DNA from: Martelella limonii
GTDB lineage: Bacteria; Pseudomonadota; Alphaproteobacteria; Rhizobiales; Rhizobiaceae
Length of the DNA stretch: 64,000 nt
NCBI RefSeq assembly: GCF_013344475.1
Contig: NZ_JABUOU010000001.1
Location: forward strand, 930,001-994,000
Reading direction: 5' to 3'
In this document: one piece after another, positions 1-64,000 of the stretch
Layout of the letters: the number at the start of each line of letters is the position of its first letter
Numbering within the stretch: the first letter of the stretch is position 1
Position numbers and translations under genes: made by a program
Notes under the pieces: generated by a model
Database searches by the model: none
The model's input: only the letters and a program-made list of their open reading frames with translations
Told to the model about the DNA's origin: nothing

Positions 1-347
1 CGCATGTAGATCAGATCATAAACTTCGCGCAACGCTTTGAAAATGAAGGGCCATTGTTGATCCATTGCTGGATGGGCGTCTCCCGCTCGCCCGCAGCCGC
101 CATGATCGCGGCCCTTGCGATAGCGCCTGAAATCGACGACGCCCGGCTCGCGGCATCGTTGCGCGAGGCCTCGCCTGCGGCAACGCCCAACAAGCGGCTC
201 GCAGCCCTTGGCGACGAGGCGCTGGCACGGAATGGCAGGCTGGAAGCCGCAGTGAAGTCGATCGGTCGCGGGCGCGACTGCCGCACCAACAATCCGTTCA
301 TGCTCAGCATTGACAACCTTGTCATGGAACCGTTGCGCCATAGGTAG
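1..347 (+). CDS. Protein tyrosine phosphatase-like protein, C-terminal part
   Basis: The gene is cut by the left edge: its frame is open from base 3 and ends at the stop at 345-347. The visible part has a hydrophobic strand (PLLIHC) running into HCWMGVSRS, the C-x5-R P-loop of tyrosine and dual-specificity phosphatases, followed by a helix (SPAAAMIAALAI). The Cys and Arg needed for catalysis are both present. About 114 residues are visible; the general-acid loop would be upstream and is not seen. It most likely dephosphorylates a protein or small phosphoester in the cytoplasm. Substrate is unknown. The next gene starts 44 bases downstream on the same strand. Confidence 0.75.
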   Translation, partial: HVDQIINFAQRFENEGPLLIHCWMGVSRSPAAAMIAALAIAPEIDDARLAASLREASPAATPNKRLAALGDEALARNGRLEAAVKSIGRGRDCRTNNPFMLSIDNLVMEPLRHR

Positions 348-391
348 AGTATCCGTAACATTCCAAGCATGAACGACAGAAGGAAGAATTG

Positions 392-1375
392 ATGGATTCG
401 CTAGAGAAGCAAGCCAGTGATCTTTTCAATGCATCGAGCGATCTTGCCGATGCGATCATCGCACTGGTGGTGACCTACGCCTTCTCGGCGATCGGAGCCA
501 TTGTCCTGCTTATCGTCGGCTGGATCCTCGCAGCGCTGGCGCAGCGTTACGTCAAATCGCTGTTCATGAAGATCGACAATGTCGACAAGACGCTTGCCGG
601 CTTCTTCGGGGCGATTGCCCGTTATGGCATCCTGACGATCGTGCTGGTGATGGTTCTTGGTCAGTTCGGCGTCAAGACCGCGTCGATCCTCGCTGCCCTC
701 GGCGGCGCCGCCCTTGCCATCGGCCTTGCGCTTCAGGGCACGCTGCAGAACATCGCGGCCGGGATCATGCTTCTGGTGCTGCGTCCCTTCAAGGTCGGCG
801 AATATATCTCGACGGGCTCGATTGACGGCACGGTGCTCGAAGTCGGCCTGTTTGCGACCGAACTCAAGACAGTAGACGGTCTCTATCGTCTTGCTCCCAA
901 TTCGACGCTCTGGAACGTCTCGATCACCAACTACTCGCGCGTGACCCAGCGCATGCACGAACTGGCGATCGGCATCGGCTATGACGACGACATGAAGCAG
1001 GCGCTCGACATCCTGATCGACCTTGCCAAGACCAACGAGAACGTCCTGTCCGACCCTGAGCCCTACGCCTTCGTCAAGGAGCTTGGCGACAGCGCGGTCG
1101 TGATTGCCATTCGTTACTGGGTGCCGGGTTCCCTGTGGTGGAAGACCACCCATGTGATGACGCGCGACGCGAAGCTTGCCTTCGACGAAGCCGGCATCTC
1201 CATCCCGTTCCCGCAGATGACGCTTTCGGCACTCGACGACGACGGATTGCCGCTGAACGGCGAAAAGGCCAAGAAGGTTGAAAAAGCTGAAGACGGCAAG
1301 AATGTCAAAAAGGGTGAAAATGCCGGTCGCTCCGTAGACGGTGCCGACAGCGACGTGACGGAAGCCAAACAGTGA
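392..1375 (+). CDS. MscS-family mechanosensitive ion channel
   Basis: This is a small-conductance mechanosensitive channel of the inner membrane, which releases solutes on hypo-osmotic shock. It has three N-terminal hydrophobic segments. The last contains the Gly/Ala-rich pore helix typical of MscS (GGAALAIGLALQGTLQN, about residue 103 onward), followed by LRPFKVGEYI and a soluble beta domain. Length (327 residues) is close to E. coli MscS (286) plus a tail. ATG at 392 is preferred because AGGAAG lies at 381-386; a TTG at 389 is also in frame. The last 40 or so residues are a highly charged Lys/Glu/Asp-rich tail (EKAKKVEKAEDGK), unusual for MscS. Its stop overlaps the GTG start of the MOSC gene. 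Confidence 0.93.
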   Translation: MDSLEKQASDLFNASSDLADAIIALVVTYAFSAIGAIVLLIVGWILAALAQRYVKSLFMKIDNVDKTLAGFFGAIARYGILTIVLVMVLGQFGVKTASILAALGGAALAIGLALQGTLQNIAAGIMLLVLRPFKVGEYISTGSIDGTVLEVGLFATELKTVDGLYRLAPNSTLWNVSITNYSRVTQRMHELAIGIGYDDDMKQALDILIDLAKTNENVLSDPEPYAFVKELGDSAVVIAIRYWVPGSLWWKTTHVMTRDAKLAFDEAGISIPFPQMTLSALDDDGLPLNGEKAKKVEKAEDGKNVKKGENAGRSVDGADSDVTEAKQ

Positions 1376-2220
1376 AGGTGTCCGGGCTCACCATCTACCC
1401 GATGAAAAGCGCGCGCGGCATCGCGCTCGACGCCTCCGACTGCGGTCCCACCGGGCTGTCGGGCGATCGCCGCGCGATCCTTGCAAACCCGGACGGAAGC
1501 TTCATCAGCCAGCGCGAACTGCCGGCACTTGCCCGCCTCTCCGCCCGCGCGGAACAAGGCGGGCTGCGCCTTTCGCTCGAAGGAAAAGACGACATCGTGA
1601 CCGGGCCGTCTTCGCAGGACCGGTTCTCCGTGACCGTCTGGCGCGATACTGTGGATGCGGCGGCCAGCACCGGCGATGCCGATGCAACGCTTTCGGACTG
1701 GCTCGACCGGCCGGTGCGCCTTGCCTTTTTCGACGCGGGCGCACGCCGGATCGCCAGCACGGACTGGGTCGGCGATGAAACGCCCGTGACGTTTTCAGAC
1801 GGCTTCCAGATCCTCGTCACCACCACAGCATCGCTTGCAGCACTCAATGAGGATCTGAAGGCCAATGGCTCCGCGACTGTCGGCATGGAGCGGTTTCGAC
1901 CGAATATCGTCATCGATGGCGCCGAAGCCTGGGCCGAGGATGATTGGGCGGCAATCGAGATTGCCGGCATCACCTTCGATCTCGTCAAACCCTGCACCCG
2001 CTGCATCATGACCACGCAAGACCAGTCGACCGGCTCCCGCGAGGTTGCCAATCCCCTGCCGGCCCTGGCGCGGCTCAGAATGTCTGCAGATCGGCGGGTA
2101 CCCGGCGTGCTGTTTGGCTGGAATGCAGTGCCGCGCGGAGATGGCGTCGTGCGCGTCGGCGATACGGTGAAGGTGATCGCCACGAAAAAGGAACGCTGGC
2201 CGCTGAAGAAGCGGTCCTAG
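1372..2220 (+). CDS. MOSC domain-containing protein
   Basis: Member of the MOSC family related to mARC/YcbX, which bind molybdenum cofactor through a conserved Cys and reduce N-hydroxylated compounds. The N-terminal half is the MOSC_N beta-barrel (IYPMKSARGIAL). The C-terminal half carries the motif KPCTRCIMTTQD with cysteines near residues 208 and 211, matching the cofactor-binding Cys region. The gene starts with GTG, sharing GTGA with the mscS stop and preceded by GGAAG, so translation is probably coupled. Unlike E. coli YcbX (about 369 residues) there is no C-terminal ferredoxin domain, so electrons must come from a separate partner. Confidence 0.88.
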   Translation: MKVSGLTIYPMKSARGIALDASDCGPTGLSGDRRAILANPDGSFISQRELPALARLSARAEQGGLRLSLEGKDDIVTGPSSQDRFSVTVWRDTVDAAASTGDADATLSDWLDRPVRLAFFDAGARRIASTDWVGDETPVTFSDGFQILVTTTASLAALNEDLKANGSATVGMERFRPNIVIDGAEAWAEDDWAAIEIAGITFDLVKPCTRCIMTTQDQSTGSREVANPLPALARLRMSADRRVPGVLFGWNAVPRGDGVVRVGDTVKVIATKKERWPLKKRS

Positions 2221-2431
2221 AACAGTGTCAGGCGAAGCGGCCACCGGGTCGCCGCCCGCAACTGCAGCGACAAAAAAAATGATAGCGGTTCCCTCTTTTT
2301 GCGAAATCAGGACCGCTTAAGGCTTTTCGGATATAAGGGATCCCCCGACGTTCTGATATAGACGCCGGGTCAGATGGAAATCGAGCAGCGGCGCCTTTCC
2401 GCCGAACCTGCTCCTGAGGGCAGCAGGTCAC

Positions 2432-2980
2432 ATGGCGCATTTTCTGGCAGATTCGATTTCCCATATGGAGCCCTATCTTCATCACTACGGACTGATTGCG
2501 CTGTTCGTGCTCATCGCGCTCGAATCGATCGGTGCGCCAGTGCCGGGCGAAAGCGCCCTGATCGGCGCGTCGCTGCTGGCGGCAGACGGACAGTTGCCGA
2601 TCGCGGGGATCTTTGCCGTCGTGGTCTGCGCCGCCGTCGTCGGCGACAGCACCGGCTATCTTATCGGGCGGTTCGGCGGCCGCACCCTGATCAACCGCTA
2701 CGGCCGCTATGTCGGCATGACAGAAGCCCGCCAGGCCTGGATCGAGGGGCTTTACGAAAAGCGCGGCGCCTGGGTCGTCGTCGGTGCCCGGTTCGTCGTT
2801 GTCCTCAGGCAGCTGAACGGCATCGCCGCGGGATCGATGGGCATGCGCTGGCCGCCCTTTCTCGCAGCCAACATTGCAGGCGCGCTGCTCTGGGCAACGG
2901 TCTGGACGCTTGGCCCCTACATGTTTGCGGGTGTCATCGGCAACTGGCTCCACCTCGACCTTGGCGGCCACGGTGGCTGA
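2432..2980 (+). CDS. DedA family membrane protein
   Basis: Integral inner-membrane protein of the DedA/SNARE-associated (VTT) family, implicated in undecaprenyl-phosphate or phospholipid flipping and membrane homeostasis. The N-terminal re-entrant segment has the family's E-S-x-G-x-P-x-P-G-E signature (ALESIGAPVPGES). The second conserved region is RFVVVLRQLNGIAAGSMGM, with the Arg pair and G-x-x-AG of the family. Length 182 residues is slightly shorter than the usual 200. The start is preceded by CAGG only four bases upstream and by GAGGG 12 bases upstream. Both sit in a small inverted repeat (CCTGCT...AGCAGG), so the ribosome site could be partly occluded. Confidence 0.9.
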   Translation: MAHFLADSISHMEPYLHHYGLIALFVLIALESIGAPVPGESALIGASLLAADGQLPIAGIFAVVVCAAVVGDSTGYLIGRFGGRTLINRYGRYVGMTEARQAWIEGLYEKRGAWVVVGARFVVVLRQLNGIAAGSMGMRWPPFLAANIAGALLWATVWTLGPYMFAGVIGNWLHLDLGGHGG

Positions 2981-3094
2981 TACGGCGGATCAGCCGTGAA
3001 AAGGCGCAGCCGCTGCTTGCGCGCGCTGCAGGAGTATCCGATATTCATTGCAACGGCCCGCCGTCAAAGCGCGGGCTTCCTCAGGAGGGACCAT

Positions 3095-3451
3095 ATGATC
3101 GCCCACATTCGCTTCGCATTTCCGCTCGCCGCAGTTCTGGCCCTGTCCGCCTGCCAGTCGACGACGCCGGAAACGCCGTTGGAAGAGCTGCTCGACCAGG
3201 GCTCACGCGCTGCCTATGGTGCAGCGAACTGCCAGGAATACGGCGGGCTGCGTGCGAGCCGCCGGCTGAACGACGCGGCCGACGCCACCTATGCCAAGGC
3301 GCGCCAGATGGGCGCGACCGGTGCGGATATCCAGGCTTCGAAGATCCGCGCCAGCCAGCAGGCCCAGCAATGGCAGACGCTTTATGGCAATCGCGGCACT
3401 TGCAACCGTCTGCTGCAGTTCCCCGAAGGTTACACTCCGCCGACTCCGTGA
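3095..3451 (+). CDS. Small lipoprotein, unknown function
   Basis: Predicted lipoprotein of 118 residues. The N-terminus is a typical lipoprotein signal peptide (MIAHIRFAFPLAAVLALSAC) with the lipobox LSAC and Cys at residue 20. ATG at 3095 is chosen because AGGAGGG lies seven bases upstream; an in-frame start at 2996 would add residues before the signal. Mature region is rich in Ala, Gln and Arg and has two further cysteines (AANCQEY and GTCNRLL) that could form a disulfide. No recognised domain. It stands alone and ends just before a strong terminator. Confidence 0.8.
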   Translation: MIAHIRFAFPLAAVLALSACQSTTPETPLEELLDQGSRAAYGAANCQEYGGLRASRRLNDAADATYAKARQMGATGADIQASKIRASQQAQQWQTLYGNRGTCNRLLQFPEGYTPPTP

Positions 3452-3474
3452 TCTGGGACCCCGTTCGAATGAGC

Positions 3475-3511
3475 AAAAGCCGGGCGCAGCAAGCGCCCGG
3501 CTTTCTTTTTT
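3475..3511. terminator. Bidirectional rho-independent terminator
   Basis: A perfect 9-bp stem GCCGGGCGC/GCGCCCGGC (3479-3487 and 3493-3501) with loop AGCAA is followed on the plus strand by TTTCTTTTTT and on the minus strand by TTTTGC. It sits between the convergent lipoprotein and aldehyde dehydrogenase genes and can serve both. Confidence 0.9.
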
Positions 3512-3591
3512 CTACTCCAGCCATTGCAGCAGGCAAGGCGTCAAAACCGGCCGCGGCAACCTCTGCAGAAGGCGCCGCAGCCGAAGGCTTG

Positions 3592-4971
3592 CTAGGATGC
3601 GATCTTGATCGACTTGACGTTGACGAATTCCTTGATGCCCTCCGGGCCGTGCTCGCGGCCATAACCGGAATCCTTCACACCGCCGAACGGCAGGTTGGGC
3701 GTTGCCACGTCGAAGGTGTTGATAAAGATCATGCCCGTGTCGAACTCTGTTGCGGCGAGCTTGCGGGCCCTTTCGACGTCGCGGCTGAAGATGCCGCCGC
3801 CAAGGCCATAGCGGCTGTCATTGGCAATGCGCATGGCATCCTTGTCGTCTTTTGCCTTGATGATCGAAGCGGCGGGGCCGAACAATTCGTCATCATACGC
3901 CGGCTGGCCGGGCGCGACATCGGCGAGAACGGTCGCGGGATAGAACCAGCCCTTGCGGTCCGGAACCTCGCCGCCGACGACCACCCGCGCGCCCTTCGAC
4001 ACGCTTTCGGTGACCTGCTCATGGAGCTTGTCGCGCTGTGCCTTGCTCACCATCGGCCCAAGCTTGGTATCTTTGGCATTCGGATCGCCGGGCTCGATTG
4101 CGGCAAAGGCCTCGGCGTAGGCCTTCACAAACGCGTCGTAGTTTCGCTCCGTCACGATGAAGCGCTTCGCGTTCACGCAGGTCTGGCCGTTATTGTAGAT
4201 CCGTCCGGCAACGCAGGTCTTGACCGCAAGGTCGAGATCGGCGTCGTCAAACACCATGTAGGCGTCGTTCGAGCCAAGCTCGAGCACCGTCTTCTTGACC
4301 TGCTCGCCGGCAATGGCTGCGACCGCGCGGCCGGCCTTGTCGGAACCGGTCAGCGTGACGCCACGCACCAGCTTGTTCTCGATCACCGCGTTGGACTGAT
4401 CATGCGAGATCAGAAGGACACCGAAGAGCCCCTTCGGGAGGCCGGCACTTTCATAGAGATCGCGCAGAAACAGGCCGCTGCCGGTGCAGTTTTCGGCGTG
4501 TTTCAGCAGGACGCCATTGCCTGCCATCAGGCTTGAGATCGAATAGCGCACCGCCTGATAGGCGGGGAAATTCCAGGGCTGGATCCCGTAGACCACGCCG
4601 ATCGGCGCATGGGCGACATAGGCCTTCGCCCCGTCCACCTCGCGCTCCTCGTCGGCGAGCACCTCAGGTCCATGTTTGGCTGTATAATCGCAGATCGCAG
4701 CGCAGAGTTCGACTTCATTGCGGCTGTCGCCGATCAGCTTGCCAACCTCGTCGGTCATCAGCTGAGCGAATTCTTCCTTGCGGTCACGCAGCGCCTTTGC
4801 AATCGCCGAGATCACCTTTGCCCGTTCGTCCAGGCTCTTCAGACGCCACTCCAGATAGGCTTCATGGCTTGCTTCCACCACGGCCTTCGCCTCGGCGTCG
4901 CTCATGTAATCATATGTGTCGATGACGTCTTCGGTCAGAGGGTTGATCGTCTTAAGCTGTTTGTCACTCAT
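3592..4971 (-). CDS. NAD(P)-dependent succinate-semialdehyde dehydrogenase-type aldehyde dehydrogenase
   Basis: Aldehyde dehydrogenase superfamily enzyme, 459 residues, closest in motif style to the Sad/YneI succinate-semialdehyde dehydrogenases. Seen: the PWNFP segment around residue 133, the general-base glutamate in VLELGSND (Glu231) and the nucleophilic cysteine in NNGQTCVNAKR (Cys265). The ELGSNDAY..DDADLD stretch is typical of the succinate-semialdehyde group. Its start overlaps the stop of the upstream MBL-like gene (ATGA at 4968-4971), so the two are cotranscribed. In this setting it may oxidise an aldehyde released by the neighbouring catabolic island; the actual substrate is inference. 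Confidence 0.9.
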   Translation of the reverse strand: MSDKQLKTINPLTEDVIDTYDYMSDAEAKAVVEASHEAYLEWRLKSLDERAKVISAIAKALRDRKEEFAQLMTDEVGKLIGDSRNEVELCAAICDYTAKHGPEVLADEEREVDGAKAYVAHAPIGVVYGIQPWNFPAYQAVRYSISSLMAGNGVLLKHAENCTGSGLFLRDLYESAGLPKGLFGVLLISHDQSNAVIENKLVRGVTLTGSDKAGRAVAAIAGEQVKKTVLELGSNDAYMVFDDADLDLAVKTCVAGRIYNNGQTCVNAKRFIVTERNYDAFVKAYAEAFAAIEPGDPNAKDTKLGPMVSKAQRDKLHEQVTESVSKGARVVVGGEVPDRKGWFYPATVLADVAPGQPAYDDELFGPAASIIKAKDDKDAMRIANDSRYGLGGGIFSRDVERARKLAATEFDTGMIFINTFDVATPNLPFGGVKDSGYGREHGPEGIKEFVNVKSIKIAS

Positions 4972-5828
4972 GGGTGTGCATCCTTCCCTAGTTCAGGTTT
5001 ATTACGGCTTCGGCCGGATGAGCCGTTTGCCGCACGGTGTTTTTCGAGTTTGCTTTCGATGTCCGCGAGGGCAGCATGGATTTCTTTGCGCCAGCCAACT
5101 TCCGGCAGACGCCTGATGGCAGAGTGCGCCGCGCAGACGATGCGCGTTTCGGACCAGTTCTCTGCGAGCGCCCTCGCCCAGCCGGAAAACGCATCGGCAG
5201 CGCCCGCCCGTGGCTGGAGCGCCTTCGGAAGCATGGGATGAAACTTCAGCCGCGATTGCGGCAGGAGCCGACCCAGAAAACCGGGCGCGGCGATGACGTT
5301 GAGCGTGTCATCGACATGCACGATGGCGCTGCGCTCATGGCGGACCAAGACGGATCCGGCGTGCACGTCATCGTCATCGGTCACAAGGTCCACTCCGTCT
5401 GGGCGGGTGAAGGCGAGGTCTTCAGAAAATGCGGCCTGGGTTTCCGCGTCCTCGATAACCTGGCTGTCCCAGGGCAGGTCGCTATCCTGTTGCCGATGCC
5501 GGCGGGTGCCGATCAGGCGCGCATGAGGCGCCATTTCGTGGCCGGAGCGGCAATGCAGCGTATGAAACGGGTGGACATTGATGATTGCCTCGATCGCCCT
5601 GCCCCCATCGGTCAACTGCAGCAGCTCTCCCCGCTGCGTGTCGTCCAGCGCGCAGCTGTCGATCATGATGAAACGACCGTTGGCGCGCCTCACCAGCGAC
5701 ATGTGCGTGCCGATGTCGACGATCTTCGCGATTCTGAAGGAGCCGCGAAAATTCCAGAAGTCCGATGATAGCTGCATGCTCAAAACAATCGTCCGTTCGA
5801 AACCTTGATGGTCCAGACTAAAGGTCAT
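4968..5828 (-). CDS. Divergent metallo-beta-lactamase-fold-like protein
   Basis: Soluble protein of 286 residues. The N-terminal part (SMQLSSDFWNFRGSFR...IGTHMSLVRRANGRFIMIDS) resembles the opening beta-sandwich of MBL-fold hydrolases. NVHPFHTLHC occupies the place of the HxHxDH metal motif, with H-x-x-H-x-x-H but no canonical Asp-His. A later HVDDTLNVIAAPGFLGRL is compatible with the second half of the fold. I call it MBL-like with caution; it could be a non-enzymatic relative. ATG at 5828 has GAGGG upstream; an internal Met at 5777 is an alternative. It forms a two-gene operon with the downstream aldehyde dehydrogenase (4-base overlap). Confidence 0.6.
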   Translation of the reverse strand: MTFSLDHQGFERTIVLSMQLSSDFWNFRGSFRIAKIVDIGTHMSLVRRANGRFIMIDSCALDDTQRGELLQLTDGGRAIEAIINVHPFHTLHCRSGHEMAPHARLIGTRRHRQQDSDLPWDSQVIEDAETQAAFSEDLAFTRPDGVDLVTDDDDVHAGSVLVRHERSAIVHVDDTLNVIAAPGFLGRLLPQSRLKFHPMLPKALQPRAGAADAFSGWARALAENWSETRIVCAAHSAIRRLPEVGWRKEIHAALADIESKLEKHRAANGSSGRSRNKPELGKDAHP

Positions 5829-5983
5829 GGGCCCTCGTTTGGTTCCTTTTCAAACGAACAACTTTGATCAACTTGTCTGCCGGAAGCGGCATGCGATCGG
5901 CCCGGGAGACCTGTCAGACAAAGACGTTGCGCCGCTCCCGGCCTGCGTCAATTTCGCGCAGCACCGGGATGCACTTCAACAGA

Positions 5984-7297
5984 TCAGAGCCGCGCGAGGA
6001 AGGTCGCGATGCCTGGGATGAGAACGATCAGACCCAGCGATGCGATCATCGCGCCGACGAATGGCAGCGCGCCCCTGAAGATGTCGGAGATTTTCAGGTC
6101 GGGATCGTTCATCGCCGATTTGATGACATAGACCGAAAGGCCGAATGGCGGCGTCAGGAGACCGATTTCCACCGACACGACGGTGAGCACACCGAACCAG
6201 ATCAGGTCGAAGCCCGCCGCTTCGGCCACCGGCAGGGCGATCGGCAGCAGGATCAGCATGATCGAGATCGAATCGATCAGACAGCCGAGCGCGATGATCA
6301 GCAGCAGATAGAGCACCAGAAAGCCCCAGGGGCCCACCGGTCCATCCAGCATCACTTCCGCCAGGAAGCGCGGCACGCCGGAAAGCGCCAGCATGCGGCT
6401 GAAAAAGGTGGCGGCGAGGATCAGGAACAGGACGGAGACGGTGATCTGGCCGGTTTCGACCAGAAGGTTCCAGAAACTGCGCCAAGAGAGCGACCGGCGC
6501 AGCAGTGCGATTGCAAGCGCACCGAGCGCGCCCGCAGCGCCAGCTTCCGTAGGATTGAGGAAGCCGCCGTAAAGCCCGCCCAGTACCAGCACCATCAGAA
6601 ACACGATCGGAACGGCCTTGCGCAGCAACGCGCCCCAGCCGAGCGTATCCTCCGTTTCGCTCTCCTTCTCGCCGGTAAAGACGAAGCCGGGTGAAAAGCG
6701 TGCGAGCAGGAAGATCGTCACCGAGAAGGCGAAGGCGAGCAGCATGCCCGGGCCGACGCCCGCCAGAAACATGCGGCCGACCGATTCCTCGGCAAGCACC
6801 GCATAGACGATCATCAGGAGCGACGGCGGGATCAGCATGCCGAGAACGGACGATCCGGCCACGACGCCGGTCGCGAATTTCCTGGTATAGCCATGACGGG
6901 TCATCTCGGGCACGGCGACGCGGGAAAACACCGTTGCCGAGGCAATCGAGACGCCGGTGATCGCCGCAAACACCGCATTCGCAAAGACGGTGGCGATGCC
7001 GAGCCCGGCGGTGATCCGGCCAAGCAGGCGCTGGAAAACGTCGAACGTGTCCTTCCCCACCTTGGAGACGGTCACCAGGAGGCCCATCAAAACGAATAGC
7101 GGCACGATGGCGTAGAGATACTCCCGAAGCGAATTGTTGGCTGCCGCCCCCAGCATCCGCATCGACACAGGTTCACCGCGGATGGCGGCGACGCCTGCGA
7201 AGGAGACGGCGAGCATGGCAACGCCGATCGGCATGCCGAGATAGATCAGGACGAGGAGGCCGGCGATCGCCAGTCCGCCGATTTCAAGCGGGCTCAT
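5984..7297 (-). CDS. TRAP transporter large permease (DctM type)
   Basis: Large membrane subunit of a tripartite ATP-independent periplasmic transporter, 437 residues with about 12 hydrophobic segments. It moves the substrate with a sodium gradient. Family signatures seen: GMPIGVAMLAVS near the start, IVPLFVLMG, and SSVLGMLIPPSLLMIVY, the typical IPPS element. ATG at 7297 is used because the protein then starts with the usual MSPLEIG-type amphipathic end and the start overlaps the dctQ stop by 14 bases. It is the last TRAP gene of the leftward catabolic run. Confidence 0.93.
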   Translation of the reverse strand: MSPLEIGGLAIAGLLVLIYLGMPIGVAMLAVSFAGVAAIRGEPVSMRMLGAAANNSLREYLYAIVPLFVLMGLLVTVSKVGKDTFDVFQRLLGRITAGLGIATVFANAVFAAITGVSIASATVFSRVAVPEMTRHGYTRKFATGVVAGSSVLGMLIPPSLLMIVYAVLAEESVGRMFLAGVGPGMLLAFAFSVTIFLLARFSPGFVFTGEKESETEDTLGWGALLRKAVPIVFLMVLVLGGLYGGFLNPTEAGAAGALGALAIALLRRSLSWRSFWNLLVETGQITVSVLFLILAATFFSRMLALSGVPRFLAEVMLDGPVGPWGFLVLYLLLIIALGCLIDSISIMLILLPIALPVAEAAGFDLIWFGVLTVVSVEIGLLTPPFGLSVYVIKSAMNDPDLKISDIFRGALPFVGAMIASLGLIVLIPGIATFLARL

Positions 7298-7862
7298 GAG
7301 GGGCCTCATGTTTTCTGGCAGCGGACCGCAGATCGCGGACCGCCTGCACAAGGAATTCCAGCGCGGCAACCGTGACGCCAAGCAGGATGAAGACGCGGAA
7401 CGGCCATGTCGGCAGCGTTGCGATCCCCACCACGCCGATGAATTCTCCCGCGTTCCAGTCCTTCTCAAGGATGGCCAAGGTGGACCAGGCGATGCCGCCG
7501 ATCACGGCAGCGCCGGTCAGGTTGAAGAACGCCGACAACAGTGCGCCGGCGCGGGGATACTTGAGCCTGAACTGCGGATAGAAGATCTCGGTGCGCGCCA
7601 GCCGGTCGGCTTTCACCGTACTGCCGAGCTGCAGAGAAACGATCATCACGAGAAGCAGCGCGCCGAGTTCCGAAATCAGCGGCAGCGAGGAGCCGGCGCC
7701 GTTTCGAACCACGATATCGGCCGTGATGATCAGCATCAGGCCAAGGATCAGGGCCGTGCCGAGGGCTGCAAGCCCATCGACGAGGCCCTGCCACAGCCGC
7801 GCTGCCGTTCCGCCCTGCCCGCCATCATGGCGGGCAGTATCCTGTTCAGGCTGTGGGGCCAT
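7284..7862 (-). CDS. TRAP transporter small permease (DctQ type)
   Basis: Small membrane subunit of the same TRAP system, 192 residues, with four hydrophobic segments starting at LVDGLAALGTALILGLMLIIT and the family's ELGALLLVMIVSLQLGSTVKADRL region (E-x-x-x-LL ... A-D-R-L). An N-terminal 25-residue hydrophilic extension (APQPEQDTARHDGGQ) precedes the first helix. ATG at 7862 lies one base after the dctP stop, so translation is coupled. Interacts with DctM. Confidence 0.9.
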   Translation of the reverse strand: MAPQPEQDTARHDGGQGGTAARLWQGLVDGLAALGTALILGLMLIITADIVVRNGAGSSLPLISELGALLLVMIVSLQLGSTVKADRLARTEIFYPQFRLKYPRAGALLSAFFNLTGAAVIGGIAWSTLAILEKDWNAGEFIGVVGIATLPTWPFRVFILLGVTVAALEFLVQAVRDLRSAARKHEAPHEPA

Positions 7863-7863
7863 G

Positions 7864-8931
7864 TTACTGCTTGTCCCAGTCGCGCACAGGGGTTTCACCG
7901 GCATCGCGCAGGCCCTGCATGTAGGCAGACAGCATTTCCTGAGCGGCAGGTCCCTGGCTTTCGGCCCATTCGCCGGCGAGGTCCGGCAGCAGCGCCACCC
8001 AGGCCTCGCGCTGGTCGGCGGGCATCTCCACCAGCGTCACCGGCGGGTTCTGATCCTTGCCGAGCTCGACCATGTCGAGAAGCGCCTGCTCGTGGCCTTC
8101 GAGAAGCTGGGTGCCGTGGGCATCGGTGTAATATTTGCCGGCTTCCAGCATGGCGTCCTGCACTTCCTCCGGAAGCGTGTCCCAGACATCGCGGTTGATG
8201 GCGATCGCGCCCGAGAAGGCAACGGCTGCATCGAAGCGATTGAGATACGGCGCGACTTCATAGAGCTTGGCGGGCTTGGCGCCGAGCGCCAGCGTCAGCA
8301 CGCCATCGGAAACACCGGTCTGGATATCGGTGTAGAAAGTCGTCAGCGCTCCATCGACGGCATTTGCGCCCGTGCCGCGCAGCCAGGTGCCGAGCACGCC
8401 GGGGGCGGAAATCTTCATGCCGTTGATATCCTCGATGCTCTCGATCGGCTCCTTGGTGTAGATGTCGTACATGTCGGTTCCGGTCAGCCCCAGCACCTTC
8501 AGATTGTACTGTTCCCACTCTTCCCTAAGCGCCTCGTTGTTCTCCATCAGATCCTGCATCACGGTCAGCATGACCTTCGGATTGGCAGTCGAGAACGGTG
8601 CATAGCTCGACAGCTGGCTGAGCGGCAGCTTGGCTGGCTCGAGCATGGAGAACACCCAGCCGACATCGGTGATGCCTTCCTCGACGGAAGAGAGCGTCGC
8701 ATTCGCCTTGTAGAGCGTGCCGCCAAAGGCTTCGTTCCAGTTGATCTCGTAATCGCCGGTCTCGGCAAGAATCTCATCGGTCTTTGCCATGAAATGGGTC
8801 TGCATCATGCCGACCCACGGAATGACCGTCGGATGGCTGGATGCAATGGTGAGATCGATGATCTCCTGTGCGAAGAGCGAAGAAGGCATCACGACAATCG
8901 CTGCCGCCGTCATTTTCAAGAGTTTACGCAT
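7864..8931 (-). CDS. TRAP transporter substrate-binding protein (DctP type)
   Basis: Periplasmic solute receptor of the TRAP system, 355 residues. Signal peptide MRKLLKMTAAAIVVMPSSLFAQ is followed by the mature DctP fold: the ligand-binding core includes GMKISAPGVLGTWLRGTGANAV and the canonical DIQTGVSDGVL helix region. The mature part starts IIDLTIASSHPTVIPWVG, like the clade with C4/C5 or aromatic-acid ligands, but the specificity cannot be read from sequence. Strong GGGGAGGAA ribosome site. It lies 23 bases after the YCII gene, in line with CoA-transferase and lyase genes, which suggests import of the acid that those enzymes process. Confidence 0.93.
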   Translation of the reverse strand: MRKLLKMTAAAIVVMPSSLFAQEIIDLTIASSHPTVIPWVGMMQTHFMAKTDEILAETGDYEINWNEAFGGTLYKANATLSSVEEGITDVGWVFSMLEPAKLPLSQLSSYAPFSTANPKVMLTVMQDLMENNEALREEWEQYNLKVLGLTGTDMYDIYTKEPIESIEDINGMKISAPGVLGTWLRGTGANAVDGALTTFYTDIQTGVSDGVLTLALGAKPAKLYEVAPYLNRFDAAVAFSGAIAINRDVWDTLPEEVQDAMLEAGKYYTDAHGTQLLEGHEQALLDMVELGKDQNPPVTLVEMPADQREAWVALLPDLAGEWAESQGPAAQEMLSAYMQGLRDAGETPVRDWDKQ

Positions 8932-8954
8932 TGGTTCCTCCCCAAAATATGCGT

Positions 8955-9350
8955 TCAGTCCAGTGAAAAAGTCTGCGTCGAATAGTCGAGCCGGATCGAG
9001 ACCCGGCCCTCATTGATCATCCACGGGCGCAGCCGGAAGGTCCGGGCACCGCTTTTGTGCATGGGATCGGCCTCGGCGATGGCGCGGGCCTCCTCCAGCG
9101 TCGCGGTGCGGACCACCACGAAACCCTCGCCAGCCCAGGTCTCGCCATCATCGGAAAACAAGGGCCCTGCGGCATAAAGCAGGCCGTCCTGTTCGAGCTT
9201 CACCTGATAGGCGAGATGCTCCTCCATGCCGGCGAAGACCGGGCCCAGGCCATCCACCGGCGTGGTGGTGATGGCATAGAGCCGTTTCTGAAGCATGCCC
9301 TTGCTCGCCTCGAGCACGGCCGCAGCCGGTACGCTGTCTATCCTGTCCAT
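8955..9350 (-). CDS. YCII-related domain protein
   Basis: 131-residue protein of the YciI-like dimeric alpha-beta (ferredoxin-like) family, related in fold to muconolactone isomerase. Core motifs: QKRLYAITTTPVDG, HLAYQVKLEQDGLLYAAGPL (the conserved H...L...G...AGP) and GEGFVVVRTATLEEARAIAEADP. Such proteins are small isomerases or dehalogenase-like enzymes; most lack an assigned reaction. A strong GGGGGAGGAG precedes ATG at 9350. It sits between the CoA-transferase and dctP genes with gaps of 21 and 23 bases, so it is part of the same operon and may isomerise a ring-cleavage lactone or enol. The role is inference. Confidence 0.85.
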   Translation of the reverse strand: MDRIDSVPAAAVLEASKGMLQKRLYAITTTPVDGLGPVFAGMEEHLAYQVKLEQDGLLYAAGPLFSDDGETWAGEGFVVVRTATLEEARAIAEADPMHKSGARTFRLRPWMINEGRVSIRLDYSTQTFSLD

Positions 9351-9371
9351 GGCTCCTCCCCCCGTGGTCCC

Positions 9372-10517
9372 TCAGCCGGCCTTGCGGCGGGCCAGTTCGG
9401 CGCGGATTTCCGCGCCATGTTGGTCAAGTTCGGGCGGCGGGCTGATATCGGTTTCCGCCTTGCCGTCAAAGCTGTAGGGCGCGCGAATGGTCTTGGTGCG
9501 GCCCTTGACCGGGTGATCCATGTCGACGGCAATGCCGAGATGGACCGCCTGCGGATCCTCCATCGCCTCGTCACTGTCATAGGCCGGCGCATGCGGCACT
9601 TCGGCTTCCAGCAGGCGGTCGCACCATTCATCACGGCTGCGGGTCTTGAACACCGGCGTCAGGATGTCGATCAGCTCATCCTGATGCTGGATCCGCTCCA
9701 GCCTTTCGGCAAAGCGCGGATCGTCGGCGAGCTGTTGCTGTTCCGTGGCTGCAAGCAGACCTTCCCAGAATTTCGGCGGCGACGACATGTGGATCGCAAC
9801 CCACTTTTCATCGGAACATTCGAAGGTGTAGCTCTGCGACACCACGGGGCGCGACAGCGGGCCCATCACCTCGCCCTCGGCGTAGTAATGGGTGAAGCTG
9901 TCGAGGTTGAAATGGCTCATCGCCTCCAGCATCGAGATGTCGATCCGCCGGCCCTTGCCGGTCGAACTGCGCTCCAGCAATGCAGCGAGGATTGCCATGG
10001 CCGCATATTGGCCTGTCATGGCATCGGCAATCGCCGGGCCGATGACGCGGGGGCGATCCGGTGGCGTCAGGAGCCGGAGAAATCCGCTTGCTGCCTGCGC
10101 AACCGTATCGAAAGCGGGACGATCCCGCGACGGCCCGGACTGGCCAAAGCCCGAGATCGCGCAATAGACCAGCTTCGGATTGACCTTGCGCAGATCCTCC
10201 TCGCCAACGCCGAGCTTTTCGGCAACGCCGGGACGGAAATTCTGGATGAAGACATCGGCGCCCGCAATCAGGTCATGGAGCACGGCGAGGTCTTCCGCAT
10301 TGCGGGTGTCGAGCGCGATCGAACGCTTGTTGCGGTTATAAGTCTGGTAATGCGGCGAATAGAGCCCGCCCTTGAAGGCGCGGAAGGGGTCGCCCTCGCC
10401 CGGGCGCTCGACCTTGATCACATCCGCGCCGAGATCGGCAAGATGGGCGGCTGCCGCCGGACCGGTGATATAGGTGCCGAGTTCGATGACCCGGATGTCC
10501 TTCAAAATCTTGACCAT
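9372..10517 (-). CDS. Class III (CaiB/BaiF) CoA-transferase
   Basis: Family III CoA-transferase, 381 residues, which moves CoA from one acyl-CoA to another carboxylate. Family features seen: VIELGTYITGPAAAAHLADLGADVIKVE at the N-terminus, the RNKRSIALD loop, QNFRPGVAEKLG, and GFGQSGPSRDRPAFDTVAQAASG, which contains the catalytic Asp region. GGGAGG precedes ATG at 10517. It lies 26 bases downstream of the citryl-CoA-lyase-like gene and upstream of the YCII gene. Pairing of a CoA-transferase with a citrate-synthase-fold lyase suggests that a hydroxy-dicarboxylate or tricarboxylate is activated to a CoA thioester and then cleaved. Confidence 0.92.
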   Translation of the reverse strand: MVKILKDIRVIELGTYITGPAAAAHLADLGADVIKVERPGEGDPFRAFKGGLYSPHYQTYNRNKRSIALDTRNAEDLAVLHDLIAGADVFIQNFRPGVAEKLGVGEEDLRKVNPKLVYCAISGFGQSGPSRDRPAFDTVAQAASGFLRLLTPPDRPRVIGPAIADAMTGQYAAMAILAALLERSSTGKGRRIDISMLEAMSHFNLDSFTHYYAEGEVMGPLSRPVVSQSYTFECSDEKWVAIHMSSPPKFWEGLLAATEQQQLADDPRFAERLERIQHQDELIDILTPVFKTRSRDEWCDRLLEAEVPHAPAYDSDEAMEDPQAVHLGIAVDMDHPVKGRTKTIRAPYSFDGKAETDISPPPELDQHGAEIRAELARRKAG

Positions 10518-10543
10518 ATGGCTGCCTCCCGGAATTGCCTGTT

Positions 10544-11338
10544 TCAGGCCGTCTTTTTGGATGTCTTGCCGTCATAGGCGATCGCCTGATCGGCCTGGTG
10601 CGACATGATGAAGCCGATCGAACGCTGCGCTTCCTCGAACAGGTGCGCCGAGAGACCGGCGGTGCGGGCGAGCAGCGGCACGGCCTTCAGCGCCTCCACG
10701 GGCCAGCCAGCGTCGAGAATGGTCGCAGGGATGGCGCCGGACACATTGATCGGCAGCGGACGGTCCATCACCTCGGGCGCGACCTTGCCGAGGGCTCTGA
10801 GTGCTGCGATGTGTCGACCCGATACGCCGAGCTCATCGGCAATCTCCAGCAGCCGATTGGCGCGTGGATCCCCGGACGAATGCTGCGGATGGCCAAGGCC
10901 CGGCACCTTCTTGCGCTGAGCCTTCAGCGCCTCGACGCTCTTGCGGGCGGCCTGCTCTATATCGCCCTCGCCCGCGTCCTCAAGCACCTCGACCAGATAG
11001 CGGCCCGCCTGCTCGGAAGAACCGGCGACCACGCTGCCCATGCCGAGCAGGCCTGCCGCCATCGCGCCCTGCCAGGCATCGGGGCCGGCAGCAAGCGTCA
11101 TCCGCGCAGCCTGAACGCTCGGCACGAGACCATGTTCGGCGATGGCGACGAGGCAGGCATCCAGCATGCGGCGCTGCGCGGTCGTCGGCTTTTCGCCGAT
11201 CACCAGCAGCCAGAAATAATCGCTGAAGTCGATCTTCCCGATCAGGTCGTCGCAAAGATCATAGCCGCGAACGGTGATGGTTTCGGCATCGGACGTGGCG
11301 ATCGCAGTGAGGGCGTTGTCCTGTTTTCCAATTCGCAT
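10544..11338 (-). CDS. Citryl-CoA lyase-like protein (short citrate synthase fold)
   Basis: 264-residue protein of the short citrate-synthase superfamily group named citryl-CoA lyase. Such enzymes cleave citryl-CoA or similar 3-hydroxyacyl-CoAs to acetyl-CoA and a 2-oxo acid. Seen: ITVRGYDLCDDLIGKIDFSDYFWLL (N-terminal citrate synthase strand/helix), LLGMGSVVAGSSEQAGRYL, KVPGLGHPQHSSGDPRA with the catalytic GxGHP histidine, and PLPINVSGAIPATILD. ATG at 11338 is supported by GGAG seven bases upstream. It is the first gene of the leftward operon and diverges from iclR. An IclR-like palindrome (11351-11365) lies just ahead of its start. The true substrate is open. Confidence 0.85.
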   Translation of the reverse strand: MRIGKQDNALTAIATSDAETITVRGYDLCDDLIGKIDFSDYFWLLVIGEKPTTAQRRMLDACLVAIAEHGLVPSVQAARMTLAAGPDAWQGAMAAGLLGMGSVVAGSSEQAGRYLVEVLEDAGEGDIEQAARKSVEALKAQRKKVPGLGHPQHSSGDPRANRLLEIADELGVSGRHIAALRALGKVAPEVMDRPLPINVSGAIPATILDAGWPVEALKAVPLLARTAGLSAHLFEEAQRSIGFIMSHQADQAIAYDGKTSKKTA

Positions 11339-11350
11339 GGCATGCTCCGT

Positions 11351-11365
11351 TTTCGCTGTGCGAAA
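11351..11365. promoter_or_regulatory. Probable IclR-family operator
   Basis: TTTCGCTGTGCGAAA is a palindrome with perfect 6-bp arms and a 3-bp spacer, placed 13 bases ahead of the citryl-CoA-lyase start in the divergent region between that gene and iclR. IclR regulators bind such short A/T-flanked palindromes, so it is a good candidate for the IclR encoded at 11535. Binding is inference. Confidence 0.55.
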
Positions 11366-11534
11366 TAATTTCCTCTTGCCGAAATCGTAGAGAGCATTTA
11401 ACGTGCCGTCAAGTCGCAAGGTCAGGAGCGGACCGATCGCATCAGATCAGCCACCCGAAGCGCGCGACAGGCCCTTGTCCCGATGCGGCGTTGCCGTCAA
11501 TTTCGGAGCATGTTCGGCTAGAAGGAATGAAAAC

Positions 11535-12356
11535 GTGTCAGAAGCTTTGAAGATCATCGACGGCGAAGAGCGGCCTGCGGAATTCGTGGAGGCGCTCGCC
11601 AAGGGCCTTTCCATCATGGAAGCCTTCGATGCCGCCCATTCGGAAATGACGCTGTCGGAAGTCGCGCGCCGCGCGGGCCTTTCTCCGGCTGCCGCGCGCC
11701 GGAGCCTCATCACGCTCCAGTCGCTCGGCTATGTCGGTCAGAAGGACAAGCGGTTCCACCTGCGCCCCAAGGTGATGACGCTCAGTTCCGCCTTCTATTT
11801 CTCCGCCCATATCGACGAGGTGTTGCAACCCAATCTGCGCGGCCTTGTCGAACAGTTTGGCGATGCCTCGTCCGTCGGCACGCTTGACGGCGACCATGTG
11901 ATCTATGTCGCCCACGTCTCGGTCCAGCGGGCGCGGCGTGCCGCAGCCGTGATCGGCGCGCGCTATCCGGCCTTTGCGACATCGCTTGGCCGCGTCCTGC
12001 TCGCCGGTCTCTCCGACGAGGCGCTTGAGGATTATCTTGCCAAGGTCAAACCCGTCGCGCTGACCTCGAAGACCGTCACCGACCGCGACATTCTCCGTCA
12101 GAAGATCAGGGACGTCCGCGCCAACGGCTATTCCACCACGGTCGACCAGCTCGACTACGGCATCACCGCACTGGCCGTGCCGGTCCGCGACTTCGAGGGC
12201 CGGACGATCGCCGCGCTCAATACATCCGGCTACACCGGCATGGTGACGCCGCAACAGATGATCGAGGAAAGGCTTCCCGCCCTTCGGGAAGCCGCCTCGC
12301 ATATTGCCTTTGCCATGGGACGCTATCCCGTCCTGCAATCAATTCTTGGAACCTGA
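11535..12356 (+). CDS. IclR family transcriptional regulator
   Basis: One-component regulator of 273 residues, similar to the PcaR/PcaU/PobR branch that controls aromatic catabolism. It has an N-terminal winged HTH (FVEALAKGLSIMEAFD...MTLSEVARRAGLSPAAARRSLITLQSLGYV) and a C-terminal GAF-like effector domain (SSVGTLDGDHVIYVAHV...GYSTTVDQLDYGITALAVPV). The start is taken as GTG at 11535 with AAGGAA at 11522-11527; an upstream in-frame start at 11403 would add an implausible Arg-rich stretch. It diverges from the lyase/CoA-transferase/TRAP operon and lies upstream of the amidohydrolase-ligBA genes, so it probably controls both arms. Confidence 0.92.
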   Translation: MSEALKIIDGEERPAEFVEALAKGLSIMEAFDAAHSEMTLSEVARRAGLSPAAARRSLITLQSLGYVGQKDKRFHLRPKVMTLSSAFYFSAHIDEVLQPNLRGLVEQFGDASSVGTLDGDHVIYVAHVSVQRARRAAAVIGARYPAFATSLGRVLLAGLSDEALEDYLAKVKPVALTSKTVTDRDILRQKIRDVRANGYSTTVDQLDYGITALAVPVRDFEGRTIAALNTSGYTGMVTPQQMIEERLPALREAASHIAFAMGRYPVLQSILGT

Positions 12357-12397
12357 GGGAGAACAGGTTCCGCACATCGTTTCAGGGAGGAAAGATC

Positions 12398-13846
12398 ATG
12401 TGCAGATTTTGCGACGCCAAGCGGCTGCCGCTGCCAATGCCGGCATTCCAGGCGGAGGGTGCGAGCAGCCAGTCGGGCTTCAAGGCCGAAGAGATCGGCA
12501 AAAAAGGGCAACGCACCCTGATTCGCGGCGGCATCGTCATGTCGATGGACCAGGCGGTGGGCGATTTCGAACGCGGCGACATCCTGCTTGAGGGCAGCAA
12601 GATCGTCGAGATCGGCCCTTCGATCGAGGCAAGCGACGCGATCGTCATCGATGCTGCCGGCAAGATCGTGATGCCGGGCTTCATCGACACCCACCATCAC
12701 CAGTTCGAAACGGCGCTGCGCGGCCAGCTTGCCAACGCCATCCTGATCAATGACGGCCGGCCGTCCTCCGTCAACAATTACTACGAGATGGTGCTGCAGA
12801 CAGCCTCGATGGCCTATACGCCGGAAGATGTCTACATCAACGAGCTTTTCGCAGCGCTGTCGCAGCTTGATGCCGGCGTCACGACGGTGATGGACGTCAG
12901 CCAGATCCACCATACGCCGGAGCATTCCGACGCGGTGATCAAGGCGCTCAAGGATTCGGGCAGGCGCTCGGTGTTCGGTTATTTCGAAGGCTGGGGCGAC
13001 GGCGCGAAATATCCGGGCGACGCGAAACGCCTGAAGGAACAGTATTTCTCTTCCGACGACCAGCTCATCTCCATGGTCATGGGCGGCGAGATCTACCTGC
13101 CCTTCCACGAGGAGGCGTGGCGGATCGGCCGCGAGCTCGATCTTCCGATCGCGCTGCACGTCGTCGGGACATTCGGCATGCAGCCGACCTTCGACGAGCT
13201 CGGCAAGTCCGGCAAGTTCGGCGCGGACAACATCTTCATCCACATGACCGGCATGTCCGAAGACGGCTGGAAATACGCCCGCGATGCCGGCGCCCACATC
13301 TCGCTTTCGGTTCCGATCGAAATGCAGATGCGCCACGGCATGCCTCCGATCCAGCGCGCGCTCGACCTCGGCATGAGCATGTCGCTTTCCACCGATGTCG
13401 AATGCACGATGACGGCGGACTTCTTCACGCAGATGCGCGCCATGGTGACCATGCAGCGCATGTTTGCCAACGAAAAGGCGCTTGGCGGCGAGGATTATCC
13501 CGAGCTGATCACGTCGCGCCAGGCGCTCCATGCGGCAACCGTCGGCGGCGCGGAAGGCCTCCGGCTTTCGAAGAAGACCGGATCTCTGACGCCGGGCAAG
13601 GAAGCGGACATCATCCTGCTCGATGCAGAAGCGCTGAACGTCGCGCCGCTCAACAATGTGCCGGGCGCGGTGGTGACGCTGATGGAGCGCTCCAATGTCG
13701 ACACCGTGCTGGTCGCCGGCAAGGTGCGCAAGTGGAAGGGCAAGCTTCTCGGCTGCGATATCCCGCATCTGCGCGACGAACTGGTGAAGAGCCGCGACAG
13801 GATTTTCGAAAAGGCGGGACTGACCCGGTCCCTGTTTGGTGATTGA
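12398..13846 (+). CDS. Amidohydrolase family protein (AtzB/TrzN/8-oxoguanine deaminase-like) with N-terminal CxxC extension
   Basis: Metal-dependent hydrolase of 482 residues, TIM-barrel amidohydrolase superfamily, resembling the aminohydrolase/chlorohydrolase clade. Metal ligands are visible: FIDTHHHQFE (HxH), ALHVVGTFG, FIHMTGM and LSTDVEC (Asp). The C-terminal beta-sandwich returns with SLTPGKEADIILLDAEALN. Ahead of the usual start strand (LIRGGIVMSMD) there is an extra segment of about 40 residues opening with MCRFC, which is unusual. The start is fixed by GGGAGGAAAG just upstream. It lies 12 bases before ligB, so hydrolysis of a substituted aromatic or N-heterocycle may produce the dioxygenase substrate. 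That coupling is inference. Confidence 0.88.
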   Translation: MCRFCDAKRLPLPMPAFQAEGASSQSGFKAEEIGKKGQRTLIRGGIVMSMDQAVGDFERGDILLEGSKIVEIGPSIEASDAIVIDAAGKIVMPGFIDTHHHQFETALRGQLANAILINDGRPSSVNNYYEMVLQTASMAYTPEDVYINELFAALSQLDAGVTTVMDVSQIHHTPEHSDAVIKALKDSGRRSVFGYFEGWGDGAKYPGDAKRLKEQYFSSDDQLISMVMGGEIYLPFHEEAWRIGRELDLPIALHVVGTFGMQPTFDELGKSGKFGADNIFIHMTGMSEDGWKYARDAGAHISLSVPIEMQMRHGMPPIQRALDLGMSMSLSTDVECTMTADFFTQMRAMVTMQRMFANEKALGGEDYPELITSRQALHAATVGGAEGLRLSKKTGSLTPGKEADIILLDAEALNVAPLNNVPGAVVTLMERSNVDTVLVAGKVRKWKGKLLGCDIPHLRDELVKSRDRIFEKAGLTRSLFGD

Positions 13847-13858
13847 GGAGGAGAGAAC

Positions 13859-14719
13859 TTGGCAAAACTGGTCGCCACACTGGCATCGACGCACCACCCC
13901 TTCTATCTGAAGGCCACCACCATGCCGCCCGAGCAGCAGATGCCCGAGGCGCCGACATGGAAGAAGAAAATCGAAGCCTATCGCGAGACGCTCGCGAAGG
14001 CTGAGCCGGATATTCTGGTGATGGTCGGCTCCGACCATTTCCACCAGATCTTCCTCGACAACTGCCCACAATTCCTGATCGGCAAGGCGGCGCGCTATGA
14101 CGCCACCTTCTATAACGAGGAGCGCGAATTCGGCATTCCGAAATATGTGCTGGAAGGCGACGAGGACATGTCGCGCTTCATGCACAGGCACCTGATGGAT
14201 CAGGATTTCGATTTCGCATTTTCGAACGAACTGAAGATCGACCATTCGATCATCTGCCCGATCATCACCGTCAGGCCGCAGAACGATCTGCCGGTGGTGC
14301 CGATCTATACCAACATCTTCGCACCCCCGCTTCCGAGCCCGCGCCGCTTCTACAATCTCGGCCGCGCCATCCGGAAGGCGATCGACGCCTATCCGTCCGA
14401 CAAGCGCGTTGCGGCCATCGGCACGGGGCATCTGTCGCTGGAGCTCGGCGGCCCCCGCCAGTTCATGGAGACAGGCCCGGACCCGGTGTTCGACCGGCAG
14501 GCGATCGAGTGGCTTCGCAATGGCGATATCGAGGCAATCCTCGACAACGTCACCCATGAGAGCATGGTGAAAAGCGGCAACGCCACCCAGGGCTTCCTGA
14601 ACTTCATCCTGATGCTGGGCGTCGCCGGTCCCGAGAATGCCGACTATGTCGACAATCTCGACCTGTTCCACACCATGGAAGCCTATTTCACCTGGTATCC
14701 GAAGGAGCAGGCGGCATGA
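13859..14719 (+). CDS. Class III extradiol ring-cleavage dioxygenase, large (LigB-type) subunit
   Basis: Catalytic subunit of a LigAB-type extradiol dioxygenase, 286 residues (Sphingobium LigB about 302). Residues lining up with LigB are visible: His12 in STHHPF, His60 in VGSDHFH and Glu234 in VTHES as probable iron ligands, and His191 in GTGHLS as catalytic base. It would open a catecholic ring meta to a hydroxyl, giving a semialdehyde or oxalomesaconate-like product. The gene uses TTG as start, decided by GGAGGAG directly upstream and by the family N-terminus. Its stop overlaps ligA by four bases (ATGA). Substrate could be protocatechuate, gallate or a relative; no other lig genes are present. 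Confidence 0.9.
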   Translation: MAKLVATLASTHHPFYLKATTMPPEQQMPEAPTWKKKIEAYRETLAKAEPDILVMVGSDHFHQIFLDNCPQFLIGKAARYDATFYNEEREFGIPKYVLEGDEDMSRFMHRHLMDQDFDFAFSNELKIDHSIICPIITVRPQNDLPVVPIYTNIFAPPLPSPRRFYNLGRAIRKAIDAYPSDKRVAAIGTGHLSLELGGPRQFMETGPDPVFDRQAIEWLRNGDIEAILDNVTHESMVKSGNATQGFLNFILMLGVAGPENADYVDNLDLFHTMEAYFTWYPKEQAA

Positions 14720-15087
14720 GCAAATATTACGTCAACAAGTTCCTGTTCACCGTCGACCGAGATCCGGAACTGCTGAAGCGCTACACCGACGATCCGCGCA
14801 CCTTCGTTGCCACCTGGGAACAGTCGATTGGGCCCAAGCTTCTCGGCAATGATGTCGAGGCTTCGAGCGTGCATTCATTTACCGATGCGGAACGCGACGC
14901 GCTGATCAACCACGACTATGTGGCGCTGTTCGAGATGGGGGCCCACTTCTTCCTCAATCTGACGATGTATATCGGCATCTATGACGAGCCCTACATCCAG
15001 AAGACCGGGCCGCTGTCCTTCCAGCGCGAAATGGCCGCCCGGCTGCAGCACTGGCGAGACAAGGACTATCCGACGGTCGAGACCTAG
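14716..15087 (+). CDS. Extradiol dioxygenase small (LigA-type) subunit
   Basis: Small subunit of the class III dioxygenase, 123 residues, the all-helical LigA fold that caps the LigB active site. Seen: VNKFLFTVDRDPELLKRYTDDPRTFVATW, LTDAE-like FTDAERDALINHDYVALFEMGAHFF and a C-terminal amphipathic end. The order ligB-ligA is reversed from Sphingobium ligAB. It overlaps ligB (ATGA) so both subunits are made in equal amounts. A good terminator follows 20 bases downstream, closing the rightward IclR arm. Confidence 0.88.
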   Translation: MSKYYVNKFLFTVDRDPELLKRYTDDPRTFVATWEQSIGPKLLGNDVEASSVHSFTDAERDALINHDYVALFEMGAHFFLNLTMYIGIYDEPYIQKTGPLSFQREMAARLQHWRDKDYPTVET

Positions 15088-15106
15088 AGCCCGAACGTAT
15101 GACATC

Positions 15107-15143
15107 AGGCCGTTGCAAGCACTGATTGCGGCGGCCTTTTTTT
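15107..15143 (+). terminator. Rho-independent terminator after ligA
   Basis: A 12-bp stem AGGCCGTTGCAA / TTGCGGCGGCCT with two G-T pairs and a short loop is followed by a run of T residues (15138-15143). It closes the iclR-amidohydrolase-ligBA unit. Confidence 0.88.
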
Positions 15144-15335
15144 CTTCAAACTGACGCTCTTCACACTCGCGGCATGCCCTTCCTGAACACTTTCTGCGAA
15201 GGGCCGCGCACCCGAAAATACCTTCACAATCTCCGACCGATCACAGGGCGCCAGCACCTGCGCTGTTGCACATCAAAGCCGGGAGATTTATGCCTGTTAG
15301 GAAAGTTAAGACGCACAGATAAAAGGAAGCATCGC

Positions 15336-17315
15336 ATGGAAGAGAAGGCAAAAGGCACGCGGAAAGCGGGGCGGATTTTGCTTTGGTCGGTCGCAGCAAT
15401 CGCCGTGATTGCGGCTGCAGGCGCGGTCGGCGGCAAGGTCATGCTGGAAAAGACGGTGGCAGACAGCATCGCAAAGAGCGGCGCAACCGCAGCCTCCGTC
15501 AAGGCTGACCTCATTGGCCACGTCCATGTAACAGATCTCACGCTTCCGATCGAGGAAGGTCAATCCCTGCACGTCGCCTCGGTCGAGGCAAGGCCAGAGT
15601 TTCTTTTTCTCACCGGCATGATCGAGGCCAGCGACCTTTCCTTCAAGAGCGAATTGTACGACGTCACCGTTCCGAACCTGAAGGTTGAGAATGCCGGGTT
15701 GAACCGGGAGTTTCTCGCCGCCATGGACGAGAACAGCGCCCTTACGCCGGCGGAGCGGGTCGAGCGCATCTCTGCCGGTCAGATCACAATTCCGCAGATC
15801 GACGCGAAGCAGAATATCGAGGGCATCGCGCAGACGACAACCTACTCCGATGTCGTGCTGAAGGACATCGTCAACGGACATGTCGGCTCCTACGCCGCGG
15901 GCGAGATGCGCGCTCAGGTCACGCCGCCGACGGGAGAAGACGCGCCGGCCCTTCCGCTTTCGACGACGATTTCCATCGAAAGCATCGAAGGTCAGGACAT
16001 CGACGGACCGTTTCTCGCCCGGATCTACACCGAGACCAGTGCGGGCGAAGACAAGAACGAGCCCCGCCTGGTCTACGGACCGGTTTCGGCGAAAAACTTC
16101 GTCATGACGATGGACGAGGAAAGCATCTCCTACGGCGCGTTGAAGAGCAGCGGTTTCTGGATGCGCCTGCCCGAAGTGCCCTTCTTCGAAACGGTGCAGG
16201 CATTGCAGGAATCCGCCCAGACGCAGGACATGACCGACGAGCAGAAGCAGCGTCTGGGTCTTCAGGTCCTGTCGCTCATCGATACGATTTCGAAGGGCGA
16301 CATGGAAGTTTCCGACATGCGCGTGACCTCCTCTGAAGAACCGGACATGAGCTTCAAGATTGATCGGATGGCGGTCGCCATGGACGAATTGGTCTTTGAT
16401 ACAGAGGTAGAGGGGGTCGATATCAGGGCTGGCGATGACTTCTTCACCCTGCAAAAGGCAACGAGCTCCGGCTTCTCCTTCGTTCCGACGATGGAAGCAG
16501 TGAGGGCCCTGATAGAGGCGGGTCCGGAAGGTCAGGACCGGCTCGAGGTCAGTGCCTTCATGCCCGCATTCGGCACGATCACGATGACGGACTACGCCGT
16601 CAGCGCGACGCCGGACACAGAAAACGGCTTCGGCGTGGATGAGACCTTAGAGATGAGCCTCAAGGATTTCAGCGTCGTCTTCGACGAGCCCTTCAAGGGC
16701 ATTCCAACCGGCATCCATTTTGCGATGGATCAGTTGAAGATAAAACTCACCGACGAGAAAAACGAGGCGGTCCAGATCTTCAGGAAGATGGGCTATGAAG
16801 AGGTGACGATGTCGGAAAACATTGCGCTTCGTTGGGACAGGGCCGAGAAGCAGCTGGCCATCGAAGACATCACCTTGAGCGGCGAGGACATCGGCAGCAT
16901 TTCGCTCGCCGCCACGATCGGCAATTTCGGCGAAGAGTTCTTCTCGGGCGACAAGGATCTGGTACAGGCTGCGGCATTTGCGCTCACAGTCCACGAGATC
17001 AGCATGGAGCTTGAAAACGATGGCCTCTTCTCCCGGGCCCTGAAGCTTTATGCGGACGACAAGGGCATCAGCGAAGGGGATGCCGCTTCGATTGTTGCCC
17101 TCACGCTATCCGTTGCTGCCGAGAGCCTGGGCGATGATCAGACCATTCTGCCCGTGATCGACGCAGTTTCGGCCTTCATCGCCGATCCCAAGACGCTCGC
17201 AATTGCCATCAAGGCAAAGTCCGATCAGGGCATCGGCATGCCGGCCCTGATGACGGCAGCGATGGCGCCGGCGAGCCTGCTGCAGCAGGTCGATATTTCC
17301 GCGTCAGCCGAATAA
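15336..17315 (+). CDS. Membrane-anchored protein of unknown function (659 aa)
   Basis: I do not recognise a named family. The protein opens with a short basic end (MEEKAKGTRKAGR), one membrane segment (ILLWSVAAIAVIAAAGAVGG), then a long acidic, beta-rich exported region. The layout (anchor followed by short repeating strands such as GHVHVTDLTLPIEEGQSLHVASVEA and SAGQITIPQIDA) recalls AsmA or DUF945-like periplasmic proteins that line the inner membrane. ATG at 15336 has AAAGGAAG upstream; an earlier in-frame start at 15126 would fall inside the preceding terminator. It is monocistronic: terminator before, convergent lysR after. Few cysteines or histidines, so an enzyme is unlikely; envelope role is a guess. 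Confidence 0.65.
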   Translation: MEEKAKGTRKAGRILLWSVAAIAVIAAAGAVGGKVMLEKTVADSIAKSGATAASVKADLIGHVHVTDLTLPIEEGQSLHVASVEARPEFLFLTGMIEASDLSFKSELYDVTVPNLKVENAGLNREFLAAMDENSALTPAERVERISAGQITIPQIDAKQNIEGIAQTTTYSDVVLKDIVNGHVGSYAAGEMRAQVTPPTGEDAPALPLSTTISIESIEGQDIDGPFLARIYTETSAGEDKNEPRLVYGPVSAKNFVMTMDEESISYGALKSSGFWMRLPEVPFFETVQALQESAQTQDMTDEQKQRLGLQVLSLIDTISKGDMEVSDMRVTSSEEPDMSFKIDRMAVAMDELVFDTEVEGVDIRAGDDFFTLQKATSSGFSFVPTMEAVRALIEAGPEGQDRLEVSAFMPAFGTITMTDYAVSATPDTENGFGVDETLEMSLKDFSVVFDEPFKGIPTGIHFAMDQLKIKLTDEKNEAVQIFRKMGYEEVTMSENIALRWDRAEKQLAIEDITLSGEDIGSISLAATIGNFGEEFFSGDKDLVQAAAFALTVHEISMELENDGLFSRALKLYADDKGISEGDAASIVALTLSVAAESLGDDQTILPVIDAVSAFIADPKTLAIAIKAKSDQGIGMPALMTAAMAPASLLQQVDISASAE

Positions 17316-17325
17316 CGTGAGCGCT

Positions 17326-17353
17326 GCGGGCGGCGTGACTTCACGCTGCCCGC
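17326..17353. terminator. Hairpin between convergent genes, possible terminator
   Basis: GCGGGCGGCGTGA and TCACGCTGCCCGC form a 13-bp stem (one G-T pair) with a 2-base loop. There is no T-run on either side, so it may be a weak or Rho-assisted terminator for the two converging genes. Confidence 0.5.
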
Positions 17354-17386
17354 GACACAATGCAAAATGTCATGCGGCTGGAGGGA

Positions 17387-18361
17387 CTATCTGAGGCCCG
17401 GCTCGGCATCGCGCGCAAGACGCAGCCGGCAGCCCTGCGCAACCAGCATGTCGCGCGCCGTTCGGTCGAAGGTCTCGGCCTCCTTCAGGATCCAGTCGAT
17501 GAACAGCCGCACCACGCGGCGGTTGACATGCCTGCCGGGGCATACCGCCCAATAAGCCGGAAACTCGATCACGTCGAATTGCGGACTGAATGGCACGAGG
17601 GTCCCGCGTTCGAGATCCTCTTGAGCAAGCGTGGCGGAATCGAGCACCACCCCTGCCCCGTCGCGCGCGAGCTGGATCGCCATAGACGACCGATCGAAGC
17701 GCAGCGCGCTTGTTTCGGTGGGCGCTGCAATTTCATGCACCATCAGCCACACATCCCATTGGTAGAGCGCCTTCACCGAATGGATCAGCCGTGAATGGGA
17801 AAACTGGACAATCGGATCGGGGCTGATCGATCGCATCTGTTCGCGATAATCCGGGCTGCACATCGGCAGCACGAAATCATTGATGATGCACTCCGTATGC
17901 AACCCTTCCCAGGCACCGGACCCATACCGAAGATCAAGATCGATCACCTCGGTTTCGAAATCGGAGAAATCGGGAGAGGCATCGATGCGCACACCCCAGT
18001 CCGGATGGGAATCGACGAAGCGCTTGAGCCGCGGCGTCAGCCAGCGCACCGCGAAGCTCGGGCTGGAGCGCAGGGTCAGCTGATGGCTGTTGCGCTGGTG
18101 AACCAGCGCCGAACGGGCATCGCGGATCATCCGCAGCGCCGAGGTGGTCGTCTGGAACAGCATCTCGCCATCGATCGTCAGCGTCAGCCGCCGGTCCTTG
18201 CGCCTGAACAGACGCACGCCCCACTGTTCCTCAAGTTGCTTGAGCTGCTGGCTGACCGCTGCCGTCGAGACGCCGAGCTCGGCTGCTGCAAGCGTCACCC
18301 GCCCGGTGCGCGCAACAGCTTCGAAATAGGCCAACGAATTGAGGTTGGGGCTGATCGGCAT
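17387..18361 (-). CDS. LysR family transcriptional regulator (GcvA-like)
   Basis: 324-residue LysR regulator. N-terminal winged HTH: NLNSLAYFEAVARTGRVTLAAAELGVSTAAVSQQLKQLEEQWGVRLFRRKDR in family spacing, followed by a type-2 periplasmic-binding effector domain (LRSSPSFAVRWLTPRLKRFVDSHPDWGV, typical of GcvA-like members). ATG at 18361 is chosen because GGAGG sits six bases upstream; a TTG at 18373 is in frame. It is next to the dehydrogenase/TRAP operon on the same strand but 79 bases downstream, and may act on the divergent promoter at 22133-22438, where a T-N11-A palindrome is found. Confidence 0.9.
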   Translation of the reverse strand: MPISPNLNSLAYFEAVARTGRVTLAAAELGVSTAAVSQQLKQLEEQWGVRLFRRKDRRLTLTIDGEMLFQTTTSALRMIRDARSALVHQRNSHQLTLRSSPSFAVRWLTPRLKRFVDSHPDWGVRIDASPDFSDFETEVIDLDLRYGSGAWEGLHTECIINDFVLPMCSPDYREQMRSISPDPIVQFSHSRLIHSVKALYQWDVWLMVHEIAAPTETSALRFDRSSMAIQLARDGAGVVLDSATLAQEDLERGTLVPFSPQFDVIEFPAYWAVCPGRHVNRRVVRLFIDWILKEAETFDRTARDMLVAQGCRLRLARDAEPGLR

Positions 18362-18440
18362 GGCGGCCTCCAAAGCAGCTTGGGCGCGCCCGTTGCAAAA
18401 ACAGACACGCCCACCTCATGCGGCCTTCGGGAGGAAGCTG

Positions 18441-19328
18441 TCAACCCATGCCATTGAGCCGGCGGTAGGCCGCAACCACCTGGCTATCATCGCGAGAACC
18501 ATTGCCCGCGCCGCTTTCTGCAAGAAACATCTGGTGCGCGGCAGCCGCAAGCGGCAGCGCCATGCCTGCGGCGCGTCCGGTCGCAAGCGCAATGCCGAGA
18601 TCCTTCACGAAAATGTCCACCGCGCTGGTGACAGGCGGTTCGTCCATCAGCATGCGCGGCCCGCGGTCCTTGAGCATCCAGCTGGAGGCGGCCGAACCGG
18701 ACACGATCTCGAGCAGCGTGGCCGTGTCGACCCCTGCCTTTTCGCCGAGCGCCATCGCTTCGCCTGCTGCGGCGAGATGAACTCCGCACAGCAACTGGTT
18801 GATCGCCTTCACCGCAGCGCCCTGACCAACCTCCGGTCCACAGTGGTAAAGCTTGTCGCCCATGGCCCGAAGAAGTGCTTCGACATGGTCATAGGCAGAC
18901 CTTGGCGCGCCGACCATGATTGTCAGCGTTCCGGCCCTGGCGCCGACGACGCCACCGGAAACCGGGCAATCGACGAGAACCTTGCCTTCTGCCGATACCT
19001 CGCTGTCGAGCATCACCACCTCGTCCTGCGGACAGGTGGCCATCAGGCAGACATGCGCGCCTTCTGGCAGCGCCTGCAGCGCTCCCGCGCCGACGAGCAC
19101 GCTGCGGGCCTGGGCGGCATTCACCACCATCAGCACCAGTGCATCGGCCCCTGCGCAGGCTGAGGAGAGGCTGGCCGCCGGCTTGCCGCCGGCAGACACC
19201 AGTGCCTCCATGGCCTCCTGGCGCATGTCAAAACCGCGCACCTCGTGTCCGGCCTTCACCAGGTTTTGCGCCATCGGCAGTCCCATCGATCCGAGACCGA
19301 CAAAGGCGACTTTCATTTTCGACGACAT
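18441..19328 (-). CDS. 3-hydroxyisobutyrate/L-threonate dehydrogenase-like oxidoreductase
   Basis: NAD(P)-dependent beta-hydroxyacid dehydrogenase, 295 residues. Seen: Rossmann GLGSMGLPMAQNLVKAGHEVRGFD, substrate-binding DCPVSGGVVGARAGTLTIMVG, and the catalytic lysine motif GQGAAVKAINQLLCGVH with Lys in VKxxNQ. The GVHLAAAGEAMALGEKAGVD pattern is closest in style to L-threonate dehydrogenase (LtnD) and tartronate semialdehyde reductase relatives. It follows dctM by seven bases, so it is the last gene of the TRAP operon. The expected partners of the threonate route (OtnK/OtnI/OtnC) are not present, so its substrate here is uncertain; a four-carbon sugar acid is plausible. Confidence 0.85.
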   Translation of the reverse strand: MSSKMKVAFVGLGSMGLPMAQNLVKAGHEVRGFDMRQEAMEALVSAGGKPAASLSSACAGADALVLMVVNAAQARSVLVGAGALQALPEGAHVCLMATCPQDEVVMLDSEVSAEGKVLVDCPVSGGVVGARAGTLTIMVGAPRSAYDHVEALLRAMGDKLYHCGPEVGQGAAVKAINQLLCGVHLAAAGEAMALGEKAGVDTATLLEIVSGSAASSWMLKDRGPRMLMDEPPVTSAVDIFVKDLGIALATGRAAGMALPLAAAAHQMFLAESGAGNGSRDDSQVVAAYRRLNGMG

Positions 19329-19335
19329 ATCAACC

Positions 19336-20595
19336 TCAGTAGAACGTCAGGAAAGGAACATAGGAGATCAGCGCAAGCACCGTGATCGCGACCATGTAGA
19401 AAGGCCACAATTCACGCACGACCGCACCGATCGGAACCTTCGCGATGACCGCGCCGATGAACAGCGTCGTGCCGATCGGCGGGGTGAACAGCCCGATCGA
19501 AAGGTTGATGCAGATCATCACGCCGAGCTGGACGAGATCGAGGCCGATCGCCTGGGCGATTGCGACAAAGGTCGGACCAAGCAGCAGGATCGCGGCGGGC
19601 AGATCGAGGAACATGCCGACGACCAGCATGATGATGTTCATCATCAGGATGATCATGTACTTGTTGCCGAGCGTCTCCTGCGCCCATTGGGCGACATAGG
19701 TTGGGACGCGTTCGGAAATCAGCACGTGGCCGACAAGGCTCGACGCGGTAATCACCAGCATGACCACGCCGGTGGTGATGACCGTGCCGACAAGCGCCTC
19801 CTGAAGCCGCTTCACCGTGAGATCGCGGTAGATCAGCACGCTGACGATCAGCGCATAGGCAACCGCAATCACGCTGACTTCTGTCGGCGTTGCAATGCCG
19901 GCGCGCAGCAGCACGATGATGATGAACGGCATGGCAAGCGCAGGCGCTGCGGAAACAATGGTGGAGCCGAGCCGCTTCAGCCCGCCGGTATCGCTCAGAC
20001 GCGGGAAATTGCGGATGCGGCCAGACAGGTAGCACACCATCATCATGCCGAAGGCAAGCAGCAAGCCCGGCAGGATGGCCGCCGAAAACAGGCTCGCGAT
20101 CGAAGCGTTCGACACCGTGGAAAACAGGATCAGCGGGATCGAGGGCGGGATGAGACCGGCAATCGTGGACGACGACGCGGTAACGGCAGCCGCAAAGCCT
20201 GCGGGATAGCCTTCGCGCTTCTGCCACGGGATCAGCATCGTGCCGAGCGCGGAGGCCTCGGCGACCGCCGATCCGGAAACGCCGCCGAAGATCGTCGAGC
20301 CAACCACGGTGACCTGGCCAAGACCGCCATGAAAGCGGCCCACCAGATTGGCGGCAAACTGGATCAGCTTCTGGCCGAGCGTTCCGGTCATCATCAGCGA
20401 GCCGGAAAGAATGAAGAAAGGAATGGCGAGCAGCGGAAAGCTCTGCGTCGGCTGGAACAGCTTGACCACGGCAACGACCGTCGGGGTTCCGCCATCGATC
20501 AGGATCGCGGCGCCGGCGGCGATGATCAGCGCATAGCCGACCGGAACAGACAGCGTCAGCATTACGGCAAAAAGGCCGGTCATGATTGCGGTCAT
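19336..20595 (-). CDS. TRAP transporter large permease (DctM type)
   Basis: Large permease of the second TRAP system, 419 residues. Signatures: VMLTLSVPVGYALIIAAGAAIL, QSFPLLAIPFFILSGSLMMTGTLGQKLI, and ASSSTIAGLIPPSIPLILFS, all typical of DctM, with the C-terminal CINLSIGLFTPPIGTTLFIG element. It overlaps dctQ by four bases (ATGA) and is followed by the dehydrogenase gene. It is in the clade often linked to sugar acids or polyols (YiaN-like), which fits the nearby sugar genes. Confidence 0.93.
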   Translation of the reverse strand: MTAIMTGLFAVMLTLSVPVGYALIIAAGAAILIDGGTPTVVAVVKLFQPTQSFPLLAIPFFILSGSLMMTGTLGQKLIQFAANLVGRFHGGLGQVTVVGSTIFGGVSGSAVAEASALGTMLIPWQKREGYPAGFAAAVTASSSTIAGLIPPSIPLILFSTVSNASIASLFSAAILPGLLLAFGMMMVCYLSGRIRNFPRLSDTGGLKRLGSTIVSAAPALAMPFIIIVLLRAGIATPTEVSVIAVAYALIVSVLIYRDLTVKRLQEALVGTVITTGVVMLVITASSLVGHVLISERVPTYVAQWAQETLGNKYMIILMMNIIMLVVGMFLDLPAAILLLGPTFVAIAQAIGLDLVQLGVMICINLSIGLFTPPIGTTLFIGAVIAKVPIGAVVRELWPFYMVAITVLALISYVPFLTFY

Positions 20596-21155
20596 GTCGT
20601 GTGCTCCACATCGGTCTCGAACAGGGTTTCCGGATCATCGGCGTAGGCGGTGCGGACAAGGTTGATCACCGAAGCAACCGCAATGCCGCCAAAGCCGAAC
20701 AGCAGCGCGCTGTAGGCCCAGGCCTGACCGAGCCCCGTCATCGGGAAAACCTGTACCCGGGTGATCTGGATCACCTGCAGGGAAAGATAGGCGAGATAGA
20801 AGAAGGAAACGGCAACCAGAAGATGGATACCCATCATCAGCACCCTGAGCTGGGCGGTGTTGAGCATCGACCTGAAGGCCTCGGCGGCGATATGCGCTCC
20901 CCTGAGCGCGCCAAGGACGATCCCGCCCATGATCAGCCAGGGAAACAGGATATTGGGAACTTCGTTCGGCCAGCCAAGGCTTGCGTCGGTCATGTAGCGA
21001 ACGACCACCTCGGCAATCAGGGAGAAGAAGATCACCACCACGGAGCCGACCGCGATTGCCATCGAGATACGGTCGAGCAGCCAGCCCAACCCTTCAGCGA
21101 GGCGCAAGGCGGGAGTTCCCGCCTTGCGCGCCGTCCGGATACCGTCGGCGTTCAT
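20592..21155 (-). CDS. TRAP transporter small permease (DctQ type)
   Basis: Small permease of the second TRAP system, 187 residues, with four hydrophobic segments. Conserved DctQ region: VVRYMTDASLGWPNEVPNILFPWLIMGGIVLGALRGAHIAAEAF, with the W..E....F.W...G......G.H pattern of the family. The start shares one base with the dctP stop (TAATG), so translation is coupled. Confidence 0.9.
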   Translation of the reverse strand: MNADGIRTARKAGTPALRLAEGLGWLLDRISMAIAVGSVVVIFFSLIAEVVVRYMTDASLGWPNEVPNILFPWLIMGGIVLGALRGAHIAAEAFRSMLNTAQLRVLMMGIHLLVAVSFFYLAYLSLQVIQITRVQVFPMTGLGQAWAYSALLFGFGGIAVASVINLVRTAYADDPETLFETDVEHTT

Positions 21156-22132
21156 TACTTTGCTGCCGCTTCTTTGGCGGACGACACCAGCTGGTCAACC
21201 AGCTCGGGGTACTGTTCGTGCCACTTGTCGTAGACAGACTGGGTTGCGGCAACGAAGGGAGCCGGATCGACATCGTTGATCTTGATGCCTTCGGCTTCCA
21301 GGATGCCGCGCAGTTCAGCAGTCTGGTCGCGCACCATCTGGCGGTTCAGTTCGCCGGCTTCAACGGCTGCATCGCGAACGGCCTGCTGGTCTTCCGGCGA
21401 CAGCGAATCAAACACGATCTTCGAGGCCAGGAACGGCGTCGATTCATATTTGTGGTTGGTCATCGAGATGTAGGGCTGCACTTCCTGAAGCTTGGAAGAG
21501 TAGATGTTGATCAGCGGGTTTTCCTGCCCGTCGACAACGCCCTGCTGCAACGCGATGTAAAGCTCGGAGAACGCCATCGGGGTCGCCGACGCACCAAGCG
21601 CGGTGAAGATGTCGATCGTCATCGGATCCGGTGGCGTGCGGATCTTCATGCCCTTCAGGTCTTCCGGCGTGTTGATCGGCTTTTTGGAATTCGACGTTTC
21701 GCGAATGCCGTTGTTCCACCATGCCAGAACCACCAGTCCCTGCTTTTCGGCAGCTTCCGCGATCTGATCGCCCGCAGGGCCATCCATCACGGCTTCGGCC
21801 TGCTCGAGGTTCTGGAACAGGAAGGGCAGACCGAGAAGCGCGATCTCCGGAACGACGGCCGAAGTCGTGCCCTGCGAGTTTGCAGAGAAAGCAATAGTGC
21901 CGAGGCGCATATTGGTGATCGTTTCGGCATCGTCGCCGAACTGGGCGGAGCCGCCGACATCGACGGTAATGCGGCCGTCGGTCTTTTCATTGACCAGTTC
22001 AGCAAACTTCAGCGACGCAACGTCCTTCGGATTGCCGGGGGCCGCATTGTGCGAAAGCTGGAGCGTTTCGGCAAATGCCTGCGTGGCGCAGAGCGAAACG
22101 ACCGCTGCTGCGAGTAAGTGAGCTATCTTCAT
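21155..22132 (-). CDS. TRAP transporter substrate-binding protein (DctP type)
   Basis: Periplasmic receptor of the second TRAP system, 325 residues. Signal peptide MKIAHLLAAAVVSLCATQAFA is followed by ETLQLSHNAAPGNPKDVASLKFAELV, the usual DctP opening for sugar-acid binders. Ligand region: LKGMKIRTPPDPMTIDIFTALGASATPMAFSELYIALQQGVVDGQENP, with the Arg that clamps the carboxylate (MKIRTPP) and the conserved GVVDGQENP. AGGGAGGAG precedes ATG at 22132. A carboxylate ligand is the usual inference for this Arg; a free sugar would be less typical. Confidence 0.93.
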   Translation of the reverse strand: MKIAHLLAAAVVSLCATQAFAETLQLSHNAAPGNPKDVASLKFAELVNEKTDGRITVDVGGSAQFGDDAETITNMRLGTIAFSANSQGTTSAVVPEIALLGLPFLFQNLEQAEAVMDGPAGDQIAEAAEKQGLVVLAWWNNGIRETSNSKKPINTPEDLKGMKIRTPPDPMTIDIFTALGASATPMAFSELYIALQQGVVDGQENPLINIYSSKLQEVQPYISMTNHKYESTPFLASKIVFDSLSPEDQQAVRDAAVEAGELNRQMVRDQTAELRGILEAEGIKINDVDPAPFVAATQSVYDKWHEQYPELVDQLVSSAKEAAAK

Positions 22133-22438
22133 GAACTCCTCCCTGAGAGCTGTTTAATCGAGGCAATAGGCGAACAGGAGCCGCATGCTCAGCGGGTGAG
22201 AGGACGAGCCATAATGTTTACAGATAGCTATGCCAACCTCAAACAGGCTGACCCTCCTCCTGGCAACCAAACCTCCTGCTGCCTGACCGCAGCGAACTTT
22301 GCGTATTTTGAAACGCCCGTCACCTAAGTTAAACTTAACAACTAGTTCGATTTTCTTAATTGCGGGAAGCCCCCTCCTGAGTCCAGTAAATTGCGAGACT
22401 GGCCACAAAACGGTCAGCAGCACGATACGGGAGGAAAC
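22133..22438. other. Divergent regulatory region between dctP and the transketolase operon
   Basis: This 306-base stretch holds no credible gene. It contains the two ribosome sites at its ends, a 13-base LysR-type palindrome (22325-22337) and an A/T-rich stretch around 22325-22360 that is the likely core promoter for the rightward operon. No terminator-like hairpin or riboswitch was recognised. Confidence 0.6.
22325..22337. promoter_or_regulatory. Candidate LysR-type box (T-N11-A)
   Basis: TAAGTTAAACTTA is a near-palindrome with arms TAAGT/ACTTA around TAA and fits the T-N11-A rule for LysR regulators. It lies in the divergent region about 100 bases ahead of the transketolase start, where the LysR at 17387-18361 could act. 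Confidence 0.45.
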
Positions 22439-23293
22439 ATGACCAGTCATCAACCGGCAGCGTCGCTGTCGAACATGAGTCTTGAGCGCCGCGCTTGGGA
22501 GATCCGCCGCAAGGCGGTCCGCATGGGCGAAGTTCAGGGCCAGGGTTATGTCGGCCAGGCCCTCGGTGTCGCCGACGTGCTCGCCGCTTCCTATTTCCAC
22601 GCACTGAACTATCGCCCGGATGAGCCTCTATGGGAAGGCCGGGACCGCTTCCTGCTGTCGATCGGTCATTATGCCATTGCGCTTTATGCGGCCCTGATCG
22701 AGGCGAAGATCCTGCCCGAGCACGAACTCGAAACCTATGGCACCGATGACAGCCGCCTGCCGATGTCCGGCATGGCCGCCTATACGCCCGGCATGGAAAT
22801 CACCGGCGGATCGCTTGGGCATGGGCTCGGCATCGCTGTCGGCATGGCGCTCGGCCTCAAGGCCAAGAAGAACGGCGCCTTCGTTTACAATCTGATGTCG
22901 GACGGCGAGCTCGGCGAGGGCTCGACGTGGGAAGCGGCGATGTCTGCCGCCCACCACCGCCTCGGCAATCTGATCTGCCTGGTCGACTTCAACAACCAGC
23001 AGGCCGATGGCAAGTCGACGGAAATGCTCTCCTCCGAGCCACTGCCGGAGAAGTGGGCTGCCTTTGGCTGGCAAGTCCAGCGCGTTGACGGAAACGATAT
23101 GGACGCCGTGGTCAAGGCGCTCGACGCCGCCCGCAACCACGCTGGCGACCAGCCGCGCGTGATCATCTGCGACACGCTGATGTGCAAGGGCGTGCCCTTC
23201 CTCGAGCAGCGCGAAATCACCCATTTCGTGCGGGTGGAAGCGGATGAATGGCAGAAGGCGCTTGCCGTTCTCGACGAAAACCGGCCGGAGTGA
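22439..23293 (+). CDS. Transketolase-like protein, N-terminal (TPP-binding) subunit
   Basis: 284-residue N-terminal half of a split transketolase. It carries the thiamine diphosphate/Mg motif MSDGELGEGSTWEAAMSAAHHRLGNLICLVDFNN (about residues 152-183) and the substrate-side GGSLGHGLGIAVGMALG. ATG at 22439 has GGGAGGAAA upstream. The C-terminal half follows 12 bases downstream. Split transketolases of this size occur in specialised sugar pathways, including apulose-4-phosphate transketolase AptA. With the kinase and isomerase in this operon, transfer of a two-carbon unit from a phosphorylated ketose is likely. Exact sugar is inference. Confidence 0.92.
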   Translation: MTSHQPAASLSNMSLERRAWEIRRKAVRMGEVQGQGYVGQALGVADVLAASYFHALNYRPDEPLWEGRDRFLLSIGHYAIALYAALIEAKILPEHELETYGTDDSRLPMSGMAAYTPGMEITGGSLGHGLGIAVGMALGLKAKKNGAFVYNLMSDGELGEGSTWEAAMSAAHHRLGNLICLVDFNNQQADGKSTEMLSSEPLPEKWAAFGWQVQRVDGNDMDAVVKALDAARNHAGDQPRVIICDTLMCKGVPFLEQREITHFVRVEADEWQKALAVLDENRPE

Positions 23294-23305
23294 GGGAGAA
23301 GAACC

Positions 23306-24352
23306 ATGAGCACAGCCCAGAATTACGATCCCCACCGCAAATGGGAACCCCGCCAGGCACCGAAGCCCGGAGAAGGCGGCCGCACGTCGGCGATGATCGC
23401 ATCGCTCGCAGCCGAAGGCTATGACACGGTCTCAGCCCCGTTCGGCCATGCCCTGGTCGAGGAAGCGAAGAAGAATGACCGCATCGTCGGACTCACGGCC
23501 GACCTTGCGAAATACACCGACCTCCACATCTTTGGCGAAGCCTTCCCGGATCGCTTCTACCAGATGGGCATGGCGGAACAGGTGATGATTTCGGCCGCTG
23601 CCGGTATGGCGCGCGAAGGCTTCATTCCCTTTGCCACCACCTATGCCGTCTTCGCCTCTCGCCGCGCCTATGACTTCATCGCCATGGCGATCGCCGAGGA
23701 ATATCTGCCGGTCAAGATCGTCTGCGCCCTGCCCGGCCTTTCCACCGGTTACGGCCCGAGCCACCAGGCTACCGAAGACATCGCGATTTTCCGCGGCCTG
23801 CCGAACCTGACGATCGTCGACCCGTGCGATGCCATCGATGTGATGGAAGCGGTCCCCGCAATCACCGCGCATCCGGGCCCCGTCTATATGCGCCTGCCGC
23901 GCGGCAAGGTGCCGTCCGTGATCCGCGACCATTGCCCGGACTACAAGTTCGAGCTCGGCAAGGCCAAGCTCCTGCGTGACGGCACGGACGCGCTGCTCGT
24001 CACCTCCGGCTTCATGACCATGCGCGCACTTGATGCGGCGAAGGAACTCGAGGCGGACAATATTTCGGTCGCCGTGCTGCACTGCCCGACGATCAAACCC
24101 CTCGATCAGGAGACCATCCTGCGCGAGGCCGGCAAGAGCGGCCGCCTTGTCGTGACCGCCGAAAACCACACCGTGGTGGGAGGACTTGGCGAGGCCGTGG
24201 CTTCAACGCTTCTGACCAACGGCGTCACGCCGCCGTTCAAGATGATCGGCCTGCCCGACCAGTTCCTGGATGCGGGCGCGTTGCCGAGCCTTCACGATCG
24301 CTACGGCATTTCCACTGCGGCCATCAAGGATCAGCTTCGCGGCTGGCTCTGA
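23306..24352 (+). CDS. Transketolase-like protein, C-terminal subunit
   Basis: 348-residue C-terminal half of the split transketolase: pyrimidine-binding domain followed by the transketolase C domain. The glutamate that activates thiamine is in MGMAEQVMISAAAGMAREGFIPF; the phosphate/aldose side includes LSTGYGPSHQATEDIAIFRGLPNLTIVDP. C-terminal domain: VLHCPTIKPLDQETILREAGKSGRLVVTAENH. An N-terminal 40-residue polar extension (YDPHRKWEPRQAPKPGEGGR) is not usual for this half. It is the second gene of the operon and must pair with the preceding subunit. Confidence 0.92.
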   Translation: MSTAQNYDPHRKWEPRQAPKPGEGGRTSAMIASLAAEGYDTVSAPFGHALVEEAKKNDRIVGLTADLAKYTDLHIFGEAFPDRFYQMGMAEQVMISAAAGMAREGFIPFATTYAVFASRRAYDFIAMAIAEEYLPVKIVCALPGLSTGYGPSHQATEDIAIFRGLPNLTIVDPCDAIDVMEAVPAITAHPGPVYMRLPRGKVPSVIRDHCPDYKFELGKAKLLRDGTDALLVTSGFMTMRALDAAKELEADNISVAVLHCPTIKPLDQETILREAGKSGRLVVTAENHTVVGGLGEAVASTLLTNGVTPPFKMIGLPDQFLDAGALPSLHDRYGISTAAIKDQLRGWL

Positions 24353-24416
24353 TTTAACAAAGACCTGAACAACCGGACCTTTTCGGCCGGACATATGAGC
24401 AAATGGGAGACTGAAT

Positions 24417-25175
24417 ATGGGTACTGCTCTTCTGGAAGGTAAATTCGCCGTGATCACCGGCGCCGCGTCGAAGCGCGGCCTCGGCAAGGCAACGGCGAAG
24501 CTCTTCGCCGAACACGGCGCGACCGTGGCGATTCTCGATCTCGATGAGGCCGCCGCGCAGCAGGCAGCAGCCGATCTCGGCCCGCAGCATGTCGGCATGG
24601 CCTGCAATGTCACCGATCTCGAAGCAGCCAAGAAGGTGATGCAGGCGCTCGTCGAAAAATGGGGCCAGATCGATATCCTCGTCAACAATGCCGGCATCAC
24701 CCAGCCGCTGAAGATCATGGAGATCGGTCCCGGCAACTACGACGCCGTTCTCGACGTGAACCTGCGCGGAACCCTCTACTGCAGCCAGGCGGTGATCCCG
24801 CACATGCGCGAGCGCAAGCAGGGCAAGATCGTCAACCTGTCTTCGGTCTCCGCACAGCGCGGCGGCGGCATTTTCGGCGGCCCGCACTATTCGGCGGCAA
24901 AGGCTGGTGTCCTCGGCCTCACAAAGGCCATGGCGCGCGAACTCGCCCCCGACAATGTCCGCGTCAATGCGATCTGCCCCGGCTTCATCGCAACCGACAT
25001 CACCGGTGGCATGCTGACGCCCGAGAAGCTGACGGAAATCGAAGCCGGCATCCCGATGGCCCGTGCAGGCAAGGCTGAAGAAGTTGCCGGCTGCGCGCTG
25101 TTCCTGGCGTCCGACCTCTCCGCTTACGTCACGGGCTCGGAAGTCGACGTCAACGGCGGCTCGCTGATCCACTAA
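24417..25175 (+). CDS. SDR family oxidoreductase
   Basis: Classical short-chain dehydrogenase, 252 residues. Cofactor motif TGAASKRGLGKATAKLF with Asp in AILDLDEAA, favouring NAD; NNAGI structural motif; catalytic Ser in LSSVSAQRG and Tyr/Lys in HYSAAKAGV. The C-terminus (YVTGSEVDVNGGSLIH) is full-length for the family. It lies 64 bases after the transketolase pair and 61 before the isomerase gene, so is probably in the same operon. It may oxidise a polyol or aldose entering the pathway; substrate cannot be read from the sequence. Confidence 0.92.
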   Translation: MGTALLEGKFAVITGAASKRGLGKATAKLFAEHGATVAILDLDEAAAQQAAADLGPQHVGMACNVTDLEAAKKVMQALVEKWGQIDILVNNAGITQPLKIMEIGPGNYDAVLDVNLRGTLYCSQAVIPHMRERKQGKIVNLSSVSAQRGGGIFGGPHYSAAKAGVLGLTKAMARELAPDNVRVNAICPGFIATDITGGMLTPEKLTEIEAGIPMARAGKAEEVAGCALFLASDLSAYVTGSEVDVNGGSLIH

Positions 25176-25236
25176 CCAAAGTTCCGGCTGCTGCGGCCCC
25201 TCCCGGTCGCAGCAGCATTTTTTTATCGAGGATGAC

Positions 25237-26058
25237 ATGAAGCTCGGTCTTGGCAGCTACGCGTTCCGCTGGTCCATCGGCATCGGCAATATCCAGCCCG
25301 ACGTGCCGATGACGGCCTTCGAAGTGCTTGATATCGCAAACAAGCATGGCCTGAAACTGGTCCAGTATGCGGACAACATGCCGCTCGACCGTCTGAGCGC
25401 TGAGGACCATAAAGCCCTGAAGGCACAGGCAGACGGATACGGCATGGCGCTCGAGCTTGGCACCCAGTGCTTCAATGCCGAGCAGCTTGCCCGCTACATC
25501 CCGATCGGCGAGCGCATCGGATCGAAGATCCTGAGGGTCGCGCTCGATGCCGAGGACGCATTCGTTCCCGTGCCGGAACTCGCCGCCCAGCTCAAGGAGC
25601 TTCTGGTCGATGCCCGCAAGGCCGGGATGCGGATCGCGATCGAGAACCATTTCAACTACCCCTCGCCGCGTATGGTCGAGCTGCTCGATGCCGTATCCGA
25701 CGATTCGCTTGGCGTCTGCCTCGATGTCGCCAACTCGATCTGCGCCGGCGAATGGCCAATGACCACGGTGCGGATGCTGGCGCCCTACACCATCAACCTG
25801 CATCTCAAGGACTACGAAATCACGCCGGACCCCTATGGTGTGGGCTTCCGCATCCACGGCACGCCGCTCGGCGAAGGCCGGGCCGAAATCAGCGAAATTC
25901 TCGATTGCCTTTCCCACTGCCCGGATGACATGAGCGTCATCCTTGAACATTGGTTGCCGCAGAGCGACGACATGGAAGAGACCCGGCGGATCGAGCATGA
26001 ATGGCTTGCCCGCACGGTCGCTGCCGCCAAACGCCTGGTTCCCGGAGATCACGGCTGA
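25237..26058 (+). CDS. Sugar isomerase/epimerase, xylose-isomerase-like TIM barrel
   Basis: 273-residue member of the AP-endonuclease-2/xylose-isomerase-like TIM barrel group. Probable metal ligands: Glu in RIAIENHFNY, Asp in GVCLDVANS, His in TINLHLKDYE and Glu in SVILEHWLP, in the order expected for these metal-dependent isomerases, epimerases and 3-oxo-acid decarboxylases. D-apiose isomerase and 3-oxo-isoapionate decarboxylase belong to this broad group. In this operon, isomerising an aldose to the ketose that the kinase phosphorylates fits best. 25 bases separate it from the kinase gene. Confidence 0.85.
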   Translation: MKLGLGSYAFRWSIGIGNIQPDVPMTAFEVLDIANKHGLKLVQYADNMPLDRLSAEDHKALKAQADGYGMALELGTQCFNAEQLARYIPIGERIGSKILRVALDAEDAFVPVPELAAQLKELLVDARKAGMRIAIENHFNYPSPRMVELLDAVSDDSLGVCLDVANSICAGEWPMTTVRMLAPYTINLHLKDYEITPDPYGVGFRIHGTPLGEGRAEISEILDCLSHCPDDMSVILEHWLPQSDDMEETRRIEHEWLARTVAAAKRLVPGDHG

Positions 26059-26083
26059 GGACCCCAATCTTGAGGAGGAAACC

Positions 26084-27835
26084 ATGACGAAGACAAAGAA
26101 ACTGATCAACGCCCCGGAAGACATCATTCCCGAATTCATCGAGGGACTGGTCGGCGCCTATCCGGACCTGCTGTGCGTGGAAGGTGGCACCGGACGCGCG
26201 GTCGTCGCCAAGAACGGCCCCCGCGATGGCAAGGTCGGCATCGTGATCGGCGGCGGCTCGGGCCATGAACCGGCCTTTGCAGGCTATGTCGGGCGCGGTC
26301 TTGCCGATGCGGCGGCCGTCGGCAATGTCTTCGCCTCCCCCTCGCCCGAACAGATCCTCGACGCCGGACGCGCGGCCGATGGCGGCGCGGGCGTCGTCTT
26401 CCTCTACGGCAATTACACCGGCGACGTCCTGAACTTCACCATGGCGGCAGAAGATCTCGCCGCCGAGGGCACGCCTGTTAGGCACATAGCAGTGACGGAC
26501 GACGTCGCCTCTGCCCCGCGCGAGCGGATCGGCGAACGGCGCGGTGTGGCCGGCGACTTCTTCGTCTTCAAATGCGCTGGCGCTGCCGCAGATCGCGGCG
26601 ATGATATCGATACGGTCGAGGCGATGGCCCGGCTTGCGAACGAACGTTGCCGGTCGATGGGCGTGGCGCTTGGCGCCTGCTCGCTGCCCCAGACCGGCAA
26701 ACCCAATTTCGAGATCGGCGCGGAAGACATGGAAATCGGCATGGGCATCCATGGCGAACCGGGGATGCGCCGGACCAGGCTCGAAACGGCCGACAGTGTC
26801 GTCGACACGTTGATGGCGCCGATCCTGGAAGAGCTTGCGCTTGCCGCAGGCGATCGCGTTGCCGTTCTGGTCAACGGCCTTGGCGCGACGACGCAGCTTG
26901 AACTCTTCGTGCTGTTCCGCCGCGTCCGCAAGATTCTTGGCGAGAAGGATATCGCCATTCACAACAGCTGGGTCGGCGAATACGCAACCTCGCTCGAAAT
27001 GGCAGGCGCCTCGATCACGCTTCTGAAGCTTGACGATACGCTGACCGCGCTCCTCGACCATCCATGCCAGACCCCTGCGCTCAGCGTGGGTGCTGCTGGC
27101 GACATCGCGCCTGCCGGCAAGCGCAGCGCCCGTGTCGTCAAGGAGGGCGCCAAGGCCCAGGCCATCGACAGGGCATCGCTGAAGGACAGCGGCGCGATCA
27201 CGCCCGTGCTCTTCGTCACGATGATGGATGCCATCGCAGATGCGATCCGCGACAAGCAGAACTGGCTCTCCGAACTTGACGGCGTGATCGGCGACGGCGA
27301 CCACGGCGTGACCATGAATATCGGCTGGAGCGCGGTGAAGGTCGAGCTTGACAACCGCGAGGATGACGCTGTTATCGCCGAGACCTGCGAAACGATCGCA
27401 CATGCCTTCCTGACTGCCGTTGGCGCCTCGTCGGGTCCGCTTTATGCCGGCGCCTTCCGTCATGCCGCGAGCGCGGTCAGCGACCGCCTCAATCTCGATC
27501 CGGCAGCGCTGGCCGCCTGGATCAGGGGCATGAGCGACGGAATCCTGTCGCGCGGCGGCGCGAAGCCCGGCGACAAGACGATGATCGACGCCTGGGTTCC
27601 GGCAGCCGAAGCCGCTGAAAAAGCAGCCGGAGAAGGCGCGGATGAGGCAGGCGTCCTGACGGCGGCCGTCAAGGCAGCAAAGGCCGGCATGGACTATACC
27701 GCAACCATCGAAAGCCGGCGCGGCCGCTCCGCAAAGCTCGGCGCGCGTTCGGTTGGCCATGTCGACCCTGGCGCTGCCTCAGCCTTCGTATCGCTTGAGG
27801 CAATGCTGAACGCCCTGCAGTCATCAAAGGCTTAA
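26084..27835 (+). CDS. Dihydroxyacetone kinase family protein (DhaK-DhaL fusion)
   Basis: ATP-dependent ketose kinase of 583 residues with both domains in one chain. DhaK domain: GGGSGHEPAFAGYVG and GMGIHGEPG (about residue 222), with the histidine that forms the hemiaminal with the keto sugar. DhaL domain: GDGDHGVTMNIG (about residue 403) with the Mg-binding Asp residues and GASSGPLYAGAF. Such fusions phosphorylate dihydroxyacetone, erythrulose or apulose. ATG at 26084 follows GAGGAGGAA. With a split transketolase and an isomerase in the same operon, apulose kinase (AplK) is the most attractive assignment, erythrulose kinase the main alternative. Confidence 0.9.
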   Translation: MTKTKKLINAPEDIIPEFIEGLVGAYPDLLCVEGGTGRAVVAKNGPRDGKVGIVIGGGSGHEPAFAGYVGRGLADAAAVGNVFASPSPEQILDAGRAADGGAGVVFLYGNYTGDVLNFTMAAEDLAAEGTPVRHIAVTDDVASAPRERIGERRGVAGDFFVFKCAGAAADRGDDIDTVEAMARLANERCRSMGVALGACSLPQTGKPNFEIGAEDMEIGMGIHGEPGMRRTRLETADSVVDTLMAPILEELALAAGDRVAVLVNGLGATTQLELFVLFRRVRKILGEKDIAIHNSWVGEYATSLEMAGASITLLKLDDTLTALLDHPCQTPALSVGAAGDIAPAGKRSARVVKEGAKAQAIDRASLKDSGAITPVLFVTMMDAIADAIRDKQNWLSELDGVIGDGDHGVTMNIGWSAVKVELDNREDDAVIAETCETIAHAFLTAVGASSGPLYAGAFRHAASAVSDRLNLDPAALAAWIRGMSDGILSRGGAKPGDKTMIDAWVPAAEAAEKAAGEGADEAGVLTAAVKAAKAGMDYTATIESRRGRSAKLGARSVGHVDPGAASAFVSLEAMLNALQSSKA

Positions 27836-27843
27836 GCGCGCGT

Positions 27844-27866
27844 GGCGGCCCCGCGACGGGGCCGCC
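27844..27866. terminator. GC-rich hairpin between convergent genes
   Basis: A perfect 10-bp stem GGCGGCCCCG/CGGGGCCGCC with loop CGA lies between the kinase and the convergent LuxR gene. There is no T-run, so it is a hairpin likely to act with Rho or as an RNA 3' end. Confidence 0.6.
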
Positions 27867-27887
27867 CGAGCCGGTTCGAGCAGCCCG

Positions 27888-28451
27888 CTACTGCTCGCTG
27901 TTCAGAAACCACGCCAGCAGCTCCGCGCTGTTGGCAAGACCGAGCGTGCGGGTCAGGCGCAGGCGGTGCGCCTCCACGGTGCGGGGCGAGAGCCCGATCT
28001 CGGCGGCGATTACACCATTGGTCTTCCCCTGGGAAACGAGCGTCAGGATCTGGCGCTGGCGGCCGGTCAGCTTCATCGTCGCGCCTGTCACCGGCCGCGT
28101 CATCGGCTCGAAGCAGTAGAGCGCTGCTGCAAAGGGGTCCTTCAGATCATAGGAACGCCCGCGCACCCGGCACCAGAAGCGCCGCCCCCCCGCATCGGCC
28201 ATGATCCGCTCATCGTAATAGACGGCATGTTCCGGAAGATTGACCCGCCACATTTCCCCGGTGCGCACGAAATCCTCAAGGCCTGGATAAAGGCGCGAAA
28301 AACTCCGGTCGATCAGGCTTTCCCGCTCATAACCGAAGACGGCCGCGAACTCGTCATTGCAATCGCGAATGATGCGGTGCGTGGCATAGACCATGGGCAC
28401 CGGAATTTCTGCAAGCGGGAAGCGATGCGGTTGGGAGGATGGTGCGGTCAT
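27888..28451 (-). CDS. PAS-LuxR transcriptional regulator
   Basis: 187-residue one-component regulator: an N-terminal PAS-like domain (VPMVYATHRIIRDCNDEFAAVFGYERESLIDRSF) and a C-terminal LuxR HTH (LTGRQRQILTLVSQGKTNGVIAAEIGLSPRTVEAHRLRLTRTLG). There is no receiver or membrane segment, so a cytoplasmic ligand or redox signal is sensed by the PAS domain. It diverges from the CoA-transferase/thiolase operon with an 82-base gap and is the natural candidate regulator of that operon. Confidence 0.88.
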   Translation of the reverse strand: MTAPSSQPHRFPLAEIPVPMVYATHRIIRDCNDEFAAVFGYERESLIDRSFSRLYPGLEDFVRTGEMWRVNLPEHAVYYDERIMADAGGRRFWCRVRGRSYDLKDPFAAALYCFEPMTRPVTGATMKLTGRQRQILTLVSQGKTNGVIAAEIGLSPRTVEAHRLRLTRTLGLANSAELLAWFLNSEQ

Positions 28452-28533
28452 ATGGTAGAAATACGACTAACGCCCGTCGAAGATCAAGCCTAATCTATTC
28501 TCACTAAACGGTTGAGAACCGGGAGGAGAAATC

Positions 28534-29247
28534 ATGAAAAAGCAGTTTTCATCCGCAGCGGAAGCGCTTGCGGGAGAGTTGAAGGACGGCATGGTGATCA
28601 TGTCGGGCGGGTTCGGCCTTTGCGGCATTCCCGAAAGCCTGATCGAAGCGGTCGAGGCGTCGGGCGCGCGTAATCTCACGGTGATTTCCAACAATGCCGG
28701 CGTCGATGGCATCGGTCTTGGCCGGCTGCTCGCGACAAAGCAGATTTCCAAGATGGTCTCGTCCTATGTCGGCGAGAACAAGCTGTTTGCCGAACAATAT
28801 CTCTCTGGAGAGTTGGAGCTGGAATTCAACCCGCAGGGCACGCTCGCCGAGCGCATCCGTGCCGGCGGCGCCGGCATTCCGGCCTTCTTCACCAAGACGG
28901 GCGTCGGCACGATGATCGCCGAGGGCAAGGAAGTGCGCACATTCGACGGCGAGGATTATGTGATGGAGCGCGCGCTGTTCGCCGACATCGCGCTGGTCCA
29001 CGCCTTCAGGGGCGATACCGAGGGCAATCTCGTCTATCGCAAGACCGCGCGCAACTTCAATCCGATGATGGCGACGGCGGCGAAGCTGACGGTCGCCGAG
29101 GTGGAACATCTGGTGCCCGCCGGCGAGATCGATCCCGATCACATCCATACGCCGGGCATCTTCGTCTCGAAGATCGTCGAGGTGAAGGATGCGAAGAAGC
29201 ACATCGAGCAGCGCACCACCCGCAAGCGCAAAGAGGAGACCGCCTGA
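28534..29247 (+). CDS. scoA: 3-oxoacid CoA-transferase subunit A
   Basis: Subunit A of a succinyl-CoA:3-oxoacid CoA-transferase, 237 residues, which hands CoA to acetoacetate (or 3-oxoadipate). Seen: [23 protein letters not shown] (CoA-transferase family I signature), [14 protein letters not shown] and [32 protein letters not shown]. The C-terminal Lys/Arg-rich end (RTTRKRKEE) is typical of rhizobial ScoA. GGGAGGAG lies upstream. It shares one base with subunit B's start (TGATG). With a 391-residue thiolase following, acetoacetate use is more likely than the beta-ketoadipate pathway. Confidence 0.92.
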
Positions 29248-29906
29248 TGGCCTGGACACGCGAACAGATGGCGGCGCGCGCCGCCCGCGAGCTTGAGGAC
29301 GGCTTCTACGTCAATCTCGGCATCGGCATTCCGACCCTTGTCGCCAATTATATTCCCGATGGCATCGATGTGCGCCTCCAGAGCGAGAACGGCATGATGT
29401 CGATGGGCCCCTTCCCCTTCGAGGGCGAGGAGGACGCCGACCTGATCAATGCCGGCAAGCAGACCGTGACCGAGCTTCCGGAGACGAGCTATTTTTCGAG
29501 CGCCGATAGTTTCGGCATGATCCGCGGCGGCCATATCGACCTGTCGATCCTGGGGGCGATGCAGGTGGCTGAAAACGGCGATCTCGCCAACTGGATGATC
29601 CCGGGCAAGATGGTCAAGGGCATGGGTGGCGCAATGGATCTCGTCGCCGGCGTCAAGCGCGTCGTCGTGGTTATGGAACACGAGGCCAAGGGCAAATCCA
29701 AGCTTTTGAAGGCATGCGACCTGCCGCTGACGGGAAGCCGCGTCACCGATCTGGTGATCACCGATCTGGGCGTCTTCACGGTGGCCCGCACGGGCCCTGC
29801 GAAACTGACGCTGATCGAGCTTGCCGATGGCGTCAGCGTGGACGAAATCCGCGCAAAGACAGAAGCCGATTTCGAAGTCGCGCTCGAGACGGGAGAAACG
29901 GCATGA
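29247..29906 (+). CDS. scoB: 3-oxoacid CoA-transferase subunit B
   Basis: Subunit B, 219 residues, carrying the catalytic glutamate in [11 protein letters not shown] (Glu47), which forms the enzyme-CoA thioester. Other family features: [47 protein letters not shown] and the C-terminal [13 protein letters not shown]. Start and stop overlap both neighbours (TGATG and ATGA), so the three genes are translationally coupled. Works only as a complex with subunit A. Confidence 0.93.
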
Positions 29907-31078
29907 GCGATATCGTCATTGCCGGCGCCTGCCGCACGGCCGTCGGCGCCTTCATGAAGTCGCTCGCAACGGTGCCCGCTCATGATCTCGGCGCCGCCGT
30001 CATCAGCGAAGCGCTCACGCGCGCCGGCGTTTCCGCCAATGCGGTGGACGAGGTCATTATGGGTCAGGTGCTCACCGCAGGCGCCGGGCAGAACCCGGCG
30101 CGTCAGGCAGCGATGAAGGCCGGCATACCGGAGGCGGCAACCGCCCTTATCGTCAACCAGGTCTGTGGCTCCGGGCTGCGCGCGGTGGCCCTTGCCGCCC
30201 AGCAGATCGCGACCGGCCAGTCCCGGATCGTCGTTGCCGGCGGGCAGGAGAACATGTCGCTCTCCCCCCACTGCCAATATGCCCGCGCCGGCACCAAGAT
30301 GGGCCCGATTTCGCTGGTCGACACGATGGTGAACGACGGGCTGATGGATGCCTTCAACGGCTACCACATGGGCATCACGGCGGAGAACGTGGCAAGCCGC
30401 TACGCGATCAGCCGCGACGCACAGGATGCCTTCGCGCTGCAAAGCCACCGCAAGGCCGCCGCGGCGCAGGATGCAGGCCGCTTTGAAGGCGAGATCGTTC
30501 CCTTCACGGTGAAGGACCGCCGCGGCGACGCGGTATTTGCGCGCGACGAGCAGATCCGTGCCGATGCCGATGAGGCGTCGCTTGCGAAGCTCCGCCCGGC
30601 CTTCGACAAGTCCGGCACGGTCACAGCCGGCAACGCCTCCGGCCTCAATGACGGCGCCGCCGCCATGGTTCTGATGTCCGCCGAAGAGGCCGAGAAGCGT
30701 GGCGTTCAGCCGATGGCGCGGATCAAGGCCTTCGCGACGGCGGGTGTAGACCCGGCGATCATGGGGATTGGCCCGGTCCATGCGTCTCAAAAGGCGCTCG
30801 AGCGCGCCGGATGGACTGTCGGCGATCTCGATCTTGTCGAAGCCAACGAGGCCTTTGCCGCCCAGGCCTGCGCAGTCAACGGCGCACTCGGCCTTGATCC
30901 CGCAAAGGTCAACGTCAATGGCGGCGCCATCGCGCTCGGCCATCCGATCGGGGCATCGGGCGCACGCGTGCTCGTCACCCTGCTTCACGAGATGAACCGC
31001 CGCGACGCGCGCCGGGGTCTTGCCACGCTCTGCATCGGCGGCGGCATGGGCGTTGCGATGTGCGTCGAACGGGCATGA
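29903..31078 (+). CDS. Acetyl-CoA acetyltransferase (thiolase)
   Basis: Thiolase of 391 residues that cleaves acetoacetyl-CoA to two acetyl-CoA (or the reverse). Acyl-accepting Cys88 in [11 protein letters not shown], catalytic His in [14 protein letters not shown] and second Cys377 in CIGGGMG are all present. The length fits acetoacetyl-CoA thiolase (PhaA/AtoB, about 390) better than 3-oxoadipyl-CoA thiolase PcaF (about 400). ATG at 29903 overlaps the preceding stop (ATGA). Last gene of the three-gene operon; a hairpin follows. Confidence 0.93.
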
Positions 31079-31084
31079 TGGTAC

Positions 31085-31108
31085 GCCGCGCTGCCCAGGC
31101 AGCGCGGC
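31085..31108 (+). terminator. Hairpin after thiolase gene
   Basis: An 11-bp perfect stem GCCGCGCTGCC/GGCAGCGCGGC with loop CA begins seven bases after the thiolase stop. There is no T-run after it (CTCCCCGTCT), so it is a hairpin-type end rather than a classical terminator. Confidence 0.6.
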
Positions 31109-31224
31109 CTCCCCGTCTGCTCCCCCTTGATCATCTGCACTTTCAGATGTCGGAACCGCTTGGAAGAACTCGGGGGATCCGCGCGAAAACATGAGTATTT
31201 TTATCTTGATTTGACAGGCTGCCG

Positions 31225-31234
31225 CTTCTAGAAG
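31225..31234. promoter_or_regulatory. Short palindrome in the iron-importer promoter region
   Basis: CTTCTAGAAG is a perfect 10-base palindrome 34 bases ahead of the binding-protein start, nine bases after a TTGACA (31211-31216) that may be a -35 element. It resembles no Fur, RirA or Irr box that I can match with confidence, but the position is that of an operator. Confidence 0.3.
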
Positions 31235-31267
31235 TCGCACGAATGACCCGAGCAGACTGGATGCGAC

Positions 31268-32284
31268 ATGAAAACGACGAAAAAACTTGGCCTTCTCGCT
31301 TGCCTGGCAACGGCACTTTCTGCCGGCGCCGCCTTCGCCGGATCGACGACCTATCCCCTGACGATCGAAAATTGCGGTGAGACGGTCGTTTTTGAAAAGG
31401 CGCCGGAACATGCCGTCGCCCTGGGTCAGAACAGCGCCGAGATCATGTTGCTTCTCGGTCTTCAGGATCGCATGGCGGCAACCGCCTTCTGGCCAAACCA
31501 GGTGCTTCCCGAACTTGCCGATGCCAATGCGCAGGTAAAACTTCTCTCCGTCGAGTTCCCGACCCTTGAAAACGTTCTCGAGCAGCAACCTGATTTCGTA
31601 GCGGCGATGCTGACCACGCTGATGGGCCCGGACAGCAAGGTTGCAAAGCGCACCGATTTCGAAGAGCTCGACATCCCGACCTACCTTTCCCCAAGCGCCT
31701 GCTCGACCAAGCTCGATACCAGCGACGCCTATGGCAGCCGCGACCAGCTCTGGAACATGGACCTGCTTTACCAGGAAATCGAGGATCTCGCGCAGATCTT
31801 CGACGTTCAGGATCGCGGCGCAGCCGTGATTGCGGATTTCAAGTCACGCGAGACGGCGCTGCGCGAACAGTTTCCGAAGAACGACAAGCTGACATTCCTG
31901 TTCTGGTTCTCAAGCGCCTCGCCGGCCGATGATGCCTATCTCGGCGGTGGCAACGGGCCCTCGGCCTTCATCGCCGATCTGCTCGGCGGCACCAATGCGC
32001 TGAAGACGGAAGCCGAATGGCCGACCCTGAACTGGGAAGGCATCATGGCGGCCGATCCGACCGTGATCGTCGCCTCCCAGGTCGATCGCAACCGCTGGGA
32101 TCTCGACAAGGCCGAAAACAAGATCAAGTTCCTCACCTCAGACCCAACCGTAAGCCAGATGGATGCGGTGGAGAACGGCCGGATCGTGGTGATGAGCGGG
32201 GCGGCGATGAACCCCAGCATCCGCACGCTTTACGGCGCCGAGGAAATCGCACAGCAGTTGAAGGCGATCGACCTCCCGCAATGA
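31268..32284 (+). CDS. ABC transporter substrate-binding protein (FecB/BtuF type)
   Basis: Periplasmic receptor of 338 residues with signal peptide MKTTKKLGLLACLATALSAGAAFA. Mature region has the class III binding-protein layout: a lobe opening YPLTIENCGETVVFEKAPEHAVALGQNSAEIMLLLGL, a helical connector, and a second lobe with WEGIMAADPTVIVASQVD. This fits receptors for ferric siderophores, heme or cobalamin. Genes for the permease and ATPase follow with overlaps, but no TonB-dependent receptor is nearby. Ligand is most probably a ferric siderophore, on family grounds only. Confidence 0.88.
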   Translation: MKTTKKLGLLACLATALSAGAAFAGSTTYPLTIENCGETVVFEKAPEHAVALGQNSAEIMLLLGLQDRMAATAFWPNQVLPELADANAQVKLLSVEFPTLENVLEQQPDFVAAMLTTLMGPDSKVAKRTDFEELDIPTYLSPSACSTKLDTSDAYGSRDQLWNMDLLYQEIEDLAQIFDVQDRGAAVIADFKSRETALREQFPKNDKLTFLFWFSSASPADDAYLGGGNGPSAFIADLLGGTNALKTEAEWPTLNWEGIMAADPTVIVASQVDRNRWDLDKAENKIKFLTSDPTVSQMDAVENGRIVVMSGAAMNPSIRTLYGAEEIAQQLKAIDLPQ

Positions 32285-32298
32285 CGAAGGGAACGCAT

Positions 32299-33318
32299 AT
32301 GAGCGCCGGTGCAAGGCTAGCGTTTCTGCTTGCGCTCTCGGCAGCGGTGCTCGTGGCTGCGGTGGCGGTTGCAACCGCCATCGGCGACTACAACATTCCG
32401 GTCAGAACGGTGTTTCTCACGATCACCAATCATTTCGGCCTGACGACCGCCGACATACCCAGGATCGAAGCAAGCGTGGTCTGGAACCTTCGGCTGAGCC
32501 GCAGCCTCGTCGCCGCCCTCTGCGGCGCGGGACTGGCGATCTGCGGGGCGATCCTGCAGGCGCTGCTGCGCAATGCGCTGGCCGAACCCTTCGTTCTCGG
32601 CGTCTCTGCCGGCGCCTCGACCGGCGCGGTCGCGGTCATCGTGCTCGGCATCGGTGCCGGCACGGTATCGCTGTCGCTGGGCGCGTTCGTTGGCGCCTTT
32701 TCCGCCTTTGCACTGGTCGCCCTGCTTTCGAACGGTGCAACAAGCGGACCCAATCATACCATTCTGGCCGGCGTCGCCGCCTCGCAGCTTTTCAACGCGC
32801 TGACGGCCTATATCGTCACGACCTCGGCAAGCGCCCAGCAGGCCCGCAGCGTCATGTTCTGGCTGCTCGGCAGTTTCGGCGGCGTACGCTGGCCGCAGTT
32901 CCAGCTGATGGTGGTGGTCCTCGTCATCTGCCTTCTGATCTGCATCGTGATGGCGCGCGCACTCGACGCCTTCACCTTTGGTGACGAGGATGCGGCAGCG
33001 CTCGGCATTCCCGTTGCCCGTACAAGGCTGATCCTCTTCGGCGTCACGGCGCTGATGACGGCGACCATCGTCAGCCAGGTGGGCGCAATCGGCTTCGTCG
33101 GCCTCGTCGTGCCCCATGCCGCGCGCTATGTCGTCGGCCCGCTGCACATGCGGCTTCTGCCGGCATCGGCCATTCTCGGCGCCGTGTTCATGGTGATCGC
33201 CGACATCGCCTCACGCGTGCTGGTCGCCAATCAGACGATTCCGATCGGCGTCGTCACCGCGCTTGTCGGCGTTCCGTTTTTTGCGATCATCCTCTATCGC
33301 GCGAGGCCGCAATCATGA
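32299..33318 (+). CDS. FecCD family ABC transporter permease
   Basis: Inner-membrane permease of 339 residues with about ten membrane helices (FecCD/BtuC family). Family features: NLRLSRSLVAALCGAGLAICGAILQALLRNALAEPFVLGVSAGA (the R-P/S-R and G...Q...RNPLA-like element), and QVGAIGFVGLVVPHAARYVVG near the C-terminus. ATG at 32299 has GAAGGGA upstream; an in-frame ATG at 32281 overlapping the previous stop is the alternative. One permease gene only, so a homodimer is expected. Confidence 0.9.
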   Translation: MSAGARLAFLLALSAAVLVAAVAVATAIGDYNIPVRTVFLTITNHFGLTTADIPRIEASVVWNLRLSRSLVAALCGAGLAICGAILQALLRNALAEPFVLGVSAGASTGAVAVIVLGIGAGTVSLSLGAFVGAFSAFALVALLSNGATSGPNHTILAGVAASQLFNALTAYIVTTSASAQQARSVMFWLLGSFGGVRWPQFQLMVVVLVICLLICIVMARALDAFTFGDEDAAALGIPVARTRLILFGVTALMTATIVSQVGAIGFVGLVVPHAARYVVGPLHMRLLPASAILGAVFMVIADIASRVLVANQTIPIGVVTALVGVPFFAIILYRARPQS

Positions 33319-34082
33319 GCGTCGTCGCGGACCGGCTCACATGGGGCGTCAAGCGCAAGACGATCGTCAGCGATGTCTCGCTTGAGGTCGCCACTGGTGA
33401 AACGCTCGGGCTGATCGGGCCGAACGGCTCTGGAAAGTCCTCGCTGCTCCGGCTTCTGGCGGGGCTGAAGCGGCCGCAGCAGGGCCAGGTGATCATCAAC
33501 GGCCTGGATATTGCGGATGTGCCAAGACGGACGCTTGCGCAGCGCGTCGCCTTCGTCCAGCAGAGCGCGGCCACGGAAACCAGCGTCAGTGTCCGCGATG
33601 TCGTCCGGCTCGGACGCACGCCGCACCGTTCGGCGCTCTCAGGCTGGCGTGCGGAGGATCAGGCAGCCGTCGACCGCGCACTTGAACGCGTCGGCATGAC
33701 CCACCTTCAGCACCAGTCATGGCAGACGCTCTCTGGCGGCGAACGGCAGCGGGTGCATATTGCCCGCGCGCTGGCGCAAAGCCCTGAAGTGCTGTTTCTC
33801 GACGAGCCCACCAACCATCTCGACATCCATCATCAGATCGACATCCTTCACACCATCCGCCAGCTTGAGGTGACCAGCATCGTGGCGCTCCACGACCTCA
33901 ATCTTGCCGCAACCTATTGCGACCGGATCATCGTCTTGAAGAATGGCGCGATCGTCGCATCCGGCACTCCGCAAGACGTGCTCACAGAAGCGCTGATTGC
34001 GGAGGTCTTCCGTGTCTCAGCCAAGGTCGGCATCGCTCCGGATACCGGACACCCGCAGATCTATTTCCGCGCGGCCCTTTGA
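33315..34082 (+). CDS. ABC transporter ATP-binding protein (FecE type)
   Basis: ATPase of the iron importer, 255 residues. Walker A GPNGSGKSSLLRLLAG, Q-loop FVQQSA, signature LSGGERQRVHIARALAQ, Walker B VLFLDEPTNHLD and the switch His in VALHDLNLAATYCD. Overlaps the permease by four bases (ATGA). Ends 35 bases before the convergent pit gene. Confidence 0.95.
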   Translation: MSVVADRLTWGVKRKTIVSDVSLEVATGETLGLIGPNGSGKSSLLRLLAGLKRPQQGQVIINGLDIADVPRRTLAQRVAFVQQSAATETSVSVRDVVRLGRTPHRSALSGWRAEDQAAVDRALERVGMTHLQHQSWQTLSGGERQRVHIARALAQSPEVLFLDEPTNHLDIHHQIDILHTIRQLEVTSIVALHDLNLAATYCDRIIVLKNGAIVASGTPQDVLTEALIAEVFRVSAKVGIAPDTGHPQIYFRAAL

Positions 34083-34117
34083 AGCGGCCACGCATGGCTG
34101 ATCCGCCGAACGCCGCC

Positions 34118-35620
34118 TCAAAAGCCGATAGCACGCAAGAGCAGGAAGCACGCTGCCGACAGGAGAGCGGCGGCCGGAACCGTGATCACCCAGGCGGCGA
34201 TAATGGTCATGAAATGGGACCGGCGCACGAGCTTGCGGCGGGCGCGCTCCTGGCCTGGCATGCGCTGGCTGACGGGCCGCTCGCTCATCAGCTTGCGCGC
34301 GCGCCGCTCCGTGTACCATTCGCGGAAGAAGCCGACGCCGAAGACGCCGCCAACGGCAATGTGCGTCGAACTCACCGGCAGGCCGAGCCAGGATGCGGCA
34401 ATCACCGTCACAGCCGCCGAGAGCGCGACGCAATAGGCACGCATCGGATTGAGCTTGGTGATCTGGCTGCCGACCATGCCGATCAGCTTCGGGCCGAACA
34501 GGACAAGACCGAATGAAATGCCGAGCGCGCCGATCAGCATGACCCAGAGCGGGATCGAGACCTCGCCGGCGACGGCCGAGGACTGGTTGACATAGGCAAT
34601 GGCGGCGAGCGGGCCGACGGCATTGGCCACATCATTGGCGCCATGGGCAAAGGAGAGCAGCGCTGCCGAGACGACCAGCGGCGCGCTGAACAGCGATTTC
34701 AGCGACCGGTTGCGGTTCTCAAGCCCGCGCGACTGGCGGCGGACGAGAGGCACGGAGACCAGACCGAGCGCGATGCCGGTCACCGCTCCGATCGCGAGCG
34801 CCGTGGTAAAGTCGATCGACACGACCTTCTTCAGGCCCTTGAGCGCAAGATAGGTCGCGAAGGCGGCGCTCATCACGCCGATCAGCACCGGCACCCAGGT
34901 CCTGGCCGCGGCGATCTTGTCTTCGACATAGATCACCCGCCATTTAATGAAGGCGAGCATGGCAGCGGCGATGATGCCGCCAAGAAGCGGAGAGATCACC
35001 CAGCTTGCGGCAATGGCGCCCATGGTGGACCAGTTGACCGTCCCGACGCCCGCGGCAACGATTCCCGCGCCCATGACGCCGCCGACGACGGAATGGGTCG
35101 TCGAAACCGGCGCGCCGATCCATGTCGCCATATTCACCCAGATCGATGCGGCAAGCAGCGCGGCCATCATGGCGCGGACGAAGACGGCGGCATTTGAGAG
35201 CGCCGAAGGATCGATGATGCCCTTGGAAATCGTCGAGACCACATCCCCGCCGGCGAGGAGCGCGCCTGCGCTTTCAAACACCGCGGCAATCGCGATCGCG
35301 CCCAGAAGCGACAACGCCTTTGCCCCGACGGCCGGGCCCATGTTGTTGGCGACGTCATTGGCGCCGATATTGAGCGCCATATAGGCCCCGAAGGCTGCGG
35401 CAACGACGAGGGCAATGCTTTGCGGCTCACCGCCTGCGAAGATTGCCGCTGCCACGGCAGCAAACGAAACGAAGACGAGGCTGATCCCGACGCCGACGAG
35501 CGGACGCGCGGTATACATGGAGGCTTCTTCCAGACGCGTCAGACGGTTCAGGTCCTTGTCGAGCGTCTTCCAGTCCCGGTTGCCGTTTTCAGTCAATGTC
35601 GATTTTCCTTGAAGTCCCAT
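34118..35620 (-). CDS. pit: Inorganic phosphate transporter, Pit family
   Basis: Low-affinity phosphate/metal-phosphate symporter of 500 residues. The internal duplication typical of the family is seen: NIGANDVANNMGPAVGAKAL in the first half and AHGANDVANAVGPLAAIAY in the second, each with a later PVSTTHSVVGGVMGAG or PVSSTHIAVGGVFGVG. A long loop (YVEDKIAAARTW...RGLENRNRSLKSLF) separates the halves. An N-terminal 35-residue polar segment precedes the first helix; the start at 35620 has no clear ribosome site, and MYTARPL with GGAAG upstream is an alternative. Stands 31 bases from the NUDIX gene, with which it may be cotranscribed. Confidence 0.93.
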   Translation of the reverse strand: MGLQGKSTLTENGNRDWKTLDKDLNRLTRLEEASMYTARPLVGVGISLVFVSFAAVAAAIFAGGEPQSIALVVAAAFGAYMALNIGANDVANNMGPAVGAKALSLLGAIAIAAVFESAGALLAGGDVVSTISKGIIDPSALSNAAVFVRAMMAALLAASIWVNMATWIGAPVSTTHSVVGGVMGAGIVAAGVGTVNWSTMGAIAASWVISPLLGGIIAAAMLAFIKWRVIYVEDKIAAARTWVPVLIGVMSAAFATYLALKGLKKVVSIDFTTALAIGAVTGIALGLVSVPLVRRQSRGLENRNRSLKSLFSAPLVVSAALLSFAHGANDVANAVGPLAAIAYVNQSSAVAGEVSIPLWVMLIGALGISFGLVLFGPKLIGMVGSQITKLNPMRAYCVALSAAVTVIAASWLGLPVSSTHIAVGGVFGVGFFREWYTERRARKLMSERPVSQRMPGQERARRKLVRRSHFMTIIAAWVITVPAAALLSAACFLLLRAIGF

Positions 35621-35651
35621 AAACGAAGGGGCCAGCGCGTGCCGCCGACAG

Positions 35652-36125
35652 TCATCGCGCCTGTTCGAGCAGAGCCGGAAGATCCTTCAGGATTGCCTTC
35701 AGCTGCGGCTCGTCGACAACGAGAGCCGCCTCCTGGTGGCGCATCCATTTGCGCTCCCGCTGCCCCATTTCCGGAAAGGTGTCGGACAGTTCGAGCACTT
35801 CGATCGCATAGACGTGCACATCGGTCGCAACCGGCAGCCCGCCATCGAAGATCTTCTTGTAGCGATAGCGTCCGATGCGAAGCGCATCCGCGCCACGCTG
35901 CTTCACGCCTGCTTCTTCCCAGGCCTCTTCCAGCGCCGTTCCAAGCCCGTCCGTGCCCTTCATCGGCCAGCCCTTGGGGATGATCCAGCGTCGGGTGGTC
36001 CGCGAGGTGATGAGCAGCACGTCAGGCCCAGCTTCCGTCATGCGGTAGCAGAGTGCGGCAATCTGCACATGGGCAGGCCTCCGCAGAAGCGGGGCGAAGA
36101 AGTTATTCCAGATCCGGGTAATCAA
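35652..36125 (-). CDS. NUDIX hydrolase
   Basis: 157-residue NUDIX protein. The box is G-x5-E-x7-xExxEExGx: GWPMKGTDGLGTALEEAWEEAGV, with Glu in place of the usual Arg before the final EE pair. Preceding RRWIIPKGWPMKG and the size match diphosphoinositol-polyphosphate or Nudix enzymes of the DIPP-like group in alphaproteobacteria. TTG at 36125 is the only start upstream of the fold. It lies just upstream of pit, and a link to polyphosphate or nucleotide phosphate turnover is possible. Confidence 0.87.
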   Translation of the reverse strand: MITRIWNNFFAPLLRRPAHVQIAALCYRMTEAGPDVLLITSRTTRRWIIPKGWPMKGTDGLGTALEEAWEEAGVKQRGADALRIGRYRYKKIFDGGLPVATDVHVYAIEVLELSDTFPEMGQRERKWMRHQEAALVVDEPQLKAILKDLPALLEQAR

Positions 36126-36428
36126 GGAAGCACCATTCAGCAGCGGACAATTTCCGTGCTGTTTAGTGAAAAGCGACGCCGATCACAAGCGCGGACGGGC
36201 AGAAGCATGGGGGCAAAGGGGCGCTGCTGATGCAGCAGATACCGTTTTGTCTTCGAGCGAAGATCATGGTGATCGCTTCAAAAGCGTGGCATCAGCAGCG
36301 GCTTCGCAAGGGCCCGGCGCGAGACACGCCTCACCGATCCGGGCGTGACGCCCGCCTCCGAAGTTGATTTAAGTCCGCTCTTCATGCACCGTCATAGCGA
36401 TGGATTGCGAACGCGTGGGAGGTTATCG
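36126..36428. other. Divergent non-coding region with nested inverted repeats
   Basis: About 300 bases between the NUDIX gene and the HXXEE gene have no credible reading frame. They hold a 12-base perfect inverted repeat (36222-36233 and 36289-36300) that encloses a smaller palindrome GATCATGGTGATC (36262-36274). Promoters for both flanking genes must lie here. A structured RNA is possible but not shown. Confidence 0.5.
36222..36300. repeat. Long-range inverted repeat
   Basis: CGCTGCTGATGC at 36222-36233 and its exact reverse complement GCATCAGCAGCG at 36289-36300 enclose 55 bases that contain the palindrome GATCA-TGG-TGATC. As RNA this would be a 12-bp stem closing an inner hairpin. Confidence 0.65.
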
Positions 36429-37007
36429 ATGGTGGCATGGCTTGCTAAACGCTGGGTCGTTGCAGCGTTGTTCATGGCTTGCGGCTTCACAGCGCTCTTA
36501 CCAGCCATCGCGCTCTCGACGCCCTTGTTCGCGACGCTGATCTTCCTGCACCTTCCGGTCTACATGTTTCATCAGGTCGAGGAACACAGCGGCGACCGGT
36601 TCCGCCATTTTGCCAATGCGCAGATGTTCCACGGACTGGAAGTGCTGCGCCCGGTGGATGTCCTCGTGGTCAACCTGCCGGTGGTCTGGGGCGTCAATCT
36701 GTTCGCATTCTATGCAGCATTGCTTTCAGCGCCGGGCGCTGCTCTCGTCGCGCCCTATCTCCTCATCGTCAATGCCCTGCTTCACGCCGTAACCACAGTG
36801 CGGCTCAGATGCTACAATCCGGGCCTCGTGACGGCGCTCCTGCTGTTCCTGCCGCTCGGCGTGGCAACGCTGCTGGTCGCGTTCCGCGTTCCGGGCATCA
36901 CGATCGCGGATCATCTCATCGGTCTCGCCGCAGCGGTGGCGATCCATGTCGCCATCATGGCGCAGTCCGGCTGGCGCTATCGCCATGCAAGCGGCGCGCT
37001 GAAATGA
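36429..37007 (+). CDS. HXXEE domain membrane protein
   Basis: 192-residue protein with five or six hydrophobic segments and the motif HQVEEH, the H-x-x-E-E signature that names the family; a second conserved HAVTTVR occurs later (ALLHAVTTVRLRCYNPGLVT). Function of the family is unknown; it is thought to be a membrane protein with a metal-like site. ATG at 36429 follows GGGAGG at 36418-36423; a GTG at 36345 is open but lacks a ribosome site. It is alone between a divergent NUDIX gene and a convergent uxuA. Confidence 0.8.
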   Translation: MVAWLAKRWVVAALFMACGFTALLPAIALSTPLFATLIFLHLPVYMFHQVEEHSGDRFRHFANAQMFHGLEVLRPVDVLVVNLPVVWGVNLFAFYAALLSAPGAALVAPYLLIVNALLHAVTTVRLRCYNPGLVTALLLFLPLGVATLLVAFRVPGITIADHLIGLAAAVAIHVAIMAQSGWRYRHASGALK

Positions 37008-37122
37008 GACCTCCTGCAAAAGCCGGACGCTCGAAAATGCCAGCGCACCAGACAAAAGCAAACGAACGCCTCCGGACTTCCGAAACCGTTCGCCAATGTT
37101 TTCATATACTTGATTACGATTT

Positions 37123-38283
37123 CTAAAGCGCTGCAGAAAGTGCGCGCGCGATACCGCGCACCTCCGAAAGACCGCGAAGACGCCCGATCAGCGGATAGCC
37201 GGGATTGGTCTTACGCGACTGATCGTCAAGGATCGCATGGCCATGGTCCGGGCGGAACGGGATCTGCACGCCCCTTGCCCTTTCCACCTCCAGAGCCGCC
37301 TTGACGACGGCCACCATATCGACGTCGCCGTCGAGATGCGGAGCCTCGTGGAAGCTCATCCCGTCCTCCTCGCGCCGGGTCGCGCGCAGATGCAGGAAGT
37401 GCACCCGGTCGCCATGCTTCCTCAGCATTGCGGGCAGATCATTATCGGCGCGAACGCCGTAGGAACCCGTGCAGAAGGTGAAGCCGTTCGCAGGGGTTTC
37501 AATGCGGGCGGCTATACGGTCCATATCCGCAACCGTCGAGACAACGCGCGGCAGGCCGAAAAGCGGCCGCGGCGGATCGTCCGGGTGGATCGCCATCACG
37601 GCGCCCGCCTCTTCCACCATCGGCACGACGATTTCGAGGAAGCGGGAGAGCTGTTCGGCAAGTGCGGCAGCGTCAATGGATTGATAGCGCGCGAGCTGGG
37701 CGCGGAAATCGTCGAGCGTATAGCTCTCCTCGGCGCCCGGCAGGCCGGCCAGCACCGTCGCCGTCAGCTTGGCAACGGCGTCAGCATCAAGCGCCTTGAA
37801 ACGGGCCTCGGCTCTCGCGATGACTTCCGGGCTGTAATCGGCTTCAGCATCCTTGCGCTTCAGAACGAACAGGTCGAACGCGACGTAAAGCGGGTAATCG
37901 AACCGCAGCGCCAGCGCGCCGTCTTCCAGCGGATAGGTCAGGTCCGTACGGGTCCAGTCAAGCACGGGCATGAAGTTGTAGCAGATCGTGTTGATGCCTT
38001 CACGCGCCAGATTCTGGGCGGAGCGGCCCCAGGTTTCGGCAAGCTTTTCCCAGCCGGATTCAGCCGTCTTGATCTTCTCGTGCACGGGAATGCTCTCGAC
38101 CACGGACCAGGTCAGCCCAGCCTTCGCAACCATGTCACGGCGGGCGGCAATCGCATCGCGTTCCCACAATACGCCGTTCGGCACCTCGTGCAGCGCAGAG
38201 ACGATATCCGTCGCGCCGGTCTGGCGCACTTCTGCAAGCGAAATCGGATCATTGGGGCCGAACCAGCGCCAGCTTTCCTTCAT
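37123..38283 (-). CDS. uxuA: Mannonate dehydratase
   Basis: UxuA, 386 residues, converts D-mannonate to 2-keto-3-deoxygluconate in the glucuronate branch of uronate use. Family features: MKESWRWFGPNDPISLAEVRQTGATDIVSALH opening, NTICYNFMPVLDWTRTDL, MAIHPDDPPRPLFGLPRVVST (metal-binding His), FCTGSYGVRADND, HFLHLRATRRE, and FRPDHGHAILDDQ. AGGAG precedes ATG. The dehydrogenase UxuB and isomerase UxaC are not in the window, so the glucuronate-to-mannonate steps must be encoded elsewhere. It follows the GntR gene by 102 bases. Confidence 0.96.
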   Translation of the reverse strand: MKESWRWFGPNDPISLAEVRQTGATDIVSALHEVPNGVLWERDAIAARRDMVAKAGLTWSVVESIPVHEKIKTAESGWEKLAETWGRSAQNLAREGINTICYNFMPVLDWTRTDLTYPLEDGALALRFDYPLYVAFDLFVLKRKDAEADYSPEVIARAEARFKALDADAVAKLTATVLAGLPGAEESYTLDDFRAQLARYQSIDAAALAEQLSRFLEIVVPMVEEAGAVMAIHPDDPPRPLFGLPRVVSTVADMDRIAARIETPANGFTFCTGSYGVRADNDLPAMLRKHGDRVHFLHLRATRREEDGMSFHEAPHLDGDVDMVAVVKAALEVERARGVQIPFRPDHGHAILDDQSRKTNPGYPLIGRLRGLSEVRGIARALSAAL

Positions 38284-38385
38284 GCTATTCTCCTGTCATT
38301 TCCGATGCCGGCCGCGCTCGCAGGCGCAAACGCGCTCAAAACCCTGCAGGCCGGCAAAACTCTCACTGGGCATCCCGGCGGATGA

Positions 38386-39153
38386 TCATTTCACGACCCG
38401 TCCCAGTTCATGCGAACCGAAGACATAGCCGTCGAAGGCGGGGTCATCGACGTCGGAAAGCGCCATCAGCGTCTCGCGTACATTCTGGAGATGGTTCCAC
38501 ATCGCCTGACGCGCGCGTGCCGCGTCCTTCTTCTGCAGCGCCTGCAGGATTTCCTGATGATCATGCAGCCAGCGACGGCGGTAATCGGTATCGAAAACCC
38601 GCGTATGCAACTGTGCCCACATCCGGCTCCGCTTGCGCTTGGCCCAGAGTTCGTCGAGCATGTCGACCAGCACCGAATTCTGGGTCGCGACGGCAATCAA
38701 CCTGTGGAACAGCTCGTCTGCGGCATAGCCGTCATCGCTGCCCTTCTCGATCGCCTCCCGCTCCATGTCGAGCGCCTCGCGCATGCGTCTGATATCGGCC
38801 ATCGACACCATTTCCGCAGCGAAGGCGGCAATTGTCGATTCCAGAAGCTGGCGGGCCTGCAGCAATTCGAAAGGACCGAAATCATCCGGCAGGTCATCGA
38901 CGGGCGGCTCGGCTTCTTCGGTGACGTCTGCAGGAACCGCAAGATAGATGCCCGAACCCTTGCGCACATCGACGAGACCCTCAAGCTCAAGCGTGATCAC
39001 GGCTTCGCGCACAAGCGAGCGGCTGACGCCCAGCTCTTCAGCCATCTGGCGCTCGGTCTTCAGCCGGTCGCCGGGCTTGTGGCTGGAACGGGCGATCATC
39101 TGCCTGATTTCAACCGCCACTTCCTGATAGCGGCGCTTCACGACCTCTCCCAT
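38386..39153 (-). CDS. GntR (FadR subfamily) transcriptional regulator, UxuR-like
   Basis: 255-residue GntR regulator. N-terminal winged HTH: RYQEVAVEIRQMIARSSHKPGDRLKTERQMAEELGVSRSLVREAVITLELEGLVDVRKGSGIYL, followed by an all-helical FCD effector domain (DDFGPFELLQARQLLESTIAAFAAEMVS) with metal/ligand residues HRLIAVATQNSVLVDMLDELW. GGAGG lies ahead of ATG at 39153; the gene overlaps the beta-glucuronidase stop by 16 bases. The AATTGGT-TG-ACCAATT palindrome upstream of the divergent TRAP genes is like the E. coli UxuR/ExuR site, so this protein is its likely binder with a hexuronate or mannonate effector. Confidence 0.92.
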   Translation of the reverse strand: MGEVVKRRYQEVAVEIRQMIARSSHKPGDRLKTERQMAEELGVSRSLVREAVITLELEGLVDVRKGSGIYLAVPADVTEEAEPPVDDLPDDFGPFELLQARQLLESTIAAFAAEMVSMADIRRMREALDMEREAIEKGSDDGYAADELFHRLIAVATQNSVLVDMLDELWAKRKRSRMWAQLHTRVFDTDYRRRWLHDHQEILQALQKKDAARARQAMWNHLQNVRETLMALSDVDDPAFDGYVFGSHELGRVVK

Positions 39154-40946
39154 TCCTCAGCCTCCCTTGCCGCCACTGCATGATAAAAAGAGCGCAATAT
39201 CGCGAAGGACTTCTTCTTCGTGGCCTTGTCGGCGGCAATCAGGCCCTTCCGGTTGAAACCGCGCTGGAAGATACCCTGCCGGCGTTCGGTCCTGAAATCA
39301 TAAAGTATCCAGGGCGACATGCCCTTGACGAAATCGAGCTCTTTCAGGGTCGCGATCTGCTTTTCATAGACCTCGGCCTGATAGTCTTCGGAAAACAGCC
39401 CCGTCTTCGGGCCCTTTTCGGTGATGTCGGCGTCCGCGCCGGTCTCCGAAATCACAACCGGGCGGTCAGGCTGCGAATTGGCGAGGATCTTCGGCAATTC
39501 GGAAAAATCCTCGTCATACCATCCGTAATATTCGTTGATGCCGATGATATCGAGGTGGCTGGCAAGCCGGTCCTCGATCTTGAGCTTGGCGTGGTTGACG
39601 AGACAGGCGGCAGCGATCAGACGGGTCGGGTCCTCGGCGCGCGCGGTCTCGGCCAATCCTTTCATGAAGGCAAGCCGCGCATCGGTATCGGCGTTTTCGT
39701 TGCCGACCGACCAGATCACGACACTTGCGCGGTTGCGGTCGCGGCGGATGAGTTCCAGCAACTGGTTCTGCGCATCGCGCTCGGTTGCCGGATTGGCAAA
39801 GTCGATAGCCCAGTAGACCGGGATCTCGGCCCAGACCATGAGCCCGAATTCATCGGCGAGTTCGACCGCGCGTTCATGGTGGGGATAGTGGGCAAGCCGC
39901 ACGAAATTGCAGCCCATGTCTTTGGCATGCTGATAGCGCCGGCGAAGATCCTCTTCGGTGACCACCTTGCCGCGCTTTTCGTCATCTTCATGCACGGAGA
40001 TGCCGCGCAGCCAGAGCGGCCGGCCATTGAGACGCAGCTCACGCCCCTGGCGCTCGATCGTTCGGAAACCGACGCGATCGGACACGCGGTCATCGCCCGC
40101 GCTGACATGCACATCATAGAGCTTCGGACGTTCTGGCGACCAGAGAAGGGGTGCAGCTTCAATGTCCACCGTCGCACGGCCATCTTCAAGCGCGACCGTC
40201 CGGCTGATCCCGAGTTCGGGGATAGCGATCGTGGCACTGTCCGCGCCCTCTGCAACGACACTTGCGGAAAGAACCGAGCCATCCGCGAAAGGCTTCAGGT
40301 GAATGAAAAAATCGCGGATCAGGCTTTCCGGCGTCTCGATCAGCGAAACCTCGCGGTAGACTCCGCCATAATTGAACCAGTCCGTATTGCGCATCGGCAC
40401 GCGATCGGTGGTGCGCACATTGTTGACGCAGAGCATCAGCCAGTTGCGGCCATCCTTCAGGCGATCGGTGAGCTCTGCAAAGAAAGGCGTCGAGCCGCCA
40501 TAGTGATTGCCGACGAAGGCGCCATTCAGAAAGACCTTGCAGTCGTATTGCGCGGCGCCGACACGCAGGAAGCTGCGCTTGCCGGCTTTGCGCGAAAAGT
40601 CGATGGATCGCGTGTACCAGGCGCTGCCTTCGAAAAAGTACCACTTCTCCTTCAGCATCTGCCAGCATGACGGCACGGGCACGGTCTCGCCCATGAACGG
40701 GTCGTAATCCCAGGGTTCGAGCCTCTCTGCCGGATCGGCTGGCTGCATCGCAAACCACTTCTGGCGCAGGCCCGTATCGAGAATGTCGACGCAGAAATTC
40801 CATTCACCGTCGAGCGACTGCTGCTGGCGGTCGCCCATGAAGATCATGGTTGTGTGGTTGAGGTTCTGAAGATTGAAGGGGCGGTCGTAGTCCTCATCAT
40901 GCAGGGCTGCCAACGCGTTTTCTGCGAGATCGGACCGTTCGAGCAT
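39138..40946 (-). CDS. Glycoside hydrolase family 2 beta-glucuronidase
   Basis: 602-residue GH2 enzyme without signal peptide, so it acts on imported glucuronides. Jelly-roll domain with the sugar-binding GEWNFCVDILDTG and WYTRSIDFSR; TIM barrel GISVHEDDEKRGKVVTEEDLRRRYQHAKDMGCNFVRLAHYPHHE. Acid/base Glu in WSVGNENADT (about residue 413) and nucleophile Glu in ISETGADADI (about residue 500) are present. INEYYGWY and FRTERRQGIFQRGFNRKGL match beta-glucuronidases. GGAGGGGTGAA precedes ATG at 40946. Downstream glucuronate would feed UxuA after isomerisation and reduction. Confidence 0.92.
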   Translation of the reverse strand: MLERSDLAENALAALHDEDYDRPFNLQNLNHTTMIFMGDRQQQSLDGEWNFCVDILDTGLRQKWFAMQPADPAERLEPWDYDPFMGETVPVPSCWQMLKEKWYFFEGSAWYTRSIDFSRKAGKRSFLRVGAAQYDCKVFLNGAFVGNHYGGSTPFFAELTDRLKDGRNWLMLCVNNVRTTDRVPMRNTDWFNYGGVYREVSLIETPESLIRDFFIHLKPFADGSVLSASVVAEGADSATIAIPELGISRTVALEDGRATVDIEAAPLLWSPERPKLYDVHVSAGDDRVSDRVGFRTIERQGRELRLNGRPLWLRGISVHEDDEKRGKVVTEEDLRRRYQHAKDMGCNFVRLAHYPHHERAVELADEFGLMVWAEIPVYWAIDFANPATERDAQNQLLELIRRDRNRASVVIWSVGNENADTDARLAFMKGLAETARAEDPTRLIAAACLVNHAKLKIEDRLASHLDIIGINEYYGWYDEDFSELPKILANSQPDRPVVISETGADADITEKGPKTGLFSEDYQAEVYEKQIATLKELDFVKGMSPWILYDFRTERRQGIFQRGFNRKGLIAADKATKKKSFAILRSFYHAVAAREAEEWERS

Positions 40947-40992
40947 TTCACCCCTCCACAAGAATGAATATCTTTTCGTATATTTTTCAACC

Positions 40993-41018
40993 GATGGCCG
41001 CCGTCGCCGGCGGCCATC
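40993..41018 (-). terminator. Perfect hairpin between dctP and beta-glucuronidase
   Basis: GATGGCCGCCG/CGGCGGCCATC is an 11-bp perfect stem with loop TCGC (41004-41007), 19 bases after the dctP stop in the direction of transcription. No T-run follows closely, so it may protect the 3' end of dctP mRNA or allow partial read-through to the glucuronidase gene. Confidence 0.6.
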
Positions 41019-41036
41019 CTGTCACAGAGCGGCGGA

Positions 41037-42032
41037 TTACTGGCCGCCGTAGTTCTTGCCTTCTTCCTGGATGCGAGCGACGAGGTCGGCGACAACAGGA
41101 GAAGTGCTGGTGATTTCCTCGTACATCGGCTGTACGGCTTCCACGAAGGGCGCCTTGTCGACTTCGTTGACTTCGACGCCGAGCTGTTCCTGCATGTCGA
41201 CCATCGCCTGATCGCTGATCTTGTCCCAGGCTTCGCGATGGTAACGGGCAGCATCGATCGCGGCCTCATGGAAGGCGGCCTTGTCTTCGTCCGTCATCTC
41301 ATCCCAGGCGCAGTTCGAAATCACGACTGCGGACGGGATCATCGTGTGCTCGTCGAGCGAGAAGTGCTTGGCAACTTCGCCGTGACGGGCAGTCGTCATC
41401 GCCGTCGGGTTGTTTTCGGCACCATCGACGACGCCCTGCTGCAGCGCGCTGTAAAGCTCGCCCCAGGCGATCGGCGTCGGGTTGCCGCCAAGCAGTTCGA
41501 CCATGCGGATGGCCGACGGGCTCGGCTGGACGCGGATCTTCATGCCCTTCAGGTCTTCGGGCGAATAGATCGCCTTGTTGCCGTAGAAGGAACGCGCGCC
41601 CTCGACGAAGAAGCCAATGCCCTGGAAGCCGTTCTCACGCGACGAATCAAGAATTTCATCGCCGATTTCACCGGTCAGGACATCGAAGAGGTGGTCTTCG
41701 TTGACGAAAAGATAGGGCAGGTTGAGCGCGGAATAGGCCGGCGTGAACGCTTCCAGTTCCGAGGCATTGCTCTTTGCCATATCAAGGGCGCAGCTCTGGA
41801 CAAGTTCCATGGATTCGCGCTGGTTGCCGAGCTGACCGTTCGGGAAAACCTGAATGTCCCAGCGGCCATCGGTCAGCGCCGAAAGCCGTTCACCCATGTA
41901 CTCCATCGAGCCATGCAGCGGATGATCAGGCGGATTGTTGTGGTTCAGACGCAGCGTGCGCGCCTCTGCCGAAGCAGCAAATGCGATAGCGGCCGCGCCG
42001 GATACCAGAGCGAGTTTGGTCGAGACTTTCAT
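41037..42032 (-). CDS. TRAP transporter substrate-binding protein (DctP type)
   Basis: Receptor of the third TRAP system, 331 residues, signal peptide MKVSTKLALVSGAAAIAFAASAEA. Mature part: RTLRLNHNNPPDHPLHGSMEYMGERLS and YSPEDLKGMKIRVQPSPSAIRMVELLGGNPTPIAWGELYSALQQGVVDGAENNP, the carboxylate-clamp Arg and conserved helix of sugar-acid binders. GGGAGGA precedes ATG at 42032. The permease genes lie on the other strand, across the operator region. The ligand is probably glucuronate or an aldobiouronic acid, given the beta-glucuronidase and UxuA. Confidence 0.93.
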   Translation of the reverse strand: MKVSTKLALVSGAAAIAFAASAEARTLRLNHNNPPDHPLHGSMEYMGERLSALTDGRWDIQVFPNGQLGNQRESMELVQSCALDMAKSNASELEAFTPAYSALNLPYLFVNEDHLFDVLTGEIGDEILDSSRENGFQGIGFFVEGARSFYGNKAIYSPEDLKGMKIRVQPSPSAIRMVELLGGNPTPIAWGELYSALQQGVVDGAENNPTAMTTARHGEVAKHFSLDEHTMIPSAVVISNCAWDEMTDEDKAAFHEAAIDAARYHREAWDKISDQAMVDMQEQLGVEVNEVDKAPFVEAVQPMYEEITSTSPVVADLVARIQEEGKNYGGQ

Positions 42033-42121
42033 TTCTGTCCTCCCGGCACCTTTTCATTTCAGGATTGGATGAATGATGTAAAGACCGCCTTCAGGTGCCA
42101 AATTCGCAGCGGATGGGCGAT

Positions 42122-42134
42122 AGGTTGACCAATT
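42122..42134. promoter_or_regulatory. UxuR/ExuR-like operator, weaker copy
   Basis: AGGTTGACCAATT has the right arm ACCAATT of the motif and a degenerate left arm. Its TG centre is 42 bases, four helical turns, from the TG centre of the perfect copy at 42161-42176. A further half-site TCAACCAA lies between them (42147-42154). Confidence 0.6.
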
Positions 42135-42160
42135 CCCCATGACTGTCAACCAAATTCACT

Positions 42161-42176
42161 AATTGGTTGACCAATT
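42161..42176. promoter_or_regulatory. UxuR/ExuR-like operator, perfect copy
   Basis: AATTGGT-TG-ACCAATT is a perfect 7-bp inverted repeat. E. coli UxuR and ExuR recognise ATTGGTATACCAAT-type sites, which differ only in the centre. It lies in the divergent region between dctP and dctQM, so the GntR at 38386-39153 probably controls both arms. Confidence 0.75.
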
Positions 42177-42262
42177 TTTGAAACTGGGGCAATCTCGCGC
42201 CGATCAGCCCGGTCTTCTGGGTCCAAGGGGGCTGCGAAAAAATAGACACAAGGGAGGGTCGG

Positions 42263-42823
42263 ATGTCTGCAAATCAGAAACCCGACATATTCAGCCGCCT
42301 GGTGAATGCCATTGCACGCGTGATCGACGCCCTGCTCGGCGTTGCGATCGTCATCGGGTTCTCGGTGATGGTCGGATGCGTCGTCTGGCAGGTCGTCAGC
42401 CGTTATGTATTGCAGACGCCATCCATCTACACGGACGAGATCTCGCGATTCCTGTTCATCTGGGTCGCCCTGATCGGCGGCGCATATACGTTCGGCAAAG
42501 GCCGTCATCTTGCCATCGAACTCCTGGCCCCGGCCCTGTCGGGCTGGCAAAAGAAGGCGTCGGAACTGCTCGTTCTCGCCATCATCGCCCTGTTCGCGAT
42601 CATGGTGATGATGAAGGGCGGCGGCGGCCTCGTTGCCCGCACGCTTGCAAACGGACAGGTGTCCCCGGCCATGCAGCTGCCGATGGGCTACATCTATCTG
42701 GCGCTCCCCATCGGCGGCGCGATCATCCTGTTCTACTGCCTGCAGATGGCGCTGAAAGTCGTCACTCGCGACGACGCGGTAGAGATCGGCCAGAGCGAAA
42801 CCGCCGGCGGCGGCCTGGACTAA
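42263..42823 (+). CDS. TRAP transporter small permease (DctQ type)
   Basis: Small permease of the third TRAP system, 186 residues, four hydrophobic segments, with the family segment QVVSRYVLQTPSIYTDEISRFLFIWVALIGGAYTFGKGRHLAIELL (W-Q-V-x-x-R-Y, E-x-x-R-F-x-x-x-W, G..H). AGGGAGGG at ideal spacing precedes ATG at 42263. First gene of the rightward operon, separated from its receptor gene dctP by the divergent operator region. Confidence 0.9.
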   Translation: MSANQKPDIFSRLVNAIARVIDALLGVAIVIGFSVMVGCVVWQVVSRYVLQTPSIYTDEISRFLFIWVALIGGAYTFGKGRHLAIELLAPALSGWQKKASELLVLAIIALFAIMVMMKGGGGLVARTLANGQVSPAMQLPMGYIYLALPIGGAIILFYCLQMALKVVTRDDAVEIGQSETAGGGLD

Positions 42824-42835
42824 GGAAACCACACT

Positions 42836-44146
42836 ATGTTGATGTCTTACGCCCCTCTGGTGCTGTTCGGCAGTTTCGGTGTTCTGATGCTGATCGGCGT
42901 CCCGATCGCCTTTGCGATCGGCGTCGCGGCAGCCCTCACCTTCATGCTGTTTGTCGGCTTCGACCAGTCCTTCTTCATCGTCGCACAGCAGATGGCCTCG
43001 GGCCTTGATTCGTTCACCCTGCTTGCCATTCCGTTCTTCATCCTTGCCGGCAACATCATGAATCGCGGCGGCATTGCCCGCCGGCTGATCGATTTCGGCA
43101 AGGTCCTCGGCTTCGCCCTGCCCGGTTCGCTCGCGCATGTGAATGTGCTCGCCAACATGATGTTCGGCGCGCTTTCGGGCTCCGCGGTCGCTTCCGCCGC
43201 CGCCGTGGGCGGCGTCATGGCGCCGCTGCAGAAGAAGGAAGGCTACGACCCGGCGTTTTCGGCCGCGGTCAACATCTCCTCCTGCACAACCGGCCTGCTG
43301 ATTCCCCCGAGCGCCACCTTCATCGTGTTCTCGCTGATCACCGGCGGCACCTCGGTTGCAGCGCTCTTCGTTGCCGGCTATGTGCCCGGCATCCTGATGG
43401 GCGTCGGCATCATGATCGTCGCCGGCATCATCGCCAAGAAGCGCGGCTATCCGACACAGCCGCGCCCCTCGGGCAGCGAATTCGTGAAGAAGGGCCTCGA
43501 TGCGCTTCTGCCACTCGGCCTCGTCATCGTGGTCATGGGCGGCATCATCGGCGGTATCTTCACGGCCACCGAAGCTTCTGCGATCGCGGTGGTCTACACG
43601 CTGCTGCTCGCCTTCGTCTGGTACCGCGAGACCTCGATCAAGCAACTGCCCTCAATCATTCTCGAGTCCGCCGTCACAACTGCGGTGGTGCTCCTGATGA
43701 TCGGCTGCTCGATCGCGATGTCGCGCGCCATGGCTTTCGGCAACATTCCGAACATGATCTCGAGCTATATGCTCGGCCTGACCGACAACCCGATCATGAT
43801 CCTGTTGATCATCAATCTGGTCCTGCTCGTCGTCGGCACCTTCATGGACATGACGCCGGCGCTTCTGATCTTCACGCCGATCCTGATGCCGGTGGTTGAA
43901 AAGCTCGGCATGGACCCGGTCCAGTTCGGCGTGATGATGACCCTCAATCTGTGCGTTGGCATCTGCACCCCGCCGGTCGGATCGGCGCTCTTCATCGGCT
44001 GCTCGGTCGGCGGGACGACGATCCCGAAGGTTCTGAAACCGCTGATCCCCTTCTTCCTGACGCTGATCGCGGTCCTCATGCTGGTGACCTACATTCCGGC
44101 GATCAGCCTCGCCCTGCCCCGCCTGCTTCTCGGCTACGGCAGCTAA
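42836..44146 (+). CDS. TRAP transporter large permease (DctM type)
   Basis: Large permease of the third TRAP system, 436 residues. Signatures: LMLIGVPIAFAIGVAAALTF, SFTLLAIPFFILAGNIMNRGGIARRLIDF, CTTGLLIPPSATFIVFS and LNLCVGICTPPVGSALFIG. It starts 12 bases after dctQ. Forms the channel part that accepts solute delivered by the receptor at 41037-42032. Confidence 0.93.
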   Translation: MLMSYAPLVLFGSFGVLMLIGVPIAFAIGVAAALTFMLFVGFDQSFFIVAQQMASGLDSFTLLAIPFFILAGNIMNRGGIARRLIDFGKVLGFALPGSLAHVNVLANMMFGALSGSAVASAAAVGGVMAPLQKKEGYDPAFSAAVNISSCTTGLLIPPSATFIVFSLITGGTSVAALFVAGYVPGILMGVGIMIVAGIIAKKRGYPTQPRPSGSEFVKKGLDALLPLGLVIVVMGGIIGGIFTATEASAIAVVYTLLLAFVWYRETSIKQLPSIILESAVTTAVVLLMIGCSIAMSRAMAFGNIPNMISSYMLGLTDNPIMILLIINLVLLVVGTFMDMTPALLIFTPILMPVVEKLGMDPVQFGVMMTLNLCVGICTPPVGSALFIGCSVGGTTIPKVLKPLIPFFLTLIAVLMLVTYIPAISLALPRLLLGYGS

Positions 44147-44164
44147 AGACACGGGAATACGACA

Positions 44165-46540
44165 ATGCGTACCCTCAAATCATGGGCGCTCGACGCGCGT
44201 GACGCCAATGGCGTCACGCTCGCCGTCGACGGTTCACATCAACTGAAGATCACCGTTCTGGAGGAAGCCCTTTTCCGGGTTTCCCTGAAGAAGGCAGGCG
44301 CCTGGCGGCTTGACCGCACGTGGTCGATCGCGCCCGCCGAGGACGTGCCCTTCGAAGGCCGCCTGCGCGACGATCTCTCCGGCTTTTCGCTGCCGGAATT
44401 TGCCTGCACGGGCGACGAGACGCTGACGATCGAGACGAAAACCCTGCGGCTTACGATCGGCAATCCGCTGACCATGCGCTGGGAAGCGAAGCAGGCCGAT
44501 GGTTCGTGGAAGCTCGTCGCCGAGGAGCGCCCGACCGGCGCCTACATGCTGGGCATCCGCGATCATCGCAACAGCCATTTCCTGCTGAGAAAGCCCGGCG
44601 AGAAGGTCTACGGCCTCGGAGAAAAGACGGGCGATCTCGAACGCTCGGGCAGGCGCTACGAGATGCGCAATCTCGATGCCATGGGCTATGACGCCAAGAG
44701 CACCGATCCGCTCTACAAGCATCTGCCGGTCACCTTCACCGTGACGCCGGATGCCGGGGCGTTTTCGGTGTTCTACGACAACCTTGCCTCGTGCTGGTTC
44801 GATCTCGGCAATGAGTTCGACAATTATCACAAGCCCTTCCGCGCCTACCGGGCGCTGGATGGCGACCTCGACTATTATTTCGCATGGGCCCCGGACATGC
44901 TGCCCCTCGTCAGGGGTCATACCCGGCTGACCGGCGGAACGGCCTTCATGCCGCGCTGGGCGCTCGGCTATTCCGGCTCGACCATGGCCTACACCGACCG
45001 GCCGAATGCGCAGGAAGAGCTGGAGGGCTTTCTGGCGGAACTCTCCCGGCACGACATACCATGCGACAGTTTCCAGATGTCGTCCGGCTACACGTCGATC
45101 GGTTCGAAGCGCTATGTCTTCAACTGGAATTACGACAAGTTCCCAGACGTCGAAGCGATGACGAAGAAATTCGCGGATGCAGAGCTTGCCCTGATTGCCA
45201 ACATCAAGCCCGCGCTTTTGCAGGACCATCCCCGCTTCCGCGAAGCGCTCGATGCCGGCCTGTTCATCACCGACAGCGAAACCAACTCCTATGCCGATGC
45301 GGTCTATTGGGACGATTCGGGCGCTCATCTCGATTTCACCAATCCGGCAGCGGTGGCATGGTGGCAGAAGGGCGTGACCGAGCAACTGCTCGAAAAGGGC
45401 ATTGGCTGCACCTGGAACGACAACAATGAATACGAGATCTGGGACGACGCGGCCCGCTGCAACGGGTTCGGCAGGGAGATCCCCGTCGCCCTCATCCGGC
45501 CGCTCCACTCGCTGCTGATGAGCCGTGCTTCAAAGGAAGCGCAGGAGACATTCGATCCCGATCACCGGCAATACCTGATCTCGCGCGCCGGATGCCCCGG
45601 TATCCAGCGTTACGCCCAGACCTGGACCGGCGACAACTACACCCGCTGGGAAACCATCCGGTACAATATCCGCATGGGCCTCTCCCTGTCGCTGTCGGGC
45701 ATCTACAATGTCGGACACGATGTCGGCGGCTTTTCCGGCCCGAAGCCTTCGCCGGATCTCTTCGTGCGCTGGGTCCAGAACGGCATCTTCCATCCGCGCT
45801 TTACCATCCACTCCTGGAATGATGACGGCACGGCCAATGAAGCGTGGATGTATCCGGACGTCCTTCCCCTCGTGCGCGATGCCCTGAAGCTGCGCTATCG
45901 TCTGACGCCCTATCTCTACACGCTCACATGGCTTGCCAGCACTGCAGACGAGCCGATGCTGCGGCCGACCTTCCTCGACCATCCGCACGATCCGCGAACG
46001 TTCGAAGAGACGGACGACTTCATGCTTGGGCGCGACCTTCTGGTTGCCAATATCGTCGACGAGGAGGCACAAGAGCGCACGGTCTACCTGCCGAAGAACA
46101 ACACGGGTTGGTGGAACTTCTGGACCGGCGACTATCATGCGCCGGGAAGCGAAGTGACGCTTTCCGTGACGCTTTCGAGCATGCCGCTGTTCGTGCGCGC
46201 CGGATCCGTCATCCCGCTCTCGGACGGTGCGACCCGCGCCAACGCCGCGGCAGACCGGGTCAGAACGCTTGCGGTCTTCCCGGCCCCCGGCGCATTTTCG
46301 GCGGAAGCGGTCGACTATGAGGATGACGGCGACACCATCGACTGGCGCGAGCCTTCGGCCCATGTCGTGACGCGCTACGCGCTTTCGGGCGACGATGCCG
46401 GCCTTACGCTGATCTGGCAGCACGATGGCGATTACAAACCCGCCTACGAGACCGTGAACATCGTGCTGCCCGCAGGCGAAAACCGCATGATATCCGTCAA
46501 TGGCACGCAAGATGCCAACGGTTCGGCCGTCGCTCGCTGA
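44165..46540 (+). CDS. Glycoside hydrolase family 31 (alpha-glucosidase/alpha-xylosidase type)
   Basis: 791-residue GH31 enzyme without signal peptide, cytoplasmic. The N-terminal beta-sandwich (LKITVLEEALFRVSL) precedes GLGEKTGDLERSGRRYEMRNLDA. Nucleophile Asp is in WNDNNEYEIWDD (about residue 419) and acid/base Asp in WTGDNYTRWE (about residue 490); C-terminal beta domains end with a Pro/Gly-rich tail. The WNDNNE motif fits alpha-glucosidases and alpha-xylosidases rather than sulfoquinovosidases. With the glucuronidase it would debranch a mixed oligosaccharide imported by the TRAP system. 18 bases after dctM, same operon. Confidence 0.9.
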   Translation: MRTLKSWALDARDANGVTLAVDGSHQLKITVLEEALFRVSLKKAGAWRLDRTWSIAPAEDVPFEGRLRDDLSGFSLPEFACTGDETLTIETKTLRLTIGNPLTMRWEAKQADGSWKLVAEERPTGAYMLGIRDHRNSHFLLRKPGEKVYGLGEKTGDLERSGRRYEMRNLDAMGYDAKSTDPLYKHLPVTFTVTPDAGAFSVFYDNLASCWFDLGNEFDNYHKPFRAYRALDGDLDYYFAWAPDMLPLVRGHTRLTGGTAFMPRWALGYSGSTMAYTDRPNAQEELEGFLAELSRHDIPCDSFQMSSGYTSIGSKRYVFNWNYDKFPDVEAMTKKFADAELALIANIKPALLQDHPRFREALDAGLFITDSETNSYADAVYWDDSGAHLDFTNPAAVAWWQKGVTEQLLEKGIGCTWNDNNEYEIWDDAARCNGFGREIPVALIRPLHSLLMSRASKEAQETFDPDHRQYLISRAGCPGIQRYAQTWTGDNYTRWETIRYNIRMGLSLSLSGIYNVGHDVGGFSGPKPSPDLFVRWVQNGIFHPRFTIHSWNDDGTANEAWMYPDVLPLVRDALKLRYRLTPYLYTLTWLASTADEPMLRPTFLDHPHDPRTFEETDDFMLGRDLLVANIVDEEAQERTVYLPKNNTGWWNFWTGDYHAPGSEVTLSVTLSSMPLFVRAGSVIPLSDGATRANAAADRVRTLAVFPAPGAFSAEAVDYEDDGDTIDWREPSAHVVTRYALSGDDAGLTLIWQHDGDYKPAYETVNIVLPAGENRMISVNGTQDANGSAVAR

Positions 46541-46548
46541 CGACCTTT

Positions 46549-46570
46549 CGGGAGAGCCCCGGCTCTCCCG
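46549..46570 (+). terminator. Hairpin after the GH31 gene
   Basis: CGGGAGAGCC/GGCTCTCCCG is a 10-bp perfect stem with loop CC, followed by CTTTCCTTCC. The T-rich tail is broken, so it is a moderate terminator. Confidence 0.65.
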
Positions 46571-46737
46571 CTTTCCTTCCATTGAGATCAGCGCCGACGC
46601 AACGACCAGACGCCTTATGTAGGATGGCAGATGCGCGTTGCCGGACCGATTGCTGCGCCCACGCTGTCTCGCGGCGCCGCCTGCTGGCACCGCCAATCCG
46701 CAGCTGGTTTGCAAAGACCGCAAAAACAGGTAGACCG

Positions 46738-46745
46738 GTTCGTAA
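46738..46745. promoter_or_regulatory. Half-site GTTCGTAA ahead of tetR
   Basis: GTTCGTAA lies four bases before the tetR start and repeats the right arm of the inverted repeat at 47523-47567. It suggests autoregulation of tetR; binding is inference. Confidence 0.45.
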
Positions 46746-46749
46746 CTTC

Positions 46750-47385
46750 ATGAGCACGGGACGGGACATGAGCGCCGGGGCCGAACAGCCGACTTCAGCA
46801 AGACCGCGCCGCACGCAGGCGGAACGATCTCAGGAAACCCGCAGCAAGGTCTGCGAAGCAACATTGGAAGCGCTCGTCGAAGTCGGTTACGAGCAGATTT
46901 CGACCACGCTGATCGCCCAGAAGGCGAAGGTATCGCGCGGCGCACTTACCCACCAGTTTCCGACCCGCAACGACATGCTCGTCGCCGCCTTTGAAAAGCT
47001 GGTCAGCGACTGGCGCGACGGCTACCCATTCGGGCTCGATCCCGAAAAACACCAGCTGACCGTCGAAGAGATGATCGATGCGCTGTGGGACTGCATCTTT
47101 TCCGACGGGCGCTATATCGCGGCCATGGAACTGATGCTTGCCGCGCGCCAGGACAACGAACTCGGCCATGCACTGCGCGACATTCTCGTCACATGGATCC
47201 GCAAGCGCGACAAGATCACCGTCCGCCTTGTCGGTGGCGATGTCGATGATGACGAGGCCGATCTGAAAGTGCAGCTTCATCTCTCGGTGCTGCGCGGCAT
47301 TGCCATGCACCAGAGCTTCGATTCCGATCCGCGCACGGCCGGCAAGCTGATCGCGCTCTGGAAGAAGATCGCCGGCAAGGCCTGA
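46750..47385 (+). CDS. TetR family transcriptional regulator
   Basis: 211-residue TetR regulator. N-terminal HTH: RRTQAERSQETRSKVCEATLEALVEVGYEQISTTLIAQKAKVSRGALTHQFPTRNDMLVAAF, with a variable ligand-binding helix bundle after it. ATG at 46750 is used; ATG at 46768 is also in frame and neither has a strong ribosome site, so the transcript may be leaderless or poorly translated. A GTTCGTAA half-site sits four bases before the start, matching the operator ahead of the TRAP genes. It faces the TRAP/GAF/amidohydrolase operon, which it probably controls. Confidence 0.88.
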   Translation: MSTGRDMSAGAEQPTSARPRRTQAERSQETRSKVCEATLEALVEVGYEQISTTLIAQKAKVSRGALTHQFPTRNDMLVAAFEKLVSDWRDGYPFGLDPEKHQLTVEEMIDALWDCIFSDGRYIAAMELMLAARQDNELGHALRDILVTWIRKRDKITVRLVGGDVDDDEADLKVQLHLSVLRGIAMHQSFDSDPRTAGKLIALWKKIAGKA

Positions 47386-47522
47386 TCCGTCGCTCGCCCC
47401 TAAAAACAAAGCCCAGCCATGGATTTTCCAGGCCAAACGATTCCAATGGCTTGCGGATCGCCGGGTGGCTTTTGCCATTTTTCTGGGGTGAATACGCAAT
47501 TTTTGGCACGCAGAAGGTTGAT

Positions 47523-47567
47523 TTACGAACAGAACTGATCGCAATATGCAGACAGAGGTGTTCGTAA
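47523..47567. promoter_or_regulatory. Candidate TetR operator upstream of TRAP genes
   Basis: TTACGAACA (47523-47531) and TGTTCGTAA (47559-47567) are perfect inverted repeats whose copies start 36 bases apart, about 70 bases ahead of the dctP start. The shared GTTCGTAA is repeated before tetR itself. Confidence 0.55.
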
Positions 47568-47636
47568 GTTATCTTTAACCTGCGAGCAGACTGGAGAAAT
47601 TTGCCCGGTTCCAAGGGCCGTAAAAGGAAAGTCCAT

Positions 47637-48614
47637 ATGAACAAGACGTTGCTACTCGCCACCGCCGCAGGCATTTGCCTTGCCGCCGCACCCGCATTCG
47701 CGGTGAACTGGGATCTGTCGAGCGAATATCCCGCCGGTTCGCTTCAGGGCCAGACCGCCGATTTCTTCGCCAAGGCCGTTGCGGAAAAGACCGATGGCGA
47801 AGTCGAGATCACCGTCCACCATGGCGCGGCCCTCGGCTACAAGAGCGTCGACAATTTCGACGCTGTCGGCGATGGCGCACTTCAGGCTGCCTCCTCGGCA
47901 TTTGTATTCTGGACCGGCATCGACCCGATCTTCCAGCTGTCCTCCCTGCCGTTCCTCGCGCCGAAGTCCGAAGATGTCTTCGCACTCTACGAGCTTGCGC
48001 GGCCGGAATATGAGAAAGTCCTTGAAGACAACAACCAGATCATGCTTCTGGCGACGCCGTGGCCGTCGTCCGGCCTCTGGGGCAACAAGCCGTTCACCTC
48101 GACCGCCGATCTCGAAGGCGTGAAGGTGCGCACCTATGATGTCGCATCCACCGAAACCATGAAGAATGCCGGCGCCTTCCCGATCCAGATCTCCTGGGCG
48201 GATGTGCCCGCGCAGCTTTCGACCAATGCCATCGACGCCGTCCTGACCTCGCCGAATGGTGGCGTCGGCGTGCAGATGTGGGAACTGCAGTCGGACTTCA
48301 CCAATGTGAACTACGCTTCTTCGCTTCAGGCGATCCATGTCAATCTCGACGCCTGGGAAGATCTGAGCGAAGAGCAGCAGGCGGCCGTTCAGGAAGCTGC
48401 CGAAGAAGCCGAAGGATTTGGCTGGGGCCTTCTGAGCGCCGCCACCGCCAAGGACTTCGACACCATGCGCGAAAACGGCATGACCGTGACCGAGGAAATT
48501 CCGGCCGAATTCTCCGAAGCGCTGACGGCAGCTGCGCAGCCCTTTATTGACAAATGGGTTGAAGAGACTGGCCCGCGTGCGCAGTCCATCATGGAAGCCT
48601 ACGGCAACCGTTGA
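47637..48614 (+). CDS. TRAP transporter substrate-binding protein (DctP type)
   Basis: Receptor of the fourth TRAP system, 325 residues, signal peptide MNKTLLLATAAGICLAAAPAFA. Mature part begins VNWDLSSEYPAGSLQGQTADFFAKAV; the ligand region is LEGVKVRTYDVASTETMKNAGAFPIQISWADVPAQLSTNAIDAVLTSPNGGVG. It belongs to the other broad DctP group, without the GVVDGQEN signature but with the conserved Arg (VKVRTYD). ATG at 47637 has AAAAGG upstream. The operon lacks any sugar gene; the partner amidohydrolase suggests an amide, lactam or cyclic-imide ligand, which is inference. Confidence 0.92.
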   Translation: MNKTLLLATAAGICLAAAPAFAVNWDLSSEYPAGSLQGQTADFFAKAVAEKTDGEVEITVHHGAALGYKSVDNFDAVGDGALQAASSAFVFWTGIDPIFQLSSLPFLAPKSEDVFALYELARPEYEKVLEDNNQIMLLATPWPSSGLWGNKPFTSTADLEGVKVRTYDVASTETMKNAGAFPIQISWADVPAQLSTNAIDAVLTSPNGGVGVQMWELQSDFTNVNYASSLQAIHVNLDAWEDLSEEQQAAVQEAAEEAEGFGWGLLSAATAKDFDTMRENGMTVTEEIPAEFSEALTAAAQPFIDKWVEETGPRAQSIMEAYGNR

Positions 48615-48677
48615 TCACAGATGACGGGCGCGGGCAGGCTCTGCCCGCGCATTTTCCCTTTCCCTCCGGAGCTCCGC

Positions 48678-49202
48678 ATGACCCGCTTCTATGCCGGCGT
48701 TTTCGCCCTGTCGCGCGTGGCCGCAGTGATCGCTGCCTGTGCGCTGGTCTACATGGTAGGCCACATCGCCTATGAAATCATCCTGCGGAGCCTGTTCGCC
48801 ACCTCCACATTCGTGCTGGACGAATTCGTCGGCTACGCGATCAGCGTCTGCGTCATCTGGTCGCTCGGCTATGTTCTCGAACATGGCGACCTGATCCGCG
48901 TGGGCCTGGTGCTCGACCGCCTTCCCGAGCGCGCACAGCAACTGATGACTGCATTTGCAGCGCTTGTCGCGTGCGCGCTTTCTGCTGGCCTTGCATGGAT
49001 GTTCTGGATCCGCGTTGCCCGGGCCTGGTCGCGCGGAACCGTCTCCTCCTCGGTTGCCGCCGTGCCGACATGGATCCCCGAAGGCGCCATGATGGTGGGC
49101 CTAGCGCTGTTTGCGCTTGCAGCATTGTCGCACGGTCTGCGCCATATCACCGGGCACCCCTCGCCCGCGCCCCGCTCCCCGCTTTCCACCCCGGTCGAAT
49201 AA
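48678..49202 (+). CDS. TRAP transporter small permease (DctQ type)
   Basis: Small permease of the fourth system, 174 residues with four hydrophobic segments. The family region is IAYEIILRSLFATSTFVLDEFVGYAISVCVIWSLGYVLEHGDLIRVGLVLD. ATG at 48678 follows CCGGAG. The cytoplasmic C-terminus ends in a Pro-rich tail (HPSPAPRSPLSTPVE). It is 63 bases after dctP. Confidence 0.88.
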   Translation: MTRFYAGVFALSRVAAVIAACALVYMVGHIAYEIILRSLFATSTFVLDEFVGYAISVCVIWSLGYVLEHGDLIRVGLVLDRLPERAQQLMTAFAALVACALSAGLAWMFWIRVARAWSRGTVSSSVAAVPTWIPEGAMMVGLALFALAALSHGLRHITGHPSPAPRSPLSTPVE

Positions 49203-49225
49203 GCCGCCCCACTGAGAGAGAGCAT

Positions 49226-50536
49226 ATGGATACGCTTCTGACCGCGGCCGCGACCCTGGCCTTCCTTCTTCTGTTTCTCGGCCTCGGGATCTGGGTCTTC
49301 ATCTCGCTGGCCCTTGTCGCCACCTCGGCGCTGTTCTTCCTTCACGGAATGGACCTGTCGCGGATCGGCTCGATCGCCGCCGGCATCATCTACCGCTATT
49401 CCACAAGCTGGGAGCTTTCGGCGATCCCGATGTTCATCTGGATGGGCGAGATCATCTTCCGCACCGACATTTCGACCCGCCTGTTCCGTGGCCTGTCGCC
49501 CTTCGTCGATTACATTCCGGGCCGTCTGCTGCACACCAATGTTCTGGGCTGCACCCTGTTTGCCGCCGTCTCAGGCTCCTCGCCGGCAACCACCGCGACC
49601 GTCGGGCGGATCACGACCCGAGAGCTCGGCAATCGCGGCTATGATGACCGTCTGTCTCTGGGGTCTCTGGCGGGTGCGGGAAGCCTCGGCCTGCTGATCC
49701 CGCCGTCAATCGTGATGATCGTTTACGGCATCCTTGCGGAGCAATCGATCTCGCGCCTGTTTGCCGCAGGCGTGCTGCCGGGCCTGATGATCACGGCGCT
49801 TTATTCGGTCTACATCATGACGCGCGCCAAGCTCAATCCGGCGCTCGTGCCGGCCGAGCGCGAGGCCCGCAGCGCGTTTGACTTCCTGCGCGCGCTCTGG
49901 GATCTGGCACCGCTGGTGGTGCTGATGACCATCGTTCTGGGCTCGATCTATTCGGGCATCGCGACGCCATCGGAGGCCGCAGCCGTCGGCGTGATCGCGG
50001 CCATCGCCATTGCCGCCGTCACCCGCCAGCTGTCGCTCACCCTGTTGCGCGACACGCTGATGGGCGCACTCAGGACCTCGACCATGGTCTGCTCGATCCT
50101 GATCACGGCCGCCTTCATGTCCACGGCGATCGGTTACCTGCATATTCCCGCCGATGTCGCGGACGGCATTGCGGCGCTCAACCTGCCGCCATGGGGCCTT
50201 CTGGTGGTGCTGTCGCTGTTCTATCTCGGCCTTGGCTTCTTCCTCGACGGTACCTCGATCGTGGTGATGAGCCTGCCGATCTCGCTCCCGCTTGCGCTGC
50301 AGGCCGGTTTTGATCCGATCTGGTTCGGCGTCTATCTCGTGCTGATGGTCGAGATGGCGCAGGTGACCCCTCCGGTCGGCTTCAACCTTTTCGTGCTGCA
50401 GGGCATTTCGGGTCGCTCGATCAGCTATGTCGCCCGCGCCGCCTTCCCCTTCTTCCTGCTGATGCTGGTGGGTGTTGCCCTGCTCGCGATCTTCCCCGGC
50501 ATCGCGCTGTGGCTTCCGAACTTCTTCTACGGATAA
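49226..50536 (+). CDS. TRAP transporter large permease (DctM type)
   Basis: Large permease of the fourth system, 436 residues. Signatures: LLFLGLGIWVFISLALVATSALFF, TSWELSAIPMFIWMGEIIFRTDISTRLF, AGSLGLLIPPSIVMIVYGILAEQSISRLFAAGVLPG and EMAQVTPPVGFNLFVLQGISG. ATG at 49226 has GAGAGAGAG upstream. Followed by the GAF gene four bases later, so it is in one operon. Confidence 0.93.
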   Translation: MDTLLTAAATLAFLLLFLGLGIWVFISLALVATSALFFLHGMDLSRIGSIAAGIIYRYSTSWELSAIPMFIWMGEIIFRTDISTRLFRGLSPFVDYIPGRLLHTNVLGCTLFAAVSGSSPATTATVGRITTRELGNRGYDDRLSLGSLAGAGSLGLLIPPSIVMIVYGILAEQSISRLFAAGVLPGLMITALYSVYIMTRAKLNPALVPAEREARSAFDFLRALWDLAPLVVLMTIVLGSIYSGIATPSEAAAVGVIAAIAIAAVTRQLSLTLLRDTLMGALRTSTMVCSILITAAFMSTAIGYLHIPADVADGIAALNLPPWGLLVVLSLFYLGLGFFLDGTSIVVMSLPISLPLALQAGFDPIWFGVYLVLMVEMAQVTPPVGFNLFVLQGISGRSISYVARAAFPFFLLMLVGVALLAIFPGIALWLPNFFYG

Positions 50537-50540
50537 GACA

Positions 50541-51023
50541 ATGACCGTCTCTCATCTTTCTTCCGCCGACCTCGCCGCATTGCTGAGCGCGCAGGCACAA
50601 TTCAACCAGCCCCACACGCTCTACCGCGCTGTGGAAGACCTCTGCCGCGAACGTTTCGGCTTCCGGTTCCTGACGGTTCTTAAAAACCTTCCGGGTACCG
50701 GAAACGTGATGCGGATGCACAGTTCCGAGTCCGACTATCCGACAGGCGCGCTGAAACCGATGGGCCTGACCGAATGGGGTAAGGTGGTGCTGGATGGCGG
50801 CAAGAGCTGGCTCGGCAATTCGCGCGAGGACGTGCTCTGGGCCTTCCCCGATGCAGAGCTGATCCTGTCCAAGGGATGCGAGGCCTGCGCCTGCGCGCCT
50901 GTGATCTGGGCCGGGCGCTGTGTCGGCGTGCTGTCGCTGAATGCGGAGCGAGACACCTACAAGCCCGATCAGATGGCCGACATGACACTCATAGCGCAGA
51001 CACTGGCGCCGGCGCTGATCTGA
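50541..51023 (+). CDS. Stand-alone GAF domain protein
   Basis: 160-residue protein consisting of one GAF-like fold and nothing else: RAVEDLCRERFGFRFLTVLKN, a loop, and CAPVIWAGRCVGVLSLNAERDTYKPDQMADMTLIAQTLAPALI, the C-terminal GAF strand and helix. Between them is a cysteine group KGCEACACAP plus a later GRC. No output domain, so it may be a ligand-binding chaperone, an enzyme like free-methionine sulfoxide reductase (also a lone GAF) or a partner for another protein. It is tucked between dctM and the amidohydrolase gene, with gaps of 4 and 19 bases. Confidence 0.75.
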   Translation: MTVSHLSSADLAALLSAQAQFNQPHTLYRAVEDLCRERFGFRFLTVLKNLPGTGNVMRMHSSESDYPTGALKPMGLTEWGKVVLDGGKSWLGNSREDVLWAFPDAELILSKGCEACACAPVIWAGRCVGVLSLNAERDTYKPDQMADMTLIAQTLAPALI

Positions 51024-51042
51024 CCTTCGAAAGGATGACCAA

Positions 51043-52278
51043 ATGACCACCCTCCTGATCAAGAACGCCCGCATTGTTGACGGCACCTCGACCGAGCCGA
51101 CCGCGCCGATGCAGATCGCCATTGAAGACGGCCGCATCCGCGATGTCGCACCCTCGGTTTCCTTCAGCGCCGACGAAGAACTCGACCTCGACGGCCTGAC
51201 GGTGATGCCGGGGCTGATCGACTGCCACGTCCACACCATCGCCTCCTCCGCCAATCTCGGTCTCAACGCCTCGCTTCCCTCCTCGCTTGTGGCTGCGCGC
51301 GCAGCCACGCTGATGAAGAACATGATCATGCGCGGCTTCACCACGGTGCGCGATCTTGGCGGCGCCGACCGCGGTCTCCAGTTGGCCGTGGAAGAAGGTC
51401 ACTTCACCGCGCCGCGCCTGGTGATCTGTGGCAAGGCCTTGTCCCAGACCGGCGGCCACACCGATTACCGCGGCCCCTACGACAACCGCGACGTCAGCTG
51501 GTACGCCCAGGCGCTCGGAACGCTTGGCCGGATCTGCGACGGCAAGCCGGAGCTGATGCGGGCCGCCCGCGAAGAGCTGAAAGGCGGAGCCCAGTTTCTG
51601 AAGGTAATGGCAGATGGCGGCGTTTCGTCACCCTCCGACCCGGTCGGCTATCTGGTGTACTCGGTCGATGAGCTGAAGGCGCTCGTCGAAATCGCCAACG
51701 GTTTCGGCACCTATGTCGCGGCCCACCTTTACGCCGATGCGGCGATCGTTCGGGCGCTCGACTGCGGCATCACCTGCATCGAGCACGGCAACCTGATCGG
51801 CGACGAGACCATCAAGCGCGTGGCGCGCGAAGGCGCGGTCGTGGTGCCGACCAACATCACCTACGATCTGCTGGCCCGCAAGGGCGCCGAGTTCGGCCTG
51901 CCGCCGGAATCGGTTGCCAAGGTAGCGGATGTGCGCGAGGCCGGTCTCGAGCGCCTGGTGAAGCTATTCGAAGCGGGCGTGACCATGGGCTACGGCTCTG
52001 ACCTTCTGGGCGGGATGCAGACCGAGCAGTCGGGCGAGTTTCCGCTGCGGGGTCGCTTTATTCCTTCCGATGCCGTGATCCGGTCCGCGACCGTCGACGC
52101 TGCCAAGGTGCTCAGGATGGAAGGCGAGGTCGGCGTGATTGCGCCCGGCGCCCATGCCGACATCATCGCCGTTGACGGCAACCCGCTCGAAAACCTCGAT
52201 CTCCTGACCGGTCAGGGCGCGCACATGCCGCTGATCATGCAGGGCGGCCGCGCCATCAAGAAGGCATCGAGCCTCTGA
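51043..52278 (+). CDS. Amidohydrolase family metal-dependent hydrolase
   Basis: 411-residue TIM-barrel amidohydrolase, of the Xaa-Pro dipeptidase/imidazolonepropionase-like group. HxH motif in GLIDCHVHTIASS, carbamylated-Lys region QFLKVMADGGVSSPSDPVGY, metal-His segments VAAHLYADAAI and CIEHGNLIG, and the final Asp in MGYGSDLLGGM. No signal peptide. Last gene of the TRAP/GAF operon. A cyclic amide, dipeptide or N-acyl amino acid imported by the TRAP system is a sensible substrate; the true one is unknown. Confidence 0.88.
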   Translation: MTTLLIKNARIVDGTSTEPTAPMQIAIEDGRIRDVAPSVSFSADEELDLDGLTVMPGLIDCHVHTIASSANLGLNASLPSSLVAARAATLMKNMIMRGFTTVRDLGGADRGLQLAVEEGHFTAPRLVICGKALSQTGGHTDYRGPYDNRDVSWYAQALGTLGRICDGKPELMRAAREELKGGAQFLKVMADGGVSSPSDPVGYLVYSVDELKALVEIANGFGTYVAAHLYADAAIVRALDCGITCIEHGNLIGDETIKRVAREGAVVVPTNITYDLLARKGAEFGLPPESVAKVADVREAGLERLVKLFEAGVTMGYGSDLLGGMQTEQSGEFPLRGRFIPSDAVIRSATVDAAKVLRMEGEVGVIAPGAHADIIAVDGNPLENLDLLTGQGAHMPLIMQGGRAIKKASSL

Positions 52279-52335
52279 CCCGACCGTCAAATCCCCTTGC
52301 CCGTCGCCTTTAAGCAGCGGGCAATTCATCACAGA

Positions 52336-52358
52336 CCGGCGCGGGCTCGCCGCGCCGG
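52336..52358. terminator. GC-rich hairpin between convergent genes
   Basis: CCGGCGCGG/CCGCGCCGG is a 9-bp perfect stem with loop GCTCG between the amidohydrolase and the convergent lsrG. It lacks a T-run on either side. Confidence 0.55.
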
Positions 52359-52389
52359 ACCTTCCAGGCCCGGCCGGCGTGTTGCGCCA

Positions 52390-52689
52390 TCACAGAAATT
52401 CGGCCATTTCCGCACGGTAGAATGTCTTTGTGCGCGGCCCGGCGAGGATCGGATCGATGCGGCGGACGCATTCCTGGTAATGCTCTGTCTTGCGATGCGC
52501 ATCGACCGCCTCTTCCGAGGTGAAGACCTCGTAGATCAGGAAGCTGTTATCGTCTTCCGGGTCTCTTAGGACATCGAACCTGACATTGCCGGGCTCCTTG
52601 CGCGTTCCCTCATAATTGATACGGAACGCTTCGATGAACTCCGCCGCATGTCCTTCCTTGACTGCGATGCTAACCAACTGAACAAGCAT
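52390..52689 (-). CDS. lsrG: (4S)-4-hydroxy-5-phosphonooxypentane-2,3-dione isomerase
   Basis: 99-residue protein of the antibiotic-biosynthesis-monooxygenase fold, matching LsrG, which isomerises phospho-AI-2 for breakdown. Seen: MLVQLVSIAVKEGHAAEFIEAFRINYEGTRKEPGNVRFDVLRDPEDDNSFLIYEVFTSEEAVDAHRKTEHY, including the family's E-P-G-x-x-x-F-D-V-L and the HRKTEHY helix. ATG at 52689 begins LVQLVSIAV, the typical start of this fold. It follows lsrK by 40 bases and lies in the lsr region. Confidence 0.9.
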   Translation of the reverse strand: MLVQLVSIAVKEGHAAEFIEAFRINYEGTRKEPGNVRFDVLRDPEDDNSFLIYEVFTSEEAVDAHRKTEHYQECVRRIDPILAGPRTKTFYRAEMAEFL

Positions 52690-52729
52690 ATCTAAATTCC
52701 CGGTTTGGTATTGAAACTGTTGTAAGATT

Positions 52730-54298
52730 CTAAAGTCCCGGCGCTTTCCACATTGCGGTGGTGACGCCTTCGTCAACGAGTTGAAGCTGCAGTTCATAGG
52801 CCCGCGCCCAGCGTTCGCCTGCTTCATCGTAGATCTGCTTGTGCCCTGCATCCGGCTCGAACCGCTGATCCCAGCGGATCCAGGCGTTCGCCGCCTCCGC
52901 CATATCCGCATAAAGCCCGGCCCCCACGGCAGCGGCAGCGGCGCAGCCGAACGCGGTCGCCTCCTTCACCACCGGCGTGACCACCGGGATGCCCGTCGCG
53001 CTTGAAAGGATCTGGGCCCAGTGCGCGGATTTTGCCGCGCCGGCCGCAAACACGATCTTGTCCGGCGTAATCCCCGAAAGCGTGAATATCCGGGAAAGGT
53101 TGCGGGCAGCCACGATCGCTGCATTTTCCTGAAGCGCACGGAAGATCGCGGCCTTGCCGGAGCGCTCCGGATCAATCGACAGGTTCAGGAGCGAAGGTGC
53201 GGCGTGATACCATTTGCCGTAATGCATGACGTCGGAGAAGATCGGGATGATGCCGTAGGCGCCAGGCGGCACGGCCCTCGCCTTCTCCTCAAGCAGCGTG
53301 TAAGCGTCGCCCTCGCTTCCCGCCTTCAGCACTTCTTCTGCGCCGAAACTGTCACGGAACCAGCGCATGACTGCGCCAACGAAGAAGCTGATCGCTTCGG
53401 CCTGATTGAGACCGGCAACGACATGCGGGTTGATGCGCAGATCCATCGACGGGTCGGTGAGCCTCGGCGAGACATTGACGATCTGCTGCCAGAACGTTCC
53501 GCCAAGCACGGCGCAATCGCCCTCCTTGACGAGCCCGGTCCCCGCAGTGCCAATCTGGCAATCGCCGCCGCCCATGACGACGGGAATGCCGGCGGCAAGA
53601 CCGGTCTCCGCCGCCGCCTTTTCCGTCACGCTTCCGATGACTGTGCCGGTTTCGACGCAATCAGGGAAAATGTCATCTTTCAATCCGGCGCGGCTCATGG
53701 CGCTCGGTTGCCAGTCGCGCGCCTTCAGATCGAAGAGCCCGGTGGTGCCCGCATTGGAGGGGTCGCTGGCAATGACGCCGGAGAGGCGCGCAAGCACCCA
53801 GTCCGAAAGCATGGCTATGCGGTGCGTGCGCTCGTAGATTTCGGGCAGGTTTCGTTTCAGCCACAACAGGCGCGGCAAAGCGCCGAGCGCAAAGGTCTGG
53901 CCGGATTCCGCGTAGAGTTCCGCCTCAAGTGCAGGGTGTGCCTGTTTCAGTGCGCCGACTTCGCTCCCCGCCCGGCTGTCGACATTGGCGCAGGCCCAGA
54001 TCTCGCGGCCGTCACGATCGAACAGCACAAAGGCTTCCCGCATGCTGGTGGCGCTGACGGCGGCGATATCGCTGCCGGAAATCCCTGCCTTTTGAAGGGC
54101 GGAACGAATTGCGCGCGAAAGCAGCGCCCAGTTCCCTTCGACGTCGAAATCCATCGAGCCTTCAAAGCGCGGGTCAGGCTTGTGCCACCATTCCTGCTGC
54201 GCGCTTGCGATCTGCTCGCCTGTCGCATTGAAGATCACGGCGCGTCCGCTGCCCGTGCCCGCATCGATTGCGAGCAGATAGGTGTTCTTGCCGCTCAT
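52730..54298 (-). CDS. lsrK: Autoinducer-2 kinase
   Basis: FGGY-type kinase of 522 residues that phosphorylates imported AI-2 (DPD), locking it in the cell. Features of LsrK: YLLAIDAGTGSGRAVIFN, WWHKPDPRFEGSMDFDVEGNW, AAVSATSMREAFVLFD, SDPSNAGTTGLFDLKARDW, VMGGGDCQIGTAGTGLV and FAAGAAKSAHWAQILSSATGIPV. The stop of lsrR overlaps its start by four bases (ATGA), so both are cotranscribed leftward. Phospho-AI-2 is the inducer of LsrR. Confidence 0.94.
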   Translation of the reverse strand: MSGKNTYLLAIDAGTGSGRAVIFNATGEQIASAQQEWWHKPDPRFEGSMDFDVEGNWALLSRAIRSALQKAGISGSDIAAVSATSMREAFVLFDRDGREIWACANVDSRAGSEVGALKQAHPALEAELYAESGQTFALGALPRLLWLKRNLPEIYERTHRIAMLSDWVLARLSGVIASDPSNAGTTGLFDLKARDWQPSAMSRAGLKDDIFPDCVETGTVIGSVTEKAAAETGLAAGIPVVMGGGDCQIGTAGTGLVKEGDCAVLGGTFWQQIVNVSPRLTDPSMDLRINPHVVAGLNQAEAISFFVGAVMRWFRDSFGAEEVLKAGSEGDAYTLLEEKARAVPPGAYGIIPIFSDVMHYGKWYHAAPSLLNLSIDPERSGKAAIFRALQENAAIVAARNLSRIFTLSGITPDKIVFAAGAAKSAHWAQILSSATGIPVVTPVVKEATAFGCAAAAAVGAGLYADMAEAANAWIRWDQRFEPDAGHKQIYDEAGERWARAYELQLQLVDEGVTTAMWKAPGL

Positions 54299-55251
54299 GC
54301 GTCCCGCTCCCTGATCTTCATCAGCCCCTCCGCCGTGGTCTCGTCGGTAATCAGAATACCGGCAAACCGTCCGCGCAACGCGGCGTGGATCGCCTGAACC
54401 TTGTGCAGGCCGCCGGCCGCCGCGATTACCTTTTCCGCGCGCGACAGGCCGGCGAGCTTCACGCCGATCACGCGGTCGTGGAAAGGCAGATCGAGGACTT
54501 CGCCCTGCTCGTTGAAGAACTGGCAGAGAATATCGCCGACCGCACCCTTGCGCCGCAGCGGCTCTATCTCGTCGGGCGTGACATATCCGGACCGCACCAC
54601 CGTCGACGACGGCGAAATTTCTCCGATGCCCACCAGCTGGTAGGAGGCGTTCAGCGCCATATCGAGAAGATTGGCGACAGCCGGCTCGTGGCTGAGCGTA
54701 TTGGCAACGGCGGGATCGCGGACGACCAGCGGCGCCGGCACCAGATGAACACTGCTGCCCCAGTTGGCAGTGCGCATGCCGTCGACATATGTGCCAACAC
54801 CGCCGGTGAGGCTGACAAGACCGATACTGCGCTCATTGGCGACATGGCCCAGGCGCTGCATCGTGTTCGAAACCGTCTCACCCCAGCCGACCGCAAGCAG
54901 ATCGCCCGGTTGCAATCTCTGCATCAGAAACTGCGCGGCAGCCTGGCCGAGGCGGTCGCTTGGATTGTCCTCGGGAAGCTTCGGAACGACATAGGCTTCC
55001 TGCAGGCCGTAACGCTCCTTCACCTCCCGCTCCAGCGTGAGACAGCCCTGATAACGGGAATTGATGCGCACCTGGATGATGCCGGATCTGCGCCCGCTCT
55101 CCAGGAGCCGCGACACCTTGATGCGCGACATGCCAAGCTTTTCGCCGATGTCGCTCTGGGTCAGGCCGTCATTGTAATAGTACCACGCGATACGGGTGAG
55201 CATTTCCTCGTCCGTATCCGCATAACTCCAGTCGCCCGCGTCTGCGCTCAT
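54295..55251 (-). CDS. lsrR: LsrR, AI-2-responsive SorC-family repressor
   Basis: 318-residue SorC/DeoR-type regulator. N-terminal HTH (RIAWYYYNDGLTQSDIGEKLGMSRIKVSRLLESGRRSGIIQVRI) and a C-terminal sugar-phosphate-binding domain (GDLLAVGWGETVSNTMQRLG, VSLTGGVGTYVDGMRTANWGSS). Phospho-AI-2 binding releases it from DNA. GAGGGAAG precedes ATG at 55251, while an upstream in-frame start at 55338 would add residues without ribosome site. It diverges from lsrA, and a 17-base palindrome lies between them. Confidence 0.93.
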   Translation of the reverse strand: MSADAGDWSYADTDEEMLTRIAWYYYNDGLTQSDIGEKLGMSRIKVSRLLESGRRSGIIQVRINSRYQGCLTLEREVKERYGLQEAYVVPKLPEDNPSDRLGQAAAQFLMQRLQPGDLLAVGWGETVSNTMQRLGHVANERSIGLVSLTGGVGTYVDGMRTANWGSSVHLVPAPLVVRDPAVANTLSHEPAVANLLDMALNASYQLVGIGEISPSSTVVRSGYVTPDEIEPLRRKGAVGDILCQFFNEQGEVLDLPFHDRVIGVKLAGLSRAEKVIAAAGGLHKVQAIHAALRGRFAGILITDETTAEGLMKIRERDA

Positions 55252-55275
55252 CGGCTTCCCTCGTCCCAGTTCATG

Positions 55276-55303
55276 AACATTTGAATATCTTAAAAACATT
55301 TGA
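55276..55303. repeat. Direct repeat AACATTTGA in lsrR-lsrA region
   Basis: AACATTTGA occurs at 55276-55284 and 55295-55303, 19 bases apart, close to the lsrR start and partly overlapping the palindrome GTTCATGAAC (55269-55278). It may be a second regulator-binding site. Confidence 0.45.
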
Positions 55304-55362
55304 TCCGTCAACGGATATGCACGATTAAAAATTCGCACTCATTCAAAGCACTGATTTCCAAT

Positions 55363-55379
55363 AATAATTCTGAATTATT
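55363..55379. promoter_or_regulatory. Palindromic operator candidate for LsrR
   Basis: AATAATTC-T-GAATTATT is a perfect 17-base palindrome (8-bp arms) in the centre of the divergent lsrR-lsrA region, the best candidate for the LsrR operator. Assignment is inference. Confidence 0.6.
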
Positions 55380-55495
55380 GTATCCTCGGCCGTGAAAATC
55401 GCAGGATATGAATTGTTGATCATATTGACGGAGCACGCTCACTGTGATCGAATGTTCGCAAGGTGGAGCATTTGAACAGGCGAGGAGGACGCGCG

Positions 55496-56992
55496 ATGTC
55501 GACAGCCGGGAGGGCTGCACAGCTGACCGATATCTGGAAGTCCTATGGGCCCGTCCCGGTGCTGAAGGGCGTCACGCTGACGCTGGGCATCGGCGAGGTG
55601 CACGCGCTTCTGGGTGGCAATGGCGCCGGCAAGTCCAGTCTCATGAAGGTGATGTCCGGGGTCATCGCTGCCAATTCCGGATCCGTGGAGATCAACGGAC
55701 AGGCGCTTTCGACCCCCTCGCCGGCCGCTGCGCAGAAGCTCGGGCTCTATTTCGTCCCGCAGGAGGCGCATATCTTCCCGAACCAGACGGTTCTGGAAAA
55801 CATCTGCCTCGGCCTGAAGCGGTCTGCGAGAGCCATGCGTCCCCGTGTCGAGCAATTGCTCGGAGAACTTTCGGTCTCTCTGGACCTCGACCAGGAGGCC
55901 GCAGGGCTCGAGATTGCCGAACGGCAGATCGTCGAGATCCTGCGCGGCATGATCCGCGACGCCAAGGTCCTCATTCTCGACGAGCCCACCTCGGCGCTGA
56001 CGCCGTTCGAGACCCGCGCCCTGTTTGAAAGGGTGCGCAGCCTGCAGGCGCAAGGCGTCGGAATTTTCTTCATCTCCCACAAGCTGCGTGAAATCCGCGA
56101 AATCTGCGGAACGATCAGCGTGCTGCGCGACGGCGCGATCGTGCTCTCCGGCCCGCTTTCGGACTTCTCCGATGACGAGATCGTCGATGCGATGAGCCGC
56201 GTTGACAACGCCGAAAGCGCCGATGCCCCCTTACGGACGCCACAGACCATTTCCCATGTCGGGCGTGCGCGGCTCTCCGTGAGAAATCTGAGCGGCGAAG
56301 GTTTCGCCAATATCGACATGGATGTCCATGCCGGAGAAATTCTCGGCCTTGCCGGTGTCGTTGGCGCAGGCCGCACGGAGTTTGCCGAAACCCTGTTCGG
56401 CCTTCGCCCCCAGTCCGAAGGCACCGTCACACTCGAAGGCGCCGCCTTCGCCAAACGCTCTCCGCGACGCTCGATCGACCTTGGCCTCGTCTATCTGCCG
56501 GAAGATCGCCAGCAGCACGGCCTGTTTCTGGAAGCGCCGCTCTTCTGGAACGCATCCTCCTATCTGGTCCACCGCCTGCCCTTCTTTCTGCGTGCAGGAC
56601 AGGAAAGGCTGACATTCGACGGTTTCCGCTCGGACATGGGCATCGTCTGCACGGGGCCGGGCCAGGAGGCCAAGGGGCTTTCCGGCGGCAATCAGCAGAA
56701 GGTGCTGATGGCAAAATGCCTCTCGGCAAGCCCCAAGGTGCTCATTCTGGATGAACCGACCCGCGGCGTCGATGTCGCCGCCAGAAACGACATTTACGCA
56801 TTGATCCGCGAACTTGCCGCAAAAGGCGTCGCGATCATTCTCATTTCCTCGGATTTCGATGAGATCGAAGCGCTTGCCGACCGCGTGCAGGTCATGGCCT
56901 TCGGCAGACTTGCCGGTGAAATCAGAAGCGAGATCGCCGTTGACGCGATCGCGCGCATGGCATTCGGAGCGGGAGAAAACGCCCATGCTTGA
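55496..56992 (+). CDS. lsrA: AI-2 import ABC transporter ATP-binding protein
   Basis: 498-residue double-domain ABC ATPase of the sugar type. First domain: Walker A GGNGAGKSSLMKVMSG, signature-like EIAERQIVEILRGMI, Walker B LILDEPTSAL. Second domain: AGVVGAGRTEFAETLFG (degenerate Walker A as usual for this family), signature LSGGNQQKVLMAKCLSASPKVLILDEPTRGVD. ATG at 55496 follows AGGAGGA at 55482-55489. It diverges from lsrR and overlaps lsrC by eight bases. Confidence 0.94.
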   Translation: MSTAGRAAQLTDIWKSYGPVPVLKGVTLTLGIGEVHALLGGNGAGKSSLMKVMSGVIAANSGSVEINGQALSTPSPAAAQKLGLYFVPQEAHIFPNQTVLENICLGLKRSARAMRPRVEQLLGELSVSLDLDQEAAGLEIAERQIVEILRGMIRDAKVLILDEPTSALTPFETRALFERVRSLQAQGVGIFFISHKLREIREICGTISVLRDGAIVLSGPLSDFSDDEIVDAMSRVDNAESADAPLRTPQTISHVGRARLSVRNLSGEGFANIDMDVHAGEILGLAGVVGAGRTEFAETLFGLRPQSEGTVTLEGAAFAKRSPRRSIDLGLVYLPEDRQQHGLFLEAPLFWNASSYLVHRLPFFLRAGQERLTFDGFRSDMGIVCTGPGQEAKGLSGGNQQKVLMAKCLSASPKVLILDEPTRGVDVAARNDIYALIRELAAKGVAIILISSDFDEIEALADRVQVMAFGRLAGEIRSEIAVDAIARMAFGAGENAHA

Positions 56993-58019
56993 GGCCTTTT
57001 CACGTAACAGGGTACTGACGCTGCTTGTCGTGCTGGTCATTGCATCGCTTGCTGCAGGCGCCTTTGCGCCCGGATATCTGTCTCTTGCAACCGCGTCCGT
57101 GGTGCTCTCGAACAGCCTTGTGCTGGCGCTCATTTCGCTTGGCACGATGGTGGTGATCATCACCCGCAATATCGACGTTTCCAGTGGTTCCGTTCTGGGT
57201 CTAAGTGCAGTCGTTCTCGGCCTCACGCTGAATGCGGGCGCAAGCCTGCCGCTTGCGATTGCGCTGTGCATTGCCACAGGCATCGTGGCAGGCGCGGTCA
57301 ACGGCCTGCTTGTGGCCTATCTCGGCATTCCTTCAATCGTGGCGACGCTTGGAACGCTTGGCTTCTTTCGCGGCCTCATGCTCGCCATGACCGGCGGGCG
57401 CTGGATCGAGGATTTGCCGCAGGGCCTGAAGTCGCTCGCCGCCAATGCCACAATCGGGATCTCCGTGCTGACCCTCATCGTCTTCGCCGTGCTGATCCTG
57501 ATCTGGCTCCTTCTTCGCGCCACCCGCTTCGGCCGCGCCTTCTATGCCGTCGGCGACAATCACGCGGCGGCGCATCATCTGGGCATTCCGGTCAGGCTGG
57601 TGCAATTCACCGCCTTCGTCGTGACCGGTATCTGCGCCGCACTTGCGGGCCTGACCTTTGCCGCGCAGATCGGCTTCATCCCCAACCAGGCCGGCAACGG
57701 CGTGGAACTCAAGGCGATCGCCGTCAATGTTCTGGGCGGCGTCAGCCTGCTTGGCGGAACCGGCTCCGTCGGTGGCGTCATCGCAGCGGTTCTGTTCCTG
57801 ACATCTATCGACAGCGCGCTCGTCTTCCTGAAGATCCCAGCCTACTGGAACGACTTCATCGCCGGCGCCATTCTGCTGTCCGTCATCCTTCTCGACGGCC
57901 GCATCCGCCTGATCGTCAGCCGCCGCATCCGCGCCAAGCGCTACGCCGTGCACGACCGGACTGAAAGGCCCACAGAAATCTCCACGACCACGCCCGCACA
58001 TGCCGGAGCTGACCAATGA
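56985..58019 (+). CDS. lsrC: AI-2 import ABC transporter permease
   Basis: Permease of 344 residues with about nine membrane segments of the ribose/AI-2 type. Features: LGTMVVIITRNIDVSSGSVLGLSAVV, LGIPSIVATLGTLGFFRGLML and VLGGVSLLGGTGSVGGVIAAVLFLTSID. ATG at 56985 overlaps the lsrA stop; the 3' end shares ATGA with lsrD. Probably pairs with LsrD as a heterodimer. Confidence 0.92.
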   Translation: MLEAFSRNRVLTLLVVLVIASLAAGAFAPGYLSLATASVVLSNSLVLALISLGTMVVIITRNIDVSSGSVLGLSAVVLGLTLNAGASLPLAIALCIATGIVAGAVNGLLVAYLGIPSIVATLGTLGFFRGLMLAMTGGRWIEDLPQGLKSLAANATIGISVLTLIVFAVLILIWLLLRATRFGRAFYAVGDNHAAAHHLGIPVRLVQFTAFVVTGICAALAGLTFAAQIGFIPNQAGNGVELKAIAVNVLGGVSLLGGTGSVGGVIAAVLFLTSIDSALVFLKIPAYWNDFIAGAILLSVILLDGRIRLIVSRRIRAKRYAVHDRTERPTEISTTTPAHAGADQ

Positions 58020-59017
58020 AAAAGATCCTCTTCCGCTGGGAAACAGCGCTGCTCTTGATGCTGATCGTGGAGCTTGCCATTTTCGGGCTGATCAATCCGC
58101 GATTCCTCAACGTTTCGAACCTGATCTACGGCATCTCGGACTTCGTGCAGATCGGCATTGTCGCCCTGCCGCTGACACTGGTCATCATCGCCGGCGGGAT
58201 CGACGTGTCCTTTGCCTCCGTCATCGGCTTTGCCGCGATCTCCTTCGGCATTTCGAACTATTTCGGCATGCCCCTGCCGGTCTCGATCGCCGTTGCACTA
58301 ATCGTCGGTGGGCTTTGCGGGCTTCTCAACGCCTGCGTCATCCATTTCTCGAAAATCCAGCCGCTGGTGGTGACGCTTGGAAGCCTCTATCTGTTTCAGG
58401 GTGCGGCAACCGTGGTCTCCGGCCTTGCAGGCGCGGGCGGCTATGAAGGGATCGGCAACTTCCCGGATTCTTTCACCGCTTTCGGCTATGCCGAATTCAT
58501 GGGCATCCCCGCCCCAACACTGCTGTTCATCGCGCTTGCCGCCGTGCTGATCGTGCTGCTGCACATGACCCGGTTCGGCCGCGCTGTGTTCCTGACAGGT
58601 CAGTCGGAAAGCGCGGCCCGTTTCTCAGGCATCCCCGTCACCCGCGTGCAGACCATCACCTATGTGATCACCGGCATCTGCGCCGCGATTGCAGGCCTCG
58701 CGCTCTCGGCCTATTTCGGCTCCGCGCGCGTCGACCTCGGCTCGGCCACACTGTTGCCGGCCGTGACCGCAGCCGTGCTCGGGGGCGCATCCATCTATGG
58801 CGGACAGGGCTCCATCATCGGAACCCTGATCGCCACCTTCGTCATTGGCTACCTGCAGCAGGGGCTGCAGGCCGTCGGTGTTCCAAGCCAGATTTCCAGC
58901 GCACTTTCGGGAGGGTTGCTGGTTGTAGCGGTCGCATTGCGTCATGGCACGACAATGCTTGCCGATTTCATCGCTGTCGCGCGTCAGCAGAATGCAAAGC
59001 GGGCGTCAGTTTCTTAA
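58016..59017 (+). CDS. lsrD: AI-2 import ABC transporter permease
   Basis: Second permease, 333 residues, same fold as Lsr[61 protein letters not shown] and [41 protein letters not shown]. It follows lsrC with a four-base overlap (ATGA) and is 14 bases before lsrB. Confidence 0.92.
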
Positions 59018-59031
59018 GGAGGAGAACGAAA

Positions 59032-60063
59032 ATGAAGAATTCTGGTTTCAAGACGGGTATTTTCGGCGCGGCATTGCTCGCCGGTTCGATGCTGACGGCG
59101 GGAGCCGCCTTTGCATCGGAGCAGATCGCCTTCATTCCGAAGCTTGTGGGCGTCGGCTTTTTCACCAGCGGCGGCGCCGGTGCGGTTGCGGCCGGCAAGG
59201 AGCTTGGCGACGAGGTGACCTATGACGGGCCGACCGAGCCGAGCGTCTCCGGTCAGGTGCAGTTCATCAACAACTACGTGAACCAGGGCTACAAGGCGAT
59301 CATCGTCTCCTCCGTTTCGCCCGATGGTCTCTGCCCGGCGCTGAAGCGCGCCATGGCCCGCGATGTGCTGGTCATGACCTGGGACAGCGACGTCAACCCG
59401 GAATGCCGCAGCTACTACGTAAACCAGGGCACGCCGGAACAGCTTGGCAGCCTTCTGGTGGAGATGGCGGCCGAAGGCGTTACCAAGGACAAGGCGAAGG
59501 TGGCCTTCTTCTATTCGAGCCCGACGGTCACCGACCAGAATGCATGGGCGAACGCCGCCAAGGAAAAGATTGCCAAGGAGCATCCGGGCTGGGAAATCGT
59601 GACCACGCAATATGGTTACAACGATGCCCAGAAATCGCTGCAGACCGCGGAAAGCATCCTGCAGACCTATCCGGACCTCGATGCGATCATCGCGCCCGAT
59701 GCCAATGCGCTTCCCGCAGCAGCCCAGGCCGCTGAAAACCTGAAGCGGGCGGACGACGTCACCATTGTCGGCTTCTCCACGCCGAACGTCATGCGCCCCT
59801 ATATCGAACGCGGCACGATCGACCGTTTCGGCCTTTGGGACGTCACTCAGCAGGGCAAGATCTCTGTCTATGTCGCTGATCATGTTCTAAAAAACGGCCC
59901 GATGAAGGTAGGCGACACGCTCGATATTCCGGGCATCGGAACCGTCACGGTCTCGCCCAACAGCGTCCAGGGCTATGACTATGAGGCTGATGGGAACGGC
60001 ATCATCCTGCTGCCGGAGCGGACCGTCTTCACCAAGGACAATATCAACGATTTCGACTTCTGA
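59032..60063 (+). CDS. lsrB: Autoinducer-2-binding protein
   Basis: Periplasmic receptor of 343 residues, signal peptide ending AGAAFA, then [58 protein letters not shown], the LsrB opening. Key ligand region [28 protein letters not shown] and the C-terminal half [55 protein letters not shown] resemble enteric and rhizobial LsrB. GGAGGAGAA precedes ATG. Confidence 0.93.
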
Positions 60064-60131
60064 TCGACATCCAACAGAGGAGACGGGCGATCACGGTCGC
60101 CCGTCCCATTCTTGATAACGGGACATCTGAC

Positions 60132-61385
60132 ATGCAAAGCCGCTGGAACGACATTGATGCAAAGGCCTTCGAGGATGCGGCGGTCGCCGCAGGGCAGGAC
60201 CCGGATCTGGGCCTCAGGATCTATACATCCCGCATCATCGGGGCCGACCCCGATCTCGTGCTCCACGGCGGCGGCAATACATCCGTCAAGGTCACCGACG
60301 TGCACGGCGAAGCGATCATCCACATCAAGGGCAGCGGCTGGGATCTGGATACGATCGAGGCGCCGGGCCTGCCTGCCGTCAGGATGGCGCCGCTTCTGGC
60401 CGCGCGTCACGGCAAAAAGCTCACCGATCCGGAGATGGTCGCGCTGCTGAGGGCGAACCTGATCGATCCCGCCTCTCCCAACCCCTCGGTCGAGGCGCTG
60501 CTTCACGCCTTCCTGCCGTTCCGCTTCGTCGACCACACTCATGCGACCGCGATCCTGGCGCTGGCCGACCAGAAGGACATGGCCGAGACGGTAAGGCGCA
60601 TTTACGGCGAAAGGCTCGCCTTCGTGCCCTATGTCATGCCGGGTTTCGACCTCTCGATCGAAGCCGACAAGATCTACCGCGCCCAGCCTGACTGCGAAGG
60701 CCTCTGGCTCGAAAACCACGGGCTTTTCACCTTCGCGGACACGGCGAAGGCATCTTACGACCTGATGATCGAATTCGTGACCATGGCCGAGCAAGAACTT
60801 GCCGCCGAGGGCGCCACCCTTGCCGGACCGCAGGAAAGCGACGGGATAGAAGACGAAGCGCTGCTGCAGAGGCTGGAAAAGGCGCTTCGCGGCGAAGGCT
60901 CGCCGTTTGCGACTGCGCTGCACATGGACTACCGTTCGACGCCTGCGATCCGCGATTACGTCTCGCGCGCAGACATCGATGAAGTCTCCGCGCGCGGCAC
61001 GGTGACGCCCGACCATGTCATCCGCATCAAGCCTTGGCCCATGATCATCAAGAACGACGACGGTGAACAGCAGATCGCAGAGGCCCTTGCGGAATACCGC
61101 GCCCGCTACGAGGCCTATTTCGCCCGCAACGCAGCACGAGCCGACGAACCCAAGACCATCCTCGACACCTATCCGCGCGTGATCGTGATCAAGGGCGAAG
61201 GCATGGTTGCCCTTGGCGCGAGCGAGAGCGCCGCACGGATCGGCGGCGATCTCTGCGAACAGGCAACCCGGGCGATCAATGCGGCCGAATCCTATGGCCG
61301 TTTCACGCCGATTTCCGAAGCCGATCTGTTCGACATGGAATACTGGACGCTCGAGCAGGCAAAGCTGAAGGTGGCACGCGCATGA
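60132..61385 (+). CDS. Class II aldolase/adducin family protein in the lsr operon (RhaD-like, no dehydrogenase domain)
   Basis: 417-residue class II aldolase. The N-terminal aldolase part has LVLHGGGNTSVKVTD, metal-binding HTHATAILALADQKDM and GLWLENHGLFTF; the C-terminal part ends with ALGASESAARIGGDLCEQATRAI...FTPISEADLFDMEYWTLEQAKL, exactly where bifunctional RhaD proteins (about 700 residues) go on into their dehydrogenase domain, which is absent here. It sits 68 bases after lsrB, in the place usually held by the thiolase LsrF. It may split phospho-DPD or a related sugar phosphate. That function is inference. Confidence 0.85.
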   Translation: MQSRWNDIDAKAFEDAAVAAGQDPDLGLRIYTSRIIGADPDLVLHGGGNTSVKVTDVHGEAIIHIKGSGWDLDTIEAPGLPAVRMAPLLAARHGKKLTDPEMVALLRANLIDPASPNPSVEALLHAFLPFRFVDHTHATAILALADQKDMAETVRRIYGERLAFVPYVMPGFDLSIEADKIYRAQPDCEGLWLENHGLFTFADTAKASYDLMIEFVTMAEQELAAEGATLAGPQESDGIEDEALLQRLEKALRGEGSPFATALHMDYRSTPAIRDYVSRADIDEVSARGTVTPDHVIRIKPWPMIIKNDDGEQQIAEALAEYRARYEAYFARNAARADEPKTILDTYPRVIVIKGEGMVALGASESAARIGGDLCEQATRAINAAESYGRFTPISEADLFDMEYWTLEQAKLKVARA

Positions 61386-61486
61386 CGTGAGGGTGAAGGA
61401 GCAGCGGTCATCGGTGCGCACCACCATCACCGGCGTCCTTTTCCGCCAAGCGCGCTTCTCCACCGCATGACGCAACCAACCGGTGT

Positions 61487-62812
61487 TCACGCAGGCATCG
61501 TCTCTTCTGCCTGCGCCAAGCGCGCATTGGCGTTTTCCGCCTGCCACATCTCCCTTGCGTGGATGCCAAGCATCATCAGGGCGGGCCACAGCAGATAGGC
61601 TTCGATCTCGATGTTCTCGCCGAAGCTCAGCACGATCATGACGAACACGATCGAGAGCGGCAACTGCCCGCGGGGATGACGGATGCAATCGACGACCACG
61701 ATCAAGGTCTGCATTGCCAGCGGCACCAGCATCGCCAGGAAGCCGGTCAACCCCTTCACGAACAGCAGGCCATACCAGGTGTGATGCGAGCCGATCGGCA
61801 TGTATTCCACAAGATGCGGACCGGGCTGAACCGTGCCATGGCCAAACCAGTAGGCCTCCGACCAGCGATCATAGGCAATGCGCTGCAGCGCCTCACGCAC
61901 CCGCGTGCTGTCGGCGCGGGCGTTCTTGAATGCGTATATACCGCCCTGAATCATGGTCAGCACCGCGCCGCCGAAGATTGCCATCAGTGTGGCGAAGGCT
62001 GCGGCGAGACGCCAGGCATAGACTTTTGCGACCAGCGGCAGCATGCGGGGCGCGACGGTGCAGACGATGACCCCGACAAGGCTCATCCGCGACTTCGTGA
62101 GGACGATGATCGCAAGGCCGGCGACAATGCCGCAGGTCTTCCAGAACGGCTGCTTTTCTTCCAGCGCGCAGGCGACCATGACGATGCCGAGCAGCCCGGC
62201 AAAGGGCGACCAGGGTGCATAGAACTGCCAGCGCGGCGTCCAGGTCGACGGGTCGAGCGTGTAGAAGTAGACCGAGAAATATTCCGGCCCCGGTCCGCCA
62301 ACGGCCTTCAGCGGCGAGACGAATATCCGTTCGGGCAGCCCGATATAGGGCGCGGCGAACATCACCGGCAGCAGCAACAGGGTCCAGAGCCCTATCACGC
62401 ATTGCCCGCGTATGATCGATTCGCGCCGCACCTGCAGCACGGCTCCGGCAAGGGGAAACAGCGCCAGCAGCGCCCAGCCCTTGGCCCAGCCGACCGAGGA
62501 TTTGATGGTCTGTTTCAGACCAAGCCCCCATTGCAGGTGTCCGCCCCAAAGTGCAATCAGCATCACCAGCATGCCGGCGATCCAAAGCCAGACGATGAAG
62601 GGCACCGGCCCCGCCGGCCTGAGGGACGGCCTGAGGGACGGCCCGAAATAGAGCGCGATCACCGCAAGGGCGAACAGCGTCCACCCCAGGACCGGACCAA
62701 CGACATAAAGCGCGCCGAAGGCATAGAACAGCCAGGTAAACACCAGCGTCTTATAGACAATGGCTTCCGGAATGCTCTCCGGCTTGAAGGTGAACGCCAT
62801 CTTACGTGCCAT
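61487..62812 (-). CDS. O-antigen ligase/polymerase-like membrane protein
   Basis: 441-residue inner-membrane protein with about ten or more hydrophobic segments and a large periplasmic loop (about LPERIFVSPLKAVGGPGPEYFSVYFYTLDP onwards), typical of Wzy polymerases and WaaL ligases of polysaccharide synthesis. A conserved LTKSRMSLVG and PIGSHHTWYGLLFVKGL fit the family. The start at 62812 overlaps the upstream chain-length gene by 11 bases; an alternative ATG is at 62800. A tandem 12-base repeat codes SLRP twice near residue 60. Exopolysaccharide locus. Confidence 0.85.
   Translation of the reverse strand: MARKMAFTFKPESIPEAIVYKTLVFTWLFYAFGALYVVGPVLGWTLFALAVIALYFGPSLRPSLRPAGPVPFIVWLWIAGMLVMLIALWGGHLQWGLGLKQTIKSSVGWAKGWALLALFPLAGAVLQVRRESIIRGQCVIGLWTLLLLPVMFAAPYIGLPERIFVSPLKAVGGPGPEYFSVYFYTLDPSTWTPRWQFYAPWSPFAGLLGIVMVACALEEKQPFWKTCGIVAGLAIIVLTKSRMSLVGVIVCTVAPRMLPLVAKVYAWRLAAAFATLMAIFGGAVLTMIQGGIYAFKNARADSTRVREALQRIAYDRWSEAYWFGHGTVQPGPHLVEYMPIGSHHTWYGLLFVKGLTGFLAMLVPLAMQTLIVVVDCIRHPRGQLPLSIVFVMIVLSFGENIEIEAYLLWPALMMLGIHAREMWQAENANARLAQAEETMPA
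62616..62639. repeat. Tandem 12-base repeat inside the ligase gene
   Basis: GGCCTGAGGGAC occurs twice in a row, giving SLRPSLRP in the protein. Slippage could change the length of this loop by four residues. Confidence 0.75.
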
Positions 62813-64000
62813 GCGTGAAGAGTTTGACCGCTCTGCCCAGGATCGGCTGACGGATCCAGGCGAGCAGCAGGCTGAAGAGCGCAAACGAACTGCCGGCCAC
62901 GCCGCCTGCGATCGCGATCTTGATATTGGGCGATGTCGGCGTTTTGTCGCTTGAGGGTTGGCTGACGACCTGAACCATCGGGTAGGACGCAAAGATATCG
63001 GACTTTGCCGTATTGATCCGCGCAAGTGCCGAAGCGAACACGGCTTCTGCCACCTTATACTCCCGTTTCAGCGCGTCCAGCCGTGCCGCGGCATCCGACA
63101 GCGCGTGGACGCGCTCCTGGCTGAGGGCAAGCGATGCCTGGCGGGCTGCAATCTCGGCTTCAAGGCCGCGTGCTTCCGCAGAATAGGTCACCAGGTTTGA
63201 CAAAAGCGCTGCGCGTTCGCCTTCGGCCAGCGCATCGACCTCCCCTGCCAGATCCGCAGTGTCATAGCCGGCAAGGATCACGCCCCGGCTCGACAGTCGC
63301 TCGCTGAGCCCGTTGACACGATTGTGGGCGCCAACGATCTTGGGGTGTTTCGGGCCGAGATTGACCGCAAGCCGCGCGAGATCCGCCCGGTCGCGGGCAA
63401 GATCATCGGCCAGCGTGACATATTCCTGATCGGCGCCCAGCTTCAGGATCAACGCCGCGCGTTCGGCCGTGGTGCCGAGCGAACGGCCAAGCGTTTCGAT
63501 CCGCTCGGTCAGTTCGCGAAGCCGTGCCTCATCAGCGTCGATGACGAGCTGCAGGTCCTCATTGTCGGCAATGATCGCGTCATACTGATCGTTGGACTGC
63601 AGTCCGCTTTCGCGCTGCAGATCGGCGATCGCCTTGCGGGCGTCATCGACCTGGCCCTGATAGGCGTCGATCGCGCTGATCACCGAGCCTTCACGACGCG
63701 TGATCTCGTCGTCGCGCAGCTTGTCGAGCTCGAACAGGAAGGCGGACAGCAGGGCCTCATTGCGAGCCCGCGCCTCCTCCGGAGAACCGCCCTTGATGGT
63801 GACGGCGATGAAGCTCGTCTGGTCGAGAAGCTTGATGCGCGGATTGCCGAAGGCAGCAGGCGTATCGCCGAGCGCCGTAGCGGCCCGCTCGATGACCTGC
63901 GGCGACGACAGCAGGCTCTGATAGGTGACGGTCGGGCTCAGCGTGGAGCTGGAATAGGCGGAATTGGCCGAGGAAGAAGCCTGGCCGATATCCGAGAGAT
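62802..64000 (-). CDS. Polysaccharide chain-length/Wzz-type protein, C-terminal part
   Basis: The gene enters from the right edge; the frame stays open from 62802 to the end of the window with no stop, so about 399 codons are visible and the N-terminus is missing. Visible region: a TIKGGSPEEARARNEALLSAFLFE strand/helix unit near the edge side, a long coiled coil (DKLRDDEITRREGSVISAIDAYQGQVDDARKAIADLQ ... AEARGLEAEIAARQASLALSQERVHALSDA), and a C-terminal membrane helix IKIAIAGGVAGSSFALFSLLLAW. No Walker motifs, so it is the Wzz/GumC type rather than a BY-kinase. It overlaps the ligase gene. Confidence 0.85.
   Translation of the reverse strand, partial: LSDIGQASSSANSAYSSSTLSPTVTYQSLLSSPQVIERAATALGDTPAAFGNPRIKLLDQTSFIAVTIKGGSPEEARARNEALLSAFLFELDKLRDDEITRREGSVISAIDAYQGQVDDARKAIADLQRESGLQSNDQYDAIIADNEDLQLVIDADEARLRELTERIETLGRSLGTTAERAALILKLGADQEYVTLADDLARDRADLARLAVNLGPKHPKIVGAHNRVNGLSERLSSRGVILAGYDTADLAGEVDALAEGERAALLSNLVTYSAEARGLEAEIAARQASLALSQERVHALSDAAARLDALKREYKVAEAVFASALARINTAKSDIFASYPMVQVVSQPSSDKTPTSPNIKIAIAGGVAGSSFALFSLLLAWIRQPILGRAVKLFTHGT

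Follow-up and report, generated by a model that had tools for sequence, protein, structure and literature searches.

Ten adjacent genes in the window, by which is meant the whole 64,000-nucleotide stretch of DNA that was analysed, are read here as a pathway in which a polyhydroxybenzene would be opened to a 2,4-dioxo diacid, converted to its CoA ester and cut to acetyl-CoA and oxaloacetate. The probability of this overall model is put at roughly 0.5, and the scheme of CoA transfer followed by cleavage, taken as such, is probably correct. The gene content, the linkage between genes, the exchange of one dioxygenase for another, the occurrence of a palindrome in related loci and the residue changes described below were all computed directly.

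The reading frames of all ten genes were present (5984-15087), and nine of the ten matched their assigned families directly (Table 1). The gap between the two divergent arms at 11339-11534 is real, with the lyase gene starting at 11338 and iclR starting with GTG at 11535, and both the ten-gene layout and the divergent region described in an earlier note on this DNA were confirmed by the reading frames and start positions. The lyase matched its family profile with 317.9 bits against a cut-off of 193, whereas the regulator scored 257.4 bits with the PcaR/PcaU/PobR-type profile, below the cut-off of 284.75. LigA is the weakest assignment: the window copy matched PF07746 with an E value of 0.0068, below the cut-off, and the profile was matched in 8/8 aligned relatives, again weakly (best 7.7e-06). 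The reading frame of ligA begins within that of ligB, the two having four bases in common.

Table 1. Features of the island, with positions in the window.
Feature	Position	Strand	Basis or remark
TRAP transporter large permease (DctM)	5984..7306	-	PF06808 5.5e-84; start codon uncertain
TRAP transporter small permease (DctQ)	7284..7904	-	PF04290 4.2e-11
TRAP solute-binding protein (DctP)	7864..8931	-	PF03480 3.7e-29
YCII-domain protein	8955..9350	-	PF03795 1.2e-11
Class III (CaiB-type) CoA-transferase, CoA_transf_3	9372..10517	-	PF02515 1.1e-110
Citrate-synthase-fold lyase, annotated citryl-CoA lyase (Ccl)	10544..11338	-	NF004868, PRK06224.1-5
Palindrome TTTTCGCTGTGCGAAAT, probable IclR operator	11350..11366		~12 bases before lyase start
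IclR-family regulator (PcaR/PcaU/PobR type)	11535..12356	+	PF01614 1e-33, PF09339 3.5e-14
Amidohydrolase, PRK08204 type	12398..13846	+	NF006056 416.6 bits vs cut-off 391
LigB-fold dioxygenase subunit, altered metal and catalytic site	13859..14719	+	PF02900 6.2e-31
LigA-like small subunit	14716..15087	+	PF07746 (weak), position after ligB

Conservation of the gene set was assessed at the best 80 of 503 LigB relatives, with gene counts made by tblastn; gene calls on these GC-rich loci held errors. Within these 80 loci LigA is close to LigB in 80, Ccl in 66 and CaiB in 65, and because of the two latter counts the linkage of LigB to Ccl and CaiB is not chance. Co-occurrence in other genomes, which the earlier note had put forward as a check, was thereby borne out for these four families. 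Other neighbours of LigB in the same set are relatives of the TRAP solute-binding protein (36/80), an FMN reductase (34/80), the YCII protein (31/80) and an MhpA-type flavin hydroxylase (4/80). The LigB-LigA-Ccl-CaiB linkage is found in Alphaproteobacteria and Actinobacteria, with a gene order that is unlike between the phyla, and in a quick tree (63 rows, printed without support values) actinobacterial Ccl branches off separately. LigB itself was detected at E <= 1e-60 in 2 of 398 genomes of a phylum-wide sample, the window's own genome counted.

Within the window alone the palindrome is not significant (3 matches against 1.47 expected). In relatives, by comparison, 76 sites occur in 62 of 123 loci, with 58 sites before island genes; L193 and L078 are one locus, and if it is counted twice the figures become 78 sites in 63 of 124 loci, the count with which the shuffled control (8 sites; a single shuffle of two-base blocks) was run. 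Of 33 window-type loci, 31 carry the palindrome between their divergent arms. In alphaproteobacterial relatives it precedes the lyase arm, and some of them also have it before LigB, the amidohydrolase or a reductase. Since a single palindrome precedes several island genes, one IclR regulon is likely in the alphaproteobacterial relatives; the palindrome preceded an island gene in 0/12 actinobacterial loci. The earlier view of one system running from ring opening through CoA activation to cleavage by a citrate-synthase fold is upheld by the linkage in two phyla and by these 31 loci. The window's own genome (G000) has three exact sites, two of them off the island (control: one match per strand), and off-island sites were set aside, as none of six such loci inspected, one from G000, carries a clear pathway gene.

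The model of LigB (mean pLDDT 79.9) has gallate dioxygenase DesB as its closest fold (TM 0.84, Foldseek E 1.3e-20), followed by a TM of 0.81 against protocatechuate 4,5-dioxygenase LigAB, and like these enzymes it has a small LigA-like partner encoded adjacent. In DesB, His12, His59 and Glu239 form the His-His-Glu iron site and His192 is the catalytic His. Both His metal ligands are kept in the alignment, but the column of the Glu ligand is Gly and that of the catalytic His is Leu in 87/87 aligned sequences, and a new invariant His stands at 191, three residues before the Leu column. With one iron ligand and the catalytic His exchanged for other residues, LigB is, as judged from the alignment, not the standard LigAB enzyme that the earlier note had supposed, and may not be a usual iron dioxygenase. 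The His replaced by Leu is presumably the one that steers extradiol cleavage, and in HPCD the corresponding kind of change, H200F, reportedly turned an extradiol enzyme to intradiol cleavage. The substrate of DesB, going by the titles of its structure entries, is a vicinal triol. Cleavage of the PydA type was also considered: the accessible text of PMC3637104 places this 3,4-dihydroxypyridine dioxygenase in the LigB family with the motifs DDHFENH and EWICGM, and the candidate was rejected as the window LigB has GSDHFHQ and lacks EWICGM. The KpiABC/PydA pathways resemble the island in having a LigB-family enzyme and an amidohydrolase, KpiC, but differ in those motifs and, in the available portions of PMC7356986 and PMC3637104, in having no CoA steps.

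In six genomes LigAB is replaced by an intradiol enzyme of the hydroxyquinol-1,2-dioxygenase type within an otherwise similar island, and this gene was found in 0/80 of the LigB loci (best 80 of 503). The iron ligands of the swapped-in enzyme, at the positions expected for this type, look intact in an alignment inspected by eye. Judging by the Ccl tree, whose 29 rows include five that are in neither dioxygenase state and which has at least three LigAB/intradiol switches and rejects a single clade (p-AU 1.45e-05), the exchange has occurred repeatedly.

Like citryl-CoA lyase (PDB 6HXP) and citrate synthase, the lyase keeps the His and Arg columns, two His and one Arg in 63/63 aligned copies and a second Arg in 62/63, and it belongs to the PRK06224 family; it differs in that the Asp of the NVDG motif is Ser in the window copy, and Ala in Actinobacteria. 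The gene also lies beside ring-cleaving dioxygenases, with no tricarboxylate transporter. This Asp, the catalytic residue of citryl-CoA lyase, is missing in 40/40 dioxygenase-linked copies compared, which are a selection from the available ones, as against its retention in 7/8 paralogs linked to tricarboxylate transporters; in a wider set it occurs in 1 of 91 copies, the L175 paralog. The absence in all 40 makes it improbable that the dioxygenase-linked lyase works as an ordinary retro-aldol enzyme of the citryl-CoA type, and in this the earlier note was not borne out as worded. Loss of the Asp alone is no pointer to rings, since Thr-type copies occur without any dioxygenase, and in the accessible text of PMC10115795 the role of this Asp is debated for ATP-citrate lyase. 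The L175 paralog, located elsewhere in the window's own genome with CaiB and a tricarboxylate carrier, probably takes the role of citrate or citramalate use, which was accordingly rejected as a function of the island. In a second operon type (L167-L173) the Ser-type Ccl is accompanied by a VOC protein, a GST and a CoA ligase, suggesting other ring-cleavage products for these relatives.

CaiB has the marks of a class III CoA-transferase, namely the PF02515 match and an IAD..TG motif conserved in 45 aligned close copies, the Asp of which is presumably the catalytic one. ATZ/TRZ deaminases have metal-binding His/Asp motifs and a catalytic Glu; close copies of the amidohydrolase keep HHH, ALH, IHM and S[TS]D motifs and have no Glu in the ALHVVG stretch. 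The amidohydrolase starts with MCxxC, and a good part of its relatives (49 listed, 48 distinct given that L193 is L078), though not the window copy, have a twin-arginine signal. The removal of nitrogen from a precursor, assigned to this enzyme in the earlier note, is a candidate role at most: neither the retained metal-binding motifs nor membership in the palindrome regulon of some relatives points to a nitrogen substrate. A gene of the FAA-hydrolase family is near 5 of 14 LigAB loci without Ccl, as opposed to 1 of 66 (25% identity) with Ccl; four of the five are at 69-99% identity and one at 27%. A 2,4-diketo-acid hydrolase is among the nearest characterised relatives, though at a score that falls far short of the curated cut-off, and this variant, linked in few loci, points to a 2,4-dioxo acid.

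Genes of protocatechuate 4,5-cleavage or gallate breakdown (LigJ/LigK or GalB/GalD/LigK) are absent from the island operons, which differ in this from DesB/LigAB pathways. The earlier statement that LigC, LigI, LigJ and LigK are lacking is right for the island. It does not extend to the whole genome, in which contig C8 carries LigK, GalD, a VOC dioxygenase and a GalB-like protein; PF04909, the family of LigI and LigJ, has six family-level matches in this genome. A full LigCIJK set induced together with the island had been named in the earlier note as evidence that would count against its reading. The GalB/GalD/LigK set comes close to this, yet it sits on a different contig, where it has a dioxygenase, a transporter and a LysR regulator of its own, and the palindrome was not found in the 20 kb inspected there. 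An intradiol dioxygenase and an Fe-ADH of maleylacetate-reductase look are also encoded elsewhere than the island in the same genome, the two being adjacent also in at least G019 and G105. With both of these sets located elsewhere, the island is probably devoted to a third product.

The cargo that is imported, the substrate, the product, the lyase reaction and the direction of CoA transfer are all inferred from these observations. The island would form a single regulon for the catabolism of a polyhydroxylated ring, in which the TRAP carrier imports an organic acid, the LigAB-fold dioxygenase opens a ring bearing a vicinal triol, the CaiB-type transferase loads CoA onto the ring-opened acid and cleavage of the thioester by the citrate-synthase-fold enzyme releases acetyl-CoA. 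The best-fitting substrate would be 1,2,3,5-tetrahydroxybenzene or a derivative, because the hydroxyquinol and pyrogallol patterns are both contained within it; by symmetry, intradiol C1-C2 or LigAB-style C2-C3 cleavage would then give the same 2,4-dioxoadipate. Hydrolytic retro-Claisen cleavage of its CoA ester would yield acetyl-CoA and oxaloacetate, the usual ligands of the citrate-synthase fold. This choice of substrate is tentative, and the lack of an MhpA-type hydroxylase (E <= 1e-60) in G000 and in 13 others of 16 island genomes counts against a tetrahydroxybenzene origin there. The model assigns no step to the YCII protein or to the amidohydrolase, a member of the palindrome regulon in some relatives. 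In its boldest form, which we regard as rather doubtful, a rebuilt LigAB scaffold would do the work of an intradiol dioxygenase and the Asp-less lyase would be a 3-oxoacyl-CoA hydrolase, converting tetrahydroxybenzene-type rings to acetyl-CoA and oxaloacetate in a central pathway shared across two phyla by bacteria that are marine, soil-dwelling or plant-associated.

The type of the swapped-in dioxygenase could feasibly indicate instead a hydroxyquinol route without reductase, with LigB cleaving intradiol and maleylacetate-CoA giving acetyl-CoA and maleate or fumarate. The Leu in place of the extradiol-steering His in 87/87 LigB copies and the GST of the related VOC operon are in keeping with this, and FMN reductase and YCII proteins are known from hydroxyquinol routes. 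Such a route would be redundant, however, where the intradiol dioxygenase/Fe-ADH pair exists (in the window's own genome and, at the least, in G019 and G105), and the FAA-hydrolase variant speaks for a 2,4-dioxo acid; it is considered unlikely. The route of the earlier note, here given a gallate- or protocatechuate-like substrate and hydration of the product to 4-carboxy-4-hydroxy-2-oxoadipate, whose CoA ester would undergo retro-aldol cleavage to acetyl-CoA and an oxo acid, draws on the DesB-like fold, on a hydrated product that would resemble citrate, and on three loci: L162, with a VOC dioxygenase, GalB, LigK and GalD near Ccl; L053, with GalB, GalD and LigM near LigAB; and G035, where LigK and LigB share a contig at a distance of ~17 kb. 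It is nevertheless improbable, given that the lyase has lost its Asp, that no hydratase family was recognised in the island and that this acid is already split by the LigK encoded elsewhere in the genome. A hydroxyquinol-type dioxygenase would also not be expected to take a benzoate.

The two residues missing from LigB in 87/87 copies would also suit a hydrolytic or hydratase-type metalloenzyme, with oxygenation taking place elsewhere, but its exchange for a seemingly intact intradiol dioxygenase while the rest of the island stays makes this very improbable. Finally, the amidohydrolase might free a non-aromatic reductone ring, for example a mycosporine/deoxygadusol core, so that the opened ring already bears the tertiary alcohol needed by a citryl-CoA-type lyase. 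That would account for the amidohydrolase and the missing hydratase but leaves the Asp loss unexplained; hydroxyquinol-type enzymes act on aromatic triols, and the idea appears far-fetched. The accessible text of open-licence PMC papers gave no published link or other support for mycosporines. A riboflavin/lumichrome route was rejected also, the genes differing and 'CoA' not occurring in the available portion of PMC12746152.

The polyhydroxybenzene model shares with the beta-ketoadipate pathway, which runs from ring opening through a CoA-transferase and thiolase to acetyl-CoA, the order of opening, CoA transfer and carbon-carbon cleavage; it differs in the class of transferase, in a citrate-synthase fold replacing thiolase and in the proposed oxaloacetate. 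From the hydroxyquinol pathway, which it resembles in the enzyme type that replaces LigAB and in the FMN reductase near LigB (34 of the best 80 of 503 loci), it differs in that the island's ten genes include no Fe-ADH and CoA steps stand instead. No description of the combination of LigAB, citryl-CoA lyase and CoA-transferase, or of the proposed routes, was found in open-licence PMC papers; in the accessible text of PMC12673573, on an mhqO cluster, 'citrate synthase' is merely a reference gene. If true, the model would extend the known endings of aromatic breakdown by a lower pathway for ring-opened products, leading to acetyl-CoA via a citrate-synthase fold. It predicts a new reaction for proteins labelled citryl-CoA lyase in databases, and, should it hold, this label and that of 'extradiol ring-cleavage dioxygenase' would have to be revised for these genes across many genomes. 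The LigAB-type and intradiol enzymes, both natural and of unrelated folds, seem to catalyse one and the same ring cleavage, so that the question of intradiol or extradiol attack can be put to the test. A MetE-like partner was found by none of the searches of the window's own genome at E <= 1e-40; close MetE-like copies (77-100%) are present in 12 of 16 island genomes.

All ten genes that the earlier note had claimed were located as described in the window (G000:C1:930001-994000, from a genome of 4.54 Mb in 40 contigs), with a four-base overlap between ligB and ligA.

Positions of the island genes and of neighbouring features in the window
Feature	Position	Direction and remarks
Lyase (Ccl)	10544-11338	leftward from gap
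CoA-transferase (CaiB)	9372-10517	leftward
YCII	8955-9350	leftward
TRAP carrier	5984-8931	leftward
iclR	start GTG at 11535	rightward
Amidohydrolase, ligB, ligA		rightward, in that order after iclR
Amidohydrolase N-terminus	12398-12440	Cys motif present, signal absent
Large open frame, 671 aa	15300-17315	past ligA; zero Pfam matches at 1e-5
Separate set: LysR regulator, hydroxyisobutyrate-dehydrogenase-like enzyme, second TRAP transporter	17387-22132	leftward

A genome collection with one genome per species (84,980 species) was scanned for relatives of the LigB dioxygenase subunit. Of the 503 stretches encoding such relatives, the best 80 were analysed by tblastn for neighbours within ~10 kb of LigB. 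The co-occurrence search proposed by the earlier note showed a linkage beyond chance among these 80 loci, with LigA present in all 80, Ccl in 66, CaiB in 65 and the amidohydrolase in 52, the last figure counting distant copies at 30-37% identity. IclR was found in 63/80, DctM in 37, an FMN reductase in 34 (two kinds, 21 + 13), YCII in 31 and a MetE-like protein in seven. The closest named LigB relatives include those of Hoeflea (95%) and Martelella (92%). Distribution of the system is patchy, since LigB relatives of at least 76% identity occur in 13 of 199 genomes of the same family, and a match at 1e-60 in two of 398 genomes in a phylum-wide draw, the own genome being counted in both; 11 plasmid records carry a copy at 65% identity or more. 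Actinobacterial loci have the order CaiB-Ccl-LigB-LigA, with LigB 73-77% identical to the window protein but Ccl just 38-43%, and their Ccl forms a separate branch in a quick tree. In two genomes the MetE-like protein lies off-island, 13-19 kb from LigK (G121:C1:3241900-3260732 and G019:C7:646144-660069), and so may belong to another set, perhaps a demethylating one.

A palindrome, TTTCGCNNNGCGAAA, lies ~12 bases upstream of the lyase start. Its occurrence in the window alone is not significant (three matches with up to two mismatches vs 1.47 expected). Across the 123 distinct loci compared, allowing one mismatch gave 76 sites in 62 loci, of which 58 sites, spread over 50 loci, stand no more than 350 bases upstream of an island gene; a single shuffle used as control gave eight sites at any position. 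Sorted by downstream gene, the sites precede Ccl (44) and IclR (41, mostly in the shared gap), followed by the amidohydrolase (7), an intradiol gene (6), LigB (5) and the FMN reductase (1). The palindrome is present in 31/33 window-type loci and 40/66 LigB loci with Ccl, and in none of 12 actinobacterial loci. Because it stands before genes of both arms in the window's relatives, the arms are predicted to be under a common regulator there, a claim that does not extend to Actinobacteria. Exact sites number three in the Martelella genome, one of them at the island, and no site with up to one mismatch was found in the 20 kb that carries the OMA genes on contig C8.

A search with Ccl among the 199 family genomes revealed eight that carry a copy at 71-77% without a close LigB, including G177, with a LigB relative at 34% only. 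In six (L156-L161) an intradiol dioxygenase adjoins Ccl within otherwise similar islands containing the transferase, TRAP carrier, IclR and MetE-like protein, with the amidohydrolase in 5/6. The seventh (L162) has a VOC dioxygenase, GalB, LigK and GalD beside Ccl, and the eighth (L163) is a 6.8 kb contig with Ccl, CaiB and IclR only. The intradiol gene was absent by tblastn from all of the best 80 of 503 LigB loci. The L158 copy matches PF00775 and PF04444 and scores 207-224 bits against five structures (by name a hydroxyquinol or chlorohydroxyquinol dioxygenase in three cases) vs no more than 117 bits against catechol/chlorocatechol 1,2-dioxygenases, which by sequence makes it the hydroxyquinol-1,2-dioxygenase type. 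On the Ccl tree (29 rows, five in neither state) at least three changes of dioxygenase state are needed and a single clade of the six intradiol islands is rejected (p-AU 1.45e-05), indicating that one dioxygenase has been swapped for an unrelated one with the lower part retained. The simplest reading is that both yield the same product.

A ring cleavable to one product by both enzymes would be expected to show a hydroxyquinol and a vicinal-triol oxygen pattern. 1,2,3,5-Tetrahydroxybenzene would offer both, and by symmetry either cleavage mode would give 2,4-dioxoadipate; the far carboxyl would then receive CoA, and acetyl-CoA and oxaloacetate would be released from the ester by a hydrolytic retro-Claisen reaction. 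We infer this scheme as a whole. Counted in its favour is an FAA-hydrolase-family gene near 5/14 LigAB loci without Ccl vs 1/66 with it; relatives of its product include a 2,4-diketo-acid hydrolase, the score of 72.2 bits being far below the curated cut-off of 500. Eleven of the 14 genomes concerned have no Ccl at 1e-25, and the other three have copies at 33, 34 and 50% identity. MhpA-type flavin hydroxylases near four of the best 80 of 503 LigB loci likewise favour the scheme. Two points count against it: such a hydroxylase is missing, at E <= 1e-60, from the Martelella genome and 13 further of 16 island genomes, and neither the amidohydrolase nor YCII is given a role by it. That the island instead serves oxalomesaconate or plain maleylacetate is unlikely, because the same genome has other sets on contigs C8 and C2. 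Contig C8 encodes LigK (378.9 bits, cut-off 304.5; above cut-off in 9/12 island genomes), GalD (499.4, cut-off 440), a PIG-L protein taken for GalB (79% to the L162 copy), a VOC dioxygenase, and a TRAP carrier and a LysR regulator separate from those of the island. The whole genome shows six family-level matches to PF04909, to which LigI and LigJ belong. On contig C2 an intradiol dioxygenase adjoins an Fe-ADH that looks like maleylacetate reductase, an identity that no curated model confirms. The C8 genes (L174, 4400-17000) form a second set for aromatic acids in this genome, and transposase-like frames were seen by eye near them.

The lyase retains its two active-site His and the Arg of DPR in 63/63 aligned copies, the citryl-CoA lyase structure 6HXP among them, and a second Arg in 62/63. 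The Asp of the NVDG motif, which in citrate synthase moves the acetyl-CoA proton, is missing from all 40 dioxygenase-linked copies compared, which are a chosen part of such copies: the 26 LigAB-linked copies have Ser (18) or Ala (8), and those linked to intradiol (6), VOC (7) or GalB-set (1) genes all have Ser. It is retained in 7/8 copies adjoining a tricarboxylate transporter, in 6HXP and in 3/14 others; in a wider set it occurs in 1/91, the own-genome paralog (L175) placed with CaiB and a tricarboxylate carrier. For ATP-citrate lyase, the equivalent Asp is described as essential and its role as debated (PMC10115795). Thr-type copies lacking both Asp and a dioxygenase also exist (L176-L179), so that loss of Asp marks a change of reaction and not in itself a link to rings; their clusters resemble, by eye, biotin carboxylase, HMG-CoA-lyase-like and acyl-CoA-dehydrogenase genes, which would make them a further use of this fold.

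The LigB model has the DesB/LigAB fold (TM 0.84 and 0.81), and His12 and His60 are kept in the alignment. The columns of the Glu ligand and the catalytic His are Gly and Leu, respectively, in 87/87 sequences, with an invariant new His three residues upstream of the latter; the iron-ligand and catalytic roles are those of the DesB residues, whose numbering agrees with the DesB chain sequence. The loop directly past the changed site (196-202) is poorly modelled. Our guess is that three His may bind the metal. There is a fair chance that lyase and LigB perform new chemistry. A sister LigB family at 35-39% identity was also seen (L014-L016, L194, L195); its members L014-L016 (35-36%), in which the residues were checked, have the same Gly and new His.

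Seven further loci (L167-L173) carry in one operon a Ser-type Ccl, a phenylacetate-CoA-ligase-like enzyme and a 193 aa VOC protein, with a GST in 6/7 (L169 being a short contig). They differ from the island in that a ligase replaces the transferase and the putative dioxygenase is of a third type, and possibly represent a sister pathway; L165 and L166 have Ccl and ligase without the VOC protein. These seven operons support a general scheme in which a ring is opened, the product is loaded with CoA and Ccl then cleaves it, the rings differing. Of the route proposed by the earlier note, the comparison supports the CoA-dependent ending and gives no support to the retro-aldol version or to removal of nitrogen by the amidohydrolase.

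An MCxxC start is found in 47 of 48 distinct close amidohydrolases, the remaining one being cut by a contig end, and is followed in 19/48 by a strict twin-arginine motif, so that in a sizeable share of the species the enzyme may work extracytoplasmically, ahead of uptake. LigAB without Ccl or CaiB was seen at L117 (R. johnstonii pRlX5), L048, L066-L070, L072, L076, L082 and L100, in varying sets with P450, M20 peptidase, FAA-hydrolase or alpha/beta hydrolase genes; L117 additionally has a VirA-like sensor kinase and ACC deaminase.
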